Positions 1 through 64,000 of a stretch of 64,000 bases of DNA are shown in pieces. The translations under genes and the position numbers were made by a program. Each line of letters opens with the position of its first letter. Within the stretch, counting starts at the first letter, position 1. Below the pieces are notes generated by a model. The model was not told the DNA's origin. It saw nothing but the letters and a program-made list of their open reading frames with translations, and ran no database searches. The stretch is from Parabacteroides faecis (lineage in GTDB: Bacteria > Bacteroidota > Bacteroidia > Bacteroidales > Tannerellaceae). The DNA is taken from assembly GCF_014647375.1 (NCBI RefSeq), contig NZ_BMPB01000006.1, positions 124,001 to 188,000 on the forward strand, read 5' to 3'.

Positions 1-2658
1 CAGAATCAAGTAGATAAGCAAGATACAGACGGCATAGATAAAGAGTGTTTGAGAACCTCCGCTGCTAGCCTCTTCGCGTGCCATACCACCATATTCGTAA
101 CCGTAGCCTGTAGGTAACATTTGTGCGGCCACCTCTTCTATAGCTTTCTGTACTTCACCTGTAGAATAGCCCGGAACCGGATTTACATTCACTGTGATAC
201 AGCTAAACAGGTTGAAACGGTTGGCGACTTCCGGACCTAATACGCGTTTGAGCGTTACGAACTGGCTAATCGGTGCCATTTCTGTACCGTTTCTTACGAA
301 CATGTTGTTCAGCGCTTGTTCATCCAAACGGTATTCCGGTGAAGCCTGCGACATGACGCGATATACTTTTCCGAATTGGTTGTAGTTGGAAACGTAGGCA
401 CCACCGCAATAACTACCCAGTACATCAAGCACTGTTGAAGGTGAAATACCCGCACGTTTACATTTGGCAGCATCTACATCCACTGCAATTTGGGGGAAGT
501 TCATTGCATACGAAGTATAAGCCATAGCCACTTCCGGACGCTGGTTTAATGCTCCGATATATTGCATGGCTTTTTGGTAGAACGTGCCCATATCCCCTCC
601 GGTACGATCCTGCAAGTTAAGCTCAATGGAGTTACCCATACCGTAACCCGGAATCATACCCGGCTGGAAGCAGAATATCTGCGCCTCTTTGATTTGAGCG
701 AATTGTGCATTCAATCGGGTGATTACGGCATCGGAAACATGTTCGCTGCCTTTACGCTCACTCCAGTCTTTCAAACGGATGATAGCCATACCATAAGATG
801 TACCCTGACCAGCCAGGAAACCGTAACCGGCTACTCGGGAGTAGTGTTCTATCTCAGGGGTGTTTTTGAGGATGTCTTCCACCTTGTCCAACACCTTGGT
901 TGTCTCTGCCAGCGTACTACCCGGAGCAATTGCCACGTTGGCCATGATAGTTCCTTGGTCTTCCTGAGGAACAAGACCTGTTTTGGTACTGCTGATCAAC
1001 CATCCTAATAAGACGATAGCTCCTACCATACCGACCCACACCATCCAACGGTGGTGGATAAAGAACATCACTCCTTTTTTGTATTTGCCCAATACGGCGT
1101 TGAACGAAGCATTATAAGCGGCGCGCACCCGTCCGTTGAAACTTTTGGCACTCTTGGTTCCATCGCTAGGACGCATCATCATGGCACAAAGAGCCGGACA
1201 GAGTGTCAAGGCACAAATCATCGAAAGACCTACGGAGGTTGCCATAGTTACACCAAACTGCGTGTAGAAGATACCGGATGTTCCTCCCATAAAAGTAACA
1301 GGAATAAACACGGCCATAAACACACACGTACAAGATATAACGGCCATGGTTACATCCCCCATCGCATCTTTTGTTGCCTGATAAGCGGATTGATAACCTG
1401 CATCGAATTTGGCTTGTACGGCTTCTACCACCACAATGGCATCATCCACCACCGTACCGATGGCAAGCACCAATGCAAACAGTGTCAGGATGTTGATTGT
1501 GAACCCGGCAGCTGTTAAGCAGGCAAATGTACCGATCAGTGAAACAATGATGGCGATAGAAGGAATAAGCGTACTCTTGAAGTCCTGCAGGAAGAAATAT
1601 ACCACCAAGATTACAAGTATGATGGCGACGATCAATGTCTCTACTACATTATATATAGAAGCGAAAAGGAAGTCGTTGGAACTCATCATCGTGATAAATT
1701 CCATACCGGCGGGCAATTCCTTTTCTATCTCTTTCAATTCGGCTGCAATGCGTTCGTTTACTTCTGTTGCATTGGAGCCTGCTACTTGGTAAATCATGAA
1801 GGTCACGGCTGGTTTACCATCCATCTGGCTGTCGAAGCCATAGCTCAATGTCCCCAATTCTACTTTGGCCACATCTTTCAGACGCAACACGGAGCCATCT
1901 TCTTGGGCACGGACAACGATGTTTTGAAACTCTTCCACGCTTTTCAAACGTCCGCGATATTTCATGGTATATTGGAATACATTCTTTGAGTTTTCACCTA
2001 ATGAACCGGTAGGTGCTTCAATATTTTGTTCTCCCAGAATAGAAGTTACGTCTGAGGGGATCAATCCATATTGAGCCATACGTTCGGGATTCAACCAGAT
2101 ACGCATACTATAGGTATCGCCCAACTCCATAACGTCACCAACGCCTTCGATACGTTTGATACGTGGCACAACGTTAATATCCAGGTAGTTTCCGAGGAAT
2201 GTCTTGTCATAGCGTCCGTTTGAACTGACAAGTGCATCGATTTGTAAGAAACTGGTCTGACGTTTCTGTGTGCTGACACCGATACGGGTTACTTCGGCAG
2301 GTAATAAACCTTGTGCTTTTGTTACACGGTTTTGGACGTTGACGGCTGCCATATCGGGATCTGTCCCTTGTTTGAAGTACACTTCGATAGTCGCCGAACC
2401 TGCATTGGTGGCTGTGGAAGTCATGTACATCATATTTTCCACACCATTGATACTTTCTTCCAATGGCATAATGACACTGTTCATCACGGCATCAGCATCT
2501 GCTCCGGTATAGCTTGCCGATACATGGACCGTAGGAGGGGCAATATCCGGATATTGCTCGACCGGCAAGGTAAAGAGCGAAATGAGTCCTATCGCCAAAA
2601 TAAGAATGGAGATAGATATGGCCATAACAGGCCGTTTGATAAAAATATTTCCTTTCAT
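1..2658 (-). CDS. RND efflux transporter, inner-membrane pump (partial, C-terminus cut)
   Basis: This is the proton-driven inner-membrane component of a tripartite efflux pump (HAE-1 type, AcrB/MexB-like) that exports drugs, bile salts or other hydrophobic compounds. The frame stays open from the ATG at 2658 to the window edge, giving 886 residues; the family is usually about 1030-1060 long, so roughly 150 C-terminal residues lie outside. The N-terminus (MKGNIFIKRPVMAI) is the usual first membrane helix. TM4 carries the proton-relay pair D405-D406 in LAIGTVVDDAIVVVE. Large periplasmic porter loops follow each of the two helix bundles. The adaptor gene ends 11 bp upstream, so the two form one operon; an outer-membrane channel may follow off the left edge. 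The substrate cannot be told from sequence. Confidence 0.95.
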   Translation of the reverse strand, partial: MKGNIFIKRPVMAISISILILAIGLISLFTLPVEQYPDIAPPTVHVSASYTGADADAVMNSVIMPLEESINGVENMMYMTSTATNAGSATIEVYFKQGTDPDMAAVNVQNRVTKAQGLLPAEVTRIGVSTQKRQTSFLQIDALVSSNGRYDKTFLGNYLDINVVPRIKRIEGVGDVMELGDTYSMRIWLNPERMAQYGLIPSDVTSILGEQNIEAPTGSLGENSKNVFQYTMKYRGRLKSVEEFQNIVVRAQEDGSVLRLKDVAKVELGTLSYGFDSQMDGKPAVTFMIYQVAGSNATEVNERIAAELKEIEKELPAGMEFITMMSSNDFLFASIYNVVETLIVAIILVILVVYFFLQDFKSTLIPSIAIIVSLIGTFACLTAAGFTINILTLFALVLAIGTVVDDAIVVVEAVQAKFDAGYQSAYQATKDAMGDVTMAVISCTCVFMAVFIPVTFMGGTSGIFYTQFGVTMATSVGLSMICALTLCPALCAMMMRPSDGTKSAKSFNGRVRAAYNASFNAVLGKYKKGVMFFIHHRWMVWVGMVGAIVLLGWLISSTKTGLVPQEDQGTIMANVAIAPGSTLAETTKVLDKVEDILKNTPEIEHYSRVAGYGFLAGQGTSYGMAIIRLKDWSERKGSEHVSDAVITRLNAQFAQIKEAQIFCFQPGMIPGYGMGNSIELNLQDRTGGDMGTFYQKAMQYIGALNQRPEVAMAYTSYAMNFPQIAVDVDAAKCKRAGISPSTVLDVLGSYCGGAYVSNYNQFGKVYRVMSQASPEYRLDEQALNNMFVRNGTEMAPISQFVTLKRVLGPEVANRFNLFSCITVNVNPVPGYSTGEVQKAIEEVAAQMLPTGYGYEYGGMAREEASSGGSQTLFIYAVCILLIYLIL

Positions 2659-2669
2659 ATTTTGCTAAT

Positions 2670-3779
2670 TTATTTTACTTGTGTTCCTTCACGTACCAAT
2701 CCGGCTCCTTCGGATACAATTTCTTCACCAACCTTAAGCCCGTCGAGTACGATATATTCACGGCCGTCGCTGATTTCAGCAACGGTAATTAATGTAGAAA
2801 CGGCCTTACCATCGACTACTTTGTAAACAAGGGTTTTATCTTGCAAACGGACTGTTGCGCCTTGCGGGATAACGATGCAGTCTGTGTAGGTTTGCGGAAT
2901 GAGTACATTGCCGGATGCTCCGCTATGGAGTAGGCGGGATTCATTCGGGAAAACGGCTCTAACGCCTACCGTACCGGTTTTGCGGTCGATCACTCCGCTG
3001 ATAGATTCAATTTTGCCTTTCTGCTCATAAACAGACTGGTCGTTCAGTTTCAAAGTGACTTCCGGCATATTGGCCAAAGCTTCATCCATGCTTTTATGTT
3101 GACGGCTCATGGCCAAAAGCTGGTTTTCCGTCATGGAGAAGTAAACATACATATTTGAATTGTCAGAAACAGTTGTTAAAGGCTGAGGAATATTGGCACT
3201 AACCAATGCTCCGGCACGATAAGGCAGCATACCGACTACTCCGTCGCTCGGACTTTTTACTTCTGTATAAGAAAGGTTGTTTTTTGCATTTAACTCCTGT
3301 GCTTCTGCCTGTGACAGTTGCGCTTTGGCTGTCAGGTAATTGTTCTGGCTTGTTTTCAGATTGAATTCGGAAACAACTTTTTTGGCAAACAGTTCTTTTG
3401 TGCTGTTGTAATTCAATTCGGCAGTACCTAAAGCTGCTTTTGCAACCTCAACGTTGGCTTGAGCTGTTTTCAAAGCGGCCTTATAAGGTACTTGGTCGAT
3501 TACAAAAAGTAACTGTCCTTTTCGTACAACCTGTCCTTCTGTTACGCAGAGCCGTTCGATAGTTCCTGATACTTGCGGATAAATATCTATATCTTGGCGA
3601 CCGCGAATAGACGCTGAATAGGGTATGGTCAACTCCCTATTGGCTGTTGAAACTTTCATTGTTGCGTAAGATGCTTTCATCTGTGCATCCGACGTCTCTT
3701 TTTTACAGGATGTCATCCACATTGTCGTACAACCAATAATCATCATCAGCTGTATCCATCTTGCTTTTGCTTGTATCAT
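2670..3779 (-). CDS. RND efflux periplasmic adaptor subunit (AcrA/MexA-like lipoprotein)
   Basis: This membrane-fusion protein links the RND pump to an outer-membrane channel. It has 369 residues. The N-terminus is a lipoprotein signal with lipobox MTSC, Cys25. A barrel-sandwich (lipoyl-like) half follows around residues 60-95 (IYPQVSGTIERL, EGQVVRKGQLLF). A helical hairpin covers about 100-165 and is rich in A/Q/L/N (KTSQNNYLTAKAQLSQAEAQ). The second lipoyl half (YTEVKSPSDGVVG) and a beta-barrel domain complete it. It is first in the operon, with the pump 11 bp downstream. A TAAATTTG -7 element lies just upstream on the minus strand at 3803-3810. No dedicated TetR- or MarR-type regulator is seen next to it. 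Confidence 0.93.
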   Translation of the reverse strand: MIQAKARWIQLMMIIGCTTMWMTSCKKETSDAQMKASYATMKVSTANRELTIPYSASIRGRQDIDIYPQVSGTIERLCVTEGQVVRKGQLLFVIDQVPYKAALKTAQANVEVAKAALGTAELNYNSTKELFAKKVVSEFNLKTSQNNYLTAKAQLSQAEAQELNAKNNLSYTEVKSPSDGVVGMLPYRAGALVSANIPQPLTTVSDNSNMYVYFSMTENQLLAMSRQHKSMDEALANMPEVTLKLNDQSVYEQKGKIESISGVIDRKTGTVGVRAVFPNESRLLHSGASGNVLIPQTYTDCIVIPQGATVRLQDKTLVYKVVDGKAVSTLITVAEISDGREYIVLDGLKVGEEIVSEGAGLVREGTQVK

Positions 3780-3802
3780 ATGTCTTAATTTGTTAAATGC
3801 CG

Positions 3803-3810
3803 CAAATTTA
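3803..3810 (-). promoter_or_regulatory. -7 element for the RND efflux operon
   Basis: The minus strand reads TAAATTTG, which fits the Bacteroidetes -7 consensus TAnnTTTG and lies 24 bp upstream of the adaptor ATG. No clear -33 TTTG is seen at the expected distance. Confidence 0.45.
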
Positions 3811-3947
3811 ACAGATGAATGTAGGAAATTATTTGTCTGAATTTTTATATAAATCTTCTGTATTTATAGTATACGGATATTTTAAGAAAAGAAAATCTAA
3901 TGAAATAAAATAAATGTGTGATATCGTTGTACACATTATCCGGTACC

Positions 3948-4002
3948 AGATAAAAGTTAACTGGTTTTATCTTAGAAGTATGCGAAGAAAGCCGTATCTT
4001 TG
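3948..4002 (+). promoter_or_regulatory. Promoter region with a dyad, upstream of the U32 gene
   Basis: A -7 element TATCTTTG sits at 3995-4002, 28 bp before the TTG start. Upstream is a perfect 8-bp inverted repeat AGATAAAA-N9-TTTTATCT (3948-3955/3965-3972), which overlaps where a -33 element would lie and could be an operator. No canonical -33 motif is visible. Confidence 0.5.
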
Positions 4003-4029
4003 TGGTTTCTAATTTAAAACCAAACAGCT

Positions 4030-5286
4030 TTGAACGAGAAAGATTTTGAAATAATGGCGCCGGTCGGCTCGTATGAGTCGTTGATGGCAGCTATCCAGGG
4101 AGGAGCCGACTCCATCTACTTCGGCATTGAAGGACTGAATATGCGTTCGCGCTCTTCCAATAATTTCACCACGGACGATTTGCGTAAGATTGTCTCCATC
4201 TGTAAGGAACACGGCATTAAGAGTTATCTGACGGTTAATACGGTTATTTATGGGGAAGACCTGGCATTGATGCGTGAAATTATCGATGCGGCAAAGGAAG
4301 CGGAAGTCTCTGCAATTATTGCGGCAGACGTGGCTGCCATGAGTTATGCGAACCGGATCGGGCAGGAGGTTCACCTGTCTACCCAACTGAATATATCGAA
4401 TGTGGAGGCGCTGAAGTTCTACGCCCAGTTTGCCGATGTGGTGGTGCTGGCACGCGAATTGAATCTGAAACAGGTAGCCGAAATCTATCAACAGATCGTA
4501 GAACAGCAGATAACCGGTCCGAGAGGCGAACTGATCCGTATCGAGATGTTTGCCCACGGAGCCTTGTGTATGGCTGTTTCCGGTAAATGCTATTTGAGCC
4601 TGCATGAAATGAATGCGTCTGCCAACCGGGGTGCTTGCATGCAAATCTGCCGCCGCGGATATACGGTGAAAGATAAGGACAGCAACATCGAACTGGATAT
4701 AGAAAACCAATATATCATGTCGCCCAAAGACCTGAAAACGATCCATTTCATGAATAAGATGATGGATGCAGGCGTGCGGGTATTCAAGATCGAAGGTCGT
4801 GCCCGCGGACCGGAATATGTGCGTCTCGTGACTGAATGCTATAAAGAAGCAGTGAAGGCTTATTGCAGTGGAACATATGATGAAGAAAAGATCGCCGTCT
4901 GGGACGAGCGTCTGAAAAGCGTCTTCAACCGGGGCTTCTGGGACGGCTATTATCTGGGACAGCGTTTGGGTGAATGGAGCAGCAAGTATGGTTCCGGTTC
5001 GACTAAGAAGAAAGTCTATGTGGCGAAAGGCATCAAATACTTCAGCGGCATCGGTGTGGCTGAATTTGAAATGGAATCGGGCTCGCTGAAAGCGGGAGAT
5101 GAGATTCTGATCACAGGCCCGACAACCGGTGCGGTGATGCAGACCATCGATGAGATACGTGTCGACCTGAAGCCGGTGGAAGAAACTGTAAAAGGCGAGC
5201 GTTTCTCCTTCAAAGTATCTGAAAAGGTACGCCCTTCCGACCGCCTGTATAAAATGGTACCTAACAACGATAAAGAACTGAAATAA
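4030..5286 (+). CDS. Peptidase U32 family protein, TrhP/YegQ-like
   Basis: U32 family member of 418 residues. Characterised relatives (TrhP/YegQ, RlhA) are RNA-hydroxylation factors rather than proteases; TrhP makes 5-hydroxyuridine at tRNA position 34 from prephenate. The U32 signature is clear: EMFAHGALCMAVSGKC, followed by YLS, with further cysteines in GACMQICRR that could hold an Fe-S cluster. A beta-barrel-like C-terminal domain covers about residues 330-410. The start is most likely TTG at 4030: an in-frame TAA lies at 4015-4017, so no start further upstream is possible. An ATG at 4054 would remove the first beta strand (FEIMAPVGS), where family members begin. It overlaps the next gene by one base (TAATG). 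Family is certain; the exact RNA target is inference. Confidence 0.9.
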   Translation: MNEKDFEIMAPVGSYESLMAAIQGGADSIYFGIEGLNMRSRSSNNFTTDDLRKIVSICKEHGIKSYLTVNTVIYGEDLALMREIIDAAKEAEVSAIIAADVAAMSYANRIGQEVHLSTQLNISNVEALKFYAQFADVVVLARELNLKQVAEIYQQIVEQQITGPRGELIRIEMFAHGALCMAVSGKCYLSLHEMNASANRGACMQICRRGYTVKDKDSNIELDIENQYIMSPKDLKTIHFMNKMMDAGVRVFKIEGRARGPEYVRLVTECYKEAVKAYCSGTYDEEKIAVWDERLKSVFNRGFWDGYYLGQRLGEWSSKYGSGSTKKKVYVAKGIKYFSGIGVAEFEMESGSLKAGDEILITGPTTGAVMQTIDEIRVDLKPVEETVKGERFSFKVSEKVRPSDRLYKMVPNNDKELK

Positions 5287-5696
5287 TGAAAGAGTATATT
5301 TTTAAACTGACAGACAAGGTGCGCGATTATGAATGCGACCTGCAGGGAGTAGTGAACAACTCCAACTATCAGCATTATATGGAGCATACCCGTCATGAGT
5401 TCCTCGAATCGCTGGGCGAGAATTTCGGAGCCATGCACGATAAAGGGGTGGACGGCTTCGTTTCTCATGTGGAGATAGATTATAAAACATCTTTGAAGAG
5501 CGGCGACAGTTATATCTCTTGCCTGAATGTGTATAAGAAAGGAGTGAAGCTGGTTTTTGAACAGGATATCTACCGGGCTTCCGACGGCGCGCTGGCAACC
5601 AAGGGAAAAGTTGAGTCTGTAGTTGTGCAGGACGGCAAGCTGACCCGCGGCGAATATTTCGACGAAATGCTTAAAAGGATACAGGATAAACTATGA
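5286..5696 (+). CDS. Acyl-CoA thioesterase, hotdog fold (4HBT/YbgC-like)
   Basis: A 136-residue single-domain hotdog thioesterase that hydrolyses acyl-CoA or related thioesters in the cytoplasm. The N-terminal motif YECDLQGVVNNSNYQHYMEH matches the 4HBT active-site segment (D...GVV..xxY) at the start of the long hotdog helix, followed by the VEIDYKTSLKSGD strand. The length is typical. It is translationally coupled to the U32 gene by a TAATG overlap and lies 8 bp before dprA, so the three genes form one operon. The substrate is unknown. Confidence 0.9.
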   Translation: MKEYIFKLTDKVRDYECDLQGVVNNSNYQHYMEHTRHEFLESLGENFGAMHDKGVDGFVSHVEIDYKTSLKSGDSYISCLNVYKKGVKLVFEQDIYRASDGALATKGKVESVVVQDGKLTRGEYFDEMLKRIQDKL

Positions 5697-5704
5697 TATA
5701 GATC

Positions 5705-6814
5705 ATGACAGACAACCGGATTTACCAAATTGGCTTAACTATGATAAACGGGGTAGGAGATATCCTGGCCCGTCAGCTTTTGCAAACCTGTGGCGATGCA
5801 GAAGGCGTTTTTACAGAAAAACAGCAAGTATTGGAGAAGATTCCGGGTTTCGGCACGGCTACGGCTGCTGCCATCAAACGCCCGGAAGTCCTTCTGCAAG
5901 CGGAAAAAGAGTTAGCCTTTATTGAAAAGAACCAGATCATCTGTTATTTTCTGACAGATGAGAATTACCCGAAACGTTTGAAGGAGTGCTCCGATGCTCC
6001 GGTACTTCTTTATTTCAAAGGCGGTGCCGATCTGAATGCTTCTCGTATTATCAGTATTGTTGGAACCCGGCATGCGACGGAGTATGGCAGGGTGATGACG
6101 GACGAACTGGTACACACCCTTTCGCTTTCTATCCCGAACTTACTGATCGTAAGCGGACTGGCTTATGGTATCGACGTATGTGCCCATCGGGCTGCGCTTA
6201 AAGCGAACTTGCCGACGGTAGGTGTGCTGGCTCATGGGTTGGATCGTATTTATCCGCCTTCGCATCGTTCCGTAGCAGTGGATATGTTGGACCGCGGAGG
6301 TTTGCTGACTGAATTTCGCAGTGGAACGGAACCGGATAAGCCGAACTTTGTACGGCGTAACCGGATTGTTGCGGGTATGGCGGATGCGACGGTCGTCATA
6401 GAATCTGCCGAGAAAGGCGGCTCGCTGATCACTGCCGATCTTGCTTTCTCCTATGGGCGTGATGTCTACGCATTTCCCGGTCGGGTAAACGATCTCCATT
6501 CGAAAGGCTGCAATGCCTTGATCCGGCAGAATAAGGCTGGGCTGATAACTTCCGCTTCCGACCTTATCTCGGCGCTTTGCTGGGATATAAAGGAAACAGC
6601 TTCTCCTCTCCCTGTTCAGACTGAATTGTTTTTCGGGGAAGATGATCGGACAGCACCGGTAATAACTGTTCTCCGTGAAAGAGGTGAGATGCATATCGAC
6701 CAACTGGCAGTTGCATTGAATCTGCCTGTCCGTGAACTGTCATCTTTGCTCTTTGAACTGGAGATGAACGGTTTGATCAGGACTTTGCCGGGAAATATCT
6801 ACCGGCTTGCCTAA
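5705..6814 (+). CDS. dprA: DNA-processing protein DprA
   Basis: DprA (Smf) binds incoming single-stranded DNA and loads RecA during natural transformation; it is also widespread in species not known to be competent. The 369-residue protein has an N-terminal helix-hairpin-helix/SAM-like region (EKIPGFGTATAAAIK). The Rossmann domain follows with SGLAYGIDVCAHRAAL from S150 and the conserved block RNRIVAGMADATVVIES plus EKGGSLITADLAFSYGRDV. A C-terminal winged-helix-like domain (about 310-369) finishes it. It is the last gene of the U32-thioesterase-dprA operon. Its final 38 bases are overlapped by the convergent LtrA-family gene. Confidence 0.96.
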   Translation: MTDNRIYQIGLTMINGVGDILARQLLQTCGDAEGVFTEKQQVLEKIPGFGTATAAAIKRPEVLLQAEKELAFIEKNQIICYFLTDENYPKRLKECSDAPVLLYFKGGADLNASRIISIVGTRHATEYGRVMTDELVHTLSLSIPNLLIVSGLAYGIDVCAHRAALKANLPTVGVLAHGLDRIYPPSHRSVAVDMLDRGGLLTEFRSGTEPDKPNFVRRNRIVAGMADATVVIESAEKGGSLITADLAFSYGRDVYAFPGRVNDLHSKGCNALIRQNKAGLITSASDLISALCWDIKETASPLPVQTELFFGEDDRTAPVITVLRERGEMHIDQLAVALNLPVRELSSLLFELEMNGLIRTLPGNIYRLA

Positions 6815-7958
6815 CGGTTTCATAAATAACTACCGCGATAAATATCAGTGCCGTTAATCCATTCAATTGAAGTGGATTGAAAAAGCGAGCGAACGGAATT
6901 ATAAGGGCTAATGTAAGAATTGCGATCACATGCGACCAAGCGATTAACTGACATGTGATCCATTTATATATGGCATTACTCATTAAATAAATGATCGGGC
7001 CGCCCACCATCGCAAAGATGCCGCCTGTCGTCATTTCTCCCAACGGGTGATTGACAACCAGTTCGTCACCAACCGCACAGATGATCAGTGCACCGACCAG
7101 TACCACATGTATCGAGTGATATTTCAGGCCGAGTAAACCGGGATTCGATATCTTTTTGATCTTCCGGCTGCCTGCCTCGCTGCTGACATCAAAATAAATC
7201 CACCACATCGCCAGGCTATTGGTGAAAGAAATGATCGCTGCATAGATAATTGTAGAATCCCATATCTCAAAATCGCTGAGTGAAGCCCCCGTCATCATAA
7301 TCGTCTCACCGAAAGCGATAATGACGAATAACTGGCTTCTCTCAGCCAGATGTTGTCCTTCGATTGTCCACTCTTTACTGGAAATAGACCGTCCGAGTCC
7401 CGGCAGGTAAAAGCCGAACATAGGCGAAATATAATCGCACAGGACGGCAACCAGCCACAAAAGAATACGTGTGTCCCCTTCGCTGAATGCCCCTGTTATC
7501 CAGAATACGGCAGAGATACAAAACCAACCCAATATACGTTTGAAATTAGGAGATAGATGGTGCTTTTTATCCAGTAGAAAGACAATTACGATTGTCCTCC
7601 CTAACTGGATAGCGACATAACAGGCAGCAAAGATTAGCCCCCGGCTTGTATAAGCTTCGGGAATAGCCGAAGCCATGATCAATCCGACTAGCATCAGGAT
7701 AAACAGTAGTATCCGGATCGAACGTGTTTCGGGGTCGAACCAGTTGGTCACCCAGGTTGTATGTTGCCAGGCGAGCCAGACAGCAAACCACAGGATGATT
7801 TCCTGTACATATCCTTGCCAGTCCAGGTGATGAAGCAGATAATGCGACAGCTGTGTGACTGCAAAGACATAGATCAGGTCGAACAACAGTTCCGAATAGG
7901 AGACGGAAGCTCTTTCCTGCTCCCTACTTCTTAATAAATGATGGGAAGAATGCGACAT
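6777..7958 (-). CDS. Low-temperature-requirement A (LtrA) family membrane protein
   Basis: A polytopic inner-membrane protein of 393 residues with about ten hydrophobic segments. The N-terminal signature is that of the LtrA family: SYSELLFDLIYVFAVTQLSH, followed by WLAWQHTTWVTNWFDPET. A second conserved block is AERSQLFVIIAFGETIMMTG. LtrA was named from a Listeria mutant unable to grow in the cold; its biochemical role is not established. The gene is monocistronic and convergent with dprA, with the two coding ends sharing 38 bp, leaving no room for a terminator between them. It is divergent from the HipA-like gene. Confidence 0.88.
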   Translation of the reverse strand: MSHSSHHLLRSREQERASVSYSELLFDLIYVFAVTQLSHYLLHHLDWQGYVQEIILWFAVWLAWQHTTWVTNWFDPETRSIRILLFILMLVGLIMASAIPEAYTSRGLIFAACYVAIQLGRTIVIVFLLDKKHHLSPNFKRILGWFCISAVFWITGAFSEGDTRILLWLVAVLCDYISPMFGFYLPGLGRSISSKEWTIEGQHLAERSQLFVIIAFGETIMMTGASLSDFEIWDSTIIYAAIISFTNSLAMWWIYFDVSSEAGSRKIKKISNPGLLGLKYHSIHVVLVGALIICAVGDELVVNHPLGEMTTGGIFAMVGGPIIYLMSNAIYKWITCQLIAWSHVIAILTLALIIPFARFFNPLQLNGLTALIFIAVVIYETVRQAGRYFPAKS

Positions 7959-8052
7959 AAGCCAATGATTTTATAGCCTGTATAATCCGATAACGCCTTT
8001 TCAATTAAAACAACTGCCTGTTTATATTGTTTTAGAGATGTTGATTGTTTCT

Positions 8053-8083
8053 TTTGTGTAAACAGGAAGTATCTTTATCTTTG
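8053..8083 (+). promoter_or_regulatory. Promoter of the HipA-like/DUF3037 operon
   Basis: A -33 TTTG (8053-8056) and -7 TATCTTTG (8076-8083) are separated by exactly 19 bp, a full match to the Bacteroidetes vegetative promoter. Transcription would begin around 8090, giving a very short leader before the ATG at 8100 and arguing against the TTG at 8094 as start. Confidence 0.8.
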
Positions 8084-8099
8084 TCAAAAGCATTTGAAT

Positions 8100-8882
8100 A
8101 TGGAATTGCGAACAGCGAATGTTGTCAGATATATTATGCCTTTACGGGAAGGCGGCTCGTTGCCGGCTTTGGCTGAAGCTGACGACGAATATAAATATGT
8201 TGTAAAGTTCCGTGGCGCCGGTCATGGGACCAAAGCGCTTATTGCCGAACTGATCGGTGGCGAAGTCGCACGTGCACTGGGTTTTCGTGTCCCGGAGCTG
8301 GTATTTCTGAATCTGGACGAGGCTTTCGGAAGAACGGAAGGCGATGAGGAGATACAAGACCTGTTGCAGGCCAGCCGTGGTCTGAACCTGGGCTTGCATT
8401 TCTTGTCGGGCGCACTGACATTCGACCCGGTAGTTAATAAGGTAGGAGAAAAGCTGGCGTCGCAGATCGTCTGGCTGGATGCCCTGCTGACCAATGTGGA
8501 CCGTACGACCCGCAATACCAATATGCTGATGTGGCATAAGGAATTATGGCTGATCGATCATGGAGCATCGCTCTACTTCCATTATTCATGGTCGAACTGG
8601 CGAAAACATGCCTTGAGCCCGTTTATCCAGATCAAGGATCATGCTTTGTTGCCGGAGGCCGGTAAGCTGGAAGAAGTGAATGCCGAGTTCAAACACCTGC
8701 TTACTCCGGAAAAGATCCGTGAGATCGTCTCCCTGATCCCGGACGACTGGTTGCAGTGGAGCGAAAGTCCCGGTACGCCGCAGGAGATAAGAGATGTCTA
8801 TATGGAATTTCTGACAGAAAGGATTGCCCATTCCGAAACATTTATAAAAGAAGCGCAAGATGCAAGGAAAGCACTTATATGA
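8100..8882 (+). CDS. HipA-like kinase-fold protein
   Basis: A cytoplasmic protein of 260 residues related to the HipA-like kinase domain family. The N-terminal part has YKYVVKFRGAGHGTKALIAE, a nucleotide-binding-loop-like segment with a candidate ATP-binding Lys. It is followed by GGEVARALGFRVPELVFL, and later by DRTTRNTNMLMWHKELWLID and HGASL, which resemble the HipA catalytic (D-R-x-x-x-N) and metal-binding (IDHG, in place of IDFG) motifs. The family partner, DUF3037, overlaps by 23 bp at the 3' end. There is no HipB-like antitoxin beside it, so this is not a classical HipAB module. Substrate and role are unknown. I chose the ATG at 8100 because the promoter leaves almost no room for a start further upstream. 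Confidence 0.8.
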   Translation: MELRTANVVRYIMPLREGGSLPALAEADDEYKYVVKFRGAGHGTKALIAELIGGEVARALGFRVPELVFLNLDEAFGRTEGDEEIQDLLQASRGLNLGLHFLSGALTFDPVVNKVGEKLASQIVWLDALLTNVDRTTRNTNMLMWHKELWLIDHGASLYFHYSWSNWRKHALSPFIQIKDHALLPEAGKLEEVNAEFKHLLTPEKIREIVSLIPDDWLQWSESPGTPQEIRDVYMEFLTERIAHSETFIKEAQDARKALI

Positions 8883-9243
8883 ATACGCCGTTATCCGCTT
8901 TGTTCCCCGGGTGGAACGTGAGGAGTTTATTAATGTTGGCATTATCATGTTCTCGAAACAGGCCCGCTTTATAAAGGCCCGTTATCAGGTGAACGAGAAG
9001 AAGCTCCGTCTGTTTTCATCGGAGCTGGATATGGATTCGTTGTATGCCAGTCTGAAAGTATTCGATCATATCTGTTCGGGTGCAAAAAACGCAGGTCCGA
9101 TCGCTGCGATGGATATTCCCGAACGTTTTCGCTGGCTGACGGCTGTACGGAGCTCTTCGATACAGACTTCCCGCCCGCATCCCGGCTTTTCCTGCGATCT
9201 GGAGGCAACGTTCGGAAAATTATTTGAAGAGTTGGTGCTCTAG
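8860..9243 (+). CDS. DUF3037 domain protein
   Basis: A 127-residue cytoplasmic protein matching the DUF3037 family pattern: an N-terminal YEYAVIRFVPRVEREEFINV block, then GIIMFSKQARFIKARYQ, and a C-terminal segment with SSSIQTSRPHPGF. No catalytic motif is recognised. The ATG lies inside the HipA-like gene (23-bp overlap), so the two are translationally coupled. DUF3037 next to a HipA-like kinase is a recurrent pairing across bacteria (known from family neighbourhoods; not checked here), and suggests they act together. A weak hairpin at 9281-9303 may end the transcript. Confidence 0.82.
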   Translation: MQGKHLYEYAVIRFVPRVEREEFINVGIIMFSKQARFIKARYQVNEKKLRLFSSELDMDSLYASLKVFDHICSGAKNAGPIAAMDIPERFRWLTAVRSSSIQTSRPHPGFSCDLEATFGKLFEELVL

Positions 9244-9280
9244 ATCAATATCGGATATCTCGGTGGAAAAGCCTCTTTTT

Positions 9281-9303
9281 AACTGTTAATTTTAGCAGTT
9301 TTT
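9281..9303 (+). terminator. Possible terminator after DUF3037
   Basis: AACTGTTAA (9281-9289) can pair with TTAGCAGTT (9292-9300), followed by a short T run. The stem is A/T-rich and the call is tentative. Confidence 0.4.
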
Positions 9304-9388
9304 GTCTGTATTGTATATAGTTTTATCATCACTAACACTTTTTGGCGAAAGAAGCTTTTCCGCTTAACATATATTGTCTCTAAAAAGC

Positions 9389-9419
9389 TTGACAAACACT
9401 TGCTACAGCCGTATCTTTG
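9389..9419 (+). promoter_or_regulatory. Promoter of the candidate small RNA
   Basis: TTG at 9389-9391 and TATCTTTG at 9412-9419, spaced by 20 bp, make a good Bacteroidetes promoter. It points into a stretch with no reading frame that ends in a strong terminator. Confidence 0.75.
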
Positions 9420-9424
9420 TACTG

Positions 9425-9536
9425 TGGTTTTTTCATAATAGTATTAGATTTAAGGTTAACAAAGTTTGATTAGGGCTTGTCGTGAGACAGGCTTTAATTG
9501 TTTATAGAGGTTTGCTCCCGAAGCAAACCTTTTTTT
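9425..9536 (+). ncRNA. Candidate structured small RNA or leader RNA
   Basis: About 112 nt bounded by a full promoter (9389-9419) and an intrinsic terminator (9508-9536), with no open frame of note. It starts with a U-rich segment near GTGGTTTTTTCATAATAG and an A-rich TTAAGGTTAACAAAG segment. A hairpin follows at 9475-9492: GCTTGTC/GACAGGC closed by a GUGA (GNRA-type) tetraloop. The layout of promoter, short structured RNA and terminator is that described for the Bacteroidales-1 RNA motif, and I have the impression that the 5' segment recurs in front of other genes in this order. Both statements are from memory and need a covariance-model search. It could instead be an attenuated leader of the SRPBCC gene downstream. 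Confidence 0.6.
9508..9536 (+). terminator. Intrinsic terminator of the candidate small RNA
   Basis: A perfect 8-bp stem AGGTTTGC/GCAAACCT (9508-9515/9523-9530) with loop TCCCGAA is followed by seven T residues. Confidence 0.88.
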
Positions 9537-9600
9537 GTTGGTCCCGGAAAAGCAGCATGGATTTTATCGGGAATGTTTCTGTTATATTCTTTTAATTGGT

Positions 9601-9608
9601 TATATTTG
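9601..9608 (+). promoter_or_regulatory. -7 element for the SRPBCC gene
   Basis: TATATTTG fits TAnnTTTG and lies 40 bp before the chosen ATG. It is downstream of the terminator at 9536, which supports separate transcription of the SRPBCC gene. Confidence 0.5.
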
Positions 9609-9648
9609 TAAACAATCAGTGATTCAGTTATTTAGAAATAAGCTTATA

Positions 9649-10161
9649 ATGATGTCTTTCTTTATCTATTTCTTTATTGTCGTGGCAGGGATTGTCGCTT
9701 TGATTTTTATCATCGGACTTCTTTTGCCGAATGAAAGGACCGCAACCAGTGAATGTTATTATAACGCATCGCCGGAGAAGGTATATAATGCGCTGACGAA
9801 TAATGCCGATTACGGTTATCGCAGCGATCTGGAAGAAATTGTCATTATAGAAGAAAATGACGGGATAGAAGTCTGGGATGAGATAGCGAAGAATGGCTCC
9901 GTCATCCGTTTTCGGACTGCCCATAAAAAACCTTATTCTTTGTATGAGTTCGATATTGTCCGGGGGAACGGATTCACCGGTCACTGGAAAGGAGAATTGA
10001 AAGCAACCAGCACAGGTGGGACGCATTTTACGTCGACGGAAACCATTCGGATGAAAAATCCTTTCCTCAAAGTCCTTTCCCGCTTATTCTTCAATCTGGA
10101 GAAGTTCATGCACACCTATCAAAATGATCTGCGGGTAAAGTTGAGTGAAGATATTGCATAA
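9649..10161 (+). CDS. SRPBCC-family protein with an N-terminal membrane anchor
   Basis: A 170-residue protein with one N-terminal hydrophobic segment (FFIVVAGIVALIFIIGLLLP) followed by a START/Bet v1-like (SRPBCC) domain that usually binds a hydrophobic ligand. The domain begins with ECYYNASPEKVYNALTN, includes IEVWDEIAKNGSVIRFR in its beta sheet, and ends in a long helix near the C-terminus (SRLFFNLEKFMHTYQNDLR). I start at the ATG 9649 because the longer frame would begin at a TTG inside the upstream terminator. It converges with the choloylglycine hydrolase gene 10 bp away. No partner or ligand is suggested by context. Confidence 0.75.
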   Translation: MMSFFIYFFIVVAGIVALIFIIGLLLPNERTATSECYYNASPEKVYNALTNNADYGYRSDLEEIVIIEENDGIEVWDEIAKNGSVIRFRTAHKKPYSLYEFDIVRGNGFTGHWKGELKATSTGGTHFTSTETIRMKNPFLKVLSRLFFNLEKFMHTYQNDLRVKLSEDIA

Positions 10162-10184
10162 AAAAGGGAGCTTAATGAGCTCCC
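10160..10184 (-). terminator. Terminator overlapping the 3' end of the choloylglycine hydrolase gene
   Basis: A perfect 7-bp stem GGGAGCT/AGCTCCC (10166-10172/10178-10184) has a run of six T on its minus-strand side, so it terminates the minus gene. The stop codon (10172-10174) and last codons of that gene lie inside the hairpin. Confidence 0.75.
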
Positions 10185-11221
10185 AGGAATTTGAATGGTT
10201 CAGTTACGACAAACTGATCTGCCGTATTACCCGCATAGGTTTTACCGCCCACCAGGTCCAGCATTTTAACCGGTGCCTTTTCTGAAAAATCCACATCCTT
10301 GAAATCAACCCAGAAGATATTAGGGTGAATGGTCGATTCGTAATAATAGACTTTATTCTTCTGATCGGAAACGGTTCTCCATATCGTAGACGAAATATTC
10401 GGTTGGTCGGGTGTTGTAATACCCAACGGAACCGACGTGTTACGGATCACGCTGAATACACTAGCCACTGCCATGCGTGTATCTTCTACCTTCGGTATGG
10501 CATTAATATAGAAAGAAGCGCGGACAAAACGGTCGGCCGCCCGGTTGGTTCCGGGTAAGAAAGTCGTTCCTCCGATATTCTTCCAGTATTCGTCCAAAGC
10601 CAACTGTTGGTCGAAAACAGGTGAGTTGGTCATGACCTGGTAGGATTTGTCATGGTGGATGTTCAGTTTCCCGTTCACATATTCGAAGATGGCATTGTCG
10701 CCGTTATCATCAGAGATGGAAAGGTGTAATGTCGCCATCCGGGTTCCGTCCGGCATCATATCCGATACCACTTCAAATGTCCCTTTTTCAACAAAATCGA
10801 CAGCTTCGTCCACTGTCGCAAAATTATCCAGCATATATTGAACCCAGGCAGCAATGGATAATCCCGGCTTCTTACCGTCCCATTGGGGATATTCCGATTC
10901 GGCGAGCCAGAGCAGGTTGGCTACCAGTCCTTTTTCATTCATCCCGTCCGTACTGCAAATGTCGTATGCTGAAGTAACTACGCTACCATATTTAGAAGTC
11001 CATTCCAATGGATTTTTACCTATTTCGCCATTGCGTTGCATTCCTCGTGGAAATATCCAGAGGTTACTGCGGCTATCTTCTTTCCAGTCCATTGTCCGTC
11101 CGGTCAACACCGTATTTCCTTTTCCCTGATAGACAACTCTGGTACAGGCATCTGCCGGGCTGAACTGTGCACTCGCTGTAATTGCGGCTAACGCTATTCC
11201 CCATTTCTTAATACATCTCAT
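10172..11221 (-). CDS. Choloylglycine hydrolase family protein (bile salt hydrolase type)
   Basis: An N-terminal-nucleophile (Ntn) amidase that cleaves linear C-N amide bonds; family members deconjugate bile salts or hydrolyse penicillin V. It has 349 residues. A signal peptide ends at DA|C, and removal exposes Cys26 (ACTRVVYQG) as the catalytic N-terminal residue. Arg42 and Asp45 follow in GRTMDWKEDSRSN, a segment typical of gut Bacteroidales bile salt hydrolases. Further downstream is VMTNSPVFDQQL, holding the conserved Asn. The protein is therefore periplasmic. The gene is 87 bp after the ECF sigma gene on the same strand. A perfect 10-bp hairpin stands 3 nt before its start codon. Bile-acid activity versus other amide substrates cannot be settled from sequence. 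Confidence 0.88.
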   Translation of the reverse strand: MRCIKKWGIALAAITASAQFSPADACTRVVYQGKGNTVLTGRTMDWKEDSRSNLWIFPRGMQRNGEIGKNPLEWTSKYGSVVTSAYDICSTDGMNEKGLVANLLWLAESEYPQWDGKKPGLSIAAWVQYMLDNFATVDEAVDFVEKGTFEVVSDMMPDGTRMATLHLSISDDNGDNAIFEYVNGKLNIHHDKSYQVMTNSPVFDQQLALDEYWKNIGGTTFLPGTNRAADRFVRASFYINAIPKVEDTRMAVASVFSVIRNTSVPLGITTPDQPNISSTIWRTVSDQKNKVYYYESTIHPNIFWVDFKDVDFSEKAPVKMLDLVGGKTYAGNTADQFVVTEPFKFLGAH

Positions 11222-11224
11222 AAT

Positions 11225-11252
11225 CTAATCGTTTTATTATATAAACGATTAG
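11225..11252 (-). promoter_or_regulatory. Perfect 10-bp inverted repeat abutting the start codon of the choloylglycine hydrolase gene
   Basis: CTAATCGTTT (11225-11234) and AAACGATTAG (11243-11252) are exact complements with an 8-nt loop. In the mRNA only 3 nt separate the stem from the ATG, so it would cover the ribosome-binding region; alternatively it is a dyad operator. Confidence 0.6.
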
Positions 11253-11308
11253 TCTGTCAGAAAGTTTAAGTTTCTCTGTTATTTCTATTTCAGGCTGTCC
11301 GGCTAACT

Positions 11309-11884
11309 TCAGAGTTCTCCTATTTTGGTCAGAACCATAAGTAACGGCAAATAATCCTTTAACCTGCTGCGGAATAGTTTCAATGCTTTCGAAATATGGA
11401 ACTCGATTGTTTTGATGCTGAGGTCCAGTTCTGCCGCAATCTCCCGGTTGGTCATACTCTCGTACCGGCTTTTAAAGAAGATCGTACGGGTCTGTTCCGG
11501 TAATTCATCCAGTGTTTTCCGGATGATTTCTTTTACTTCGATGGTGAAGAGCTCTGACGGGTCGCACGACTCGAGAGAAGAGATACGGAAATTTAGTTCG
11601 CGTTGGCGGTGGTCATATAGCTGATCTTCCGCATCAGTCCGGATGGTCAGGTGTCGTAAGTGGTTGAGTGCCTTGTTTTTTACAGATGTTAATAGGTATC
11701 CGGGGATATTAGTGTCGGCAGGTAGCTCCTTTCTTTTCTCCCAATACTGGATAATTGCCTCCATGTAAATATCCTCCGCGGCGGCCATATCCCTTACGTA
11801 TGAATTGGCAAACAAGATGAACGGCTCTCTGAATTGATCGAAGAGCGTTGAAAATAGTGAAGATTCCGTCCGTTGTTCTCCCAT
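11309..11884 (-). CDS. RNA polymerase sigma-70 factor, ECF subfamily
   Basis: A 191-residue ECF sigma factor. Region 2 lies at about 20-90 (LFANSYVRDMAAAEDIYMEA for core and -10 binding), and region 4 at about 125-180, with a helix-turn-helix MTNREIAAELDLSIKTIEFH for the -35 element. Bacteroidetes ECF factors usually stand before a FecR-type anti-sigma and a SusC/D pair. None is present: the next gene on the strand is the choloylglycine hydrolase. A possible -7 (TACTTTTG on the minus strand, 11893-11900) lies 8 bp upstream of the ATG, and the gene is divergent from the FKBP pair. Confidence 0.9.
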   Translation of the reverse strand: MGEQRTESSLFSTLFDQFREPFILFANSYVRDMAAAEDIYMEAIIQYWEKRKELPADTNIPGYLLTSVKNKALNHLRHLTIRTDAEDQLYDHRQRELNFRISSLESCDPSELFTIEVKEIIRKTLDELPEQTRTIFFKSRYESMTNREIAAELDLSIKTIEFHISKALKLFRSRLKDYLPLLMVLTKIGEL

Positions 11885-11892
11885 AACAGATG

Positions 11893-11900
11893 CAAAAGTA
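11893..11900 (-). promoter_or_regulatory. Possible -7 element for the ECF sigma gene
   Basis: The minus strand reads TACTTTTG, a match to TAnnTTTG, but it is very close to the ATG (nearly leaderless) and lacks a clear -33 partner. Confidence 0.35.
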
Positions 11901-11943
11901 ATAAAAAAGTACCTTTTGATGTCGTTTGTGTAGTTAAAAGCAT

Positions 11944-11951
11944 TACTTTTG
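11944..11951 (+). promoter_or_regulatory. -7 element for the FKBP operon
   Basis: TACTTTTG matches TAnnTTTG, 30 bp before the ATG at 11982. TTTG copies upstream (11915-11918, 11925-11928) are not at the ideal spacing. Confidence 0.5.
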
Positions 11952-11981
11952 TAGCTTGTAATTAGTTGAAAACGAAAAAGA

Positions 11982-12569
11982 ATGGATAAAGTAAGTTATG
12001 CACTTGGCTTAAGTATCGGAAATAATTTCCAGAACTCGGGCATTAATGATCTTCAGATTGAAGACTTTGTGAAAGGATTGAAAGATATTTTGGGCGGCCA
12101 GACTCCTGAAATCAGTTATGACGAAGCTAAGCAGGTGATCAACGATTACTTCATGAAGCTACAAAAAGAAAAATTTGAAATCAATAAGAAAGCAGGCGAA
12201 GAATTCCTGACTATCAATAAAGGAAAAGCAGGTGTTGTAACGCTGCCCAGCGGATTGCAATATCAGGTACTTCAGAAAGGTGAAGGCCCAACGCCGACTG
12301 CTTCCGACAACGTAAAATGTCATTATCACGGAACTTTAATCAACGGTACAGTGTTTGATAGTTCAGTACAGCGCGGCGAACCGGCTGTATTCGGAGTATC
12401 GCAGGTAATCCCGGGATGGGTGGAAGCATTGCAGCTAATGCCGGTAGGTTCCAAATGGAGACTGTTCATCCCTTCCAACCTGGCTTATGGCGAACATGGA
12501 GCAGGAGAAGCTATCGAACCGAACAGCGCATTGGTTTTTGATGTCGAATTATTGGACATAGTAAAATAA
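11982..12569 (+). CDS. FKBP-type peptidyl-prolyl cis-trans isomerase (cytoplasmic-type)
   Basis: A 195-residue isomerase that speeds X-Pro bond rotation during folding. The N-terminal dimerisation domain (DKVSYALGLSIGNNFQNSGI, about 1-85) is of the Mip/FkpA kind. The FKBP domain covers about 95-195: VKCHYHGTLINGTVFDSSVQ, VIPGWVEALQLMPVGSKWRL and IPSNLAYGEHGAGEAIEPNS hold the active-site Tyr, Phe-Asp and Tyr. There is no obvious signal peptide, unlike the paralogue 13 bp downstream. The two genes form an operon covering cytoplasm and envelope, probably by tandem duplication. Confidence 0.95.
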   Translation: MDKVSYALGLSIGNNFQNSGINDLQIEDFVKGLKDILGGQTPEISYDEAKQVINDYFMKLQKEKFEINKKAGEEFLTINKGKAGVVTLPSGLQYQVLQKGEGPTPTASDNVKCHYHGTLINGTVFDSSVQRGEPAVFGVSQVIPGWVEALQLMPVGSKWRLFIPSNLAYGEHGAGEAIEPNSALVFDVELLDIVK

Positions 12570-12582
12570 TTTATAGAGAAAA

Positions 12583-13302
12583 ATGAAAAAGATTAATGTT
12601 TTAGTTGCTACGGTTATTGTAGCGTTGGGCGTTTCTGCCACATCTTGTGACTCAAAAAGAAGTGCCAGCCTGAAAACTGGTGCGGATAGCGCGAGCTATG
12701 CAATCGGTATTGCGAACGGAAGTATGTTCAAACAGAATCTGGAAGGCATGCCTGGTGGTCCTGTTAATATTGACGATCTGTTGGCTGGTTTCGAAGCAGC
12801 TTTGAAGAACGATACTACTGGTGCGAAGATGACTATGGAACAGGCTCAGGCTTTTCTGAACACTTATTTTGTAGAAGCTCAGGCTAAAGAAGCTGAGAAA
12901 GCAAAAGAAGAAGGAGATAAGTTCCTTGCTGAAAACAAGACAAAAGAAGGTGTTATCACTACAGAAAGCGGTTTGCAGTATAAAGTGGAAACTGAAGGAA
13001 CAGGTGCAAAACCTGCAAAAGAAGATCGGGTAAAAGTACACTATACAGGTACATTGCTGGACGGGACTAAGTTCGATAGCTCTGTAGATCGCGGTGAACC
13101 TGCTGAATTTGCTGTAGACCGGGTGATTGCGGGATGGACTGAAGTTCTGCAGATTATGCCGGTTGGTTCTAAATATATTATTTGGGTTCCGGCTGAATTG
13201 GGTTATGGTCAACAACCTCCTCGCGGAAGCAATATCAAACCGAACAGTACTTTGAAGTTTGAAATAGAATTACTGGATATCGTGAAAGACGACCAGAAAT
13301 AA
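12583..13302 (+). CDS. FKBP-type peptidyl-prolyl isomerase, lipoprotein
   Basis: The second FKBP isomerase, 239 residues. A lipoprotein signal with lipobox ATSC (Cys23) places it in the envelope. An N-terminal FkpA-type domain (DSASYAIGIANGSMFKQNLE) and a charged helix rich in Ala/Lys/Glu precede the FKBP domain (about 140-235), with VKVHYTGTLLDGTKFDSSVD, VIAGWTEVLQIMPVGSKYII and AELGYGQQPPRGSNIKPNS. It is a paralogue of the preceding gene, 13 bp away, and is followed by a strong terminator. Likely role: folding of periplasmic or outer-membrane proteins. Confidence 0.95.
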   Translation: MKKINVLVATVIVALGVSATSCDSKRSASLKTGADSASYAIGIANGSMFKQNLEGMPGGPVNIDDLLAGFEAALKNDTTGAKMTMEQAQAFLNTYFVEAQAKEAEKAKEEGDKFLAENKTKEGVITTESGLQYKVETEGTGAKPAKEDRVKVHYTGTLLDGTKFDSSVDRGEPAEFAVDRVIAGWTEVLQIMPVGSKYIIWVPAELGYGQQPPRGSNIKPNSTLKFEIELLDIVKDDQK

Positions 13303-13327
13303 CAATATTACATTTGTAAATAAAGGG

Positions 13328-13372
13328 GCGGGTAAATTATGCTAAAAAGCATTATTTGCCCGCTTTTATTAT
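13328..13372 (+). terminator. Terminator of the FKBP operon
   Basis: A 15-bp stem GCGGGTAAATTATGC/GCATTATTTGCCCGC with mismatch/wobble at two positions is followed by TTTTATTATTT. Confidence 0.88.
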
Positions 13373-13423
13373 TTATTTAGTACTTTTTTCTTTCAGAATG
13401 ATAGATTGTTGAAAATAATTATA

Positions 13424-13431
13424 TACTTTTG
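13424..13431 (+). promoter_or_regulatory. -7 element for the Lrp-family gene
   Basis: TACTTTTG fits TAnnTTTG, 41 bp before the ATG. An upstream TTG at 13406-13408 is 15 bp away, short of the ideal 19. Confidence 0.5.
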
Positions 13432-13472
13432 ATATATAAATAACAAGAGCGTATAATAAAGCGATAGAGAAA

Positions 13473-13940
13473 ATGGAGAAAATAGACAAACTGGACCGGC
13501 AGATATTGAACATTATTTCAAAAAATGCCAGGATTCCTTTCAAGGATGTAGCTGAAGAGTGTGGCGTGTCGCGTGCGGCCATCCATCAACGGGTACAGCG
13601 CATGATTGATATGAATGTGATCGTTGGGTCAGGTTATCATATTAATCCGAAGATTCTGGGATATAATACCTGTACATACATCGGTGTAAAGTTGGAACGT
13701 GGTTCCATGTACAAAGATGTCGTACCTGAGTTCGAGAAGATTCCGGAAGTAGTCGAATGTCATTTTACAACAGGTCCGTACACAATGCTGATCAAATTGT
13801 ATGCCCGTGATAATGAGCATCTGATGGAATTGTTAAATTCTAAAATTCAGGAGATACCGGGTGTGACGGCTACGGAGACATTGATCTCTTTGCGTCAGAG
13901 TGTGAAACGTGAAATCCCTATCTGCAACATCAACGAATAA
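13473..13940 (+). CDS. Lrp/AsnC-family transcriptional regulator
   Basis: A 155-residue regulator of the feast/famine family. The N-terminal winged helix-turn-helix (LDRQILNIISKNARIPFKDV, SRAAIHQRVQRM) binds DNA. The C-terminal RAM domain (about 70-150; VVECHFTTGPYTMLIKLYAR) usually binds amino acids and mediates octamer formation. Length and layout are standard. It is monocistronic, with its own -7 and terminator. No amino-acid gene is adjacent, so it may act as a global or distant regulator; the effector is unknown. Confidence 0.95.
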   Translation: MEKIDKLDRQILNIISKNARIPFKDVAEECGVSRAAIHQRVQRMIDMNVIVGSGYHINPKILGYNTCTYIGVKLERGSMYKDVVPEFEKIPEVVECHFTTGPYTMLIKLYARDNEHLMELLNSKIQEIPGVTATETLISLRQSVKREIPICNINE

Positions 13941-13957
13941 ATTATTCTAAAAAATAG

Positions 13958-13993
13958 AAGCCCGGCCTCCTTGTGAGTTGCCGGGCTTTTTTA
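13958..13993 (+). terminator. Terminator of the Lrp-family gene
   Basis: A perfect 8-bp G+C-rich stem AGCCCGGC/GCCGGGCT (13959-13966/13980-13987) is followed by TTTTTT. Confidence 0.9.
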
Positions 13994-14009
13994 TATCCAC
14001 GGCAATTAC

Positions 14010-14017
14010 TACTTTTG
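14010..14017 (+). promoter_or_regulatory. -7 element for the subtilase-xseA operon
   Basis: TACTTTTG matches TAnnTTTG and lies 22 bp before the ATG at 14040. Confidence 0.55.
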
Positions 14018-14039
14018 TAGGGTTGAGTTATATGTTCCC

Positions 14040-15419
14040 ATGAAAAAATATATAGGACTGTTTGTTTTGTTATGCTGCTTTTCTTCGTGGCTCACTGCCG
14101 GAGAAAGTTATTGTTTTCGTGTTTACCTGAAAGATAAAGGCGATTCCGGATTTTCTGTAGACGAACCGGAAGCATTCCTGTCGAAAGAATCCATACAACG
14201 GCGTAAAAAGTCAGGAACCCCTGTTACTGTTTCCGATCTTCCTATTGCCCGGGCTTATCTGGATACATTGGCTGCTACCGGGGGAGAACCGGTAGTGCAG
14301 AGCAAATGGCTTTCCACTGTGGTTGTCGCCAGTAAGGACAGTACTGTTGCCAACCGGCTCAAAGGGCTGGCAATGGTCGATTCGGTAAAATGGGTCTGGA
14401 AAGGAAGCAATGATGTTGTTCCGGCCCAGGAAGACGATCAGGAGATACGCCTTGTTCCATCCGATACGCCTCTGAAAGAAAAATACGGATATGCGGAAAA
14501 CCAGATCAAAATGTTGAACGGTGTCAAATTGCATGAAGCCGGATTCAGGGGAGAAGGAATGCGTGTTGCGGTGATCGACGCCGGTTTCCAGAATGTCGAC
14601 CGTATCTGTGTATTCGATTCCCTGCAACTGATCGGGACGCACAATGTGATTTATCCCGGACGTAGCGTTTATGAAGCTGATGATCACGGGACGAAAGTAT
14701 TATCCTGTATGGCTGCCAATATGCCCGGTATAATGGTGGGAACAGCCCCTAAAGCGTCTTATTTGCTGATCAAGAGTGAAGACAGCGATTCGGAATATCC
14801 GATAGAAGAAGATTATTGGGCGGCGGCCGTCGAATATGCCGATAGCGTGGGAGTGGATGTGATCTCTTCTTCATTAGGTTATTTTGCTTTCGATGCGGAC
14901 GAGTTATCTTACGACCAGGCTGCCCTCGACGGGAAGAGTTCGCTGATCAGCCAGGCCGCCCATCTGGCTGGCCAGAAAGGCATCCTGATGTTCTGTAGCG
15001 CAGGAAATGAAGGCAACGGTAGCTGGGGGAAGATCACCTTTCCTTCGGATGCTTCGGATATCCTGACGGTAGGATCTGTCACGGAAGAAAAGAAAAAGAG
15101 TGTTTTCAGTTCCGTCGGTTTTACAGCCGATTATCGTGTGAAACCGGATGTTGTCGCGTTGGGGTCGGGCAGTTGTGTGATCGATCCGCAGGGAAATATA
15201 CGGTATGCCAGCGGAACATCCTTTGCGACCCCTATATTGGCAGGGATGGGCGTCTGCTTGTGGCAGGCATTGCCCGGATTAAGCAACAAAGAGATCATAG
15301 CCTTATTGCAGGAGGTATCGAGCCAGGCCAAACGCCCTGATGCTGAACTGGGATATGGCATTCCGAATATATATAAAGCCTATAAGAAAGGAACGCAATA
15401 TGCCAGGGCTGAACATTAA
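14040..15419 (+). CDS. Secreted S8-family serine peptidase (subtilisin-like)
   Basis: A 459-residue subtilase with a signal peptide (LFVLLCCFSSWLTAG) and therefore periplasmic or surface-exposed. An N-terminal pro-region (about 20-150) includes LSKESIQRRKKSG and LKGLAMVDSVKWVWKG, typical of Bacteroidetes S8 proteins. The catalytic triad is visible: Asp180 in VAVIDAGFQ, His216 in DDHGTKVLS, Ser394 in SGTSFATPILAG; the oxyanion Asn is in CSAGNEGNGSW. No C-terminal sorting domain is present. The gene overlaps xseA by 20 bp and shares its promoter, an odd pairing of a secreted protease with a DNA-repair nuclease that probably reflects only co-transcription. Substrate unknown. Confidence 0.93.
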   Translation: MKKYIGLFVLLCCFSSWLTAGESYCFRVYLKDKGDSGFSVDEPEAFLSKESIQRRKKSGTPVTVSDLPIARAYLDTLAATGGEPVVQSKWLSTVVVASKDSTVANRLKGLAMVDSVKWVWKGSNDVVPAQEDDQEIRLVPSDTPLKEKYGYAENQIKMLNGVKLHEAGFRGEGMRVAVIDAGFQNVDRICVFDSLQLIGTHNVIYPGRSVYEADDHGTKVLSCMAANMPGIMVGTAPKASYLLIKSEDSDSEYPIEEDYWAAAVEYADSVGVDVISSSLGYFAFDADELSYDQAALDGKSSLISQAAHLAGQKGILMFCSAGNEGNGSWGKITFPSDASDILTVGSVTEEKKKSVFSSVGFTADYRVKPDVVALGSGSCVIDPQGNIRYASGTSFATPILAGMGVCLWQALPGLSNKEIIALLQEVSSQAKRPDAELGYGIPNIYKAYKKGTQYARAEH

Positions 15420-16743
15420 TCCGGAGTATACGGGAAATGAACGCAGGGAGTTCTCTTTGCTGGAACTGAATAATCTGGTTCACGTCGCTGTCAGTGAGGC
15501 ATTTCCCGGTACCTGCTGGGTACGGGCGGAAATGAGCGATGTGCGGACAAATGCATCTTCCGGGCATTGTTATCTGGAGTTCATCGAGAAGAATCCGGTA
15601 ACCGGACAACTGGTTGCCAAAGCACGCGGCTCGATATGGGCAAAGACATTCCGGATGCTGAAACCTTATTTCGAGATGGAGACCGGACAGCTGTTTGCTT
15701 CCGGGTTGAAAGTGTTGGTAAAAGTATCCGTTGAGTTCCATGAATTATACGGATACAGCCTGACAGTGTTGGATATCGATCCGGCCTATACGTTGGGGGA
15801 TATGTTGCGGAAGCGGATGGAGATCATCCGCCAGTTGAAGGAGGAAGGTGTGTTTACGCTGAATAAGGAACTACCGTTCCCTGTCCTGCCGAAACGTATT
15901 GCCGTCGTTACTTCACCTACGGCTGCCGGTTATGAGGATTTTCTGAATCAGCTGGCGGGTAATAAAGCCGGTTATTCCTTCTATACAAAACTATTCCCTG
16001 CGCTGATGCAGGGAGAAAGGACGGAAGAGTCGGTTATTGCTGCACTCGACCGCATTTATCATCATATCGACTGTTTTGATGTGGTCGTGATCATCCGCGG
16101 GGGTGGTTCCACATCGGATCTGAATAGTTTCGATTCCTATCTGCTGGCGGCTAACTGTGCCCAGTTTCCGCTACCTGTGATAACCGGTATCGGGCATGAG
16201 CGCGATGACACCATTCTCGATATGGTTGCCCATACACGGATGAAAACGCCTACAGCAGTGGCTGAGTTCCTGATCGGCCGTATGGATGTCGCTGCTGAAG
16301 AACTGGAAGAAATTCAACAGGATGTCTGCGAACTGGCTAATAATATACTGCTGAAGCAAAAGAATTTCCTGCAATTACTGGGTGCGCGTCTGCCGGTGAT
16401 CGTAACGAACCGGATCGAACGTAACCGGTCGTTCCTGCAAATGGTTGGAAATAAGCTGCCGGCGTCTGCTTCTGCCATGTTGCTTCGCCGTCGTTCGGCA
16501 TTGGAAAGTATGCAGATGCAATTGCAGAACCGTGTAACTTCCCGTTTGGCGGAAGATGCCCGTTTTATCCAACTGACAGAGCAGTTTATCAAAATGGCTT
16601 CTCCCGACTATGTACTGAAACGGGGATACAGCCTGGCGCTGAAAGATGGTAAAATCATCAAACATGCAACCGAGTTGAGTTCCGGCGACGAGCTGGTCAT
16701 GCGGTTTGCGGATGGTGAGGTGAAGAGTATCGTTAAAAAATAA
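15400..16743 (+). CDS. xseA: Exodeoxyribonuclease VII large subunit
   Basis: The catalytic subunit of the single-strand-specific exonuclease ExoVII, which degrades ssDNA from both ends in repair. It has 447 residues (E. coli 456). An N-terminal OB fold (FSLLELNNLVHVAVSEAFPG, CWVRAEMSDVR) is followed by the nuclease core (PKRIAVVTSPTAAGYEDFL, VVVIIRGGGSTSDLNSFDS, PVITGIGHERDDTILDMVA, RMKTPTAVAEFL), then long helices binding the small subunit. I start at the ATG 15400, preceded by AAGAAAGGA; a longer frame from 15340 would extend further into the subtilase gene and adds nothing conserved. xseB follows 13 bp on. Confidence 0.97.
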   Translation: MPGLNINPEYTGNERREFSLLELNNLVHVAVSEAFPGTCWVRAEMSDVRTNASSGHCYLEFIEKNPVTGQLVAKARGSIWAKTFRMLKPYFEMETGQLFASGLKVLVKVSVEFHELYGYSLTVLDIDPAYTLGDMLRKRMEIIRQLKEEGVFTLNKELPFPVLPKRIAVVTSPTAAGYEDFLNQLAGNKAGYSFYTKLFPALMQGERTEESVIAALDRIYHHIDCFDVVVIIRGGGSTSDLNSFDSYLLAANCAQFPLPVITGIGHERDDTILDMVAHTRMKTPTAVAEFLIGRMDVAAEELEEIQQDVCELANNILLKQKNFLQLLGARLPVIVTNRIERNRSFLQMVGNKLPASASAMLLRRRSALESMQMQLQNRVTSRLAEDARFIQLTEQFIKMASPDYVLKRGYSLALKDGKIIKHATELSSGDELVMRFADGEVKSIVKK

Positions 16744-16756
16744 ATCATTCAGAAAT

Positions 16757-16954
16757 ATGACAAAGAAAGAGGAAACATACAATGAAGCGGTTGAAAAACT
16801 GCGGAAGATCGTTGCCGATATAGAGAACGGCGAATTGGATGTGGATATACTCTCCGAGAAAGTGAAGGAGGCAACCCGTTTAATCAAGCTGTGTAAAGAG
16901 AAACTGTATAAGGTGGATGAAGATGTAAAAAAGGTTCTGGAGGAGTTGGAGTGA
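16757..16954 (+). CDS. xseB: Exodeoxyribonuclease VII small subunit
   Basis: A 65-residue helical protein that coats the extended helices of XseA and is required for ExoVII activity. The sequence YNEAVEKLRKIVADIENGEL, followed by DVDILSEKVKEATRLIKLC, is the standard XseB pattern. The length is normal. It sits directly after xseA, and its TGA overlaps the ispD start codon (TGATG), so expression is coupled. Confidence 0.96.
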   Translation: MTKKEETYNEAVEKLRKIVADIENGELDVDILSEKVKEATRLIKLCKEKLYKVDEDVKKVLEELE

Positions 16955-17655
16955 TGCGTAAATATGTATTGATCGTAGCCGGGGGAAAAGGACTTCGGAT
17001 GGGAGGAGATCTGCCTAAGCAGTTTATCCCGCTGGAAGGGAAACCCATCCTGATGCATACATTGGAAACATTTCACCGTTGGGATGCTTCGGCTGAATTG
17101 ATACTGGTTCTCCCCGAAGATCATCAACCTTATTGGAATATGCTTTGCCGGGAGATTGGGTGTAAAGCACCTCACCGGATAGCGAATGGCGGCGAGACGC
17201 GTTTTCATTCCGTCCGGAACGGATTGCAATTCCTTTCGGAAGAAATTGGAAATACATCCGGGAGGAATGAAAAAGCCCTGGTTGCAGTGCACGACGGCGT
17301 ACGTCCGTTTGTCTCTTCCGAAGTGATTGGCAGCTGTTTTGCGAAAGCAGAACAAAGTGGGGCGGCAATCCCAGTGTTGTCTATGATCGATTCATTGCGC
17401 GAGACGGACGGAAACGAGTCGCATCCGGTAGATCGCGGACGGTATGTTGCGGTACAGACACCACAGGTTTTTCGCAGTGACATATTATTAAAAGCATACG
17501 AGCAGCCTTTTACCCCCCTTTTCACGGATGATGCATCTGTTGTTGAGGCTGCCGGGATATCGGTTCAGCTGGTTCCCGGAAATCGTGAGAATATCAAGCT
17601 AACGACACCGTTCGATTTGCTGATAGCAGAAGCGTTATTTTCTTCTGTGAAGTAA
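16954..17655 (+). CDS. ispD: 2-C-methyl-D-erythritol 4-phosphate cytidylyltransferase
   Basis: The third enzyme of the non-mevalonate isoprenoid pathway; it transfers CMP from CTP to MEP. The 233-residue protein has the nucleotidyltransferase signature LIVAGGKGLRMGGDLPKQF at the N-terminus, VAVHDGVRPFVSS in the middle, and YVAVQTPQVFRSDILLKAY with FTDDASVVE near the end. I start at the ATG 16954, which overlaps the xseB stop; a GTG one codon earlier is less likely. There is no terminator of note before the convergent GH78 gene 17 bp away. Confidence 0.96.
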   Translation: MRKYVLIVAGGKGLRMGGDLPKQFIPLEGKPILMHTLETFHRWDASAELILVLPEDHQPYWNMLCREIGCKAPHRIANGGETRFHSVRNGLQFLSEEIGNTSGRNEKALVAVHDGVRPFVSSEVIGSCFAKAEQSGAAIPVLSMIDSLRETDGNESHPVDRGRYVAVQTPQVFRSDILLKAYEQPFTPLFTDDASVVEAAGISVQLVPGNRENIKLTTPFDLLIAEALFSSVK

Positions 17656-17672
17656 AAAGGGGGGCTTCTTTT

Positions 17673-20399
17673 TTAATCCGTTTCAAAGCTATATTTTCCG
17701 GATGGCACTTCCATAACAGCATATCCATCCTGTATACCTTTAAAACGGATTCCTTTTACTTTATGGATAGCATTACTGCTCTCTTTCACTGTTTTTCCGG
17801 AAATAACCGGAAGATAAACCGTGGCATGACTTCCGACCGGAATTTCCACATTCATTTTGAAACTCTTCTCCTGTTTTTTCCAGTCTACGCCGGCAACACC
17901 ATACGGAGTACGGGTTGAATAAGTTGCATAAGAAATAGCTTCGGGAGGACACGGTTTGATGATGATATGTTTGTAGCCGACTTCCTTCTGATCAGTGTTC
18001 AAACCCGCCAGTTTCCGGTAAAACCAGGTGAAACCGCCCCCGAACATCGGATGATTCCGGGAATTGTTACCGTTCCATTCCTCCCAGGTGGTAGTGGCAC
18101 CCTGGGAAATCCACCAGCCGTAACTAGGCATGTCTTTTTTATCCATGGCTTCATAAGCCAGTTCATTCATCCCGTTGTCTGCCAGTGTTTCAAAAAAGAA
18201 TTGAGTACCGAAAATACCTGTGTATAAGTGTCCGTTATGGGCACGCACTTCTTCCCGTACCGTTTCCTGTACATCTTTCTTTACTTCATTCGGCACTCCC
18301 ATCACCAGAGCGAAGATATTGCTGCCTGAAGGACCATACGTTTTAGTCTCCGGATTATAGAAACGTTTGTGGAAAGCCTGCCGTGTTTTCTCTGCCAGAG
18401 CGGAAAAAAGGCTTGCATCCTTTTTCTCTCCCAGTGCGGATGCCGCTTTTGCCGTAAGATCGGCACAACGCCAGAGATAGAATGTATGAACCAGGTCTTT
18501 CGGAGGGAATCCGTCTGCCGGGCACCATTCTCCCAGGTTGTGCCATTCGCTGACGTTTCCGTTGCTTTTTATCTGCGAAAGCATGATGCCGTCGGAATCT
18601 ACCCAGGTTTGCATGTACCGGAGCTGTTCTTTCATTCCGGTATAATTGGCAGCCAGCAAATCTTTATCTGCATAATGCTGATAAAACTCCCACGGCATAA
18701 TGTTCATAGCTGCTCCCCATGCCACGCCGCCTCCGCAGCCAGGTTGCCAGGGTGCACCGTTCGGAACATAACCGGTCGCTTTGTTCTGGGCAAGCAATAT
18801 GTCTTTGATCCATTTGGTATATAAAGCTGCGGCATTATAATTATGCATGACGGTGACGCAAGCCACCTGTCCGTCGCCGGTATAGGCAGAACGCTCCCGA
18901 TGGGGACAGTCGCTGATAATACTGCCGTGCGAGTTGTCTGTCAGGCTTCGTCTCCATATCTTATTGATCTGGTTGAAAAGCGGGTTTGAGCAGTCGAAAT
19001 GTCCGGTCGTCTCAAGCTCCGTATATACAGCTTCCGCTGTCAGGTTATTTTCCCGGAGTTCACCCGGCCAGTTGATAATCTCTGCTTCCCGGAAGACAAA
19101 CCAGGTAAAGCGGGCGGCATACGATTCCGGTCCGTCTCCTTTCATCGTATAAGAGTTGGAACCGTTCGGCGATTCACAGATATACCGGATTTCCACTTTC
19201 CGGCCGGCTTCTCCCTGCATATTATGCAGATGTACCCAGCCGGATATTTCTTCCCCGAAATCGACTTTGTAATTCCCGTTTTCCAGTCGTGTGATCTTTT
19301 TCGGTTTCAAGACTTCCATTACCTTGTCAGAATGAGACATTTGTGCCTGTAGTTCACCTTCCGGCGCTTTCCGTACGATGGCAGACTCCCATCCGTTAGC
19401 CGGTTTGTCCGGTGAGCACCAATCCGGCTGTTCCAGCCGGGCGTCATAATGTTCTCCCTGGTAAATTCCATCTAAGACAATGGCGCTACGCGATACTTTC
19501 CAGGAAGTGTCCGATGTGATGACCTCCTCGCTGCCGTCGGTGTAGCCGATATGTAACTGTGCGATCAGGCGTGGCGATCCGTAGGGCATCGTCCAGCTTA
19601 GCGCCGCATTATAAAAGCCGTTACCTAGCAGGCAGCCGAGTGCATTTTTACCTTGTTTTAATGCTTCTTTCAGGTCGTAGCAGAGATATAGTACATTATA
19701 GCCTTTGAAATTATCGTCGAGGGTCACACGGGTCACATCCAGGTCGTCCCGTTTCCCATAATTGGTCTGATTAGGAACCAGAACGTCGTTGCCGACTTTT
19801 TCTCCGTTCAGATATAATTCAAAATAACCCAATCCGCTGATATAGATTTTTGCTGAAGCTATTTCTTTGGAAACGGTAAAATCTTTTCGGAAGAGTGGGG
19901 CAGGAGGAAGTGTTTTGTCTGCCGATTTTGCCGTGGCTTCTTCGCCTTGCCAGGGAGCACCGATCCATTGTGCTTTCCATTCATCGGCATTCAGCAATCC
20001 CATATTCCAGCAGGCTGGTTCACTCCAATCCGATATTTTTCCGTTGGTATCCCAAACGCGGACTTGCCACCAGCATTCCTGTCTCGATTGTAACGGCTTT
20101 CCTTCGTAACGAACCAGAAAGGACTGGCTACTTTTTTTCTTACCACTGTCCCAAAGGTCGGCCTGTTCCTTTTTCAGTTTATCGGCCGATGAAGCAACCT
20201 GTATCTGATAGGCGGTCTGCTGTTGTCCTCGTTCACCGGGAGCGGCTGTATTGATCCACGACAACCGGGGATGCCGGGCATCTATAACGGAGGGATCGAC
20301 CAGGTATTCGCAGGTGAGTCTGACAGGAGTAAGAGTTGCATTTGCTGTCAAAACAAAAAGAAATGACAAAAGAATTGAAATACCGGATTTAAGTTTCAT
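17673..20399 (-). CDS. Secreted alpha-L-rhamnosidase, GH78 family
   Basis: Removes terminal alpha-L-rhamnose from plant polysaccharides or glycosides. The 908-residue protein has a signal peptide (SGISILLSFLFVLTANA). Fibronectin-III-like and beta-sandwich domains follow (about 25-370), including CEYLVDPSVIDARHPRLSW and FELYLNGEKVGNDVLVPNQT. The (alpha/alpha)6 catalytic domain (about 440-800) shows SDCPHRERSAYTGDGQVA, EWHNLGEWCP and ATTTWEEWNGNNSRNHPMFG, the usual GH78 hallmarks with catalytic carboxylates. A C-terminal beta-sandwich closes it. I chose the ATG at 20399, which begins a clean signal peptide and follows a full promoter; the longer frame to 20588 runs through that promoter. No SusC/D genes are adjacent, so it is not part of a visible polysaccharide locus. 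Confidence 0.95.
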   Translation of the reverse strand: MKLKSGISILLSFLFVLTANATLTPVRLTCEYLVDPSVIDARHPRLSWINTAAPGERGQQQTAYQIQVASSADKLKKEQADLWDSGKKKSSQSFLVRYEGKPLQSRQECWWQVRVWDTNGKISDWSEPACWNMGLLNADEWKAQWIGAPWQGEEATAKSADKTLPPAPLFRKDFTVSKEIASAKIYISGLGYFELYLNGEKVGNDVLVPNQTNYGKRDDLDVTRVTLDDNFKGYNVLYLCYDLKEALKQGKNALGCLLGNGFYNAALSWTMPYGSPRLIAQLHIGYTDGSEEVITSDTSWKVSRSAIVLDGIYQGEHYDARLEQPDWCSPDKPANGWESAIVRKAPEGELQAQMSHSDKVMEVLKPKKITRLENGNYKVDFGEEISGWVHLHNMQGEAGRKVEIRYICESPNGSNSYTMKGDGPESYAARFTWFVFREAEIINWPGELRENNLTAEAVYTELETTGHFDCSNPLFNQINKIWRRSLTDNSHGSIISDCPHRERSAYTGDGQVACVTVMHNYNAAALYTKWIKDILLAQNKATGYVPNGAPWQPGCGGGVAWGAAMNIMPWEFYQHYADKDLLAANYTGMKEQLRYMQTWVDSDGIMLSQIKSNGNVSEWHNLGEWCPADGFPPKDLVHTFYLWRCADLTAKAASALGEKKDASLFSALAEKTRQAFHKRFYNPETKTYGPSGSNIFALVMGVPNEVKKDVQETVREEVRAHNGHLYTGIFGTQFFFETLADNGMNELAYEAMDKKDMPSYGWWISQGATTTWEEWNGNNSRNHPMFGGGFTWFYRKLAGLNTDQKEVGYKHIIIKPCPPEAISYATYSTRTPYGVAGVDWKKQEKSFKMNVEIPVGSHATVYLPVISGKTVKESSNAIHKVKGIRFKGIQDGYAVMEVPSGKYSFETD

Positions 20400-20431
20400 A
20401 TCGACAAAGTTTAGTTCTAGATGGATTGCAA

Positions 20432-20462
20432 CAAATGTATATGATTTTTGTCGATGCTCAAA
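20432..20462 (-). promoter_or_regulatory. Promoter of the GH78 gene
   Basis: On the minus strand, TTTG (20459-20462) and TACATTTG (20432-20439) are separated by 19 bp, an exact consensus arrangement. It fixes the start of the GH78 gene at 20399. Confidence 0.8.
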
Positions 20463-21081
20463 TAGTAAACCTGTACTTGTGTCAGATTTGACAAGAAAAT
20501 TGTCAAAATCCAAAACTATACCGACTGTCGATAGGGGGCAAGGTTTGTGCCGATAGGCAAAGAGTATCATACATTTTGTATCATACAAAATGTATGATGT
20601 TCGTGATTTTATGGTATCAGGTATATGACTTATTTCTTTCTTGTTGGCTTGAATTGACTTTTTGATAGTATACCTAAGAATATCTACTTAATAAACCAGG
20701 TTCTAAGGTTTGTCAGTATTTGTGCCCAATTTTGAGAATAGAAATATCAAAATGTAAAATGAACTCTTTTGTCTGTGGCTTGTATGTATCTTTTATGGAG
20801 AGTGGAACTTTTTATTCATCTTACACAATGTTTATGAATATCGTTATTTTGATATTTGCTGGATAATTGTTGCTTTATGAATCGTTTTTTTTATGATTAT
20901 GTGAAAGAGGGAATGAAGATGTTTTATATTCGTGTGAATTTGTTGTTTTGTTTTTGTTGGTGTTGTTACTCTTTCTGGAAAATAAATCTGTTCTAAAGCA
21001 GGTGCTTTAACGTGAAAAAGTGATTAAAAACAGAGTTACTCATCTGTAATTAACAAAAATTTAGCCTTAAATAAAGTCCCA

Positions 21082-21140
21082 TTTCGTTTAAAAGGAAAAA
21101 TATTTCGTTTTAAACGAGATTGAAATTTGCTTTAAACGAA
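21082..21140. promoter_or_regulatory. Cluster of TTCGTTT/AAACGAA half-sites
   Basis: TTTCGTTTAAA (21082-21092), then TTTCGTTTTAAACGAG (21103-21118), which is itself nearly palindromic, then TTTAAACGAA (21131-21140). Four half-sites arranged around a centre look like a protein-binding region. The 14-mer TCGTTTTAAACGAG (21105-21118) recurs exactly in reverse orientation at 53549-53562. Confidence 0.5.
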
Positions 21141-21401
21141 GGTAGAGAATTGCTATTGATATGTCTAATGTTAATTTATGTGTTTATTCTTCTTCTGGTT
21201 CATCTGTTTTGTGTAAGATGGTTGATATCGAAAGCATATAAAAGGAAGCATTATGGTTTTATTTTATAGTAATGTGTGTCTTGTTGATATTTCAATGAAT
21301 GTATTTTAGTTGAATTTTTTGTGTTGAAAATACTTTTGCAAATTTGTGTGTATGGCTTTTTATTCGGATATTGCATTTCAAAACAGCACACAAGTATTGA
21401 T

Positions 21402-23021
21402 ATGAAAAACGCTATACTACTATTTATTCTTTTCTGTTTGTTCTTTTCATGTAAAAGTAACAATGAGATCAGTATAAAGATAAAGGAAGCGGAAGAGTTG
21501 ATCCGGATTGAACAACCGGATAGCGCTTTTGATCTTTTAGAAAGCATTACTAATCCGGATGTGCTGAATGATAAAATCTTTGCTCATTTCTGTTTGATCT
21601 ATGCCGGTTTATCCGAACAGTTAGGTGAGGATATGCCGTTTGTCCCTCAAATGGAGAGGGCAAATGCTTATTACGAAAAACATGGTTCGGCAGAAGAAAA
21701 GATGAATTGCCTGTTGTATTTGGGAATGTCCTATGAGGAGGAGACCGATTTTGAGTGGGCTATGAAATCTTATTTACAGGCGGTAGAGATAGCTAAAAAT
21801 GCGAAAAAATATTTGCTGGTCGGGAAATTGTATAATAAAATTGCCGGATTACATGATTATGACAATAATTACGATGAGGCACAGCATTTTCACCAATTAT
21901 CCGGAGAGTATTATCTAAAGGGAGGAGATAGCCTGAATTATATTTATTCGATTCGTGATATCGGGTGGATTCATACATTAAAAGAAGAGTATGGAGAGGC
22001 TTCGGAATCTTTCTTAAAAGCCTATCGGTTGGCATTGAATATGAATGATTCATTATTGCTAAGTTCTATGACTAATCGTTTAGGGGTTAACTATAATGAA
22101 TTGGGTAATTATTCATTGGCAGAAAAATACTTATTTCAATCGATTGCTTATGACAAAGCAGGTAGTGCTCCTACCTATTTGGCTTTGGCTGATTTATATA
22201 CACGAAAAAAGGAATACGGAAAGGCACGGGAGTATATAGAAATGGCTTCTAAATATCGTACTCCGAAGCGTAAATTGACAGGCGGTCTGTTGTATCGATC
22301 ATATATATTGGAAAAAGAACTGGGAAATTATTCTTTATCATTGAGTTATTATGAACAGTACGTTAATTATGCAGATTCTATATCGGATTTACAAGCTCGG
22401 ATGGATGTTCTAAAAGTAGAAAGAAGATATGACTATGCAAATTTATTGAATGATAATAATGAGTTGCAAATTAGGAATCAGGATATTTTTATTATTTGCA
22501 TTTTGTTGTTATTGGTGAGTCTGTCTTTGTTTGTATTATATAAATACAGAGTTGCTTTAAAAAATAAATATATACTTAACCAACAAAAAAAAATCACGGC
22601 TGCAAACCAGACCTTGCAAGAAAAGGAATTTGCGGTAGAAGGATTGAGTGCCGATATTTTAAATATCAGGGAAAATATATTGAAGAGTTCTGCTGTCTAT
22701 AAAAAAATAATTAGAAACTCTCAATCGGTGGAAGATGCTAAAAAGTGTTTGTTAACAGATCAGGAATGGTTGACATTAAAAGAAATATTGAAAACTACTT
22801 ATTTGTTCTTTATCGATAACTTACAAAATAGCTTTTCTAATCTAACCGAAGATGAGATACGTTTTTGCTGTTTGCTGAAAATCGGATTAAACAGTCAGCA
22901 ATTATCTATTCTTTTAGATATCCAGCCTACCTCTGTCAGCCATAAACGTTATCGTATCATGAAGAAAGGCAAATTAGAGAATACCAAAACAACGTTAGAA
23001 GAGTTTATTTCCGGCTTGTAA
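21402..23021 (+). CDS. TPR-containing membrane sensor with C-terminal HTH (LuxR-like) domain
   Basis: A 539-residue one-component regulator of a type frequent in gut Bacteroidales. It opens with a lipoprotein-like signal (LFILFCLFFSC, then KSN). Five to seven TPRs lie at about 40-340 (FEWAMKSYLQAVEIAKNA, GEASESFLKAYRLALNM, GNYSLAEKYLFQSIAYD). A single membrane helix near 365-390 (IFIICILLLLVSLSLFVLYK) is followed by a coiled coil and a C-terminal helix-turn-helix (about 490-530: LKIGLNSQQLSILLDIQPTS). The layout implies periplasmic sensing and cytoplasmic DNA binding. I use the ATG at 21402; the longer frame needs a TTG and lacks a signal. It stands before the small secreted and barrel genes and is a candidate for their regulator (inference). 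Codon use is A/T-rich. Confidence 0.85.
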   Translation: MKNAILLFILFCLFFSCKSNNEISIKIKEAEELIRIEQPDSAFDLLESITNPDVLNDKIFAHFCLIYAGLSEQLGEDMPFVPQMERANAYYEKHGSAEEKMNCLLYLGMSYEEETDFEWAMKSYLQAVEIAKNAKKYLLVGKLYNKIAGLHDYDNNYDEAQHFHQLSGEYYLKGGDSLNYIYSIRDIGWIHTLKEEYGEASESFLKAYRLALNMNDSLLLSSMTNRLGVNYNELGNYSLAEKYLFQSIAYDKAGSAPTYLALADLYTRKKEYGKAREYIEMASKYRTPKRKLTGGLLYRSYILEKELGNYSLSLSYYEQYVNYADSISDLQARMDVLKVERRYDYANLLNDNNELQIRNQDIFIICILLLLVSLSLFVLYKYRVALKNKYILNQQKKITAANQTLQEKEFAVEGLSADILNIRENILKSSAVYKKIIRNSQSVEDAKKCLLTDQEWLTLKEILKTTYLFFIDNLQNSFSNLTEDEIRFCCLLKIGLNSQQLSILLDIQPTSVSHKRYRIMKKGKLENTKTTLEEFISGL

Positions 23022-23050
23022 TTTGATGCTTCGGAAAGGGTAATTTGAGA

Positions 23051-23080
23051 CCTCATACATATGTTTTTATACGTATGAGG
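23051..23080 (+). terminator. Hairpin after the TPR regulator
   Basis: CCTCATAC (23051-23058) pairs exactly with GTATGAGG (23073-23080). It is not followed by a T run, so termination is uncertain. Confidence 0.4.
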
Positions 23081-23182
23081 TGATTTGTATGTTGATTATT
23101 AGTGTTCTATACCTAGTGCTGAGTGTATGCTTCCATACATATCCTTTGATAGATTTAGCCCTTCTGTTTAGGATTAGACCCG

Positions 23183-23190
23183 TACCTTTG
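23183..23190 (+). promoter_or_regulatory. -7 element for the DUF3244-barrel gene cluster
   Basis: TACCTTTG is a consensus TAnnTTTG, 20 bp before the ATG at 23211. No good -33 is seen at 19-20 bp, which may mean the promoter needs an activator. Confidence 0.6.
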
Positions 23191-23210
23191 CCCCTGGAAT
23201 TTAATCTTGA

Positions 23211-23552
23211 ATGAATATGAATAGATCGTTATTAGTTATGGTGTTGTTGTGTGCAACGGTTTTCGGTTTTGCTAAAAGGAAAATCGATTTGAATGATCAT
23301 GCTCGGTTCCCGCAACCTCCTATAGAGGTTTTTATTGATGAGGAGAGTCGAGAATTGACATTGAATTTGAAGAAAGGTGAAGAAAATATCAGAGTTGTTA
23401 TAACTGATTTTTCCGGTAATAGAATATGTAATGATGAGGTGAGAGTGGATGGTACATGTATATTACCATTACCTATGATTGAGAAAGGTGAATATATCTT
23501 AGATCTATTTTTAGACAATATGGAATTACAAGGTTTTTTTGAAATAAAATAA
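23211..23552 (+). CDS. Small secreted protein, DUF3244-like
   Basis: A 113-residue protein with a signal peptide (RSLLVMVLLCATVFGFA) and a single beta-sandwich-like domain: PPIEVFIDEESRELTLNL, VVITDFSGNRICNDEV and EKGEYILDLFLDNMELQGFF. This pattern resembles the DUF3244 family of small secreted Bacteroidetes proteins. No enzymatic motif is present. It is the first gene of a cluster with a lipoprotein 25 bp downstream and a series of small barrels. It could be a surface or periplasmic accessory protein. An alternative ATG two codons in (23217) is equally possible. Confidence 0.7.
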   Translation: MNMNRSLLVMVLLCATVFGFAKRKIDLNDHARFPQPPIEVFIDEESRELTLNLKKGEENIRVVITDFSGNRICNDEVRVDGTCILPLPMIEKGEYILDLFLDNMELQGFFEIK

Positions 23553-23577
23553 TAACAACTAACAAATTTTTAATGGA

Positions 23578-24555
23578 ATGAAAAAAATTGTATCTTTATT
23601 ATTGTTATTGATGGCAATAACATCATGTACAAATGATTTGGAAACTCCGGAAATATCTTTTCCCTGTGGACAGGAAAAAAATATTGCTTTATTGGATGGT
23701 AGCTCTTTTACAAAGTCTACAAATGATCAGAGTGATAATATTCTTCAATTTAAAAATCAAACTGTATTAAATGAAACAATTAGTAGTTTGAAAAAAATGA
23801 CAAATGAAGAACGTTTGGAATGGGAAAAGAAAATGAATTTTATTTCATTAAACTCTGTTTATGAAAAAGCTTTAGATGAAGTTACTGCGATGGAAGGAAC
23901 TGCAGAAGAATATAATGATCTTAAAGAAAGATATCAGAGTTATTTGTATTTTCCTGAATATAAAGAAGACTATGGAGCTTATTTACCTGTAAGTAACGAA
24001 GAGGTAGCTTCTGTTTTGAATAAAAATGGTAAAGTTATTGTAGGTGAGGAAATAGTTGATATGAAAGATATATTTGAATACAGGGATCTTCAGTTAACAG
24101 GGAATGCTTTATATGATTTGGAGGTATTACCAAGATTAAGTAATAAGGATTATATTGGAAGTCAATATGATTCTGGTTGGAAAGAGTTTGGTAAAAGGAA
24201 ATGTAAATTAAAAGCTGGGCGTAGAATTATGAATGTAAGTAAAACAGAAATAGCTTTACATATTGAGATTTCTTTTAGAAAGAAAGGTCTTTTTGGCTGG
24301 ATGAACTATAAGGAAACGACCCAGACAACAGGTACATATGCACCTCCGGGAGGTCCGCTTTCGAATAATTTTTATCAGCAAGAGACAGGTCGTTCTTCTC
24401 ATGATCATTATGTTGCTAGAGGAAGCTCATTTTGGTGGGAACAAGGCATCGGTAAAAAGAGAGCAGCGAAGATTGGTGGAAGTTTTACTGTAAAGTATGT
24501 TGGATTTAATGTAACAATGAATTACAATTTTGAATTGCCTGAAACAACTTTTTAA
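23578..24555 (+). CDS. Lipoprotein of unknown function (possibly DUF4848-like)
   Basis: A 325-residue lipoprotein: signal LLLLLMAITSC with Cys17, then TNDLE. A helical stretch at about 60-130 (LNETISSLKKMTNEERLEWE) precedes a mixed region around 140-190. The C-terminal beta-rich domain (about 200-325) contains TEIALHIEISFRKKGLFGW, YAPPGGPLSNNFYQQ and SSFWWEQGIGKKRAAK. The N-terminal pattern reminds me of DUF4848 proteins, from memory only. It lies between the DUF3244-like gene and the first barrel gene (4-bp gap), so it is in the same transcript. No function can be assigned. Confidence 0.65.
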   Translation: MKKIVSLLLLLMAITSCTNDLETPEISFPCGQEKNIALLDGSSFTKSTNDQSDNILQFKNQTVLNETISSLKKMTNEERLEWEKKMNFISLNSVYEKALDEVTAMEGTAEEYNDLKERYQSYLYFPEYKEDYGAYLPVSNEEVASVLNKNGKVIVGEEIVDMKDIFEYRDLQLTGNALYDLEVLPRLSNKDYIGSQYDSGWKEFGKRKCKLKAGRRIMNVSKTEIALHIEISFRKKGLFGWMNYKETTQTTGTYAPPGGPLSNNFYQQETGRSSHDHYVARGSSFWWEQGIGKKRAAKIGGSFTVKYVGFNVTMNYNFELPETTF

Positions 24556-24559
24556 TGAA

Positions 24560-25021
24560 ATGAAAACAACACTGCTAGTATTAGGGATATTCTTATTTTC
24601 TGTATTTAGTAAGCTGCAGGCTGCCGATATAGAAGCACGTACCGGAGTAATGGGAGGTGATGTATGGGGACTCCATGCCGGGGCGTATATCAATTTCCCC
24701 CAATCAAAGTTATTTTCGGTTCAGACTGGATTGTTGTTGCATACGGCAAATCAATGGGTAATTGGGAATAATGATACATGGGATATTGATTTGAATGTTC
24801 CTGTTTATGCTTCATTTCATTTTCCATTGAGTGAGATAGCTAATCTTCGTTTGAATGGTGGTGCATATATTGGAACCGGACATAAATTACAAGTAGGAGC
24901 AACGGCTGATGTTGGAGTAGAAGTGAGGAGATTGTTTGTTGGTGTAAATTGTTTTCAGAATTGCATTAATAATCAGGAATTTTTATTTGGAATATCTGTT
25001 GGTTATAAATTTCGTTTATAA
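24560..25021 (+). CDS. Small outer-membrane beta-barrel protein, paralogue 1
   Basis: A 153-residue protein with a signal peptide (TTLLVLGIFLFSVFSKLQA) and alternating hydrophobic beta strands consistent with a small barrel of about eight strands: GGDVWGLHAGAYINFP, SVQTGLLLHTANQW, PVYASFHFPL, RLNGGAYIGTGH, VGATADVGVEVRRLFVGVNC and the C-terminal strand FLFGISVGYKFRL. It is closely related to the protein at 25744-26208 and more distantly to 25136-25594. I start at the ATG 24560, since the longer frame uses a TTG inside the previous gene. Function unknown; a surface or porin-like role is inference. Confidence 0.72.
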   Translation: MKTTLLVLGIFLFSVFSKLQAADIEARTGVMGGDVWGLHAGAYINFPQSKLFSVQTGLLLHTANQWVIGNNDTWDIDLNVPVYASFHFPLSEIANLRLNGGAYIGTGHKLQVGATADVGVEVRRLFVGVNCFQNCINNQEFLFGISVGYKFRL

Positions 25022-25079
25022 TCAGTGTGATTCTGATAGCAAGGCATGAATAAATTGTCTTTATGAAATTGATAATAAT

Positions 25080-25116
25080 AATAACAACACTTCGTTTAAG
25101 ATGAAGTGTTGTTATT
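25080..25116. terminator. Strong hairpin between barrel genes 1 and 2
   Basis: A perfect 14-bp inverted repeat AATAACAACACTTC/GAAGTGTTGTTATT with a 9-nt loop. It probably terminates the DUF3244-barrel 1 transcript, 20 bp before the next gene. Confidence 0.7.
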
Positions 25117-25135
25117 CATTTAATAAGGTGAGATT

Positions 25136-25594
25136 ATGAAAAGAGCGTTATTGTCGGTGTTGATGATTTTGTTGTGTACTGTAGGGTATGCAAAAGGGGT
25201 AGAACTGGAACCACGTGTTGGTGTTAGTTATTCCAGGGTTTGGGGGCTTCATATAGGTACACTGGTGTCTTTTCGAATATCAGATATGTTTTATTTTCAG
25301 CCGGGAGCTTTGGTTAACACTGTTAGTGGTTATTATAATAAACCTGGAGATTGGACATTTGGAATGGATGTTCCTTTATATGCTTCCTTACGAGTCCCTG
25401 TGAATAATGTAATGAAAGTTCGTTTGAATGCTGGACCTTTTGTTGGTCTTTCATCGCCAGTGAGTTTTGGAACTGCTGTAGAAGGCGGTATTGAATATCA
25501 AAAGTATTATATAGGCTTTTCCTGGTTACAGAATTTAATCAATGAAAATTGTGCCCGTTTACATTTCTCTGTTGGCTATAAATTTGCATTGTGA
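25136..25594 (+). CDS. Small outer-membrane beta-barrel protein, paralogue 2
   Basis: A 152-residue divergent member of the three-gene barrel family. It has a signal peptide (ALLSVLMILLCTVGYAKG) and shares the layout ExRxGV...VWGLHxG, PLYASLRVPV, RLNAGPFVGL, GTAVEGGIEYQKYYIGFSW and the C-terminal strand LHFSVGYKFAL. Its last 17 bases are part of a 68-bp segment repeated upstream of recG at 28194-28261. It follows a strong hairpin, so it may have its own promoter, which I did not recognise. Function unknown. Confidence 0.7.
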   Translation: MKRALLSVLMILLCTVGYAKGVELEPRVGVSYSRVWGLHIGTLVSFRISDMFYFQPGALVNTVSGYYNKPGDWTFGMDVPLYASLRVPVNNVMKVRLNAGPFVGLSSPVSFGTAVEGGIEYQKYYIGFSWLQNLINENCARLHFSVGYKFAL

Positions 25595-25645
25595 CCATGG
25601 GAATAATGAATTCACTGTCTGAATAGACAGTTATGCTCGATTTAG
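25578..25645 (+). repeat. Copy of the recG 5' region (68 bp)
   Basis: This segment matches 28194-28261 at 58 of 68 positions without gaps. It includes a TAAATTTG -7, a CTGTC-N6-GACAG hairpin and a vestigial recG start (ATG CTC GAT TTA G at 25633). It overlaps the end of barrel gene 2, and similarity stops abruptly after recG codon 4. Confidence 0.85.
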
Positions 25646-25743
25646 GCCGATGCTGTACTATCAAATAAGATGTTAATTGAGTCAGTTCGTAGGTAACTAA
25701 CTACAGTAATTTATAAACTTCCTTTTTATTGAATATGTGTATT

Positions 25744-26208
25744 ATGAAGAAAAAGACATTAGTATTAATTGTTATTGCATTGTTCTCCGCTTTTAATCAT
25801 GTGCAGGCCACTGATATAGAGGCACGTACTGGAATAATGGGAGGAGATGTATGGGGGCTTCATGCGGGAGCCTATATAAACTTCCCGCAATCAGCGTTAT
25901 TTTCAATTCAGACCGGAGTGCTGCTGCATACGGCTAATAGATCGGCAATCGGTAATTCGAATACATGGGATATTGATTTTAATATCCCGGTTTATGCATC
26001 ATTCCATATTCCTTTAAAGGAAAAGGCTAATCTTCGTCTGAATGGAGGTGCTTATTTCGGTACGGGTTCGGAAGTTCAGGTAGGCGCCACGGCAGAAGTC
26101 GGAGTCGAAATGAAAAGAGTTTTTGTGGGTGTCAACTGCTTTCAGAATTGTATAAATGAACAGGAGTTCCTGTTTGGAATATCTGTCGGATACAAATTTA
26201 AGTTATAA
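25744..26208 (+). CDS. Small outer-membrane beta-barrel protein, paralogue 3
   Basis: A 154-residue protein nearly a duplicate of paralogue 1: TDIEARTGIMGGDVWGLHAG, YINFPQSALFSIQTGVLLH, NTWDIDFNIPVYASFHIPL, RLNGGAYFGTGSEVQVGATA and FLFGISVGYKFKL line up strand for strand. It has a signal peptide (LVLIVIALFSAFNHVQA). I use the ATG at 25744; in-frame ATG 25735 and TTG 25729 are alternatives. It is preceded by the truncated recG-region copy, whose -7 element may serve it, and followed by a strong convergent terminator. Confidence 0.72.
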   Translation: MKKKTLVLIVIALFSAFNHVQATDIEARTGIMGGDVWGLHAGAYINFPQSALFSIQTGVLLHTANRSAIGNSNTWDIDFNIPVYASFHIPLKEKANLRLNGGAYFGTGSEVQVGATAEVGVEMKRVFVGVNCFQNCINEQEFLFGISVGYKFKL

Positions 26209-26255
26209 AAAAAGCAGAGTATCTTACTGAAAATGTGAGATACTCTGCCTTTTTT
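26208..26255. terminator. Bidirectional terminator between barrel 3 and lipoprotein
   Basis: A 14-bp stem GCAGAGTATCTTAC/GTGAGATACTCTGC (one wobble), flanked by A-run and T-run, sits between two convergent genes and serves both strands. Confidence 0.9.
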
Positions 26256-26276
26256 CTATCTAATATTAATGTATTG

Positions 26277-26822
26277 TTATTCGTAGCTTTGTTGTGAATA
26301 AACTTCGAGCTTATGTTGATTGCCGAGTTCTACAATTTTCCCGTAACTCGGTTGACTTGAAGTTTTTTCTTCTCTTTTAAGCATATACGTCAACGTGTAT
26401 TTTCGATATCCGTTTTCAGTGGATGTCATTAGCTGTTCGGAATATTCCTTACGCCATTGAGCAAAATCGTTGTCCAACAGGTTTAACTTGTCTTCAATCT
26501 GATCCTTGTATTGGTTAAAGACAGTCAGAGCCTGCGAATCTGCATCTTTTTCCGCATCTTCTTTTGTTTCTCCTTTTCCTGTGACTTCCCATTGTGAATA
26601 ATCTGCAAATGTGTTATTGATTTGTATCCTAGCATTTTCCATCTTCTTGTCGATGGCGATAAGTGCCGGATCTGAATCATCTGTAGATTCTTTGCCTGTA
26701 TAATCAACCAATAGAGAATAGGTATAGGTTACTTTCGTTTCATCAGAATCATTGCTGCAACCGTTAAAAAAAGTCAGTGTAAATAATAGACAGGTAATAA
26801 TACCAGAAATACTCTTTTTCAT
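26277..26822 (-). CDS. Lipoprotein of unknown function
   Basis: A 181-residue lipoprotein: the signal ends in LTFFNGC (Cys22) then SNDSDE. Two segments follow: YTYSLLVDYTGKESTDDSD near the N-terminus and a helical, highly charged middle (about 70-140) with GKGETKEDAEKDADSQALTV. The C-terminal part has YRKYTLTYMLKREEKTSSQP. I do not recognise the family. I start at the ATG 26822, where the signal begins. A possible -7 (TAACTTTG, minus strand, 26852-26859) lies upstream. It follows another lipoprotein gene on the same strand after 112 bp. Confidence 0.6.
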   Translation of the reverse strand: MKKSISGIITCLLFTLTFFNGCSNDSDETKVTYTYSLLVDYTGKESTDDSDPALIAIDKKMENARIQINNTFADYSQWEVTGKGETKEDAEKDADSQALTVFNQYKDQIEDKLNLLDNDFAQWRKEYSEQLMTSTENGYRKYTLTYMLKREEKTSSQPSYGKIVELGNQHKLEVYSQQSYE

Positions 26823-26851
26823 ATAATCAGAATCTTTTGCTTTATGAGGGG

Positions 26852-26859
26852 CAAAGTTA
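26852..26859 (-). promoter_or_regulatory. -7 element for the 26277-26822 lipoprotein
   Basis: The minus strand reads TAACTTTG, fitting TAnnTTTG, 29 bp before the ATG. No -33 is evident. Confidence 0.45.
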
Positions 26860-26900
26860 TGAAAAATGTTGAAAAACTTGTACTTCTGAAAGAATTGAAT

Positions 26901-26935
26901 GTAATACCCATAAATGATAACTGATAAATTTACAT
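26901..26935 (+). repeat. Partial copy of the recG upstream region
   Basis: About 35 bp resembling 28170-28205, with the shared core GATAnCTGATAAATTTnCAT and the flanking GTAATA. It lies at the 3' end of the Ig-like lipoprotein gene, so that gene is bracketed by copies of the same segment. Confidence 0.6.
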
Positions 26936-28005
26936 CATGGCCGGGCCGGTTCTGCATAAATTGCATATTGGGACCCATCTTCAAGCATCAACAAAACGAA
27001 ATTGACACGTTCGGTCACCCAAATGGCACAAGGATAGTCACTGGGGTATTTTTTCTGTTCCGAAAACAGCTCATCATACAGTTTGAATATCTTCTGCTTT
27101 TCCTTTTGATCGTCATACGTAGGCTGGGAATAGAGTTTGCAGAAATAGTTGTAAAGCTCGTTGTAGCTTTGGATATTGTCCTCGTTGAAAACTTTCACTT
27201 CAACAGATGGAACAGTACCGTTCAGGCCGGATGTAACCATCAGGTCAGGGCTGCTGCCTAGTACATCGGCATATGATGTCCATGCCTGTGAGGTTTTTGT
27301 AATATCTGCCCAGTTATAACCCAAAAAATCCTTGTCATCAGTGATCGTTATATCAAGTGAGTCACGGGAAACCACCTTGTTCTCTTTCCATGCGGTCAGG
27401 TAGGCTTCATACTCGCCGGGAAATTTGAAACAGTGTCCCCATCCCATACTCAGATGGTCTTCATGGTAACCTTCATCTGCTTTGTGATGGAATACCTGAT
27501 AACTGCCGTTCTGTCCCTTTACCGTCCAGACTATTGAATCGCATACAGCATCGAGTTCTTTTAATAGTATCGGCTGTGTCCCTTCATTATAAATATAAAA
27601 ATCCATAAGATCGAAAATGTTTCCTTTGGACTGTTTTACGGCGATCCGCGGCATCGGATATTCTGTTACTTTCACCTTTATTGTGGCTGATTCTCCTGTT
27701 TCATGGTCGGTAACGATAATGCTGGTTTCGCCTTTCTGCTTGCCTGTGATTTCGATGATAGCAGTGAAATTATCATGACTGCCCCATATGTAAGTGGCAT
27801 CGATCAGTTCAGGATCGGCTATATCCAGTGTCGTGTTTTCATTGGAAATCAAATTGATTGAACTGCTGCGTCCTTGCATCACTTCACACATGTTTTCAGA
27901 TAATTCTAAGCGATACGCCGGCTCCGTGTTGTCTTCGTCATTGCAACAAACGAAACTGATTGTACATATGAATAGTAATAGTCCGAATAGATTCTTTGTT
28001 TTCAT
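26935..28005 (-). CDS. Lipoprotein with Ig-like N-terminal domain
   Basis: A 356-residue lipoprotein; the signal ends in CTISFVC|CNDED. A bacterial Ig-like (BIG2-type) domain covers about 30-112: LELSENMCEVMQGRSSSINL, EITGKQKGETSIIVTDHETG, ESATIKVKVTEYP. The larger C-terminal part is unrecognised; it contains EGYHEDHLSMGWGHCFKFPG and PSDYPCAIWVTERVNFVLLM. It is in an A+T-rich accessory stretch, bracketed by short repeats of the recG upstream region, and transcribed away from recG. Surface location is likely; function unknown. Confidence 0.65.
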   Translation of the reverse strand: MKTKNLFGLLLFICTISFVCCNDEDNTEPAYRLELSENMCEVMQGRSSSINLISNENTTLDIADPELIDATYIWGSHDNFTAIIEITGKQKGETSIIVTDHETGESATIKVKVTEYPMPRIAVKQSKGNIFDLMDFYIYNEGTQPILLKELDAVCDSIVWTVKGQNGSYQVFHHKADEGYHEDHLSMGWGHCFKFPGEYEAYLTAWKENKVVSRDSLDITITDDKDFLGYNWADITKTSQAWTSYADVLGSSPDLMVTSGLNGTVPSVEVKVFNEDNIQSYNELYNYFCKLYSQPTYDDQKEKQKIFKLYDELFSEQKKYPSDYPCAIWVTERVNFVLLMLEDGSQYAIYAEPARP

Positions 28006-28169
28006 TGTATATTCTTTATGATTCTGTGTATATTTCTGAATGTCTTTTGTACGTCATTCACATGCATAAATTATTATATTTCTTTTTTGTAAGGTTGTAA
28101 ATGTAGAAAATTAATTCGAGAACTTGCGTGAGGCTTAATTTTTTTATTCCTGAAGATTTGTTCAAAAAC

Positions 28170-28261
28170 GTAATATCAATAATACGATAGCTGATAAATT
28201 TGCATGGTGACCATAAAAATAATAAATTCGCTGTCCAAATAGACAGATATGCTTGATTTAG
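28170..28261 (+). repeat. recG upstream region, parental copy of two repeats
   Basis: 28194-28261 is repeated at 25578-25645 (58/68 identical) and 28170-28205 is partly repeated at 26901-26935. It holds TAAATTTG (28195-28202, recG -7) and the 5-bp hairpin CTGTC-N6-GACAG 2 nt before the recG ATG. Confidence 0.85.
28195..28202 (+). promoter_or_regulatory. -7 element for recG
   Basis: TAAATTTG matches TAnnTTTG, 46 bp before the recG ATG. No -33 is seen at 19-20 bp. The same element is present in the repeat at 25578. Confidence 0.5.
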
Positions 28262-30345
28262 ACAAACGATCCCTTATGTATCTGCCGGGTGTAGGCCCGA
28301 AGAAAGCGGAGATATTACGGAAAGAGGCCGGGATATCTTCGTATGAGGATTTGTTGTTTTATTTCCCATATAAATATATCGATCGCAGCCGGTTTTATAA
28401 AGTTTCCGAAATAACAGGGAACATGCCTTATATCCAGTTGAAAGGACGTATCCTGTATTATGACACGGTGGGAGAAGGGCGGACCCGGCGATTGGTGGCA
28501 AAGTTTACCGATGGCACCGGAACGATTGACCTAGTCTGGTTTAAAGGTCTTAATTATGTGACCGATAAATATAAGACGGGAACTGAATATATCGTTTTCG
28601 GGAAACCCACCGAATTCGGGCACATCTACAATATTCCCCACCCCGATATCGACCCGGTGGATCAGGCAGACCAGGTGGCAGCCGGCCTGACACCTTTTTA
28701 TAATACCTCGGAGAAGATGAAGAAATCGTTCCTCAATTCGAGGGCGATCCAAAATCTGCAATATACCTTGCTAAGTTCGTTGAACTGGAATCTACCTGAA
28801 ACGTTACCGGCCGATGTCTTGTCGCGTATCCGGATGATGCCGTTGAATGAAGCGATCCGCAATGTCCATTTCCCTGAATCGACAGAGAAGCTGAGGCTGG
28901 CACAACTGCGTCTGAAATTCGACGAACTCTTTTTTATACAATTGAATATTCTCCGTACTGCCAGCTTGCGTAAGTTGAAATTGAAAGGGATCGTTTTTCC
29001 TACTGTCGGAGATTATTTCAATACGTTTTATAAAGACTATCTCCCGTTTGAACTGACCGGCGCACAAAAACGGGTGGTAAAGGAGATCCGTGCCGATATG
29101 GGAAGCGGACGGCAGATGAATCGCCTGTTGCAGGGAGATGTGGGAAGCGGAAAGACATTGGTCGCTTTGCTTTCTATGCTGCTGGCTGTCGATAACCATT
29201 GCCAGGCATGTATGATGGCTCCAACAGAAATACTGGCTACCCAGCATTATGCCACTGTCATGGAGTTTCTGAAAGATATGGATATCCGCGTCGCGTTACT
29301 GACCGGATCGACAAAAAAGAAAGAGCGTAACGCAATACTGCCGGCTATAGCCAGCGGCGAAATACAGATTGTAATCGGTACACATGCCCTGATCGAAGAG
29401 ACGGTTGTTTTCTCTTCACTGGGATTGGCTATTATCGATGAACAACACCGTTTCGGCGTAGAACAGCGTGCCCGTTTGTGGAAGAAGAATGCTATCGTGC
29501 CTCACGTCTTGGTGATGACGGCGACCCCGATTCCCCGGACGCTCGCCATGACATTATACGGAGACCTGGATGTTTCCGTTATCGACGAACTGCCTCCGGG
29601 ACGTAAGCCGATCCAGACCGTGCATCGCTACGACAATAAAAAGGCCCAGCTATACGATTTTCTTCGGAAGGAAATTCAGTTGGGACGCCAGGTATATGTG
29701 GTGTATCCGCTGATCGAAGGAAGTGAGAAGCTGGATTATAAGAATCTGGAAGACGGGTTCGAAACCTTTAAAGAAGTTTTCCCCGAATATAAGGTCTGTA
29801 TGGTACATGGGAAAATGAAAGCGGCGGATAAGGAGACGGAGATGCAGAAATTCATAACCGGAGAAGCGCAGATATTGATGGCTACCACAGTTATCGAAGT
29901 GGGAGTGAATGTTCCAAATGCCTCTGTGATGGTGATAGAGAGTGCCGAACGTTTCGGATTGTCGCAGCTACACCAGCTGCGTGGCAGGGTCGGACGCGGT
30001 GCGGAACAATCCTACTGTATCCTGGTCTCTTCTTATAAACTAAGTAATGATACCCGTAAACGCCTGGAAATAATGGTGAACAGCAATAACGGATTTGAGA
30101 TAGCTGAGGCTGACCTTCGCCTCCGGGGACATGGCGACCTGGAAGGGACACAGCAGAGCGGAGAGGGGCTCGACCTGAAAATTGCAAACCTGGCAGCCGA
30201 TGGGCAGATACTTCAATATGCCCGTGATATTGCGCTGGAAGTTCTTGACAAAGATCCTGAGTTACTGTCCGAACCTAACCGGATTTTGAACGAAAGGTTA
30301 AAAACGCTTTTTGCAAGAAAGATAAACTGGGGAATGATTAGCTGA
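28249..30345 (+). CDS. recG: ATP-dependent DNA helicase RecG
   Basis: A branch-migration helicase that remodels stalled replication forks and Holliday junctions. The 698-residue protein has an N-terminal wedge/OB domain (LPGVGPKKAEILRKEAGI; VKFTDGTGTIDLVWFKGLNY-type fold) and two RecA-like domains: Walker A GDVGSGKTLVAL (about residue 298), DEQH box IIDEQHRFGVEQRA, TATPIPRTLAMTLYGDLDVS, and motif VI region LHQLRGRVGRG. Length is typical. The ATG directly follows a small hairpin. The first four codons and leader are duplicated 2.6 kb upstream. It looks monocistronic. Confidence 0.97.
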   Translation: MLDLDKRSLMYLPGVGPKKAEILRKEAGISSYEDLLFYFPYKYIDRSRFYKVSEITGNMPYIQLKGRILYYDTVGEGRTRRLVAKFTDGTGTIDLVWFKGLNYVTDKYKTGTEYIVFGKPTEFGHIYNIPHPDIDPVDQADQVAAGLTPFYNTSEKMKKSFLNSRAIQNLQYTLLSSLNWNLPETLPADVLSRIRMMPLNEAIRNVHFPESTEKLRLAQLRLKFDELFFIQLNILRTASLRKLKLKGIVFPTVGDYFNTFYKDYLPFELTGAQKRVVKEIRADMGSGRQMNRLLQGDVGSGKTLVALLSMLLAVDNHCQACMMAPTEILATQHYATVMEFLKDMDIRVALLTGSTKKKERNAILPAIASGEIQIVIGTHALIEETVVFSSLGLAIIDEQHRFGVEQRARLWKKNAIVPHVLVMTATPIPRTLAMTLYGDLDVSVIDELPPGRKPIQTVHRYDNKKAQLYDFLRKEIQLGRQVYVVYPLIEGSEKLDYKNLEDGFETFKEVFPEYKVCMVHGKMKAADKETEMQKFITGEAQILMATTVIEVGVNVPNASVMVIESAERFGLSQLHQLRGRVGRGAEQSYCILVSSYKLSNDTRKRLEIMVNSNNGFEIAEADLRLRGHGDLEGTQQSGEGLDLKIANLAADGQILQYARDIALEVLDKDPELLSEPNRILNERLKTLFARKINWGMIS

Positions 30346-30544
30346 TATGTTGTGAAACATGTTTTCTTCTAAGTGGTTGTTTTTCAGTGAAATTCAATCG
30401 TGGTTTTGAATTTCTTCACTTTCATTGCGGAAATTTTTCCGGATTGAATTTTGTCAACTTGCTCAAAATAACGAACTTTGGTCGATTTGAAAAAAATAGG
30501 GTCTGTTTCAGGGCCTGTTTTACTCCTGGATTCCATTTCGAAAA

Positions 30545-31810
30545 ATGATAAAAATGAAGATAAGAACACTACTTTTTATTTGTTGTACTACCCTTATGGT
30601 ATCGGCCGTATCGGCTAAGGACCCTGAAGGGAAAGATACTCCAAAGCAGACTATACATATAGTAAAAATGGATAAACGCGTATCTGAACTGATGGCTGAC
30701 CGGGTCACTATCCGTAAAGATATGGGTTTGAAAGAACTGGCAGAGATCAATGCCCGTGTTGATGAAACACTGGCGGATAAAGAATCCCTCCTGTTTCCGG
30801 CCGACGAGTTATACGGCTCAAACTGGGATACCCGTTGGGTAGACCCTTTTCGCGGTACTTCTAAAGTGGATATGCCTGATTCATGCGCTATAGATTGTTC
30901 GACATTCGTTCTTCCTATCGATACAATGACACGGGTTACTTCCAAATATGGTCCTCGCCGCCGTCGCATGCATAAAGGTATTGACCTGAAGGTTCAGGTA
31001 GGCGATACGATCCGTGCGGCATTTGACGGAAAGGTTCGTATCCGTAATTTCGAACGCCGTGGATACGGTAATTACCTGGTGGTTCGCCACCCGAACGGAC
31101 TGGAAACAGTTTACGGACACTTGTCCAAATCGCTTGTCGATGTAAACGATATCGTACGCGCAGGTGATCCGATCGCATTAGGAGGAAATACCGGACGTTC
31201 TACCGGTTCTCATCTTCACTTCGAAACCCGCTTCCTGGGACAGGCTATCAATCCGGCCGACATTATTGATTTTGAAAACTCTGTACCTCATCAGGATACA
31301 TATGTATTCCATAATATAAAGATTAACGGACGCAAGAGTAATATCTATACTTCTTCCAGCGACCAGATGGTTTATCACCGGGTAAAATCGGGCGATACGC
31401 TGGGTAAAATTGCCCGTATGTACGGAACAACCGTGAACGAACTTTGCCGTTTGAATGGAATCAAGAGTACCTCCATGCTTCGCTTGGGCCAGTCTATTCG
31501 TTGCAGTGCAGGTAGAAGTTCGAGCGTAGCTGCTAAAACGGAGGCTAAACCGGCTACAGAAAAAGCAGCAACAACGGTGGCAAAAGTGACTAAGACAACA
31601 ACTGTGGAGGCTGTAACTCCGGTTGCTTCACTTACTGGAAATGCTCCTGCCAATCAGGATACAGAGGCTGTTTATCATCGTATCAAGAGTGGCGATACGC
31701 TGGGGGCTTTGGCTTCGAAATACGGAACAACTGTCAGCAAGTTGTGTGCAATGAACGGTATATCTAAAACAACAGTATTAAAATTAGGTCGTTCCATCCG
31801 CTGTAAATAA
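30545..31810 (+). CDS. M23 metallopeptidase with two LysM domains (cell-wall endopeptidase or activator)
   Basis: A 421-residue envelope protein with a signal peptide (LLFICCTTLMVSAVSA). The M23 (LytM-type) domain at about 135-245 keeps its zinc ligands: HKGIDLKVQVGDT (H-x3-D) and GSHLHFETRFLG (H-x-H). Two LysM domains bind glycan: about 278-321 (VYHRVKSGDTLGKIARMYGT-like) and about 376-420 (YHRIKSGDTLGALASKYGTT), separated by an A/T/K-rich linker. It probably cleaves peptidoglycan cross-links or acts at the divisome like NlpD. The gene has its own strong terminator. Confidence 0.93.
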   Translation: MIKMKIRTLLFICCTTLMVSAVSAKDPEGKDTPKQTIHIVKMDKRVSELMADRVTIRKDMGLKELAEINARVDETLADKESLLFPADELYGSNWDTRWVDPFRGTSKVDMPDSCAIDCSTFVLPIDTMTRVTSKYGPRRRRMHKGIDLKVQVGDTIRAAFDGKVRIRNFERRGYGNYLVVRHPNGLETVYGHLSKSLVDVNDIVRAGDPIALGGNTGRSTGSHLHFETRFLGQAINPADIIDFENSVPHQDTYVFHNIKINGRKSNIYTSSSDQMVYHRVKSGDTLGKIARMYGTTVNELCRLNGIKSTSMLRLGQSIRCSAGRSSSVAAKTEAKPATEKAATTVAKVTKTTTVEAVTPVASLTGNAPANQDTEAVYHRIKSGDTLGALASKYGTTVSKLCAMNGISKTTVLKLGRSIRCK

Positions 31811-31831
31811 GTTATTTTTAAGATAAAGGAA

Positions 31832-31873
31832 AGGCACAGATGGAAACTACATCTGTGCCTTTGTTGTTTTTTT
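31832..31873 (+). terminator. Terminator of the M23/LysM gene
   Basis: A perfect 11-bp stem AGGCACAGATG/CATCTGTGCCT (31832-31842/31850-31860) is followed by TTGTTGTTTTTTT. Confidence 0.92.
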
Positions 31874-31875
31874 AC

Positions 31876-31883
31876 TATCTTTG
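31876..31883 (+). promoter_or_regulatory. -7 element for the DUF1599-tpiA operon
   Basis: TATCTTTG directly follows the previous terminator and lies 20 bp before the ATG at 31904. The -33 would fall inside the terminator stem. Confidence 0.6.
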
Positions 31884-31903
31884 CGGCATAATATATTTAG
31901 TAT

Positions 31904-32449
31904 ATGGCTGATACGAAAGAACAGTTCGAGAAAGTGATCTCCCAGTGTCGGGAGTTGTTCGAAAAGAAGTTGAAAGATTACGGTCCCTCGTGGCGGATCA
32001 TGCGTCCCCAGTCGTTGACCGACCAGATATTTATTAAGGCAAACCGTATTCGCAGTCTCGAGATCAAAGGGGTGAGCATGGTGGATGAAGGGATACGTCC
32101 GGAATTTGTCGCTATCGTGAATTATGGTGTGATCGGGTTGATCCAGCTGGCCAAAGGCTTTTCGGATACCACGGATATGACGAACGAGGAAGCATTGGCA
32201 TTGTATGATAAATACATTACGGAGACCAAAGAGTTGATGTATGCCAAGAACCATGATTACGACGAAGCCTGGCGCAGCATGCGTATCAGTTCTTATACCG
32301 ACCTGATCCTGATGAAGATCTACCGTACCAAGCAGATCGAGAGCCACGGTGGTAAAACTATCGTTTCGGAAGGTGTGGATGCCAATTATATGGATATGAT
32401 CAATTACGCCCTGTTCGGTTTGATCAAACTGGAATACGGCGAAGACTAA
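31904..32449 (+). CDS. DUF1599 domain protein (internally duplicated)
   Basis: A 181-residue cytoplasmic protein of the DUF1599 family, whose biochemical role is unknown. It consists of two similar halves: residues about 20-85 (KKLKDYGPSWRIMRPQSLTD; VAIVNYGVIGLIQL) and 108-178 (KNHDYDEAWRSMRISSYTDL; MDMINYALFGLIKL). Each has a charged D-Y...WR.MR motif and an N-Y/A-G-L-I helix. It starts an operon with the DoxX-like protein (3-bp gap), tpiA, the SPOR protein and folE, an arrangement I recall as conserved in Bacteroides. Confidence 0.88.
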   Translation: MADTKEQFEKVISQCRELFEKKLKDYGPSWRIMRPQSLTDQIFIKANRIRSLEIKGVSMVDEGIRPEFVAIVNYGVIGLIQLAKGFSDTTDMTNEEALALYDKYITETKELMYAKNHDYDEAWRSMRISSYTDLILMKIYRTKQIESHGGKTIVSEGVDANYMDMINYALFGLIKLEYGED

Positions 32450-32452
32450 TAT

Positions 32453-33730
32453 ATGAACTATAAAGAGACTGCAATAAAGATACTGACAGAGTGTAGCCGT
32501 CTGCTGATCGGAGTCGTATTTATTTTCTCCGGTTTTGTAAAGGCGGTCGATCCGGTGGGAGGTGCCATTAAGATAGGCGATTATCTGACATCTTTCGGAT
32601 TGGATATGTTGCAGCCTTTTACCGTCCTCGCTTCTTTTGCCCTTTCGGCTGCCGAGTTTGCAATGGGAGTCTGTATGCTTTTGGGAGTATATCGCCGCTA
32701 TAACTCTTTTCTGGTCTTACTTTTCATGGCGTTTATGACGCCGCTGACATTATATCTGGCCCTGTTCAATCCGGTTTCCGACTGTGGTTGCTTCGGGGAT
32801 GCGATCGTTATTTCCAACTGGGAAACCTTCTTTAAGAACCTGGTGTTGTCGGCTGCTGCTATCATGGTCTTTATGAACTGCGGCAAGATGTTCCAGTGTT
32901 TTACCTATAAGGTTTACTGGTTCGTGGCATTGTTCTCCTACTTTTTCTGTATAGGTTTTGCGTACTGGAATTACAATCATCTGCCGGTGCTGGATTTCCG
33001 TCCGTATAAGATCGGGGCGAATATACCCGGATTGATGTCTATTCCGGAAGGGGCGCCTGAAGACGAGTATAAGTACACTTTTGTCTATGAGAAAGAGGGA
33101 GTGAAGAAGGAGTTTTCATTGGATAATTATCCTTCAGATGACAGTACCTGGAGTTTTGTCGAATCGAAGACCGAACTGATAAAGAAAGGATATGAGCCTC
33201 CTGTGGCTTCCTTTAACATCTATAACGGGGAAGGCGATGACGTGACCGGCGATATACTGCATAACCCGCAACCGGTCCTTTTGCTGATAGCCCCGAAACT
33301 GGAAAAGGCAGACGACGAAAAGATAGATGAAATAAACGGCGTGTATGATTATGCGCTCGAACATGAATTGCCGTTCTTTTGCGTGACCGGTTCTTCTCCT
33401 GAAATGATCGACGAATGGAGCGACAATACCGGAGCCGAATATCCGTTCCGTATGGCAGACGAAGTGCTGTTGAAAACGATTATCCGTTCCAATCCCGGCC
33501 TGGTGCTGTTGAAAGATGGTACGGTGTTGGCCAAATGGCATTATAACGATATCCCCGATGAGGAACATGTAAAGTCCGTCATAGAAGAACATCTGAACGC
33601 GAGTGAAACAAAAGAGAAAGAAGATGGCTGGCTTGTTACCATCTTATCGACTTTTACCGTACCTTTGCTGCTCGTTTGGGTATATGACTTTTTCCGTTTC
33701 CGCCGGAGACGGAAAGTGATGGCAGAATAA
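32453..33730 (+). CDS. DoxX-like membrane protein with C-terminal soluble domain (BT_3928-type)
   Basis: A 425-residue inner-membrane protein. Four N-terminal membrane segments (LLIGVVFIFSGFVKAVDPVG, FTVLASFALSAAEFAMGVCM, FLVLLFMAFMTPLTLYLALF) resemble the DoxX/MauE family, including the NPVSDCGCFGDAI loop with paired cysteines. A soluble part of about 210 residues follows with thioredoxin-like character (PVLLLIAPKLEKAD, PFFCVTGSSPEMIDEW, NPGLVLLKDGTVLAKWHYND), then a C-terminal membrane helix and the basic tail FRFRRRRK. The C-x-C motif suggests a redox role like MauE, but this is inference. It is co-transcribed with tpiA. Confidence 0.8.
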   Translation: MNYKETAIKILTECSRLLIGVVFIFSGFVKAVDPVGGAIKIGDYLTSFGLDMLQPFTVLASFALSAAEFAMGVCMLLGVYRRYNSFLVLLFMAFMTPLTLYLALFNPVSDCGCFGDAIVISNWETFFKNLVLSAAAIMVFMNCGKMFQCFTYKVYWFVALFSYFFCIGFAYWNYNHLPVLDFRPYKIGANIPGLMSIPEGAPEDEYKYTFVYEKEGVKKEFSLDNYPSDDSTWSFVESKTELIKKGYEPPVASFNIYNGEGDDVTGDILHNPQPVLLLIAPKLEKADDEKIDEINGVYDYALEHELPFFCVTGSSPEMIDEWSDNTGAEYPFRMADEVLLKTIIRSNPGLVLLKDGTVLAKWHYNDIPDEEHVKSVIEEHLNASETKEKEDGWLVTILSTFTVPLLLVWVYDFFRFRRRRKVMAE

Positions 33731-33768
33731 AAGATTTTATTGTATTTATATATTTAATTAATTAAGTC

Positions 33769-34524
33769 ATGAGAAAGAATATTGTTGCAGGAAACTGGAA
33801 GATGAACACTACTCTTCAGGAAGGCCTGGAATTAGCAAAAGGATTAAACGAAGCCCTGAAAGGCAAAGCTATCAACTGTGATGTAATCATCGGTACTCCG
33901 TTCACTCATTTGGCAAGCATTGCTGCTGCTATCGATACTGATAAGATCGGTGTAGCTGCTGAAAACTGTGCAGATAAGGAAAAAGGTGCTTACACTGGCG
34001 AAGTTTCAGCTGCTATGGTTGCTTCTACAGGTGCAAAATATGTGATCCTGGGTCACTCTGAAAGACGTGCTTATTACCACGAAACTCCGGCTATCCTGAA
34101 AACTAAAGTTGAATTGGCTCTGGCTAACGGTCTGACTCCGATCTTCTGTATCGGTGAAGTTCTGGAAGAAAGAGAAGCTGGCAAACATTTCGAAGTTGTA
34201 GATGCACAGATCAAAGAATCGTTGTTCGATCTTTCTGCTGAAGATTTCGGTAAGATCGTATTGGCTTACGAACCGGTTTGGGCTATCGGAACAGGTAAAA
34301 CTGCTACAGCTGAACAGGCTGAAGAAATCCACGCTCATATCCGTGCAACACTGGCTGCTAAATACGGCAACACGGTTGCTGATGATTGTACTATCCTGTA
34401 TGGCGGTAGCGCAAATGCCGGTAACGCTAAGGAATTGTTCTCTAAACCGAACGTAGACGGTGGTCTGATCGGTGGTGCTTCTCTGGCTGTTGATAAATTC
34501 ATGCCGATCGTTGAAGCATTTTAA
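33769..34524 (+). CDS. tpiA: Triosephosphate isomerase
   Basis: Interconverts dihydroxyacetone phosphate and glyceraldehyde 3-phosphate in glycolysis. The 251-residue TIM barrel is full length. Key residues are Lys in VAGNWKMN, the electrophilic His in ILGHSERR, the catalytic base Glu in [11 protein letters not shown], the flexible loop GTGKTAT and the phosphate-binding GGS/GG region near the C-terminus ([19 protein letters not shown]). It is the central gene of the DUF1599-folE operon and shows the strong codon preference expected of an abundant protein (GCT, GAA, AAA rich). Confidence 0.98.
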
Positions 34525-34592
34525 TGATATCATCCTGTAGGGAAGGAACATTTGTTCCCTCCCTCTCGATTTTAACACAAAAATTGATCACA

Positions 34593-35096
34593 ATGAAGAA
34601 TTTCCCTTGTATCGCTTTATTATTCATGTTGCTGGCCTGTGTGACCGGAGCGTCTGCACAGACAAGTACGGACGGATCTGCACAGACGATCTTTGACGAT
34701 CTGCAAACATCGAAGCCGGGTAAAGGCGACGTGATTGTCAACCAGCCGGAGGCGCTTCGTAAGATGATCGGCGTGCGTATGTACGGTGATAATGTCGAGA
34801 AGACGGACAGCACTGCTTTCCTGAAGATACAAGGATTCCGTACGCAGGTGTTTTCCGGTAATAGCCAGCGTAAGTCGAAAGATGAAGCGTTTGAGAAAGA
34901 AAAGATGATCAAGGAGCTTTTTCCAACTGTTCCGACTTATGTAACCTATACTGCTCCGTTCTGGAAATTGCGTGTAGGTGATTTCCGTTCACATGAAGAG
35001 GCTTATCATATGCAGCGTTTGTTGATGACAGCTTTCCCTTCATTCGGAAAAGAAATGTATATTGTAAAAGAAGAAGTAAGAATCCCTCTGAATTAA
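34593..35096 (+). CDS. Secreted SPOR-domain protein
   Basis: A 167-residue protein with a signal peptide ([16 protein letters not shown]). A low-complexity linker is followed by a SPOR-like C-terminal domain at about 85-160: [25 protein letters not shown]-type helix, and [20 protein letters not shown], then [14 protein letters not shown] domains bind denuded glycan strands at the division site. I start at the ATG 34593, since the longer frame has no signal and begins inside the tpiA stop. It lies between tpiA and folE. Confidence 0.88.
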
Positions 35097-35140
35097 TAAG
35101 TGCGGAAACCCTTTCGCATTCCATTATAGATAACACAGAA

Positions 35141-35734
35141 ATGACAAAAGAAATAGATGCAAAGACTTTGGCGGAACGCGAAGAACTGGCGGGCCATTAT
35201 AAACAAATACTCGGTTTGCTAGGTGAAGATCCCGAACGTGAAGGTCTGCTCAAAACGCCGGAACGTGTAGCCAAAGCTATGCAGTTTTTAACCAAAGGAT
35301 ACAACGAAGACCCTGCCAAAGTATTGGCTTCTGCCATGTTTCAGGAAGAGGATTACAAGCAGATGGTCATTGTAAAAGATATTGATTTCTTCTCTCTTTG
35401 CGAACATCATATGCTGCCTTTCTTCGGAAAAGCCCATGTCGCTTATATCCCTAAGAAATATATTACCGGTTTGAGTAAGATTCCCCGGGTGGTGGATATT
35501 TTTGCCCGCCGTTTGCAGATACAGGAACGCCTGACGATGCAGATCAAAGACTGTATCCAGCAGACACTCGATCCGCTGGGTGTAATGGTTGTGATCGAAG
35601 CACAGCATATGTGCATGCAGATGCGGGGGGTGGAAAAACAAAATTCCCTGACAACGACTTCTGACTTCACCGGTTTCTTCCAGCAGGCAAAGACCCGTGA
35701 GGAATTTATGAACCTGATCAAGAATAACCGGTAA
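35141..35734 (+). CDS. folE: GTP cyclohydrolase I
   Basis: Converts GTP to 7,8-dihydroneopterin triphosphate, the first step of folate and pterin synthesis. The 197-residue protein is full length. It has the zinc-binding and catalytic segment [19 protein letters not shown], then [20 protein letters not shown] and the second signature [20 protein letters not shown] with the His-x-x-Cys ligand. A C-terminal [17 protein letters not shown] is normal for the family. It is the last gene of the operon, 44 bp after the SPOR gene. Confidence 0.98.
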
Positions 35735-35783
35735 GGTTTGTGAGGACGACTCACAGCCTCGTGTGAGAATGACCTACCGTTTT

Positions 35784-35820
35784 GTGGTGACCGTATAGAG
35801 TTATATACGGCCACCTGTTT
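35784..35820. terminator. Probable terminator between folE and the cupin gene
   Basis: CCGTATA (35791-35797) pairs with TATACGG (35804-35810), extended by GTGG/CCAC across a bulge, then TGTTTGTTT. It separates convergent genes. A smaller hairpin, CTCACA/TGTGAG, lies near 35750-35767. Confidence 0.55.
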
Positions 35821-35822
35821 GT

Positions 35823-36524
35823 TTAAGGACGAAGCACATCTGTGAAAACGGCTTTCTGATTAGTGAATTTCAATCCGTTCCCATCCTGATACGTTCCGAA
35901 TTCAGATATGATCGCACCGTTATCGCCTGCACGCAGGAAATGTGGGGAGAGAAGCTCTTTTAGCGGAAGGATATCGCCGACTTTCATATAAACGAAGTTG
36001 GAGACGGTGATGGCTTCTTTCTGACTTTCGGGTAATGCCGGTGGGTCGGGTGTCGGGTCGCCTATTCCGAAGTTATAAGCCGATCCGTTACGTACCATCC
36101 ACGATTCGAACTTAGCCGGATATTCGGTGGTCGCTACGTGACGGTGTTCGGGGATCATCTGTCCGGGCAGCAGGTATATTTCGTGTCCGAAATGACGGTT
36201 GACAGGATCGTTTACCCAAAACACACCCGCCATGCCTGTATGTTCGAAATCTCCCAGGCCGAAATCGGATATCCACATATTCTCTTTCATGAAATCTGTA
36301 AAAGGAACTCCGTAAAACTCAAACATTTCGAGGTAGGCTTTCAGGGCAACCTCGCCATTGAACTTTCCGTCTACATAAAAATCCGCGTTGGTGTACTTCT
36401 TGGTAAATACCTTTTCTTTAATCTGTTCCATGTTGTCTTTACTTTTGTTTGTTTCGCATCCGGTGAATCCGCCTGTTAATAAGGCGGAGATCAGCAGGGA
36501 TACTGTGAATCGTTTTACATTCAT
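35823..36524 (-). CDS. Cupin lipoprotein resembling D-lyxose isomerase
   Basis: A 233-residue protein with a cupin core similar to the D-lyxose/D-mannose isomerase family: FGLGDFEHTGMAGVFWVND, EIYLLPGQMIPEHRH (H-x-H metal ligands) and PAKFESWMVRNGSAYNFGIG. It ends with VSNFVYMKVGDILPLKELL and PHFLRAGDNGAIISEFGTYQ. Unlike cytosolic isomerases it carries a signal with lipobox-like FTGC at Cys23, so it should be exported. It is the last gene of the SDR-aldolase-kinase operon, overlapping the kinase by 4 bp (ATGA). A role in presenting or epimerising the sugar outside the cytoplasm is inference; the isomerase assignment is by pattern only. Confidence 0.6.
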   Translation of the reverse strand: MNVKRFTVSLLISALLTGGFTGCETNKSKDNMEQIKEKVFTKKYTNADFYVDGKFNGEVALKAYLEMFEFYGVPFTDFMKENMWISDFGLGDFEHTGMAGVFWVNDPVNRHFGHEIYLLPGQMIPEHRHVATTEYPAKFESWMVRNGSAYNFGIGDPTPDPPALPESQKEAITVSNFVYMKVGDILPLKELLSPHFLRAGDNGAIISEFGTYQDGNGLKFTNQKAVFTDVLRP

Positions 36525-38062
36525 TGTTCATTCATTTGTTTGTTAATACTGTTCAGGGAAGCTATATGATCGGCAAGCGCCTTGAAGTTCGAGAGTGCTT
36601 GCCGGTAGATTGCCTGATGCCGCGGATCAGGCAGGAACCGGTGTTGTGTCTGATGCAAGTAGTCGATCCTGTCGTAACTGTTCCAAAGGCCGGTTCCTTT
36701 CAGGGCTAGCGCGGCAGCTCCGAGTGAAGCGGCCTCCTGTCCGATATTCGTCTTTTCGATTTCCAGTTCGTAAATGTCGGCAAAGAGCTGCATCCAGAAA
36801 TTACTTTTTGTACCGCCTCCGACGAATAGCATATCTGTGAATCCGGTATGGTATTTCCGGAACAGGTCCAGGGCGATGCGCAGGTTCAGGGCAATGCCCT
36901 CCATTGTCGCCCGGATCAGGTCGGCACGGGTGTTTCCTAATCTTAGTCCGGTGAAGGCGCCTGTCATATCCGGACTAGGTTCGATACTCGATCCGCCTGC
37001 CAGACTGGGATTGAACAGCAGGCCATTCGATCCCGGAGCAGATGCTTTCGCCAGTTTATTCATGGCGGTGTAGGCATTTTCGCCCCCTTGTTCTTCGACC
37101 GCCAGCAAATCGGGACAAAGGGTGTCGCGTACCCATTGCAGACTGCTTCCTGCCGAGAATATGCAGGTTGCAGAGGCATACATTCCTTTGATGACATGGG
37201 CGAAGATATACGGCTTTTTGTCGAAGTCCAACACCGGTTTTTCGGATATCAGGGCGATCCAGGCAGACGAACCGAGCGAGGTGTAAATCCGGGAAGGTTT
37301 GATGCCTTTGCTGCCCAGTGCCATGCAGGAGTTATCCACGCCGCCGCATATCACTTTGACATGTGTGGGTAAACCGGTTTCGAGAGAGGCTTCCGGGGTA
37401 ATCGTGCCGATCACTGCGTCGGAGTCCAGTATTTCCGGGAAGAGGTCCGGACGGATACCTGAAGCCTGTATATATTCCTGTTTGTAATCCCATGTTTCCA
37501 GATCGAAAACTCCGCTTCCGGATGCGTACGAATAGTCCGTGCAGAGTCTGCCGGTAAAGCGGTAATTACAGTAATCCTTGGTACCGATCACCTTGTCCGT
37601 TGCTGCGTACTGTTCCGGGAAATGTTTTTTATACCACATGATCTTAAAGATCGAGTAACATTCCGGCGGAAATCCGTTGCCGGTCGTTTCGTACCATTCT
37701 TTGTAATCGGTTCGGGAAAAGAATATTCCGGCTTCTTCCGTTGCCCGGCGGTCAGACCAGATCGGGGTGGAGGTAAGCAACAAGTTACCGTCTTTTCCTA
37801 TCGGGATGACCCCGAGGCTGTGTCCGGAAATAGCCAGGGCTACGATATCGTTTTTATCGCATTTCGTCTTTTCCGACAAAAGTCGGGTGGAATGGATAAT
37901 GGCCTGCCACCAATCGTCGGGCGCCTGTTCCTGTCGGCCGGGTTGCGGATAGGCGGTAGGATAGGGGATAAAGACGGAATGCAGTGTTTCGCCGTCCCGG
38001 TTGAACAGGGAGGCTTTTATTCCTCCGGTTCCCAGGTCGTAAGATATAACTTTTTCACTCAT
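36521..38062 (-). CDS. FGGY-family carbohydrate kinase (xylulokinase-like)
   Basis: A cytoplasmic sugar kinase of 513 residues that phosphorylates a ketose or polyol with ATP. The N-terminal phosphate-binding loop is SYDLGTGGIKASLFNRDG, and YPQPGRQEQAPDDWWQA is the xylulokinase-type substrate segment. The FGGY C-terminal half contains ICGGVDNSCMALGSKGI, YTSLGSSAWIALIS and FVGGGTKSNFWMQLFADIYE. It overlaps the upstream aldolase by 8 bp and the downstream cupin by 4 bp, so the three are coupled. The exact substrate is unknown; context argues for a sugar whose phosphate is split by the DeoC-type aldolase. Confidence 0.88.
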   Translation of the reverse strand: MSEKVISYDLGTGGIKASLFNRDGETLHSVFIPYPTAYPQPGRQEQAPDDWWQAIIHSTRLLSEKTKCDKNDIVALAISGHSLGVIPIGKDGNLLLTSTPIWSDRRATEEAGIFFSRTDYKEWYETTGNGFPPECYSIFKIMWYKKHFPEQYAATDKVIGTKDYCNYRFTGRLCTDYSYASGSGVFDLETWDYKQEYIQASGIRPDLFPEILDSDAVIGTITPEASLETGLPTHVKVICGGVDNSCMALGSKGIKPSRIYTSLGSSAWIALISEKPVLDFDKKPYIFAHVIKGMYASATCIFSAGSSLQWVRDTLCPDLLAVEEQGGENAYTAMNKLAKASAPGSNGLLFNPSLAGGSSIEPSPDMTGAFTGLRLGNTRADLIRATMEGIALNLRIALDLFRKYHTGFTDMLFVGGGTKSNFWMQLFADIYELEIEKTNIGQEAASLGAAALALKGTGLWNSYDRIDYLHQTQHRFLPDPRHQAIYRQALSNFKALADHIASLNSINKQMNEQ

Positions 38063-38756
38063 GGGCTTCTTTGTTTATGCATTCTTCCATAATGTGGAGA
38101 GCCGATCTGTAACCGATACCGAAACGGCTGACACCCAGCCGGTGCATTTCCAGAAGTGTGTCGAGTGTGCGGACTCCACCGGCTACTTTCAGCCGGATGG
38201 TATCTCCGACCATCTCTTTGATCAGGGCGATATGATGGAGCGTAGTAGCTCCGGCCCATCCCGTTCCGGTTTTGATATAATCGGCTCCGGCTCTCAGGAT
38301 AAGGGTAGAGGCTATTTTTATCTCTTCGTCTGTGAGAAGAGCTACTTCCATGATCACTTTCAGCGGGAGGGGAGATACTTCTGCTTTGATCTGCCTGATC
38401 TCATCTTCCACTTCGGTCAGCATACCTGATTTTAGCTTGCCGATGTTCAGAACCATATCGATCTCGTTACAACCGGCTTTTTTCAGTTCCTGCGCCTGGA
38501 ATAGTTTGCAGGTTGTTGTCTCCGCACCGGAGGGGAAGCCTACGACTCCGCCGATACCGGTCTGCGGATGGTTTTTCAATTTCTCAAAAACGAGAGGGAG
38601 CATGCCGGGCATGGGGAAGACACAGATGAAGTTATGCTTTATGGCGGCTTCGATAATGTCTTCCACATCCTGGCGGGTGGAATCTGCACGAACGGCACTG
38701 ATGTCGATCAGGCGTGCAATTTCCCGGGAGGATATATTAGGTGTGTTAGTGTCCAT
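38055..38756 (-). CDS. deoC: DeoC-family aldolase (deoxyribose-phosphate aldolase type)
   Basis: A class I aldolase of 233 residues. DeoC splits 2-deoxyribose 5-phosphate to glyceraldehyde 3-phosphate and acetaldehyde. The Schiff-base Lys is in DYIKTGTGWAG, a second conserved Lys in RLKVAGGVRTL, and the Asp in CNEIDMVLNIGKLKSG. PSGAETTTCKLFQAQELKKA is also characteristic. I start at the ATG 38756, 4 bp after the SDR stop; an upstream start would overlap that gene. In this operon it may cleave a related phosphorylated sugar rather than serve nucleoside salvage, because no nucleoside genes are near. That is inference. Confidence 0.88.
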   Translation of the reverse strand: MDTNTPNISSREIARLIDISAVRADSTRQDVEDIIEAAIKHNFICVFPMPGMLPLVFEKLKNHPQTGIGGVVGFPSGAETTTCKLFQAQELKKAGCNEIDMVLNIGKLKSGMLTEVEDEIRQIKAEVSPLPLKVIMEVALLTDEEIKIASTLILRAGADYIKTGTGWAGATTLHHIALIKEMVGDTIRLKVAGGVRTLDTLLEMHRLGVSRFGIGYRSALHIMEECINKEAHE

Positions 38757-38760
38757 GATA

Positions 38761-39531
38761 TTATAAGCTGGTGTAACCGCCGTCGACAATTAAATCAGTT
38801 CCTGTCGTGTAGCGTGCGGCATCGCTTAACAGGTATAAGTAGGCTCCGACCAGGTCTTCGGGGACACCGAGGCGTCCGGCGGGTATTTTCGATATCCATC
38901 CTTCGTGCATATTCTTCATTTCGGCAACCAGCTCAGTCGCCATATATCCCGGACTGACACAGTTGACGCGTATATTATATTGGGCCCATTCCACAGCCAG
39001 CGCCTTGGTCAGCAGGAGAACACCGCCTTTAGAGGCACAGTAGTTGGCTATTGTTTGAGGCGTATTGATAATATGGGCAGACATCGAAGCTGTGTTTACA
39101 ATACTTCCCGCTTTTCCTTCTTTGATCATTTGGCGGGCAGCAGCCTGTGCGGTTAGGAAAACTCCGTTCAGGTTGATGTCGACCACTTTCTTGAAGTCTT
39201 TGGAGGAGATCTCTTCGGCGGGATAGGTGTTTGCTATGCCGGCATTGTTGATGGCAAAATCGATGGTGCCGTACTCTTTGATAAATGTCTCCATCATCCG
39301 TTTGACATCTTCTGCATCTGTTACGTCGCAACGGATAGCGGTCGTGTGTGCGGAATAGCGATCGGTTAGTTCTCCGGCTGTCTTTTCTGCTTCCTCGATG
39401 TCGATATCGACAATGGCGATCGAAGCACCCATTTCCGTAAATGCTTCGGCAAGGCATTTGCCAATACCTCGTGCGGCTCCGGTGATGAAGCCTTTTTTCC
39501 CTTTCAGGCTGAATAAATCAAGTGTTTTCAT
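38761..39531 (-). CDS. Short-chain dehydrogenase/reductase (polyol or sugar dehydrogenase)
   Basis: An NAD(P)-dependent SDR of 256 residues, the first gene of the catabolic operon. The cofactor loop is ITGAARGIGKCLAEAF (TGxxxGIG), with Asp-Ile-Asp (IAIVDIDIEEAEKT) after the second strand favouring NAD over NADP. NNAG is in FAINNAGIANTY. The catalytic Ser, Tyr and Lys are in VNTASMSAH and NYCASKGG, followed by VNCVSPGYMATELV. The C-terminus DLIVDGGYTSL is typical. It probably oxidises a polyol or sugar before kinase and aldolase steps. The 22-bp repeat array lies upstream of its start. Confidence 0.9.
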   Translation of the reverse strand: MKTLDLFSLKGKKGFITGAARGIGKCLAEAFTEMGASIAIVDIDIEEAEKTAGELTDRYSAHTTAIRCDVTDAEDVKRMMETFIKEYGTIDFAINNAGIANTYPAEEISSKDFKKVVDINLNGVFLTAQAAARQMIKEGKAGSIVNTASMSAHIINTPQTIANYCASKGGVLLLTKALAVEWAQYNIRVNCVSPGYMATELVAEMKNMHEGWISKIPAGRLGVPEDLVGAYLYLLSDAARYTTGTDLIVDGGYTSL

Positions 39532-39619
39532 GGATATATGTTGATTAATTAATGGAAAATCAGAAAAGAGGTTACTGTGTTGCTCGTCAGACTATTGCAG
39601 TTTCCTAAATTTTTTTAAT

Positions 39620-39719
39620 AAGGGAACTCCGGTTTCCACCGCAGGAAACGCCAGTTCCCTCGGCAGGAAATTACAGTTCCCCAGGCAGGAAACTGGAGTT
39701 TCCCAAGCAAGAAATTCTT
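39620..39719. repeat. 22-bp tandem array of GTTYCC...GGAAAY dyads
   Basis: Units start at 39632, 39654, 39676 and 39698, exactly 22 bp apart, with consensus GTTYCCNNNGCAGGAAAY. A half unit (GGGAAC, 39622-39627) lies in phase before the first. Unit 1 is a perfect dyad GTTTCC-N6-GGAAAC. The array sits 89 bp upstream of the SDR start codon, between it and the heme protein gene. Confidence 0.85.
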
Positions 39720-39807
39720 GCGTATTAAGACAGCATATCCCTTTTCCTCCCGAAAGAGGAATGAATATTACAGTATCTCGAATGAAAAAGATAAGACCGG
39801 TCGCTTT

Positions 39808-42171
39808 TTACTTATCGTAAACCTTCCCGTCTTGTCCGATGATCGAACAGTTTTGTTGCTCGATCTTCAGTCGTTCCGCATATTTTCGCAGTTGCGCTTT
39901 ATGCCGTTCGCAAGGAACAAGGTCTTTTTCGATATCTCCGCGTGGAGTTGCTTTCAACCGTTTCTGTCCGGTACGGATAATTTCGACGGCACGGGCATAT
40001 TTCTGTTTGTCGTTCCGTATCTTATCCAGGCATGGGCTGACTTCAGGACGGTCGAAAGATATCTGTACGGTCAATTTTCTCCCGTGGTTGTTGAGCTCCC
40101 AGATGTTCACCTCCGTCAGTTTTATTAATTCCTCGATCTCCTGGTTATATAACGGGCTTCGTCCGGCTAGTGTCGAGTCGAAAGCAGATTCGTATACCGG
40201 ATAGTAGACGCCGTTTAGGTCCATCCAGGTGTAAAGAATCTCTTTTTCTTTGGGAGATAATTTGACTCCCTGATGGTTACCGTCGATAACTTTCGTCAGC
40301 TTGCTGGCATGCGCTCCCCAGGAATAAGGCTCTTGTATCGGGGCCGGGCCGCCACCGATGAGGGTGATCTCCTTCTTTACATATAAATTGACATAGGCAG
40401 CGTTGAAGAACGGGTTCTTGTCTTTTGCCAGTACGAGTTTATCGCGGTTTTTAGGGTCGAAGTCATGGCAACGCACGCAATTCTTATCCAAAACAGGCTG
40501 GACCTCTTCCATGAACGAGAATTTTTTAGGTGCTTTTCCCATCCATCCGGTTAGTTTTACCGGTGCCTTTTTCAGAGCCAGCGGCTTAGGACCCATCGCG
40601 CTGGGCACGCTCAGGCGGTCTTCGTGGCAACCGATACAACCGTTTATCTCTCCCGACATGACCATTGTGCCGCTTCGCATGGATTGGATCATCTTTTTAT
40701 CTTTATCCAGTAACTGGAAAAATACAAATGTACCTGAAGGGACCTCGAAGTTGACCGAACCGTCTTCTTCGACCGGTACTTCCCCCAGAATACGTTTATT
40801 CTCAAAGCTATGCCAGTTGACTGCCGGCGCCTGTTCGCCCTGACCGCCCCAGCCGCTCTTTGTCCATGTTCTTTTTTCCGGGGATTCGATGACGCGTAGA
40901 TATTTGGCGGTACCCGGTTCCACCCCTTTCATATGTGTTCCGTGGTAAACGTTCTGTACATAGAAAGTCCCCTTTTTGTCCGTATAATTTCTGTTGGAAG
41001 GAATTGTGTGCGGTTTAGGGCGCGGTTCGATGATCATCGGGTCAAAAAGGCTTCTGTTCCCTTCAACGATCAGTTCCTGTGTGCCGTCTCTCCCGACCAG
41101 GTAAATACCGGATTTGGAATCGACATGCATCCAGCCTCCGGGTTTAGCCCAGATGGTACGGGAAGTCAGGAAGAATTTTTCATTTAAAGGATAAGGGTCT
41201 TCAAAGAAATATTCAATCCATTTGAAGGAGTCCAGGTCTCCTTTGTCGACGAGTTTCCGGCTTTCTTCCGGCCATATTTGTACGACCGGTTCCACTCCGT
41301 CCACACCCTTCTTCCGGTCTATAATGGCAAGGGCACCCCAGGGACGGTCATGGCAGGAGCCGAAGATACAGATTACCTGGTCGGTTCCCGGTATCTGGCG
41401 TCCGTCAATCACACCTCCGGGCGATTGGGTATTATTTCCGTAGTAGATGGAATGTTTGGTGCCGTCGGGATTGACGGTCCATAAACCCTGCGCATCTCCG
41501 AAGTTGCGGTCTACATATTCCCAGCGGTCATACAGGATCCTGCCATCGCTTAACAGGGTAGAATGGCCTTCAAACAAAGTACTGACCCCGATCTGGGTAA
41601 TGTTTGCCCCGTCTGCCTCCATCCGGTATAGATTACACATGATATGGCGGTTGCACATACAGTATTTCGGCTGGCGGGTGGAGCTAAACAGAATCCCTCC
41701 GTCGGGCAGGTATAAAGGATCTATATCCGACACCCCTTCGGCGAAGGTCAGTTGTTTTAATCCGCTGCCATCCGTGTTTATTTCGTAAATATGATAGAAA
41801 TCGTCCTTGTTTTTCCGCATGGAGAAAATGATCTTTTTCCCGTCGAAAGATAATTCCGGATCACGTACAACTCCATCTTTCAGTTCGATCAGTGTGGTCG
41901 TATTCCCTGTGTTTACATCAAAAATACGCATGGCACCTCCCGGGAAGAAACTGCTTTCATTGATTTCCCCTTTCTGGAAAAGAGTGGCGGTATTGTGATG
42001 GTCCGGGGCATACTGTTCCCTTTCTATATACAATATTTGTTTTCCCGCCAGTTGTTCTTTGGCCTTTGCGGTGAGTGTAATTTTCTTCGGGTCCATTTGT
42101 TCGGCGGAAAGTTGCATACTCCCTATGCAGACTGTCGCCAGAAAGATGATGAATTTGCTGTAGTTTCTCAT
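39808..42171 (-). CDS. Secreted di-heme c-type protein, hydrazine synthase alpha (HzsA)-related
   Basis: A 787-residue exported protein (signal FIIFLATVCIGSMQLSA). The N-terminal two thirds is a beta-propeller of TolB/PD40-like blades: ELSFDGKKIIFSM, YEINTDGSGLKQLTF, DPLYLPDGGILFSSTRQ, LLSDGRILYDRW. Two c-type heme motifs follow: CIGCH at 512-516 and CVRCH at 565-569. The overall order matches proteins annotated as HzsA-related. Hydrazine synthase proper is confined to anammox bacteria, so the reaction here must be different, perhaps electron transfer or oxidation of a substrate on the propeller. It lies between the IclR regulator (26 bp) and the sugar-catabolic genes. Two hemes need a cytochrome maturation system elsewhere in the genome. 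Confidence 0.8.
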   Translation of the reverse strand: MRNYSKFIIFLATVCIGSMQLSAEQMDPKKITLTAKAKEQLAGKQILYIEREQYAPDHHNTATLFQKGEINESSFFPGGAMRIFDVNTGNTTTLIELKDGVVRDPELSFDGKKIIFSMRKNKDDFYHIYEINTDGSGLKQLTFAEGVSDIDPLYLPDGGILFSSTRQPKYCMCNRHIMCNLYRMEADGANITQIGVSTLFEGHSTLLSDGRILYDRWEYVDRNFGDAQGLWTVNPDGTKHSIYYGNNTQSPGGVIDGRQIPGTDQVICIFGSCHDRPWGALAIIDRKKGVDGVEPVVQIWPEESRKLVDKGDLDSFKWIEYFFEDPYPLNEKFFLTSRTIWAKPGGWMHVDSKSGIYLVGRDGTQELIVEGNRSLFDPMIIEPRPKPHTIPSNRNYTDKKGTFYVQNVYHGTHMKGVEPGTAKYLRVIESPEKRTWTKSGWGGQGEQAPAVNWHSFENKRILGEVPVEEDGSVNFEVPSGTFVFFQLLDKDKKMIQSMRSGTMVMSGEINGCIGCHEDRLSVPSAMGPKPLALKKAPVKLTGWMGKAPKKFSFMEEVQPVLDKNCVRCHDFDPKNRDKLVLAKDKNPFFNAAYVNLYVKKEITLIGGGPAPIQEPYSWGAHASKLTKVIDGNHQGVKLSPKEKEILYTWMDLNGVYYPVYESAFDSTLAGRSPLYNQEIEELIKLTEVNIWELNNHGRKLTVQISFDRPEVSPCLDKIRNDKQKYARAVEIIRTGQKRLKATPRGDIEKDLVPCERHKAQLRKYAERLKIEQQNCSIIGQDGKVYDK

Positions 42172-42197
42172 GGTGTCCGTATTTAGAAAATGATGAT

Positions 42198-42998
42198 TTA
42201 TTTAGGAATATACCCCAGGTTTGCGGAGATGATGTTAGCTGTCCGGATCAGTTCTTTCGATGTTTCCGGGAATTTCTCTTTTTCCAACCGGCCGGATGGA
42301 CCGGAGGTCCAGATGGTTGCTGCGATACTGCCGAATTGGTTGAATATGGGGGTTGCAATGCAATGAACGCCTGCCATTTCTTCTTCCAGGTCGACGGCAT
42401 ACCCCACTTTTCTTATATGATTTATTTCTTTTCGCATCTGCTCTTCGTTGGCGATCGTACGTTTGTTGAAGACAGTATATTGAATAGTTTGCATCGCTTT
42501 TTCACGCTCCTCGTCCGAAAGGTAAGCCAGGAAAAGTTTACCCGGTGCTGAGGCATGCAGAAAAAAGCTGGTGCCGGGGCGTAGCAGGAAAGTGAAATTA
42601 TGTGAGCCTAAAACCTGTTCGAGCAGGACGACCCGGTTCTCCATGAAGACACCCAACATAACGCTTTCCTTGATCGTATCTCGCAAGGCACGCATCGGAG
42701 CCAGCGATTGTTCTACTATATTCGATTCGCCCAAAGCAGCCAGTCCCAGTTTCAGGAATCGCTTGGATAGGGAGTAGCGTTGTGTATCTGCATCTTTTGT
42801 CAGATATCCCATGCCCTGCATCGAATTTAATAACCGGTATATGGTTGTTTTAGGAGTATCCAGCAAATTTACAATTTCCTGCATGGTTAGGCCACTGGGG
42901 TAATTGACCAGAAACTCCAGTAGCTCGAAGCTTTTTTCAAGCATCGGGATATTGTATTTTGTTGTATTTTTCTCCTCTGTTTCTACCTGCGTGATCAT
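42198..42998 (-). CDS. IclR-family transcriptional regulator
   Basis: A 266-residue regulator. The N-terminal winged helix is at about 15-80 (MLEKSFELLEFLVNYPSGLT, QEIVNLLDTPKTTIYRLLNS). The C-terminal effector domain (about 95-262) has FLLRPGTSFFLHASAPGKLF, and VDLEEEMAGVHCIATPIFNQ with the effector-pocket Cys. IclR proteins sense small metabolites and control catabolic operons. It is transcribed with the HzsA-like and sugar genes, and its own promoter overlaps a strong dyad at 43036-43057, implying autoregulation. It is the probable regulator of the whole locus (inference). Confidence 0.92.
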   Translation of the reverse strand: MITQVETEEKNTTKYNIPMLEKSFELLEFLVNYPSGLTMQEIVNLLDTPKTTIYRLLNSMQGMGYLTKDADTQRYSLSKRFLKLGLAALGESNIVEQSLAPMRALRDTIKESVMLGVFMENRVVLLEQVLGSHNFTFLLRPGTSFFLHASAPGKLFLAYLSDEEREKAMQTIQYTVFNKRTIANEEQMRKEINHIRKVGYAVDLEEEMAGVHCIATPIFNQFGSIAATIWTSGPSGRLEKEKFPETSKELIRTANIISANLGYIPK

Positions 42999-43019
42999 GG
43001 TTGTTTGGATTGTTTATTG

Positions 43020-43083
43020 GTTTCTTATGTGGAACTTTGTTTCTTATTTGAAACAAAAGTAGGTTTTTCTCTGTAACGAACAA
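43020..43083 (-). promoter_or_regulatory. iclR promoter with two tandem GTTTC-N6-GAAAC operators
   Basis: Minus strand: -33 TTG (43081-43083) and -7 TACTTTTG (43054-43061) spaced 19 bp. Overlapping the -7 is the perfect dyad TTTGTTTC-N6-GAAACAAA (43036-43057). A second, related site GTTTC-TTATGT-GGAAC lies 19 bp away at 43020-43035. Confidence 0.7.
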
Positions 43084-43299
43084 TACTAATTTTGTTAATA
43101 AATAATATTATTTTCCCTCGTCATTGTAATTATTCATCTTTGTATACGACTGATGTAGTAAACAATACGATAACGAGTTAATAAATGCACAGCAACAAAA
43201 AAGGACTTCAGGAGTTGGAAGAATTTAAGAAAGAATAACCATTCGTCAAATAATTCTTACCCTTTGTCACAATAATTTCCTCACGTATCTCCCCCCGTC

Positions 43300-43379
43300 T
43301 ACTTTTGATACAAAAAGCAAAAGAGATGGGTGTTTTTTTGTAGCCGGTAGTGCTACATCGAAGTAAAAGAATAAATTTG
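43300..43379 (+). promoter_or_regulatory. Two possible -7 elements for the LytS/LytTR operon
   Basis: TACTTTTG (43300-43307) and TAAATTTG (43372-43379) both fit TAnnTTTG; the second is 20 bp before the ATG. The remaining part of the 42999-43399 gap shows no gene apart from a doubtful 17-codon frame. Confidence 0.45.
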
Positions 43380-43399
43380 TGGAAATAAAGCATACTGAT

Positions 43400-44422
43400 A
43401 TGAAATTATTTCTTCGTTGGATGTATCCGTTGATTCTGGGTGTCGTCATGTTCAATACCATTCGGTTGGTTACTGATTTGCCGAATCATAATCCATTTTG
43501 GGCAGAGTCTAAATCATTTCATGTGATAGCATTATTGGTTTCCGTATTAGTGAGTTATGGATTTGATTTCAAAGGCCGCTATTATATGGAGAAGGTTAGG
43601 GCTAAAAGTTTTTCCGTAACACTGGAATATACTTTGTTGGTTGTGTATTTGTTTTTAAGTGTGAATCTGATTTTGTATGCCGGTGATTCTATAGGTATTT
43701 TATATATGGGCGATAAGCTTGCCGATTATGTGATCGCAAATGTCGTTTGTATATTGTATTTTTTCTTGTACTACATTCTGATTCGAAACGATAAGCTGGA
43801 GAAAGAATATAATCAGCAAACCTTACAGTTGGAGAAGATAAAAGTAGATCAGTTGGAGATCGAACTTAAATTTCTTCGGGCACAGTATCATCCTCATTTC
43901 CTTTTTAATGCTTTGAATACGGTCTATTTCCAGATCGATGAAAAGAATCCGATACCCCGGCATACATTGGAAATGCTGTCGGAGTTGTTACGGTATCAAT
44001 TGTATGGCGGAAATCAACAGGTTTCGGTCCGGCGGGAAATCGATTATCTGAAAACTTATATGGATTTTCAGCGGCTACGGATGAGTAAACGGCTGGTGTT
44101 GGAAGTGCATATCGATGATAAGCTGAAAGATCAGGAAATTTATCCGTTACTTTTTTTACCTTTGATAGAGAATGCTTTTAAATATGTGGGCGGAGAGTAT
44201 AAGATTAATTTGAATATGTCGCTGGAAGACGAAAAGATCATATTTTGTATCGAAAACTCCAAACCATTGAACCCGCCAGAAAAAACTGTCCGTAAAGGTA
44301 TCGGTTTGGAAAATCTCCAAAGGCGGCTTGTCCTGTTATATCCGGATAAATACAGCCTGGAAATACAGGATAAACCATTTTGTTTTATTGCCCGATTGAC
44401 AATTGAAACAGATAATGTATGA
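43400..44422 (+). CDS. LytS/YehU-type sensor histidine kinase
   Basis: A 340-residue membrane histidine kinase with four predicted N-terminal membrane segments (MYPLILGVVMFNTIRLV, VIALLVSVLVSYGFDF, YTLLVVYLFLSVNLILYAG, NVVCILYFFLYYILI), a coiled coil, then the His_kinase domain. The phospho-acceptor His is in QYHPHFLFNALNTV. The ATP-binding part has LIENAFKYVGG (N box) and RKGIGLENLQRRL (G box). There is no large sensory domain, so the signal is probably sensed in or at the membrane. I start at the ATG 43400; a GTG at 43379 lies inside the -7 element. It overlaps its response regulator by 4 bp. Confidence 0.92.
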   Translation: MKLFLRWMYPLILGVVMFNTIRLVTDLPNHNPFWAESKSFHVIALLVSVLVSYGFDFKGRYYMEKVRAKSFSVTLEYTLLVVYLFLSVNLILYAGDSIGILYMGDKLADYVIANVVCILYFFLYYILIRNDKLEKEYNQQTLQLEKIKVDQLEIELKFLRAQYHPHFLFNALNTVYFQIDEKNPIPRHTLEMLSELLRYQLYGGNQQVSVRREIDYLKTYMDFQRLRMSKRLVLEVHIDDKLKDQEIYPLLFLPLIENAFKYVGGEYKINLNMSLEDEKIIFCIENSKPLNPPEKTVRKGIGLENLQRRLVLLYPDKYSLEIQDKPFCFIARLTIETDNV

Positions 44423-45114
44423 AAATAAAATGTATCATAACAGATGATGAACCCGTTGCTTGCCAAGGATTGCAATCGTATGTGGAGAAAGTGGATTTCC
44501 TGACGCTGACAGGCGTATGTGAAGATGCCATACAGTTGAATACGCTTTTAAAGACGGAACAGCCTGATTTGCTTTTTCTGGATATCGAGATGCCTTATCT
44601 TTCCGGTCTGGATTTGCTGGCCACCCTGACAAACCCTCCGAAAGTAATCATCACTTCCGCCTATGAACAATATGCGCTGAAGGGGTATGAACTGGATGTG
44701 ACGGACTATCTGCTTAAACCGATCCCTTTTGAACGCTTTCTGAAAGCAGTCAATAAGGTACATGCTCTTTTGCAAAAAGAGGTTCCTACCGAAGTGGAAG
44801 ATTTCTTTTTTGTAAAGAGTGATAAACAAATGAAGAAAGTGTATTTCAAGGATATCCTTTTTGTAGAAGGACTGGAAAACTACATAACGATCTATACTCT
44901 GACAGAAAAAATACTTGTTCATTCTACGATGAAAAATATCATAAACTCTTTGCCGGGAGATCTCTTTATTCAGACCCATCGTTCGTATATCGTCAATGTG
45001 CATCGTGTTAATCTGGTTGAGGGAAATATGTTGAAGGTGGCAGGGTATGAAATTCCTGTTGCCCGTAATTGTCGGGAAGAAGTTTTTACCCGTATAATAA
45101 AAAATCCCCTATAG
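44419..45114 (+). CDS. LytTR-family response regulator
   Basis: A 231-residue response regulator. The receiver domain (1-120) has acidic ITDDEPVA, phospho-acceptor Asp in LLFLDIEMPYLSG, Thr/Ser in VIITSAYEQYALKGY and Lys in DYLLKPIPFERFL. The C-terminal LytTR domain (about 135-230) includes KKVYFKDILFVEGLENYITI, and FIQTHRSYIVNVHRVNLV. It forms a two-component pair with the upstream kinase (4-bp overlap) and lies 78 bp before a barrel-protein gene, a possible target. Confidence 0.95.
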   Translation: MKIKCIITDDEPVACQGLQSYVEKVDFLTLTGVCEDAIQLNTLLKTEQPDLLFLDIEMPYLSGLDLLATLTNPPKVIITSAYEQYALKGYELDVTDYLLKPIPFERFLKAVNKVHALLQKEVPTEVEDFFFVKSDKQMKKVYFKDILFVEGLENYITIYTLTEKILVHSTMKNIINSLPGDLFIQTHRSYIVNVHRVNLVEGNMLKVAGYEIPVARNCREEVFTRIIKNPL

Positions 45115-45192
45115 TTGTCCTAAATACCAGGGGGTAACATACGAAACTGTTTCGACTCTCGTTTAACTATCATAACAAAATAAATACAAGTT

Positions 45193-45885
45193 ATGAAAAA
45201 TAAGAGTTGTGTATGGTTGGTTTGTGTGCTGTTGTCTATTGCTGCAATGGGAAAAGCACAAGTGGTTACGTTGGAGAATGGGTTTAGTATTACTTCTATG
45301 CGGCATTCTAAGGAGGGATTAGGAAAGGTTTATCCCTACCAGATGGCTTTAGGAATGCAGTATATGGATAAAGGATGGTATAATTTATCCAGCAGTATAG
45401 GATATATGCGAAGAGGTAGTCGGGACAAAATATTTTATAATCCGATTACAGGAGAAAATGGATATGTCACGATGAAAAATAAATTGCATTATCTGACCGT
45501 AAGTACAACATTCGATATTAAGAAGACAAGCCATGATGGTTATACTTTTTTTATCGGAGTTGGTCCTCGTCTTGATTTTAATTTAAAATCGGTGACAGTA
45601 ACATATATTGATTTTGATCAATCCAGACCAGAAGGTTATGAGCCTACTAAAGAAAATCTGGATGGCATTCACCCTGTTTTGTTCGGTTTGAAATGCGTAG
45701 GAGGCATACGGAAAGATATTGGAAATATGCAGTTAGGTTTTAATATCGCTTATTTACCGAGTTTTACTCATTTATCGAAAGGAGTGCATGACCGAACATT
45801 TACTTTTGGACTATCTTTGGGTTATAAATTAGGTGGAAATAAGGGAGATGTTAAAACAATCCGTACTGTTCGCCACCATAAATAA
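45193..45885 (+). CDS. Outer-membrane beta-barrel family protein
   Basis: A 230-residue protein with a signal peptide (CVWLVCVLLSIAAMGKA) and amphipathic strands: YPYQMALGMQYMDKGWYNLS, SSIGYMRRGSR, LHYLTVSTTFDIKK, YTFFIGVGPRLDFNLKS, NMQLGFNIAYLPSFTHLS and FTFGLSLGYKL. It resembles the PorT-like or outer-membrane-beta-barrel families. A basic tail follows the last strand. It directly follows the LytS/LytTR genes. Function unknown. Confidence 0.75.
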   Translation: MKNKSCVWLVCVLLSIAAMGKAQVVTLENGFSITSMRHSKEGLGKVYPYQMALGMQYMDKGWYNLSSSIGYMRRGSRDKIFYNPITGENGYVTMKNKLHYLTVSTTFDIKKTSHDGYTFFIGVGPRLDFNLKSVTVTYIDFDQSRPEGYEPTKENLDGIHPVLFGLKCVGGIRKDIGNMQLGFNIAYLPSFTHLSKGVHDRTFTFGLSLGYKLGGNKGDVKTIRTVRHHK

Positions 45886-45946
45886 TAAAATAGACAATTG
45901 ATTTCTGACAAACAAGCTGCTTATGTTATGTAGATAGTCCGGCTAT

Positions 45947-47155
45947 CTACATAACTAACATATAAGCCCTGTACCTTGTCTCTTTTGTGACCGGGCATAA
46001 AGATAAATATCCTTCCCTGATCTTGCCGTTTTCGATAATAAGCGGATAAGTATCTTTCATAAAACGATGACGTTCGTAGGCTTCTCCGTCTTTACTCTCA
46101 TAGGTAATGTTGAAATCGCCGATAGCGGCAGGTGCCAGGTATTTCTGGCTGAGGCGTAAAGCGACCAGCCCCATTGTGTAACGCATATTGATCTCGATGC
46201 AGGGATGGATGGCATGTGCACCGTCCTTTGTTTTATATACGATCATATCTACACCCAGATATCCGCGATAGAGATTGCCATATATGCGCTTCAGAGCATC
46301 GGTAACCGCATTTTGTATCTGAAGATAAACATCTTCTCCGACCCAGCGTTTGATCGGTGTGCTTAGATACTCCTGGCTGCCTAATATATTTCCCGAGTAG
46401 GCCCCTTTTTCTCCCGTTCCGAAAACAGACAATCCCTCGTAGGTGACATTTCCATTCCCGTCAGAATAAAACTCCATCGCTAAATCCTGTACCTTATTCA
46501 GACCGCATTCAATGCTGACAATCCCTTGTTTGGCAATGGCCCCTTCTATCCAGTTACGGTCTTTGGTCGTCAGTTTACGTTCCGGAATCCAGAGCAAACC
46601 GCGTCCGGATGAAGAATAGGGAGTTTTTACGACAAATGGAGCATTCTGCAGGATCAGATATTTCTCAATTTCTCTGATCTTCTTGCAAAATTTGGGAGCG
46701 ACCGGGATCGGAAGGTCAGGTAATTGCTGGCGTATCAGTTCCAGACACTCAGCTGCCGTTTGCCGTCCGGTCAACCGGAAATAATCTTCTTTCCAGGCCG
46801 GTACGGATAAATTCAGATTGAAGTTATTTTTTAGCTTCCGGAATAGATGCAGGCTATGTGGGGATAATCCCCAGGGAGCAGCCTCCAATTCTGTGAACGA
46901 CGTTTCCAGGCTCTTCAGTTCTTTGCCGGTGACAAGAGTGGCAAATGGCCTGAACTCTTTCGGTTTTAAAGAGAAAAAACGGGGAGAAGCGATCTCTTCC
47001 ACGTAGACATAATCGTTGCTGTTTGCATACCAAACCGGAAGGTATGATAATTCCCTTATCATCCTTTGTACATTGGCTGGAGGCGTATAGTTTTCGGAAC
47101 CCACTAATACAGCCGTTTCATGCCCCGGATTAAAAAAATGTATCTGAGATATCAT
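45947..47155 (-). CDS. ATP-grasp-type enzyme of unknown substrate
   Basis: A 402-residue cytoplasmic protein. The ATP-grasp-like parts are PFVVKTPYSSSGRGLLWIP (Lys and glycine-rich loop) and HPCIEINMRYTMGLVALRLS (E-x-N-x-R metal-binding motif) near the C-terminus, with GYLGVDMIVYKTKDGAHAIH between. The N-terminus starts ISQIHFFNPGHETAVLVGSE, a family feature I have seen in Bacteroidetes proteins of unknown role. ATP-grasp enzymes join a carboxylate to an amine or thiol; no substrate gene is nearby. It is monocistronic downstream of the DUF349 gene. Confidence 0.7.
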   Translation of the reverse strand: MISQIHFFNPGHETAVLVGSENYTPPANVQRMIRELSYLPVWYANSNDYVYVEEIASPRFFSLKPKEFRPFATLVTGKELKSLETSFTELEAAPWGLSPHSLHLFRKLKNNFNLNLSVPAWKEDYFRLTGRQTAAECLELIRQQLPDLPIPVAPKFCKKIREIEKYLILQNAPFVVKTPYSSSGRGLLWIPERKLTTKDRNWIEGAIAKQGIVSIECGLNKVQDLAMEFYSDGNGNVTYEGLSVFGTGEKGAYSGNILGSQEYLSTPIKRWVGEDVYLQIQNAVTDALKRIYGNLYRGYLGVDMIVYKTKDGAHAIHPCIEINMRYTMGLVALRLSQKYLAPAAIGDFNITYESKDGEAYERHRFMKDTYPLIIENGKIREGYLSLCPVTKETRYRAYMLVM

Positions 47156-47170
47156 AAGTTATATAAACAG

Positions 47171-47204
47171 CGAAGCCGTCTGTTAGTGAGACGGCTTCGT
47201 TTTT
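47171..47204. terminator. Hairpin terminator between the DUF349 and ATP-grasp genes
   Basis: A perfect 11-bp stem CGAAGCCGTCT/AGACGGCTTCG (47171-47181/47189-47199). The T run (TTTTTATTT) is on the plus side; on the minus side only CTGTTTATA follows, so for the minus gene it may be a weaker terminator. Confidence 0.6.
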
Positions 47205-47206
47205 AT

Positions 47207-49105
47207 TTATTCAAGATTTTCATCTATCGCATCGATCTTTTTGATTATGAGCGCCATCTCATCTTTCAGTTTTTCGATCTTACGCTCCATCTCTTTTACA
47301 AGACCACCTCCGCCTTTAGAGGAGATGCTGAGGAAACCGATGTTATTTTCGTATGTCTGCAATTCATTTTTCATGCGGTCATACATTCTCATCAGTTTTT
47401 CACGTTCGCCGTACAGTTTGCCCTTTCCGTGTTCCCCGCTTGTCATATCGTTCAGATTGCTGCGGTACGACTGCATTTTGCGGTCAGTCTGGTCTACTTT
47501 CAAACGGTCGAACTGATTGTCTACCGCTTCGTGATATTCTTTATAGATTTTATCTTTTTCCTTGAAAGGAACGTGACCGATCGCATTCCATTCAGCCATC
47601 AAACCTTTCAGTTCAGCTAAAGCGTCGTCTGTGCCCAGTGTTTCATCCAGCTTATTGATCTTTTCGATCAATGCTTTTTTGGCAGCCAGGTTTGTCTGTT
47701 CTACGCTCTTCTGGGAAGACACGTTCTTATTCTTTTGTTCGAAGAAATAATCACAAGCAGAAATGAAACGTTTCCAAACGATGTCCGAATGCTTGCGGGC
47801 TACCGAACCGATCGTTTTCCATTCTTTCTGCAGAGCGATCATCTTTTCAGTCGTACTCTTCCATTCTGTACTGTCTTTCAGGGCTTCGGCTTTTTCACAC
47901 AAGGCCTTTTTCAATTCGAGATTCTTTTCCATCTCTTCCTTGATGCCTTTGTAGAAAGCACTTTTCTTATTGAAATAAACATCACAGGCTGCACGGAAGC
48001 GTTCGAATATCTTCACATTGGATTTTTTCGGTGCGAAACCGATTGTTTTCCATTTTTCCTGTAAAGCGATTACCTCTTTATTCTTTTCTTCCCAGTCTTT
48101 GAATGTCTTCAAAGCTTCGAAGTCGATACCTTCTATTTCTTCGCAGATAGCTGTTTTAGCGATCAGATTCTCCTGCTCTTTCGATTTCAGTGATTCGAAG
48201 TGCTCCTGGTGACGTTTGTTGATCACGGTAGAAGCCGCTTTGAAACGAGCCCACAGTTCTTCGCGCAGTTCTTTTGCTACCGGACCGATCTCACGCCATT
48301 GCTGGTGCAGTTTCTGAAGCTGGTGGAACGCGGATACAACATCTGGTTCTGTCTGCAACTTTTCGACTGTTTCGCACAAGGCAGTTTTCAGTTCCAGATT
48401 CTTCTTGAAGTCATAATCGCGGAACTGGTTGTTGATCTTGATTATATCGTAGAATCTTTCGCTGTAAGTCTGATAGTTTTTCCACAGTTCGTTTGCATGT
48501 TCCTGTGGTACGAGTTTAATTTCTTTCCATCTCTGCTGGATATCCTTAAAGTCGTTGTATAGTTTATTGAAATCGTCCTGACTTTCCGTCAAGACTTTTA
48601 ACTGATCGATCAGTTGGAGTTTCAGAGCATAATTCGCTGCCTTCACACGATCCTCTTCTGCCAGGATTGCCGCTCTTTTTTCTTTGTAAACAGTCAGCAA
48701 TTCTTTCAGTTTGTTTTCGGCTTCATCTTCAGGTGCAACGAAATCCTTTTCTTCTCCTCCGTCTTCGAGGAATGTTTTCTTCGATTCTTCAACTTCGGCT
48801 CTGTGGATTTTGTAAAATGCCTGTTTCAACGATTCCACCTCGTTGCGTGCAGTTTCGGCAGCAGCATTTACCAGTTCGGTCAATTTTTCAAGAATCTCTT
48901 CTTTAGACAATTTACCGAGCGCATTCGCTGTTGCTTCCTCTACCGTTACAGTAGCATCTGTCGCCGTTTCAGTCGTTTCTTCCACTGTTCCGGTCGTTTC
49001 AACTTCAGCCGCAATGTTGTTTTCCGGAGTCACTTCCGGTGCTTTAGTTTCTTCCAATTTGCCAGTTTCTTCAGCCGGCAGATTAGTTTCATGAGTGTCC
49101 TTCAT
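47207..49105 (-). CDS. DUF349 repeat protein, coiled-coil rich
   Basis: A 632-residue cytoplasmic protein. After an acidic N-terminus with many Glu, Thr and Val (about 1-60), it carries about five DUF349 repeats of about 70-75 residues, each with a Trp-centred W-K/R-x-I motif: FKDIQQRWKEIKLVPQEHAN, LHQLQ..WREIGPVAKE, LQEKWKTIGFAPKKSNVK, LQKEWKTIGSVARKHSDI, MAEWNAIGHVPFKEKD. The C-terminus is a coiled coil. The family is all helical and its role is not established. I start at the ATG 49105 (a TTG two codons earlier is the alternative). Confidence 0.9.
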   Translation of the reverse strand: MKDTHETNLPAEETGKLEETKAPEVTPENNIAAEVETTGTVEETTETATDATVTVEEATANALGKLSKEEILEKLTELVNAAAETARNEVESLKQAFYKIHRAEVEESKKTFLEDGGEEKDFVAPEDEAENKLKELLTVYKEKRAAILAEEDRVKAANYALKLQLIDQLKVLTESQDDFNKLYNDFKDIQQRWKEIKLVPQEHANELWKNYQTYSERFYDIIKINNQFRDYDFKKNLELKTALCETVEKLQTEPDVVSAFHQLQKLHQQWREIGPVAKELREELWARFKAASTVINKRHQEHFESLKSKEQENLIAKTAICEEIEGIDFEALKTFKDWEEKNKEVIALQEKWKTIGFAPKKSNVKIFERFRAACDVYFNKKSAFYKGIKEEMEKNLELKKALCEKAEALKDSTEWKSTTEKMIALQKEWKTIGSVARKHSDIVWKRFISACDYFFEQKNKNVSSQKSVEQTNLAAKKALIEKINKLDETLGTDDALAELKGLMAEWNAIGHVPFKEKDKIYKEYHEAVDNQFDRLKVDQTDRKMQSYRSNLNDMTSGEHGKGKLYGEREKLMRMYDRMKNELQTYENNIGFLSISSKGGGGLVKEMERKIEKLKDEMALIIKKIDAIDENLE

Positions 49106-49447
49106 ATTCAATCACATTTAAGAAAAGGATAAAAAACATTCCTATATCAAGTCACAAATTAAAGTATTTATTTTTGGATTACAGCATCTGAGGGCAATTT
49201 ATTTATTAGAAAAGGTTAATAAATGCTCAAAAAGACCGAAATGAGTTACTTTAATCTTTATAAAATGTCGGAAGAGAGAGGTGAAAATGTTCCCAAACAA
49301 ATAAACCGGACGCAGATAACGCTGAATTCGCAGATATACACAGATTTATTTTATTGATAATTAATAATGTCTGCGTTACTCTGCGAATTCAGCGTTATCT
49401 GCGTCCGGTAAATATTCGTTTAGACATACTGTCGTATGTTATCAGTT
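49106..49447. other. 342-bp spacer between DUF349 and the decarboxylase beta gene
   Basis: No gene. It holds the large inverted repeat at 49305-49409 and A+T-rich sequence that must carry the DUF349 promoter; a near-match -7 (TTAATTTG on the minus strand, about 49153-49160) is the only candidate seen. Confidence 0.5.
49305..49409. repeat. Perfect 30-bp inverted repeat (REP-like hairpin)
   Basis: The arm from 49305 to 49334 (beginning ACCGGACGCAGATAACGC) is the exact complement of 49380-49409, with a 45-nt A+T-rich loop. The arms are rich in CTGCG/CGCAG words. It lies after the decarboxylase beta gene and may end that operon, or be a repeated palindromic element. Confidence 0.85.
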
Positions 49448-50683
49448 TTAACCTAAGAATGATATCAATACACCTGCCGCAACAGCCGAACCGATTACAC
49501 CGGAGATGTTACTGGCCATACAATATTGAAGCACATGGTTTTTCGGATCGTATTTCAGGGCAATTTCGTTGGCTACACGCGAAGCCATCGGAACGGCACT
49601 TAATCCGGTTGCACCGATAAGCGGGTTGATCTTTTTCTTGGTGAATAAGTTGACCAGTTTCACAAAGAAAATACCTCCGGCGATAGACAAGGCAAACGCC
49701 AGGAAGCCACCGATCACGATACCGATCGTTGTCATATTCAGGAATGCCTCCGCTGTCATGGTTGCACCGACCGATAATCCGAGGAAGATCGTTGCCGCGT
49801 TCATGATGCTGTTTGATGCGGCATCGAACAGGCGGAATGTATTTGTTCCGATCTCTTTCACCAGGTTACCGAACATCAACATACCGATCAAAGGCACGGC
49901 ACTCGGCACGAACAAGGCAACAACGGTCGTTACGACAATTGGGAAAATGATTTTCAGTACACGCAGATTCTTGATCTCTGTTGTGGACGGATATTTCTTT
50001 TCCTGTTCCTTCATGTTGATGCATAACTCTTTCTTGGAACATAGCGCTTTCACTACCAACGGTATGATTACTGGCACCAAAGCCATATAAGAGTAAGCTG
50101 CAATAGCGATCGGGCCTAATAGATGAGGAGCCAGCTTAATGGTCGTAAAGATCGCTGTAGGTCCGTCGGCACCACCGATAATACCCAGTGCAGCTGCTTC
50201 TTTAGGAGTGAATCCCATCAGGATAGCAACCAGTAATACAGTAAAAATACCCAGCTGTGCGGCCGCACCGAAAATAGACAGGCGAAGGTTACGGAGCATC
50301 GGACCGAAATCGGTCAGAGCACCCACACCCATAAAAATGATTGGCGGAAGAAACCCTGTTTTGATCAACATGTAATATATGAAGTTCATCAGTCCCAGTT
50401 CGTGCGCAATGTCGTGCAAAGGCATTTCCCAGATATTCTTCATTACTCCGTGTACGTTGATCAATCCGTTTTCATCTGCCTGGATCACACCCATTTCGCC
50501 TCCCGGAAAGTTGGCGAGCAACACTCCGAACGCAATAGGGACAAGCAGCAAAGGTTCATATTGTTTCTTGATACCCAAATAAAGCAATATGAATGCGATT
50601 GCATACATGATCAGGAACTGCGGTTCAGCAATAATGTTGCTGAACGCAGTCATTTCATACAGATTTTGAAATATCTCGTTCAT
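49448..50683 (-). CDS. oadB: Sodium-pumping decarboxylase beta subunit
   Basis: The integral membrane subunit that decarboxylates carboxybiotin and pumps Na+ outward. The 411-residue protein has about ten hydrophobic segments, with the family hallmark IGGADGPTAIFTTIKLAP and LLPPIIFMGVGALTDFGPML-type helices. A conserved Asp and Asn/Ser near GATGLSAVPMASRVANEIA and NMTTIGIVIGG are present. It overlaps the alpha gene by one base (TAATG). Subunit order in transcription is gamma-alpha-beta. Confidence 0.93.
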   Translation of the reverse strand: MNEIFQNLYEMTAFSNIIAEPQFLIMYAIAFILLYLGIKKQYEPLLLVPIAFGVLLANFPGGEMGVIQADENGLINVHGVMKNIWEMPLHDIAHELGLMNFIYYMLIKTGFLPPIIFMGVGALTDFGPMLRNLRLSIFGAAAQLGIFTVLLVAILMGFTPKEAAALGIIGGADGPTAIFTTIKLAPHLLGPIAIAAYSYMALVPVIIPLVVKALCSKKELCINMKEQEKKYPSTTEIKNLRVLKIIFPIVVTTVVALFVPSAVPLIGMLMFGNLVKEIGTNTFRLFDAASNSIMNAATIFLGLSVGATMTAEAFLNMTTIGIVIGGFLAFALSIAGGIFFVKLVNLFTKKKINPLIGATGLSAVPMASRVANEIALKYDPKNHVLQYCMASNISGVIGSAVAAGVLISFLG

Positions 50684-52581
50684 TACTGTATCGTCATTAA
50701 TACGTCATCTTCTGAAACCGTATCACCACCGGCATAATTGATGGAAGTGATCGTTCCGCTGAATTCGGAACGTACGGCATTGTATGTTTTCATTGCTTCC
50801 ACATAGCAAAGAACATCGCCTTCTTTTACCACGTCACCCACTTTGAGCGGAGTTTCGGAAGCGTTCTTCACCAGGAAGAATTTACCTTCCAGCGGCGAAA
50901 GTATTTCGTTGCCTGCGCCAGCTGCCGGTGCGGGAGCTGCGGATGCGGCAGGTTGTGCAGCCTTTTCAGGGGCAGCCACCGGTGCGGCATTGGCAGAATC
51001 TCCGAAAGCTACGGTTACACGGTAAGGCTGTCCGTCGACGTCTACCGTCAATACTTGTGGCGTCGTAGGCAGGGCGGCAGCAGCGGCAACCGGTGCGGTC
51101 GGATGTTCCTTTTCCTGCTGGGCTTTTTTCTTCAGGGCAACATCCGCCAGGAATTCTACTTTCGCTTTTCCTGAACGGTAAGCCTCATACTGAGCCGGGT
51201 GCATGGCGTATTCGAACAGTTCTTCGTCGTCTTCACCTGTTTCCCATTGCTTTTCGTTCATCATCTTGCGGTATTTGTCGAGTGCGTCCGGGTAGTTATC
51301 CTGCGGATTACCGGTGAAGAACTCGCGTCCTTCGGCTTTTGCTTTCTCGATAATCTCCGGTGCAAGCGGACCAGGCAGTCTACCTGCTTTTCCGAGAATC
51401 ATATCCCAGATATCGTCGGCGATCATGCTCCAGCGGGCTTTCCCTTTTTCCATCTGCATCACGTTCATCAACGCCAGGTTTTTCACGTACTGGCTGAACG
51501 GCGTTACCAATGGAGGATAACCTACACGCGGCCATACATAAGCCACTTCGTCGAACAGCTTGATAAGCAACTGGTCTTGCGACATCAACGGCTTGTTGTT
51601 CTTGATATTGCTCTTATTGATCGATTCCAGATTCTTTTCCAGGTCGGCCATCAGGCTACCCATCATACCGCCGGGAAGTCCCGGACCGATCAGCAGGGAG
51701 TTCATCAGACGGTTCTTCGGGCTGATATACAAGCCTAAGAAATCGTCCATAAATTCCTGGATCATACTGCGCACTTTCATATAGGCTTCCATATTGATCT
51801 CCGGCACTTTGTAACCGGCATCTTTCAGCATTGCCTGTACGGTCAGCAGGTCGGCATGTCCTGTACCCCATGAAAGCGGTTCCATACCTACGTCGATATA
51901 GTCGCAGCCGGCATTACAAACTTCCAGAATGGAAGCGACATTGAATCCGGGGCCTGCGTGACTATGATACTGGATAGGTATTTCAGGATGTTTGGCTTTG
52001 ATATTGGCAACGATCTGTCCCAGCGAATAAGGACGACCGATACCGGCCATATCTTTGATACAGATCTCGTCTGCTCCCAGCTCGATCAGTTCCAGGGCCA
52101 TCTTGGTGTAATATTCAACCGTATGGATGGGAGAGTGAGTGATGCAGAGTGAGCACTGGGAGATCATTCCGGCCTCTTTGGCATACTGGATGGAAGGGGC
52201 GATGTTGCGTACATCGTTCAGTCCGCAGAACGTACGGGTAATATCGGTTCCCTGTGCTTTTTTTACCTTGTAGAAAAGCTGGCGCACGTCAGCGGGCACC
52301 GGGCTCATACGAAGTCCGTTCAGGGCACGGTCTAACATATGTGTTTGAATACCTGCTTCATGGAATGGCTTCGTCCATTCGCGTACGGCTTTATTAGGAT
52401 TTTCTCCGAATAGTAAATTAACTTGCTCAAAACCTCCTCCGTTGGTTTCAACGCGGGCGAAACAGCCCATCTCAACGATAGCGGGGGCAACTCTTGTTAG
52501 TTGGTCTACTCTAGGGACATATTTACCGGCAGATTGCCACATGTCTCTGAAAACCAAACTGAATTTGATTTCTCTTTTCAT
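50683..52581 (-). CDS. oadA: Oxaloacetate decarboxylase alpha subunit (biotin carboxyltransferase)
   Basis: Transfers CO2 from oxaloacetate (or a similar 2-oxo acid) to biotin for the sodium-pump complex. The 632-residue protein has an N-terminal TIM-barrel carboxyltransferase domain (about 1-300: KFSLVFRDMWQS, ADEICIKDMAGIGRP with the carbamylated-Lys region, IQYHSHAGPGFNVAS with H-x-H), then the PYC/OADA domain (about 310-470). An Ala/Pro-rich linker (about 515-560) leads to a C-terminal biotinyl domain with Lys598 in YVEAMKTYNAV. The usual EAMKM is EAMKT here. It is co-transcribed with gamma (22 bp upstream) and beta (1-bp overlap). Confidence 0.93.
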   Translation of the reverse strand: MKREIKFSLVFRDMWQSAGKYVPRVDQLTRVAPAIVEMGCFARVETNGGGFEQVNLLFGENPNKAVREWTKPFHEAGIQTHMLDRALNGLRMSPVPADVRQLFYKVKKAQGTDITRTFCGLNDVRNIAPSIQYAKEAGMISQCSLCITHSPIHTVEYYTKMALELIELGADEICIKDMAGIGRPYSLGQIVANIKAKHPEIPIQYHSHAGPGFNVASILEVCNAGCDYIDVGMEPLSWGTGHADLLTVQAMLKDAGYKVPEINMEAYMKVRSMIQEFMDDFLGLYISPKNRLMNSLLIGPGLPGGMMGSLMADLEKNLESINKSNIKNNKPLMSQDQLLIKLFDEVAYVWPRVGYPPLVTPFSQYVKNLALMNVMQMEKGKARWSMIADDIWDMILGKAGRLPGPLAPEIIEKAKAEGREFFTGNPQDNYPDALDKYRKMMNEKQWETGEDDEELFEYAMHPAQYEAYRSGKAKVEFLADVALKKKAQQEKEHPTAPVAAAAALPTTPQVLTVDVDGQPYRVTVAFGDSANAAPVAAPEKAAQPAASAAPAPAAGAGNEILSPLEGKFFLVKNASETPLKVGDVVKEGDVLCYVEAMKTYNAVRSEFSGTITSINYAGGDTVSEDDVLMTIQ

Positions 52582-52603
52582 GATATTTTGTGTATAGCTA
52601 GTA

Positions 52604-52876
52604 TTATATTTTCTCGATCTTTGTAACCTTGCCCTGTCCGCCTGTAACCATGCTGACTGCTGCTACGATTGCTGCTGTGGTCTTGCCTGATACATTTCCT
52701 GCCTGTGCTGCGGCGGCTTGTGTTACCGTTTGCTTTTTTACGATGACTTCTTCAGGTGCGTATTTGTTAACCAGTGTGATTAATCCTTTACCTAAATAAA
52801 TAACGATCAAAAGAATAGCAAATACTGTGGTCATTCCTACGACCATTAATAATAGTCCAGTTTCTATGTTTTCCAT
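52604..52876 (-). CDS. oadG: Sodium-pumping decarboxylase gamma subunit (OadG family)
   Basis: A 90-residue membrane-anchor subunit that holds the alpha and beta subunits together. One N-terminal membrane helix (GLLLMVVGMTTVFAILLIVI) is followed by a short cytoplasmic tail with APEEVIVKKQTVTQAAAAQ. The size and first-gene position are normal for OadG-type proteins. I start at the ATG 52876. A possible -7 (TATATTTG, minus strand, 52960-52967) lies about 80 bp upstream. Confidence 0.88.
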   Translation of the reverse strand: MENIETGLLLMVVGMTTVFAILLIVIYLGKGLITLVNKYAPEEVIVKKQTVTQAAAAQAGNVSGKTTAAIVAAVSMVTGGQGKVTKIEKI

Positions 52877-53524
52877 ATTTATATTTGTGTGCAATAAAAG
52901 TATCTAATATCTCTGAGAGAAGTAACTAAAACAATCTCCGCCAAGTTATAAATTGCATGCAAATATAATAAAATATCGTTAGTATGTCTTTTTTTGTGAT
53001 ATAAAAAATAGTAAAAGAATGAAATGTTTTGCGTTAGATAAGTTTTGTATTGTTAGGTTATTGTGTTTTTTTGTGATAAAAAGCAGGTTTTGTCATTTCG
53101 CTTATCTTGTATTCGTGTTCGATACCGGGGCATGACAGATGTCTGATGTTTTTACAAAGGTATCAAACTGACAAAATGCTATATTATGTGTCTTATAGGA
53201 GGATTATTCGGGGGAGGAATAGACTGTTTGTTTTTTATGCAGTTGTAGAGAAGATAGTCGTGTTTGAAATGCTGTTATTTCGATCGAATTGATATTATTT
53301 AGTCGTGTTTGTGAATGTAATGGCTTTTCTTTTGTTGTTGTTGGATGTGTTTTATGTAGTTTATGATATTTAATGTCTGTCTGGTTTCAGGATAGTTCCA
53401 GATGTGTGGAAGTGTTTTAAAACATGCGGATAGGCTTTTTTGTCATTCTTGAAGTAATATATTTCTCTTTAAATTAACACAAATTGATTTTAGCCGCAGC
53501 AAAATTTTTCTGTAATAAAAATAG

Positions 53525-53566
53525 AATTCGTTTTCAATAAAATTTAATCTCGTTTAAAACGAATTT
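53525..53566. promoter_or_regulatory. Second TTCGTTT/AAACGAA half-site cluster
   Basis: AATTCGTTTT (53525-53534) and CTCGTTTAAAACGAATTT (53549-53566). The 14-mer CTCGTTTAAAACGA (53549-53562) is the exact reverse complement of 21105-21118 in the other gene desert. Confidence 0.5.
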
Positions 53567-53834
53567 TATCCCGTCTATAGGGGAGTGAAAAGGCATTTTT
53601 AGTTGGAAGATGTGTTAATAAATATGAAAATCATTTTTCTGTAAAGTGAATGATGCTGAATGTATGTGTCATTCATATCCCTGCTTTTTAGTCAATATGC
53701 TTGTGAATTTGGTCTTATATTAGTAAAATGATATTTCATGGGTAAAAGACAGGTGTGCCGATCTGTTGACTACAGCAAAGTTACAATAGATTATAATCTG
53801 AGGATCAGAATATTGTTTAATTACTATATTTTCA

Positions 53835-53864
53835 TTGCAGAACTTAAATAATCCGGTATTTTTG
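53835..53864 (+). promoter_or_regulatory. Promoter of the sulfatase gene
   Basis: TTG (53835-53837) and TATTTTTG (53857-53864) are 19 bp apart, 27 bp before the ATG at 53892. Confidence 0.7.
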
Positions 53865-53891
53865 TAAGATGAACTTAGCTCTATATATATT

Positions 53892-55313
53892 ATGAATTTC
53901 TGCATCAAACAAATGATCGTACCCGCAGCCCTGTGTTGTACTGTAGGTTCTTTATACGCTCAATCCAAAGAGCGTCCGAATGTCTTGTTTATTATGGCGG
54001 ATGATCTTCGTCCGGAATTGGGATGTTATGGCGTAAAAGCAATTAAAACTCCCCATATCGATCGTTTGGCAGAATCGTCTTTATTGTTTCAGAATGCCTA
54101 TTGTAATGTTCCGGTGAGTGGTGCTTCGCGTGCCAGTCTGTTGACAGGAGTATTGCCTTATTATCCGGATAGATTCATCGGGTTTGATGCGTGGGCTTCA
54201 CGTGACTGCCCTTCGGCGGTCCCTATTTCCAAATGGTTTACCGATCATGGTTATTATACGGTCTCCAACGGCAAAATATTTCATAATATAGAAGATCATG
54301 ACGATAGCTGGAGTGAATATCCCTGGAGGGTTAATCCCGATGGATATGGCTCGGACTGGGCGGAGTATAATAAGTGGGAATTGTGGATGAATAAAGAATC
54401 AGGTAATTTTATCAACCCGAAAACAATGCGCGGTCCGTTCTGTGAATCAGCGGATGTGCCTGATACGGCTTATGACGATGGAAAAGGAGCTGTCAGGACA
54501 ATGGAAGATTTGCGGCGTCTGAAAAAGATGAACAAACCGTTTTTTCTGGCCTGTGGATTCTGGCGTCCTCACCTGCCTTTCAATGCTCCGAAGAAATATT
54601 GGGATATGTATGAGCGCGACCGGATCCCTTTAGCGGATAATCCTTATCGACCTGACAATCTTCCGAAAGAGGTGACGCAATCGGGAGAACTGTTTTCTTA
54701 TGCCCGTGTGAATGACCTGCAGGAGGAGGTTTTTCAAAGGGAGGCAAAACATGGATATTACGCTTGTGTCAGTTATATAGATGCCCAGATAGGAATGATA
54801 TTGGAAGAGTTGAAAAAACTGGAACTGGATAAAAATACAATCGTTGTTCTGTTAGGCGATCATGGCTGGGCTTTGGGTGAACATACATTCTGGGGAAAAC
54901 ATACCCTGTTTGATCGGGCTACTCATGTCCCACTGATAGTCAAAGTTCCCGGAATGGAGACAGGAAAGACCGAATCTATGGTCAGTTTTGTCGATTTGTA
55001 TCCTACGCTTTGCGATCTTTGCGGACTTCCTCAGCCGGAGGGACAGTTGCAGGGAAAGAGCTTCGTGCCTGTTCTGAAGGACCGGAAGACTAAGATACAG
55101 GATGAGGTTTTTATTCAATGGCAAGGCGGCGATAACCTGGTGAATAACCGCTATAGCTATACTGAATGGGTGAAAAAGGAAAAGACCTCACGTATGCTGT
55201 TTGATCATCGGGAGGATAAAGATGAAAATCATAATATTGCGGGCCAGTCGCGTTTTCAATCGTTGATGGATGGATTTTCAGCTATCATCAAAAAAATAAA
55301 GGCAAGTTTGTGA
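53892..55313 (+). CDS. Secreted sulfatase, S1 family (iduronate-2-sulfatase-like), Ser-type
   Basis: Removes sulfate esters from glycans such as glycosaminoglycans or mucin. The 473-residue protein has a signal peptide (MIVPAALCCTVGSLYAQ). The N-terminal metal-binding pair is FIMADDLRPELGCYG. The modification motif is PVSGASRASLLTG, with Ser76 as the residue oxidised to formylglycine and Ala at the usual Pro position. Other ligands are in VVLLGDHGWALGEHTFWGKH (Asp-His and Lys). The WRPHLPFNAPKKYWD segment resembles iduronate-2-sulfatases. Serine-type sulfatases need the radical-SAM enzyme anSME, which is not in this window. The gene is alone, with no glycan transporter nearby. Confidence 0.92.
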   Translation: MNFCIKQMIVPAALCCTVGSLYAQSKERPNVLFIMADDLRPELGCYGVKAIKTPHIDRLAESSLLFQNAYCNVPVSGASRASLLTGVLPYYPDRFIGFDAWASRDCPSAVPISKWFTDHGYYTVSNGKIFHNIEDHDDSWSEYPWRVNPDGYGSDWAEYNKWELWMNKESGNFINPKTMRGPFCESADVPDTAYDDGKGAVRTMEDLRRLKKMNKPFFLACGFWRPHLPFNAPKKYWDMYERDRIPLADNPYRPDNLPKEVTQSGELFSYARVNDLQEEVFQREAKHGYYACVSYIDAQIGMILEELKKLELDKNTIVVLLGDHGWALGEHTFWGKHTLFDRATHVPLIVKVPGMETGKTESMVSFVDLYPTLCDLCGLPQPEGQLQGKSFVPVLKDRKTKIQDEVFIQWQGGDNLVNNRYSYTEWVKKEKTSRMLFDHREDKDENHNIAGQSRFQSLMDGFSAIIKKIKASL

Positions 55314-55360
55314 AAGGAAACGGGTTTGTTCTTAGTTGGTGTTAGATGCTAAAATAATTG

Positions 55361-55368
55361 TATATTTG
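55361..55368 (+). promoter_or_regulatory. -7 element for the TPR gene
   Basis: TATATTTG fits TAnnTTTG, 25 bp before the ATG at 55394. The nearest TTG (55336-55338) is 22 bp upstream, slightly long. Confidence 0.5.
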
Positions 55369-55393
55369 CCCTCTCGAACATAAATATATAGCC

Positions 55394-56356
55394 ATGGGAA
55401 ATTTCTTTACATCTTTATTCTCTTCTTCAAAAAATGAGGATAGTGCAGAAGGGAAAGCAAAAAACGATCAGAAAAATTTTGACATATTAAAATATGACGG
55501 TATCCGTGCCCAAAAGATCGGACAAGTCGCTTATGCCATCAAATGTTTTACGGAAGCCCTGAATATTCAGGAGGATTTTGAAACAATGAATTACCTGGTG
55601 TCGGCTTACTCGATGGCTAACCAGACGGAAAAGGCATTGGAAACATTGAACCGGATGATAGAAATCGAATCGGATCATGTGCAGACCTTACTGACAAGAG
55701 TGAGTGTGCTCTTTATGCTGGATAAAGATGCAGAAGTGATCGCAGACTGCCTGCGGGTGATCGAACTGGAAGAATCCAATCATCTTGCCTGGTTCCTGAT
55801 GGCTAAAGCCAAGAGAACGACCGGCGACCAGCTCGGAGCTATCGCCGACCTGACGAAAGCGATCGCTTTGAAAGATGATTTTACAGATGCATATTTACTT
55901 CGTGCGGAAGTTTTACTCGCTTTGAAGCAGGGAAAAGAGGCTTTGCCCGATATCGAAAAGGCCATCTCTTTGGCTCCCGAAGAGGAAACAACTTATTTGG
56001 TAAGAGGAAAAATACATGAATCGTTAGGGAATCTGGACGCTGCCGCTGACGATTATCAACAGGCTTTGGACTTGAATCCGTTCAATGAAGATGCCTGTAT
56101 CCTGAAAGGAACGCTCCTGATCACAAAAGAATTGCTGGACGAAGCCATTGCTTTCTTTGACGAGGCGATCGAGATCCGTCCCGACTTTGCTAAGGCATAT
56201 GCCGAACGGGGACGGGCGAAGAACCTGAAAGGTGATAAAGAAGGTGCTTTTGAAGACCTGAAAAAGTCCATCGAACTGAATCCGGAAGGTGAGGAAGCGA
56301 AGAAATTTGAAGGGCAGCATGCTAATTTTGAGAACAAAACATATATGCCATTTTAA
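55394..56356 (+). CDS. Tetratricopeptide-repeat protein
   Basis: A 320-residue soluble protein made almost wholly of TPRs. After a charged N-terminus (about 1-30) come seven to eight 34-residue repeats, for example GQVAYAIKCFTEALNIQEDF, DQLGAIADLTKAIALKDDF, LDEAIAFFDEAIEIRPDFAK and GDKEGAFEDLKKSIELNPEG. No signal peptide is seen, so it is cytoplasmic. It should act as a protein-binding scaffold; the partner is unknown. I start at the ATG 55394, downstream of the -7 element; the longer frame would begin upstream of it. Confidence 0.85.
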   Translation: MGNFFTSLFSSSKNEDSAEGKAKNDQKNFDILKYDGIRAQKIGQVAYAIKCFTEALNIQEDFETMNYLVSAYSMANQTEKALETLNRMIEIESDHVQTLLTRVSVLFMLDKDAEVIADCLRVIELEESNHLAWFLMAKAKRTTGDQLGAIADLTKAIALKDDFTDAYLLRAEVLLALKQGKEALPDIEKAISLAPEEETTYLVRGKIHESLGNLDAAADDYQQALDLNPFNEDACILKGTLLITKELLDEAIAFFDEAIEIRPDFAKAYAERGRAKNLKGDKEGAFEDLKKSIELNPEGEEAKKFEGQHANFENKTYMPF

Positions 56357-56427
56357 TGTTGGATAAACAGTAGGTGAATATTTGACACAGAATCCGGGCT
56401 GGAATTAAAAGAAAAAACTTTCAACTC

Positions 56428-56458
56428 TTTGTTTATTAAAAAAAAGCCTCTATCTTTG
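56428..56458 (+). promoter_or_regulatory. Promoter of rpmH
   Basis: TTTG (56428-56431) and TATCTTTG (56451-56458) with exactly 19 bp between; one of the best promoters in the window, as expected for a ribosomal gene. Confidence 0.85.
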
Positions 56459-56505
56459 CAGCCCGAATTGATATGTAAGATAATAATAAATAAATATATA
56501 GAAAG

Positions 56506-56658
56506 ATGAAAAGAACATTCCAACCTTCCAACAGAAAAAGAAAGAACAAGCATGGCTTCCGTTCTAGAATGGCTACTGCTAATGGCCGCAGAGTATTAGC
56601 ATCTCGTCGTGCTAAAGGAAGAGCTAAATTAACTGTATCTGACGAATATAACGGATAA
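56506..56658 (+). CDS. rpmH: 50S ribosomal protein L34
   Basis: A 50-residue, strongly basic ribosomal protein. It starts [20 protein letters not shown], continues with [19 protein letters not shown] and ends [11 protein letters not shown]. This is the full L34 pattern. The gene has its own consensus promoter and terminator. Unlike the usual arrangement it is not next to rnpA and dnaA in this window; the neighbours are a TPR gene and the PASTA-rluD operon. Confidence 0.97.
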
Positions 56659-56684
56659 TCTCCGTTAGAAGAAATTAGTATAAG

Positions 56685-56726
56685 AAAGTAGAGGTTTTTG
56701 CTAAAAAGCCTTTACTTTCTTTGTTT
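56685..56726 (+). terminator. Terminator of rpmH
   Basis: AAAGTAGAGGTTTTT (56685-56699) pairs with AAAAAGCCTTTACTTT (56703-56718) using one G-T wobble and a mismatch, followed by CTTTGTTTT. The T tail includes the -33 of the next promoter. Confidence 0.75.
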
Positions 56727-56750
56727 TAACGGCTTTGTTTTCTATTTTTG
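56720..56750 (+). promoter_or_regulatory. Promoter of the PASTA-rluD-ddl operon
   Basis: TTTG (56720-56723) and TATTTTTG (56743-56750) spaced 19 bp. The -33 element is embedded in the rpmH terminator tail. Confidence 0.8.
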
Positions 56751-56775
56751 ATCCCGCCTACAAAAACAAACAGAA

Positions 56776-57396
56776 ATGAATAACTTTTTTGTTAAACTGA
56801 TAAAGAATCCGTACGTCCTGAATCTCTTGCTGGCAGTGGTCGTTGCCTGTGCACTGATCTATGGTACGTTGGTATGGCTCGATAAGTATACGCGGCATAA
56901 TGAAGCGGTTGTCGTACCGGATGTAAAAGGGCTGAAGATAGAAGAAGCGGCTGAATTCTTCAAAAATAACAACTTACGTTATAATGTGATCGACTCAGTG
57001 TTCTCCAAGGATGTAGATCCGGGGGCAATTGTCGAACTGGTGCCGTCGGCAGGTTCGAAGGTGAAAGAGGGACGTATCGTATTTATAACGGTGAATGCAT
57101 TGACCTCGCAGATGGCGACGATTCCGGAAGTGGAAGACTTGTCGTTCCGCCAGGCGTATGCGCTATTAAAAGCCCGTGGATTTGAAAAAGTAGAGATTGA
57201 GTATGTCCCGGGTGATTTCAAAGATCTGGCTGTCTCTGTCGATTTACGCGGACGGACTCTGGCGAAAGGGGAGCATGTCCCGCTCACGGCGCCTTTGGTG
57301 CTGAAAGTGAGCAGTGGGGATGCAGAGCTTCCTACCGACTCTTTGTCTAATATGCCCGTTGAATCATTGGATAGTGAAGAAGAAAACTGGTTTTAA
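56776..57396 (+). CDS. PASTA-domain membrane protein
   Basis: A 206-residue protein with one N-terminal membrane helix (VLNLLLAVVVACALIYGTLV) and two to three PASTA domains outside the cytoplasm: VVVPDVKGLKIEEAAEFFKN, AGSKVKEGRIVFITVNA, IPEVEDLSFRQAYALLKARG. In Gram-positive kinases PASTA domains bind muropeptides; here no kinase domain is attached. It begins the operon PASTA-rluD-ddl-acyltransferase, and the presence of ddl supports a link to cell-wall synthesis (inference). The stop is 2 bp from the next ATG. Confidence 0.9.
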   Translation: MNNFFVKLIKNPYVLNLLLAVVVACALIYGTLVWLDKYTRHNEAVVVPDVKGLKIEEAAEFFKNNNLRYNVIDSVFSKDVDPGAIVELVPSAGSKVKEGRIVFITVNALTSQMATIPEVEDLSFRQAYALLKARGFEKVEIEYVPGDFKDLAVSVDLRGRTLAKGEHVPLTAPLVLKVSSGDAELPTDSLSNMPVESLDSEEENWF

Positions 57397-57398
57397 CT

Positions 57399-58472
57399 AT
57401 GGATGAATTTTTCGACGAAATGGATGATGAACAGGTTGATGACCTGTTAGAACAGAACGAGGATGGTACTCCCCGGCTGTATGAACATTTCCGCTTCGTT
57501 GCCGATCGCGGACAGTCCTTGTTGCGGGTAGATAAATTCCTGGTAGACCGGATGATGGGTGCGACCCGTAACCGGATACAGTTGGCTGCCGATGCCGGTT
57601 GTATCATGGCGAACGGAAAACCTGTAAAAAGTAATTACCGGGTGAAGCCGGAGGATGTGGTGACGATCATGATGTCCCGCCCCCGTCGTGACCTGGCTAT
57701 TATTCCTGAAAATATTCCTATAAAGATCATTTATGAAGACGATGATTTGCTGGTTGTGGATAAACCGGCAGGTCTGGTCGTGCATCCGGGTCACGGTAAT
57801 TATACCGGAACACTGGTGAATGCACTGGCATGGTATCTGAAAGATGATCCTACCTACGATCCGAATGATCCGGCATTGGGCTTGGTCCACCGTATCGACA
57901 AAGATACTTCCGGGCTGTTGGTCGTAGCTAAAAAGCCGGAAGCGAAAGCCCATCTGAGCCTTCAGTTTTTCAATAAAACGACCAAACGCGAGTATCGTGC
58001 TTTGGTTTGGGGAATCGTGAAGGAGGATGAAGGGCGTATCGAAGGTAATATCGGACGCGATCCGCGTGACCGGATGCAGATGACGGTTTTCCCGGAGGGT
58101 GACCAGGGCAAAACGGCTGTTACCCATTACTCCGTACTGGAGCGTCTGGGCTATGTCACTTTGGTGAAATGCCGTCTGGAGACCGGACGTACGCATCAGA
58201 TCCGTGTACACATGAAATATATAGGCCATACGCTTTTTAACGATGAACGGTATGGCGGAAACGATGTTCTGAAAGGAACGACTTTTACAAGATATAAACA
58301 GTTTGTACAGAACTGTTTTGCCATTTGTCCCCGGCAGGCATTACATGCCAAAACGCTGGGTTTTGTCCATCCAACGACCGGCGAGGAAATGTTTTTTGAT
58401 TCCGAAATACCAGCCGACATGACACAGTTGATAGATAAATGGCGGGTGTATGCAACTACTAAAGAGATATAA
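57399..58472 (+). CDS. RluA-family pseudouridine synthase (RluD-like)
   Basis: Isomerises uridine to pseudouridine in 23S rRNA or tRNA. The 357-residue protein has an acidic N-terminal extension, an S4 RNA-binding domain (about 40-105: SLLRVDKFLVDRMMGATRNR) and the catalytic domain with GLVHRIDKDTSGLLVVAK, where Asp167 is the catalytic residue. It continues with LETGRTHQIRVHMKYIGH and CPRQALHAKTLGFVHPTTGE. It most resembles RluD, but the position modified is not certain. It is translated 2 bp after the PASTA gene and 2 bp before ddl. Confidence 0.93.
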   Translation: MDEFFDEMDDEQVDDLLEQNEDGTPRLYEHFRFVADRGQSLLRVDKFLVDRMMGATRNRIQLAADAGCIMANGKPVKSNYRVKPEDVVTIMMSRPRRDLAIIPENIPIKIIYEDDDLLVVDKPAGLVVHPGHGNYTGTLVNALAWYLKDDPTYDPNDPALGLVHRIDKDTSGLLVVAKKPEAKAHLSLQFFNKTTKREYRALVWGIVKEDEGRIEGNIGRDPRDRMQMTVFPEGDQGKTAVTHYSVLERLGYVTLVKCRLETGRTHQIRVHMKYIGHTLFNDERYGGNDVLKGTTFTRYKQFVQNCFAICPRQALHAKTLGFVHPTTGEEMFFDSEIPADMTQLIDKWRVYATTKEI

Positions 58473-58474
58473 AA

Positions 58475-59482
58475 ATGAAAAAGAACATTGCTATTGTAGC
58501 CGGAGGTGACTCCTCTGAAATTGTTGTTTCATTAAAAAGTGCAGAAGGAATCTACTCTTTTATTGATAAAGACAAATATAATTTATATATTGCCATCGTA
58601 AAGAAAGGCGAATGGGCGGTAAAACTTCCTGGAGGGGAATATACACCAATAGACAAAAATGATTTTAGTTTCTGTGAAGCAGGTGAGGTAAAGCATTTTG
58701 ACTTTGCTTATATCACTATTCACGGTACTCCGGGTGAAGACGGACGATTACAAGGTTATTTCGATATGATAGGTATGCCTTATTCTTCATGTGGTCAGTT
58801 GGTGAGCGCTCTTACTTTTAATAAATTTGTTTGTAATAATTATTTGCGCAGTTTCGGTATCAGCATATCTGATTCTATCCGTTTGTTTAAAGGGCAGACG
58901 GTGACGGAAGAAGAAGCTGTCAGCCGTTTGGGATTGCCGATTTTTGTGAAGCCCAACGACGGGGGAAGCAGTTTCGGTGTGACCAAAGTGAAAGAAGCTT
59001 CGCAGTTGCAACCGGCTATTGCCAAGGCTTTTGCCGAAGGTGACGAGGTCCTGCTGGAAAGCTTTATTTCCGGAACAGAAGTGACTTGTGGTTGTTATAA
59101 GGTAGGTGGCGGTTCGGGTATCGCCCGGAAAGAGGTGATCTTTCCGCTTACCGAAGTAGTTACGAAGAATGAGTTTTTTGATTTCGATGCGAAGTATAAC
59201 GGAGAGTCTGATGAGATTACTCCGGCCCGTATCTCTCCCGAACTGACGGAGAAGGTACAACGCGAAGCATCGAAAATTTATGATATACTGGGCGCCAAAG
59301 GACTTATCCGGGTTGATTTTATTATTGAAGCAGACGGTGAACCGAAAATGCTCGAGGTAAATACAACACCAGGTATGACAGCTACCAGCTTTATCCCGCA
59401 GCAGGTTCGGGCTGCCGGATTGGATATCAAAGATGTCATGACTGACATTATTGAGAACGAACTACAAAAGGCAGGTAAATAA
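58475..59482 (+). CDS. ddl: D-alanine--D-alanine ligase
   Basis: Joins two D-Ala using ATP for the peptidoglycan stem peptide. The 335-residue ATP-grasp enzyme has IAIVAGGDSSEIVVSLKSAE at the N-terminus, YITIHGTPGEDGRLQGYFDM, the ATP-binding LPIFVKPNDGGSSFGVTKVK, VLLESFISGTEVTCGCY and the metal/substrate region MLEVNTTPGMTATSFIPQQV. Length and layout are standard. It is the third gene of the PASTA operon. Confidence 0.96.
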   Translation: MKKNIAIVAGGDSSEIVVSLKSAEGIYSFIDKDKYNLYIAIVKKGEWAVKLPGGEYTPIDKNDFSFCEAGEVKHFDFAYITIHGTPGEDGRLQGYFDMIGMPYSSCGQLVSALTFNKFVCNNYLRSFGISISDSIRLFKGQTVTEEEAVSRLGLPIFVKPNDGGSSFGVTKVKEASQLQPAIAKAFAEGDEVLLESFISGTEVTCGCYKVGGGSGIARKEVIFPLTEVVTKNEFFDFDAKYNGESDEITPARISPELTEKVQREASKIYDILGAKGLIRVDFIIEADGEPKMLEVNTTPGMTATSFIPQQVRAAGLDIKDVMTDIIENELQKAGK

Positions 59483-59493
59483 AATTAGAAGAT

Positions 59494-60654
59494 ATGGATA
59501 CAGAAGTTTCCTATAATTTTGACGACATTCGTCCGCTGAACAACGATGAGGTAAAGGATGCGATAGAAGCACTGGTTGCCAACGAGGATTTCGAGCGGGC
59601 TTTTCGGTATATCAAGCCGGATTTGAACTGGAATGAATTTTCTGAAACGATGCGCTCGTTTAAGACAAAAGAAGATTTTAAATCGAAACTGGCTTACGAG
59701 GCAGTGATGATGGTGGCAAACAAGACGACTTTCTCGCTGACGATCTCCGGACGTAGCCGCCTTCCGAAAGACAAACAACCTTGTACATTTATTTCCAACC
59801 ACCGCGACATTGTATTGGATGCTTCCTTCCTGAATGTCATGTTGTATGATGTGGGCTACGGTATGACACAGGTTGCGATAGGTGATAACCTGATGATCCG
59901 TCCATGGATCGAGACATTAGTTCGTCTGAACAACAGCTTCATCGTAAAACGTGGGGTTTCTGTGCGTCAGATGTTGGATGTGAGCCGTACATTATCTGCT
60001 TATATCCGTCACACGATCAATGAAACAAAGGAATCTATCTGGATCGCACAGCGTGAAGGACGTGCTAAAGATTCGAATGACCGTACACAGGGTAGTGTGC
60101 TGAAGATGTTGAATATGAGCGGAGATAAGGATATCGTATCCAATTTGATGGAACTGAATATCTTCCCGGTTGCTATCTCATACGAATATGATCCGTGCGA
60201 TTTCCTGAAAGCGAAAGAGTTCCAGATGAAACGCGATGATCCTGAATTTGTGAAGAGTCAGCGCGATGACCTGCTAAGTATGGAAACAGGTATCCTGAAT
60301 AACAAGGGGCGTGTTCATTTCACGCTGACCCAGCCGATCAACGACCAGTTAGCTGCTTTGGACAAGGATATGGAAAAGAACGAGTTGGTGGCTGCCATCG
60401 CTTCTATTATCGATAAGGAAATCTATAAACATTACCGTTTCTATCCGTGTAATTATGTTGCTTATGATATGTTGACAGGAACGAAACGTTTCAGCGGTAA
60501 TTACGGTCCGAGAGATAAGAAACATTTTGAAGAATATTTGCAGGGGCAGTTAGATAAGATTGTCTTACCTAACAAAGACGAGGCTTTCCTGCGTACCAAG
60601 ATGTTGGAAATGTATACCAATCCTTTGAAGAACCACCTGGCAAATCAGGAGTAA
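59494..60654 (+). CDS. PlsC-like acyltransferase (1-acylglycerol-3-phosphate acyltransferase family)
   Basis: A 386-residue protein with an N-terminal helical region (about 1-85) and an acyltransferase domain. The catalytic block is CTFISNHRDIVLDASFL. In PlsC proteins the motif is NH-x4-D; here it reads NHRDIVLD, with five residues between His and Asp, as in a Bacteroidetes subfamily. SFIVKRGVSVRQMLDVSRTL and WIAQREGRAKDSNDRTQ are the substrate-binding motifs (glycerol-phosphate Arg and ExxG-like). It is the last gene of the operon, 11 bp after ddl. Probable role: acyl transfer for phospholipid or a lipid A-like product. Confidence 0.8.
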   Translation: MDTEVSYNFDDIRPLNNDEVKDAIEALVANEDFERAFRYIKPDLNWNEFSETMRSFKTKEDFKSKLAYEAVMMVANKTTFSLTISGRSRLPKDKQPCTFISNHRDIVLDASFLNVMLYDVGYGMTQVAIGDNLMIRPWIETLVRLNNSFIVKRGVSVRQMLDVSRTLSAYIRHTINETKESIWIAQREGRAKDSNDRTQGSVLKMLNMSGDKDIVSNLMELNIFPVAISYEYDPCDFLKAKEFQMKRDDPEFVKSQRDDLLSMETGILNNKGRVHFTLTQPINDQLAALDKDMEKNELVAAIASIIDKEIYKHYRFYPCNYVAYDMLTGTKRFSGNYGPRDKKHFEEYLQGQLDKIVLPNKDEAFLRTKMLEMYTNPLKNHLANQE

Positions 60655-60672
60655 GATATTAGTTTCTTAAAC

Positions 60673-60714
60673 GAAAAGGGTAGTCTCGCATGCTGTTGAG
60701 ACTACCCTTTTTTT
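60673..60714. terminator. Bidirectional terminator after the acyltransferase
   Basis: A perfect 14-bp stem AAAAGGGTAGTCTC/GAGACTACCCTTTT (60674-60687/60698-60711), followed by T residues on the plus strand and flanked by A on the other, between convergent genes. Confidence 0.92.
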
Positions 60715-60725
60715 GTGCAGGTTAT

Positions 60726-63700
60726 CTATCTGTTTTCTTTGGCATATTTAGACGGACTCATGCCGAATTGTTTGATAAAGGCTGACCAGAAATAAGATTG
60801 AGAACTGAAACCTACCGCTTCCGAAATCTCATAAATCTTCATATTTCCTTGCAGCAGAAGTTCTGCGGCTTTCTTCAGACGGCTGATCTTGATCAGGTCG
60901 TTCGGGGTGAGGTCAGAGATGGCACGTATCTTACGGTATAGTGTCGGACGGCTCAGGTGCATCAGGTCGGCGATCATGTTCACGTCCAGATCGGAATTTC
61001 CGATATTTTCGTTGATGATCTCGTTCAGTTTTTCAAGGAAATTCTCATCGGCCTTTGTGTAGGCCATCGATTTCATATTGGCGATCGGAGAGTTGAAGTA
61101 GAACTTCCGGATATTATCCCGGTTCGATATCAGGTTCGATATTTGAACCATCAGCAAGCTGGTGGAGAATGGTTTGTCTATATAGGCATCGGCTCCGAGT
61201 TCCAGTCCTTCCAGGCGTGATTGCATGGTATTCTTTGCCGTTAGCAGGATGACAGGGATATGGCTGAATTCGATGTCACTCTTTACATGTTGTAATAAGG
61301 TGAAGCCATCCATGACGGGCATCATAACGTCGCTTATAATCAGTTGTACGCTTTGCTCTTTGAGTAAATCCAGTGCTTCCGAGCCGTTGGCTGCCAGCAG
61401 GACATTATAGTTTTCATTTACTTCGTCAGCAATAAAGGCACTCATTTCTTTGTTATCTTCGACGATCAGGATGGTTGGACGGCCTTCTTCCCTGATATAG
61501 GATATTTTGGGTACGGAGGTTTGTTGCTGAGGCTCTTCTTCCGTTGTTTTCACTGCTCCGGTTTGCTTGACAGGTAAGGTTATGCGGAACATTGTCTGGT
61601 TGTTTGAAAAGTCGATCAGTGCCAGTGTTCCATGATGCATTTCCGCCAATGAACGTGCCAGCGGAAGCCCGAGTCCGGTTCCCGGTTTATCCTCATTCCC
61701 TTTGATACGGTAGAAAGGCTCGAATATTTTATTCCTCATTTCCGTTGGTACCGGTACTCCGTCATTGATAAAATCGATCATGAATGTTTCGTAGTCGGTA
61801 GACAGGTGCAGGCGTACCACGATACTTTTTGCTGCATATTTGACGGCATTCGAAAACAGGTTACTCATGATCTTGGTGAGTGCCTCGCGGTCGACAAAAA
61901 CATATAATTCCTGTACGGATAGATCCAGGTTCAGCAACAGGTTGTTTTCGGTCGCCATATCCTGAAAACGTTTGGCCGTTTCGGATAAGAGAGAAACGAC
62001 TTCCGTGCGGACAAAATTAAGACGGTATCCTTCTATTTCTGTTTTCCTGAAATCCAATAACTGGTTTACCAGGGATAACAGGCGGGAGACATTCTTATCC
62101 ATCAGTAGCAGTGAGTTATTCTCTTTTTCTCCGATCTTGTCCGATTTCAATAAACGCTCCAACGGGTTTTTGATCAGGGTTAGCGGGGTGCGTATTTCAT
62201 GTGCGATATTAATGAAGAAGTCGATCTTTGCCTGATAAAGCTCTTTCTCCTTGTTGTTTTCGAATATTTGCATTTTGTACGTCATCTTTCTTCTTTCTTT
62301 TCTTCTCCAGTAAAAGATCAGATACACGATGATCATCATGATCAGGATGGCATAAATGACATAAGCCGTATTGGAAACCCACCAGGGAGGAAGAACATTG
62401 ATATGCAGGCGGGTGATTTCGTGTCCCCAGCTATTGGATAGGTTGGCAGCCCTTACTTCAAAAGTATATTCACCGGGATGCAGGTCGGTGAAGTAGACGA
62501 TGTTACGTTCACCCAATGCTATCCAGTCCCTGTCGAGATTCACCATCCGGTAAGCATATTGGATGGAACCGGGGGCGATGAAGTTGAGGGCGGAAAAGTT
62601 GATGTTGAAAGATGATTGGTCGTGATTTAGTGTGATATCCCGGACTTCGGAAACCGAAGAACTGTTAATGATTTTTCGTCCGCCCATCCCGTTCTGTATT
62701 TCCAGCGAACTGATACGGACGTCCATCTTTTCGGCTGCCGGACGTATATCGGTCGGCTTGAAATGGATAAAACCTTTTATGGAACCGAAATAGAGTGTAC
62801 CGTCTTCATCCTTAAAAGCCGAGTTGTAGTTGAACTGGCGGGTGACTAAGCCGTGTGCCTCGGTATAGGTCATGATCTCTTCTGTCTGTGTGTTGAGGCA
62901 AACCAAACCATTTGCCGTGCTGATCCATAGACAGTTGTTGTCATCCGGTAAAATACGGAAAGCCACGTTGCTGGGCATACCGTTCTTAACTGTGTAATGA
63001 AGCGATTCTCCGGTCTGAAAATCATATTTGATAATACCTTCCACCGTTGCGAACCACATGTTCCCGGCTTTATCTTCGCAGGCATCGTTGACTGAATTAT
63101 GGCGTTGGGTATTAAGCTTGTCATATTGGAGATACATGCCTGTGTTACTTGTTGTATTGAAATAATAGCTGCGGTTGAACATACCGAGCCATATTTTTCC
63201 GGAACGGTCTTCATACAGGCAGTTGACAGCGAACGGAGGAAACTGGGGGGCATAAACAAAGCGGTCGTTCAGATAGTCGTAGCGGAAGATGCCGTCTTCT
63301 GTCCCTACCAAAACTTCTCCTTCCCGTAAAACCTTGATACACCGTACTGTACTATTCTTTACTGTTTGTGCATCTTTCAACAGGTCATAGTGTTTGATGA
63401 CTTTTCGTGTTCGTATATCCATCAGGTCGATGCCGTGTATCACATGTCCGATCCACAGATTATCTCCCGAAGCTGCCAATCCGCGGATATTGGTATGGGA
63501 AAGACTTTTTACACCGGGTATTGGCTGGTAATTGGTGAATGTGCCCGTTTTCTTTTCCAGGCAATTGATCCCGGCGTCTTCCGTACCTACCCATATATTT
63601 CCGTAAATATCTGTACAGATATCGCGTATCACTTCCCCTTTCAACGAATGAGTTTCGTTCCAGGGATAATATACATTGAAGGGGCGGAAAGGGGAGTAGT

Positions 63701-64000
63701 AGTTCACTCCGTTCTGGTGAAAACAGATCCAGACACCTTCTTCGCGGTCTTCAAACAGGGCGGAGACGAAATGGCTGGATAGTGCATACGGGTCCAGCGG
63801 GTCTTGCCGGATGCGTTTGCAGGTCCCGGCCTCCAGGTCATAGATGAACAGTCCTGAATCGGTCCCGATCCAAAGTTCTTTCTTGTCTTTTTCGAGGAAG
63901 CAGTTGATCAGGATCGTTAACTGGTTTTTCTCCTGGATATTCAGATCTTCGTAGGTTTTTGAAAGTACATTGAATATTTTTACATCGTCGTGTTCAAACG
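60726..64000 (-). CDS. Hybrid two-component system sensor/regulator (HTCS), N-terminus cut
   Basis: A one-protein sensor, kinase and regulator typical of Bacteroidetes polysaccharide control. The frame is open to the window end, giving about 1090 of an expected 1300-1400 residues. The visible order is: periplasmic two-bladed propeller repeats (KELWIGTDSGLFIYDL, GNIWVGTEDAGINCLE), a Y_Y_Y domain, one membrane helix (VIYAILIMMIIVYLIFYW), HisKA (FFINIAHEIRTPLTLIKNP), HATPase (DKPGTGLGLPLARSLAEMHH), a receiver with Asp in LIISDVMMPVMDGF and an AraC-type HTH (VNMIADLMHLSRPTLYRKIR). The target locus would lie beyond the right edge; no SusC/D pair is in the window. The sensed ligand is unknown. Confidence 0.95.
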   Translation of the reverse strand, partial: FEHDDVKIFNVLSKTYEDLNIQEKNQLTILINCFLEKDKKELWIGTDSGLFIYDLEAGTCKRIRQDPLDPYALSSHFVSALFEDREEGVWICFHQNGVNYYSPFRPFNVYYPWNETHSLKGEVIRDICTDIYGNIWVGTEDAGINCLEKKTGTFTNYQPIPGVKSLSHTNIRGLAASGDNLWIGHVIHGIDLMDIRTRKVIKHYDLLKDAQTVKNSTVRCIKVLREGEVLVGTEDGIFRYDYLNDRFVYAPQFPPFAVNCLYEDRSGKIWLGMFNRSYYFNTTSNTGMYLQYDKLNTQRHNSVNDACEDKAGNMWFATVEGIIKYDFQTGESLHYTVKNGMPSNVAFRILPDDNNCLWISTANGLVCLNTQTEEIMTYTEAHGLVTRQFNYNSAFKDEDGTLYFGSIKGFIHFKPTDIRPAAEKMDVRISSLEIQNGMGGRKIINSSSVSEVRDITLNHDQSSFNINFSALNFIAPGSIQYAYRMVNLDRDWIALGERNIVYFTDLHPGEYTFEVRAANLSNSWGHEITRLHINVLPPWWVSNTAYVIYAILIMMIIVYLIFYWRRKERRKMTYKMQIFENNKEKELYQAKIDFFINIAHEIRTPLTLIKNPLERLLKSDKIGEKENNSLLLMDKNVSRLLSLVNQLLDFRKTEIEGYRLNFVRTEVVSLLSETAKRFQDMATENNLLLNLDLSVQELYVFVDREALTKIMSNLFSNAVKYAAKSIVVRLHLSTDYETFMIDFINDGVPVPTEMRNKIFEPFYRIKGNEDKPGTGLGLPLARSLAEMHHGTLALIDFSNNQTMFRITLPVKQTGAVKTTEEEPQQQTSVPKISYIREEGRPTILIVEDNKEMSAFIADEVNENYNVLLAANGSEALDLLKEQSVQLIISDVMMPVMDGFTLLQHVKSDIEFSHIPVILLTAKNTMQSRLEGLELGADAYIDKPFSTSLLMVQISNLISNRDNIRKFYFNSPIANMKSMAYTKADENFLEKLNEIINENIGNSDLDVNMIADLMHLSRPTLYRKIRAISDLTPNDLIKISRLKKAAELLLQGNMKIYEISEAVGFSSQSYFWSAFIKQFGMSPSKYAKENR

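Follow-up and report, generated by a model that had tools for sequence, protein, structure and literature searches.

In this study, we believe that a six-gene operon of Parabacteroides faecis is a sugar-catabolic unit, whose first enzyme would be a c-type heme protein that acts outside the cytoplasm and belongs to the family of the hydrazine synthase (HZS) alpha subunit (HZSa), and we give this reading a probability of about 0.55. HZSa is tied to a kinase and a DERA-type aldolase because the pairing recurs across phyla, which agrees with the coupling of the heme protein to a phosphorylating aldolase route in the original prediction. The recurrence of this partnership in distant bacteria suggests that the HZSa family may act on sugars. 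With this linkage, carbohydrates become a class of substrates that can be tested in a gut genus amenable to culture.

Operon and its heme protein

The window analyzed here is the whole stretch of 64,000 nucleotides of P. faecis DNA. The six genes are all on the minus strand, with the coordinates first given for them, and the features are as follows.

42198..42998, minus strand, IclR-family regulator, first gene (PF09339 and PF01614 in Pfam)
39808..42171, minus strand, HZSa-like protein, predicted to be exported and diheme, 787 aa (PF18582 HZS_alpha, E 1.6e-35)
40624..40638, minus strand, c-heme motif I (CIGCH), residues 512-516, matching HZS heme alphaI in the alignment to 5c2v_A
40465..40479, minus strand, c-heme motif II (CVRCH), residues 565-569, matching HZS heme alphaII in the alignment to 5c2v_A
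39621..39714, no strand, repeat array of four 22-bp units between HZSa and SDR
38761..39531, minus strand, short-chain dehydrogenase/reductase (SDR) (PF13561, E 2e-70; adh_short in Pfam)
38055..38756, minus strand, DERA-type class I aldolase (DeoC), ATG start (TIGR00126)
36521..38062, minus strand, FGGY carbohydrate kinase (PF00370/PF02782, FGGY_N/C)
35823..36524, minus strand, D-lyxose-isomerase-like cupin, putatively exported, probable lipoprotein (PDB 7nzo, 2y0o)

Coordinates and spacing bear out the earlier description of co-directional genes, the last four of which overlap or nearly abut. The gaps are 26 bp between IclR and HZSa, 276 bp between HZSa and SDR, and 4 bp between SDR and DeoC, and the overlaps are 8 bp (DeoC/FGGY) and 4 bp (FGGY/cupin). 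The operon contains neither a transporter gene nor an HZS beta-gamma partner, and no Rfam element was matched at gathering scores between positions 35000 and 44000.

The HZSa protein has an N-terminal beta-propeller, an HZS_alpha domain in the middle, and a C-terminal c-heme domain. It scored 122 bits against PF18582 (gathering cut-off 26.6), its N-terminus appears on inspection to carry a Sec-type export signal, and both CxxCH motifs are present as claimed. The predicted structure has the HZS-alpha fold (22% identity to 5c2v in the structural alignment), and the Pfam match and this fold support the kinship with HZS-alpha that had been proposed. In an alignment of 62 rows (57 of the 80 retrieved loci, filtered by length, identity, and motif, plus five other rows), Cys, Cys, and His of both c-heme motifs were invariant (62/62), and 46 His, Cys, Met, Tyr, or Trp positions, with the start Met counted, were conserved in more than 88% of the rows. 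The dN/dS (Nei-Gojobori) of HZSa was 0.024-0.032 against four congeners, at dS values of 1.7-2.8 that are near saturation, and 0.033-0.083 among three congener pairs. HZSa is under strong constraint, and this constraint and the 46 conserved positions indicate that the locus is more than chance. The polar residues that are invariant over the 62 sequences (D57, H58, H59, N60, C171, H176, H274, and the R216-R222 stretch) would seem to be catalytic rather than structural.

Compared with HZS-alpha of Kuenenia stuttgartiensis (PDB 5c2v), this predicted heme protein shares the fold and the two c-heme motifs but has its own conserved His/Cys motifs and sugar-enzyme neighbors. Tyr591, the proximal ligand of heme alphaI in HZS-alpha, aligned with L520 (CHEDRL), and there was no Tyr at this position among the 16 of 62 rows listed. 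The NCBIfam HZS-alpha equivalog NF052339 gave 48.5 bits, below its cut-off of 800 bits. Hydrazine chemistry is therefore unlikely, as had been expected. In the fused beta-gamma homologs encoded in the same genome, gamma His144 and Cys165 were not kept (profile alignment, with positions counted from the CxxCH motif), and hydrazine synthesis was rejected on account of this loss and that of Tyr591. As for the zinc site of HZS-alpha (Cys303 and His587), His587 aligned with H516, while Cys303 was not placed by the alignment and C171 and C273 are candidates. At the place matching His772, the distal heme alphaII ligand, H633 was found in a loosely aligned stretch with the spacing off by one. H633 was conserved in about 90% of the 62 rows and in 13/13 diverse members, all of which also kept both heme motifs, and it is presumably the second ligand of heme II.

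HZS-like families are already known in the literature. Studies have described HZS-like alpha and fused beta-gamma homologs in Planctomycetota and Desulfobacterota (PMC12758564) and HZS-like homologs in tunnel MAGs, the latter with a focus on nitrogen and metal cycling and with the proposal of a broader enzyme family using alternative substrates (PMC10732223). The families in these papers are the same as here, with alpha adjoining fused beta-gamma and the Tyr591 position lost. In contrast to our loci, some clades of PMC12758564 have FG-GAP-protein and ABC-transporter neighbors, the words sugar, carbohydrate, and aldolase do not occur in that paper, and its homologs had lost His772, whereas H633 is largely kept here. 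The same paper states that the top structural matches to the alpha subunit included none for which a different function had been confirmed by experiment. A sugar link for HZS-like families was not found in the open-access literature searched.

Sugar enzymes and their neighborhoods

The aldolase scored 189 bits against the deoxyribose-phosphate aldolase model TIGR00126 (cut-off 117). D100, K162, and K190, which we take to be the catalytic Asp and the two Lys positions of DeoC, are present, and operon DeoC copies kept the catalytic residues in 12/12 cases. Its ORF could also begin from a TTG at 38789 (38055-38789), the ATG start being more likely. The window DeoC is an accessory copy, 33-41% identical to the longer single homolog of the genus genomes, which was taken as the housekeeping copy. 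For the FGGY kinase, the best NCBIfam model was XylB (TIGR01312) with 329.9 bits, below the cut-off of 380.25, and the name xylulokinase was rejected on this score; the AI-2 kinase model was matched more weakly (183 bits, cut-off 528). The cupin had no Pfam match at E <= 0.01, and in the PDB it matched two D-lyxose isomerases, 7nzo at E 1.8e-20 and 2y0o at E 1.1e-15. H127, H129, E140, and H195 were kept in 4/4 aligned exported cupins and align with the metal ligands of the solved enzymes, so that the window cupin shares what are presumably the metal-site residues of D-lyxose/D-mannose isomerases, with a putative isomerase activity. It differs from them by an apparent export signal, in which a lipobox-like GGFTGC was noticed on inspection, and would act outside the cytoplasm if at all.

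The original prediction had raised the co-occurrence of the six genes in other genomes, which is not supported for the full set. Their exact order was found only in the window's genome among 60 relatives and 80 loci, many of them ended by contig ends, but the core families recur. Two Kiritimatiellae carry IclR-SDR-DeoC-FGGY-HZSa, with which all but one of the six families in the operon are represented, and Puteibacter, Labilibaculum, and Carboxylicivirga carry HZSa, the beta-gamma homolog, Fe-ADH, DeoC, and FGGY in that order. The HZSa family occurs under seven phylum labels. At the 80 loci, counted as retrieved with many contig ends and with HZSa recognized in 77, the neighbors of HZSa were the beta-gamma homolog (10), DeoC (9), FGGY (8, one of them, in L107, on the opposite strand and at 28%), IclR (8), a Mal-s-1-like propeller (5), Fe-ADH (5), and SDR (4, including L048 at 26%), and the commonest unrelated cluster reached 6. 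The exported cupin was rare (2/80). All nine DeoC genes were on the HZSa strand, and their number compares with 0.33 or 0.77 expected in the 1.15 Mb of these loci at an assumed one DeoC per 3.5 or 1.5 Mb. IclR adjoins HZSa in L019, L022, L044, L061, and L142 and lies in the same run in L072 and L098; the runs of these last two also contain SDR, and those of L020, L049, L052, L064, and L142 contain Fe-ADH. DeoC was missing from the available flank at 26 of 36 scored HZSa loci, in a scoring that favors the HZSa-DeoC link because positives were counted at any flank and negatives only with enough of it. For the tree scoring, 24 of 60 labelled rows were left out for short flanks and three paralogs were then added.

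Across 39 Parabacteroides genomes, 7/7 intact accessory DeoC genes lay within 2.6 kb of an HZSa gene, and for FGGY, where the threshold was E <= 1e-70, 7/7 matches were no more than 3.3 kb away from one; these represent two orthologous groups instead of seven events. In one relative (G011), the window gene families run together. In another (G062), the locus is decaying, with IclR-HZSa, fragments of DeoC and FGGY, and then Fe-ADH. Sister species have HZSa with IclR only, or alone. Among the eight window-type HZSa genes of the genus, two adjoin intact DeoC and FGGY, one adjoins relics, and five adjoin none; HZSa stays conserved even there.

The window's genome has seven HZSa copies. One of them is in a genus-wide operon (L015) with a fused HZS beta-gamma homolog, a cupin, a kinase, an LsrF-type aldolase (467 bits against NF006081, cut-off 297), and CcsBA, with DhaK/DhaL alongside. 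This alpha and beta-gamma operon with its own CcsBA is an entry point for work on the HZS family outside anammox. Other paralogs have NPCBM and FGE-like domains, or SusD/glycosidase neighbors. Such neighbors occur at 5/7 copies as a raw count, and SusD/glycosidase loci are common in Bacteroidales. One paralog (L017) has a gene for an NrfA-type nitrite reductase at a distance of 2.6 kb. CcsBA (ResB plus Cytochrom_C_asm) is full length in this genome (C2:43545-45986) and was matched in 38/39 genus genomes, in some of them in pieces or with stops. The objection raised with the original prediction, that cytochrome c maturation might be missing, therefore does not apply.

Proposed pathway and alternative explanations

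In the pathway that we propose, CcsBA would attach two hemes to HZSa, which would oxidize or otherwise rearrange a periplasmic sugar or polyol, with the electrons leaving via heme II and the exported cupin perhaps acting as an isomerase alongside. The product would be imported by an unlinked transporter and oxidized or reduced by the SDR (by Fe-ADH or Zn-ADH in other species). The FGGY kinase would then phosphorylate it, and cleavage by the aldolase would yield a triose phosphate and an acetaldehyde-type fragment; IclR would control the gene set. For a DERA-type aldolase to cleave it, the compound must first have been turned into a 2-deoxy-aldose or something similar. The proposal is favored by the recurrent linkage of HZSa with DeoC, FGGY, IclR, and an alcohol dehydrogenase, by the relics in G062, by the domains and neighbors of the other paralogs, and by the CcsBA gene, the predicted fold, and the conserved aldolase residues. 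Against it stand the 26 scored loci with no DeoC in the flank, the sister species that keep HZSa alone, the rarity of the exported cupin, the 276-bp gap with its repeat array, and the lack of a transporter gene in the operon. We infer that the sugar oxidation would be extracellular. To our knowledge, the standard Sus-type picture of gut glycan metabolism has no heme-dependent extracytoplasmic step, and one would be added if the proposal is true. Kinase first and class I aldolase second is also the logic of other pathways with an FGGY kinase and a DeoC-superfamily aldolase, including the Lsr (AI-2) system, in which we know of no HZS-like protein. More tentatively, and with doubt on our side, the HZS-like alpha and beta-gamma heme proteins may constitute a system for processing carbohydrates outside the cytoplasm that is widespread (Bacteroidota, Planctomycetota, Verrucomicrobiota, Kiritimatiellota, Lentisphaerota, and others) and expanded in gut Parabacteroides, and the anammox hydrazine synthase may have evolved from such a complex.

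It is unlikely, in our opinion, that the pathway at work is the kinase-aldolase half, for 2-deoxyribose or another deoxy sugar, and that HZSa only binds, senses, or transfers electrons outside without catalysis. The persistence of HZSa without the cassette in several species, its propeller domain, and the carbohydrate-binding-type NPCBM domain of a paralog fit such a role, but the invariant polar residues look catalytic, and both heme motifs and the presumed ligand H633 are kept throughout the diverse members. We consider it very unlikely that what the cassette breaks down is not a dietary sugar but a small 1-deoxy-ketose or dicarbonyl compound of the type of autoinducer-2 (DPD) or a deoxyosone: the L015 aldolase with its DhaK/DhaL neighbors and the AI-2 kinase match point this way, yet that match is far below the cut-off and the aldolase of the window belongs to the DERA type and not to the LsrF type.

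An equally small chance is given to a juxtaposition by accident, in this genome, of an IclR-HZSa unit and an SDR-DeoC-FGGY-cupin unit. The uniqueness of the exact set in the genomes searched, the repeat-containing 276-bp gap, and the loci G022, L022, and L044, where IclR-HZSa stands by itself (L022 stops at a contig end), are consistent with it, whereas the same families stand together in G011, in the three genera named above, and in two Kiritimatiellae, and relics persist in G062. Least probable of all is that the HZS-like protein acts on nitrogen compounds (NO, hydroxylamine, or hydrazine, or in protection from nitrite) and that its place in the operon is accidental or serves redox balance. 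HZS alpha is the only close solved relative and the NrfA-type gene lies near L017, but Tyr591 is not kept, nor are gamma His144 and Cys165 in the fused beta-gamma homologs, and sugar enzymes adjoin HZSa in several phyla.

Each 22-bp unit of the array between HZSa and SDR contains a 16-bp near-palindrome. The unit is a dispersed genus repeat with 15 matches in this genome, four of them at this array, against 1 match for the control, and it was found in 8/37 genomes; it is therefore not evidence of a pathway operator, and an IclR operator role was rejected. With this array in the 276-bp gap, two transcripts could be formed. The gap has a low-energy RNA fold (z -2.64, with 2/200 shuffles as low) because of the palindromic repeats.

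The window operon and its layout

In this study, all six genes of the original prediction were found at the places described, and the two heme motifs predicted in HZSa, the diheme hydrazine-synthase-alpha-like protein (787 aa), were borne out at the predicted positions.

35823..42998, minus strand: operon of IclR, HZSa, SDR, DeoC, FGGY and cupin genes
39621-39714: palindromic array in the HZSa/SDR gap, four 22-bp units each with a 16-bp near-palindrome

Pfam and NCBIfam assigned the IclR, HZS_alpha, SDR, DeoC and FGGY families to the first five genes. The cupin had no match in the Pfam search and was similar to solved D-lyxose isomerases. The last four genes (SDR, DeoC, FGGY and cupin) overlap or almost abut their neighbours, and 276 bp lie between HZSa and SDR. 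The 22-bp palindromic repeat in this gap is dispersed; copies are carried by 8 of the 37 genomes searched, several Parabacteroides among them, and the window genome has 15, counting the four in the gap.

HZSa and its neighbours in Parabacteroides

PF18582 was found in 18 of 392 sampled Bacteroidota genomes, and 13 of these exceeded the cut-off. The window genome alone has seven copies, and our HZSa profile (62 rows, from 57 of the 80 fetched loci and five others) was matched by 27 of 39 genus genomes. SusD was found in four of the seven stretches around the window-genome copies, and glycosidases in one further stretch, these being raw counts. In L017, an HZSa paralogue adjoining a SusC/SusD pair has an NrfA-type cytochrome c552 nitrite reductase gene (2429-3916) some 2.6 kb away. 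In L018, a 961-aa protein (4344-7229) stands after SusC/SusD and immediately before the HZSa gene, and its match to a xylose-isomerase-like TIM barrel is weak and below the cut-off (27.7 versus 31.1 bits).

The exact six-gene set, proposed as one sugar-catabolic operon, occurred in no other genome searched, whereas subsets of it recurred in the genus and in other phyla. Eight window-type HZSa genes were found in the genus, and intact DeoC and FGGY accompanied two of them, in the window and in genome G011, where the order is SusD, IclR, Fe-ADH, HZSa, GH2, DeoC, FGGY. The locus of genome G062 (L142) is a decaying copy of the operon.

L142 (G062 contig 10), 3742-3993: DeoC and FGGY fragments between HZSa and Fe-ADH

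Genome G022 keeps IclR and HZSa, and HZSa stands alone in G019, G024, G004 and G023. The lone copies remain constrained (dN/dS 0.02-0.03 against the window, where dS is high), and dN/dS of HZSa among congeners was 0.03-0.08 in three pairs. The window cupin was matched in 28 of 60 relatives, its own genome counted, with no match above 60% identity beyond that genome.

Among the 39 genus genomes, no accessory DeoC, a term that covers all but a single longer copy (seven intact genes and one fragment in G062), is farther than 2.6 kb from HZSa. For each of the seven FGGY matches at E <= 1e-70 the distance is at most 3.3 kb, and the G004 copy has an internal stop. These cases represent few independent events, because they fall into two orthologous groups and one fragment.

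The second and third operons

A second operon, L015, is genus-wide.

Contig C2:33000-50000 of the window genome, 1873-16908: L015 operon

It encodes IclR, a fused HZS beta-gamma homologue (HZSbg), a chorismatase/RidA-like protein, an exported cupin 51% identical to that of the window, and a 1337-aa HZSa that carries NPCBM and FGE-like domains. The remaining products are CcsBA, DhaK, DhaL, an LsrF-type aldolase and a small Mal-s-1-like propeller. An 11-row HZSbg profile matched chains B and C of the Kuenenia stuttgartiensis hydrazine synthase structure (5c2v_B, E 1e-32; 5c2v_C, E 6.8e-29). HZSbg was full length or nearly so in 24 of 36 same-genus genomes including its own, and in two pieces in one more. 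In the third locus, L013, HZSa, beta-gamma, DeoC, Zn-ADH and FGGY are joined in one 19-kb stretch, which also encodes SusD, GH2, GH43, GH78 and GH106 proteins. The L013-type FGGY gene of G004 (C95:8278-9771) has one internal TAG stop and is perhaps broken.

A c-type heme protein calls for a maturation system, and CcsBA was matched in 38 of the 39 genus genomes, with some of the matches fragmentary or interrupted by stops. CcsBA is no marker of the HZSa system, since genomes without HZSa also carry it.

Recurrence outside the genus and the sugar reading

Neighbours were counted at the best 80 of 568 confirmed HZSa stretches.

Table. Loci with each neighbour in HZSa flanks (best 80 of 568)
HZSbg: 10
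DeoC: 9
FGGY, IclR: 8 each
Mal-s-1-like, Fe-ADH: 5 each
SDR: 4
Chorismatase-like, cupin: 2 each
GH2: 1
CcsBA, DhaK, DhaL, LsrF-type, Zn-ADH: 0
Top unrelated neighbour cluster: 6

The nine DeoC loci compare with 0.33 or 0.77 expected under assumed gene densities, and all nine genes share the HZSa strand. The runs were IclR-SDR-DeoC-FGGY-HZSa in Kiritimatiellae (L072, L098), HZSa-HZSbg-propeller-FeADH-DeoC-FGGY-membrane protein (L049, L052, L064), HZSa-DeoC-FGGY (L041, L116) and DeoC-HZSa (L071, L087). On a 65-row tree, the DeoC label required at least seven changes, gains or losses; 10 of 36 loci were scored positive, including the window and L020, as counted before three paralogues joined.

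For the HZSa system we established the gene families, sequence motifs, predicted fold, linkage and presence of a maturation system, as well as active-site residues: all 12 operon DeoC had the catalytic residues, and all four cupins those of the metal site. We infer that HZSa has its hemes attached, lies outside the cytoplasm and carries out a redox reaction or rearrangement of a sugar, which would then be imported and pass through dehydrogenase, kinase and retro-aldol cleavage. SDR, Fe-ADH and Zn-ADH interchange across operons, which points to a role that any alcohol/carbonyl step linked to NAD(P) could fill. The swap of FGGY and DERA for DhaKL and an LsrF-type aldolase suggests that the operons act on related yet differing substrates. 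Against the sugar reading, 26 of 36 scored loci were without DeoC next to HZSa under a rule that favours positives, the cupin is seldom found outside the genus, and the window operon is without any transporter gene. Four loci elsewhere have candidate transporters right after FGGY, hydrophobic by eye and with similar N-termini.

L041:4656-5429
L049:19018-20025
L052:9288-10298
L064:18348-19316

Pfam gave no match for the L049 protein, and NCBIfam none for those of L049 and L064.

Studies have already described HZS-like alpha and beta-gamma homologues (PMC12758564, PMC10732223). A sugar link was not found for them in the available parts of either paper, and the words "sugar", "carbohydrate" and "aldolase" do not occur in the main text of PMC12758564, which, in the part available, names Bacteroidota as holders of beta-gamma homologues only. 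The present analysis adds the tie of HZSa to sugar enzymes and its expansion in gut Parabacteroides.

In a genome of another family (L025:6539-10597), HZSa occurs as two adjoining reading frames of 708 and 638 aa, either a split gene or an assembly error. Beside it are genes for a cupin and a beta-gamma homologue, along with others that look like DhaK/DhaL by eye.
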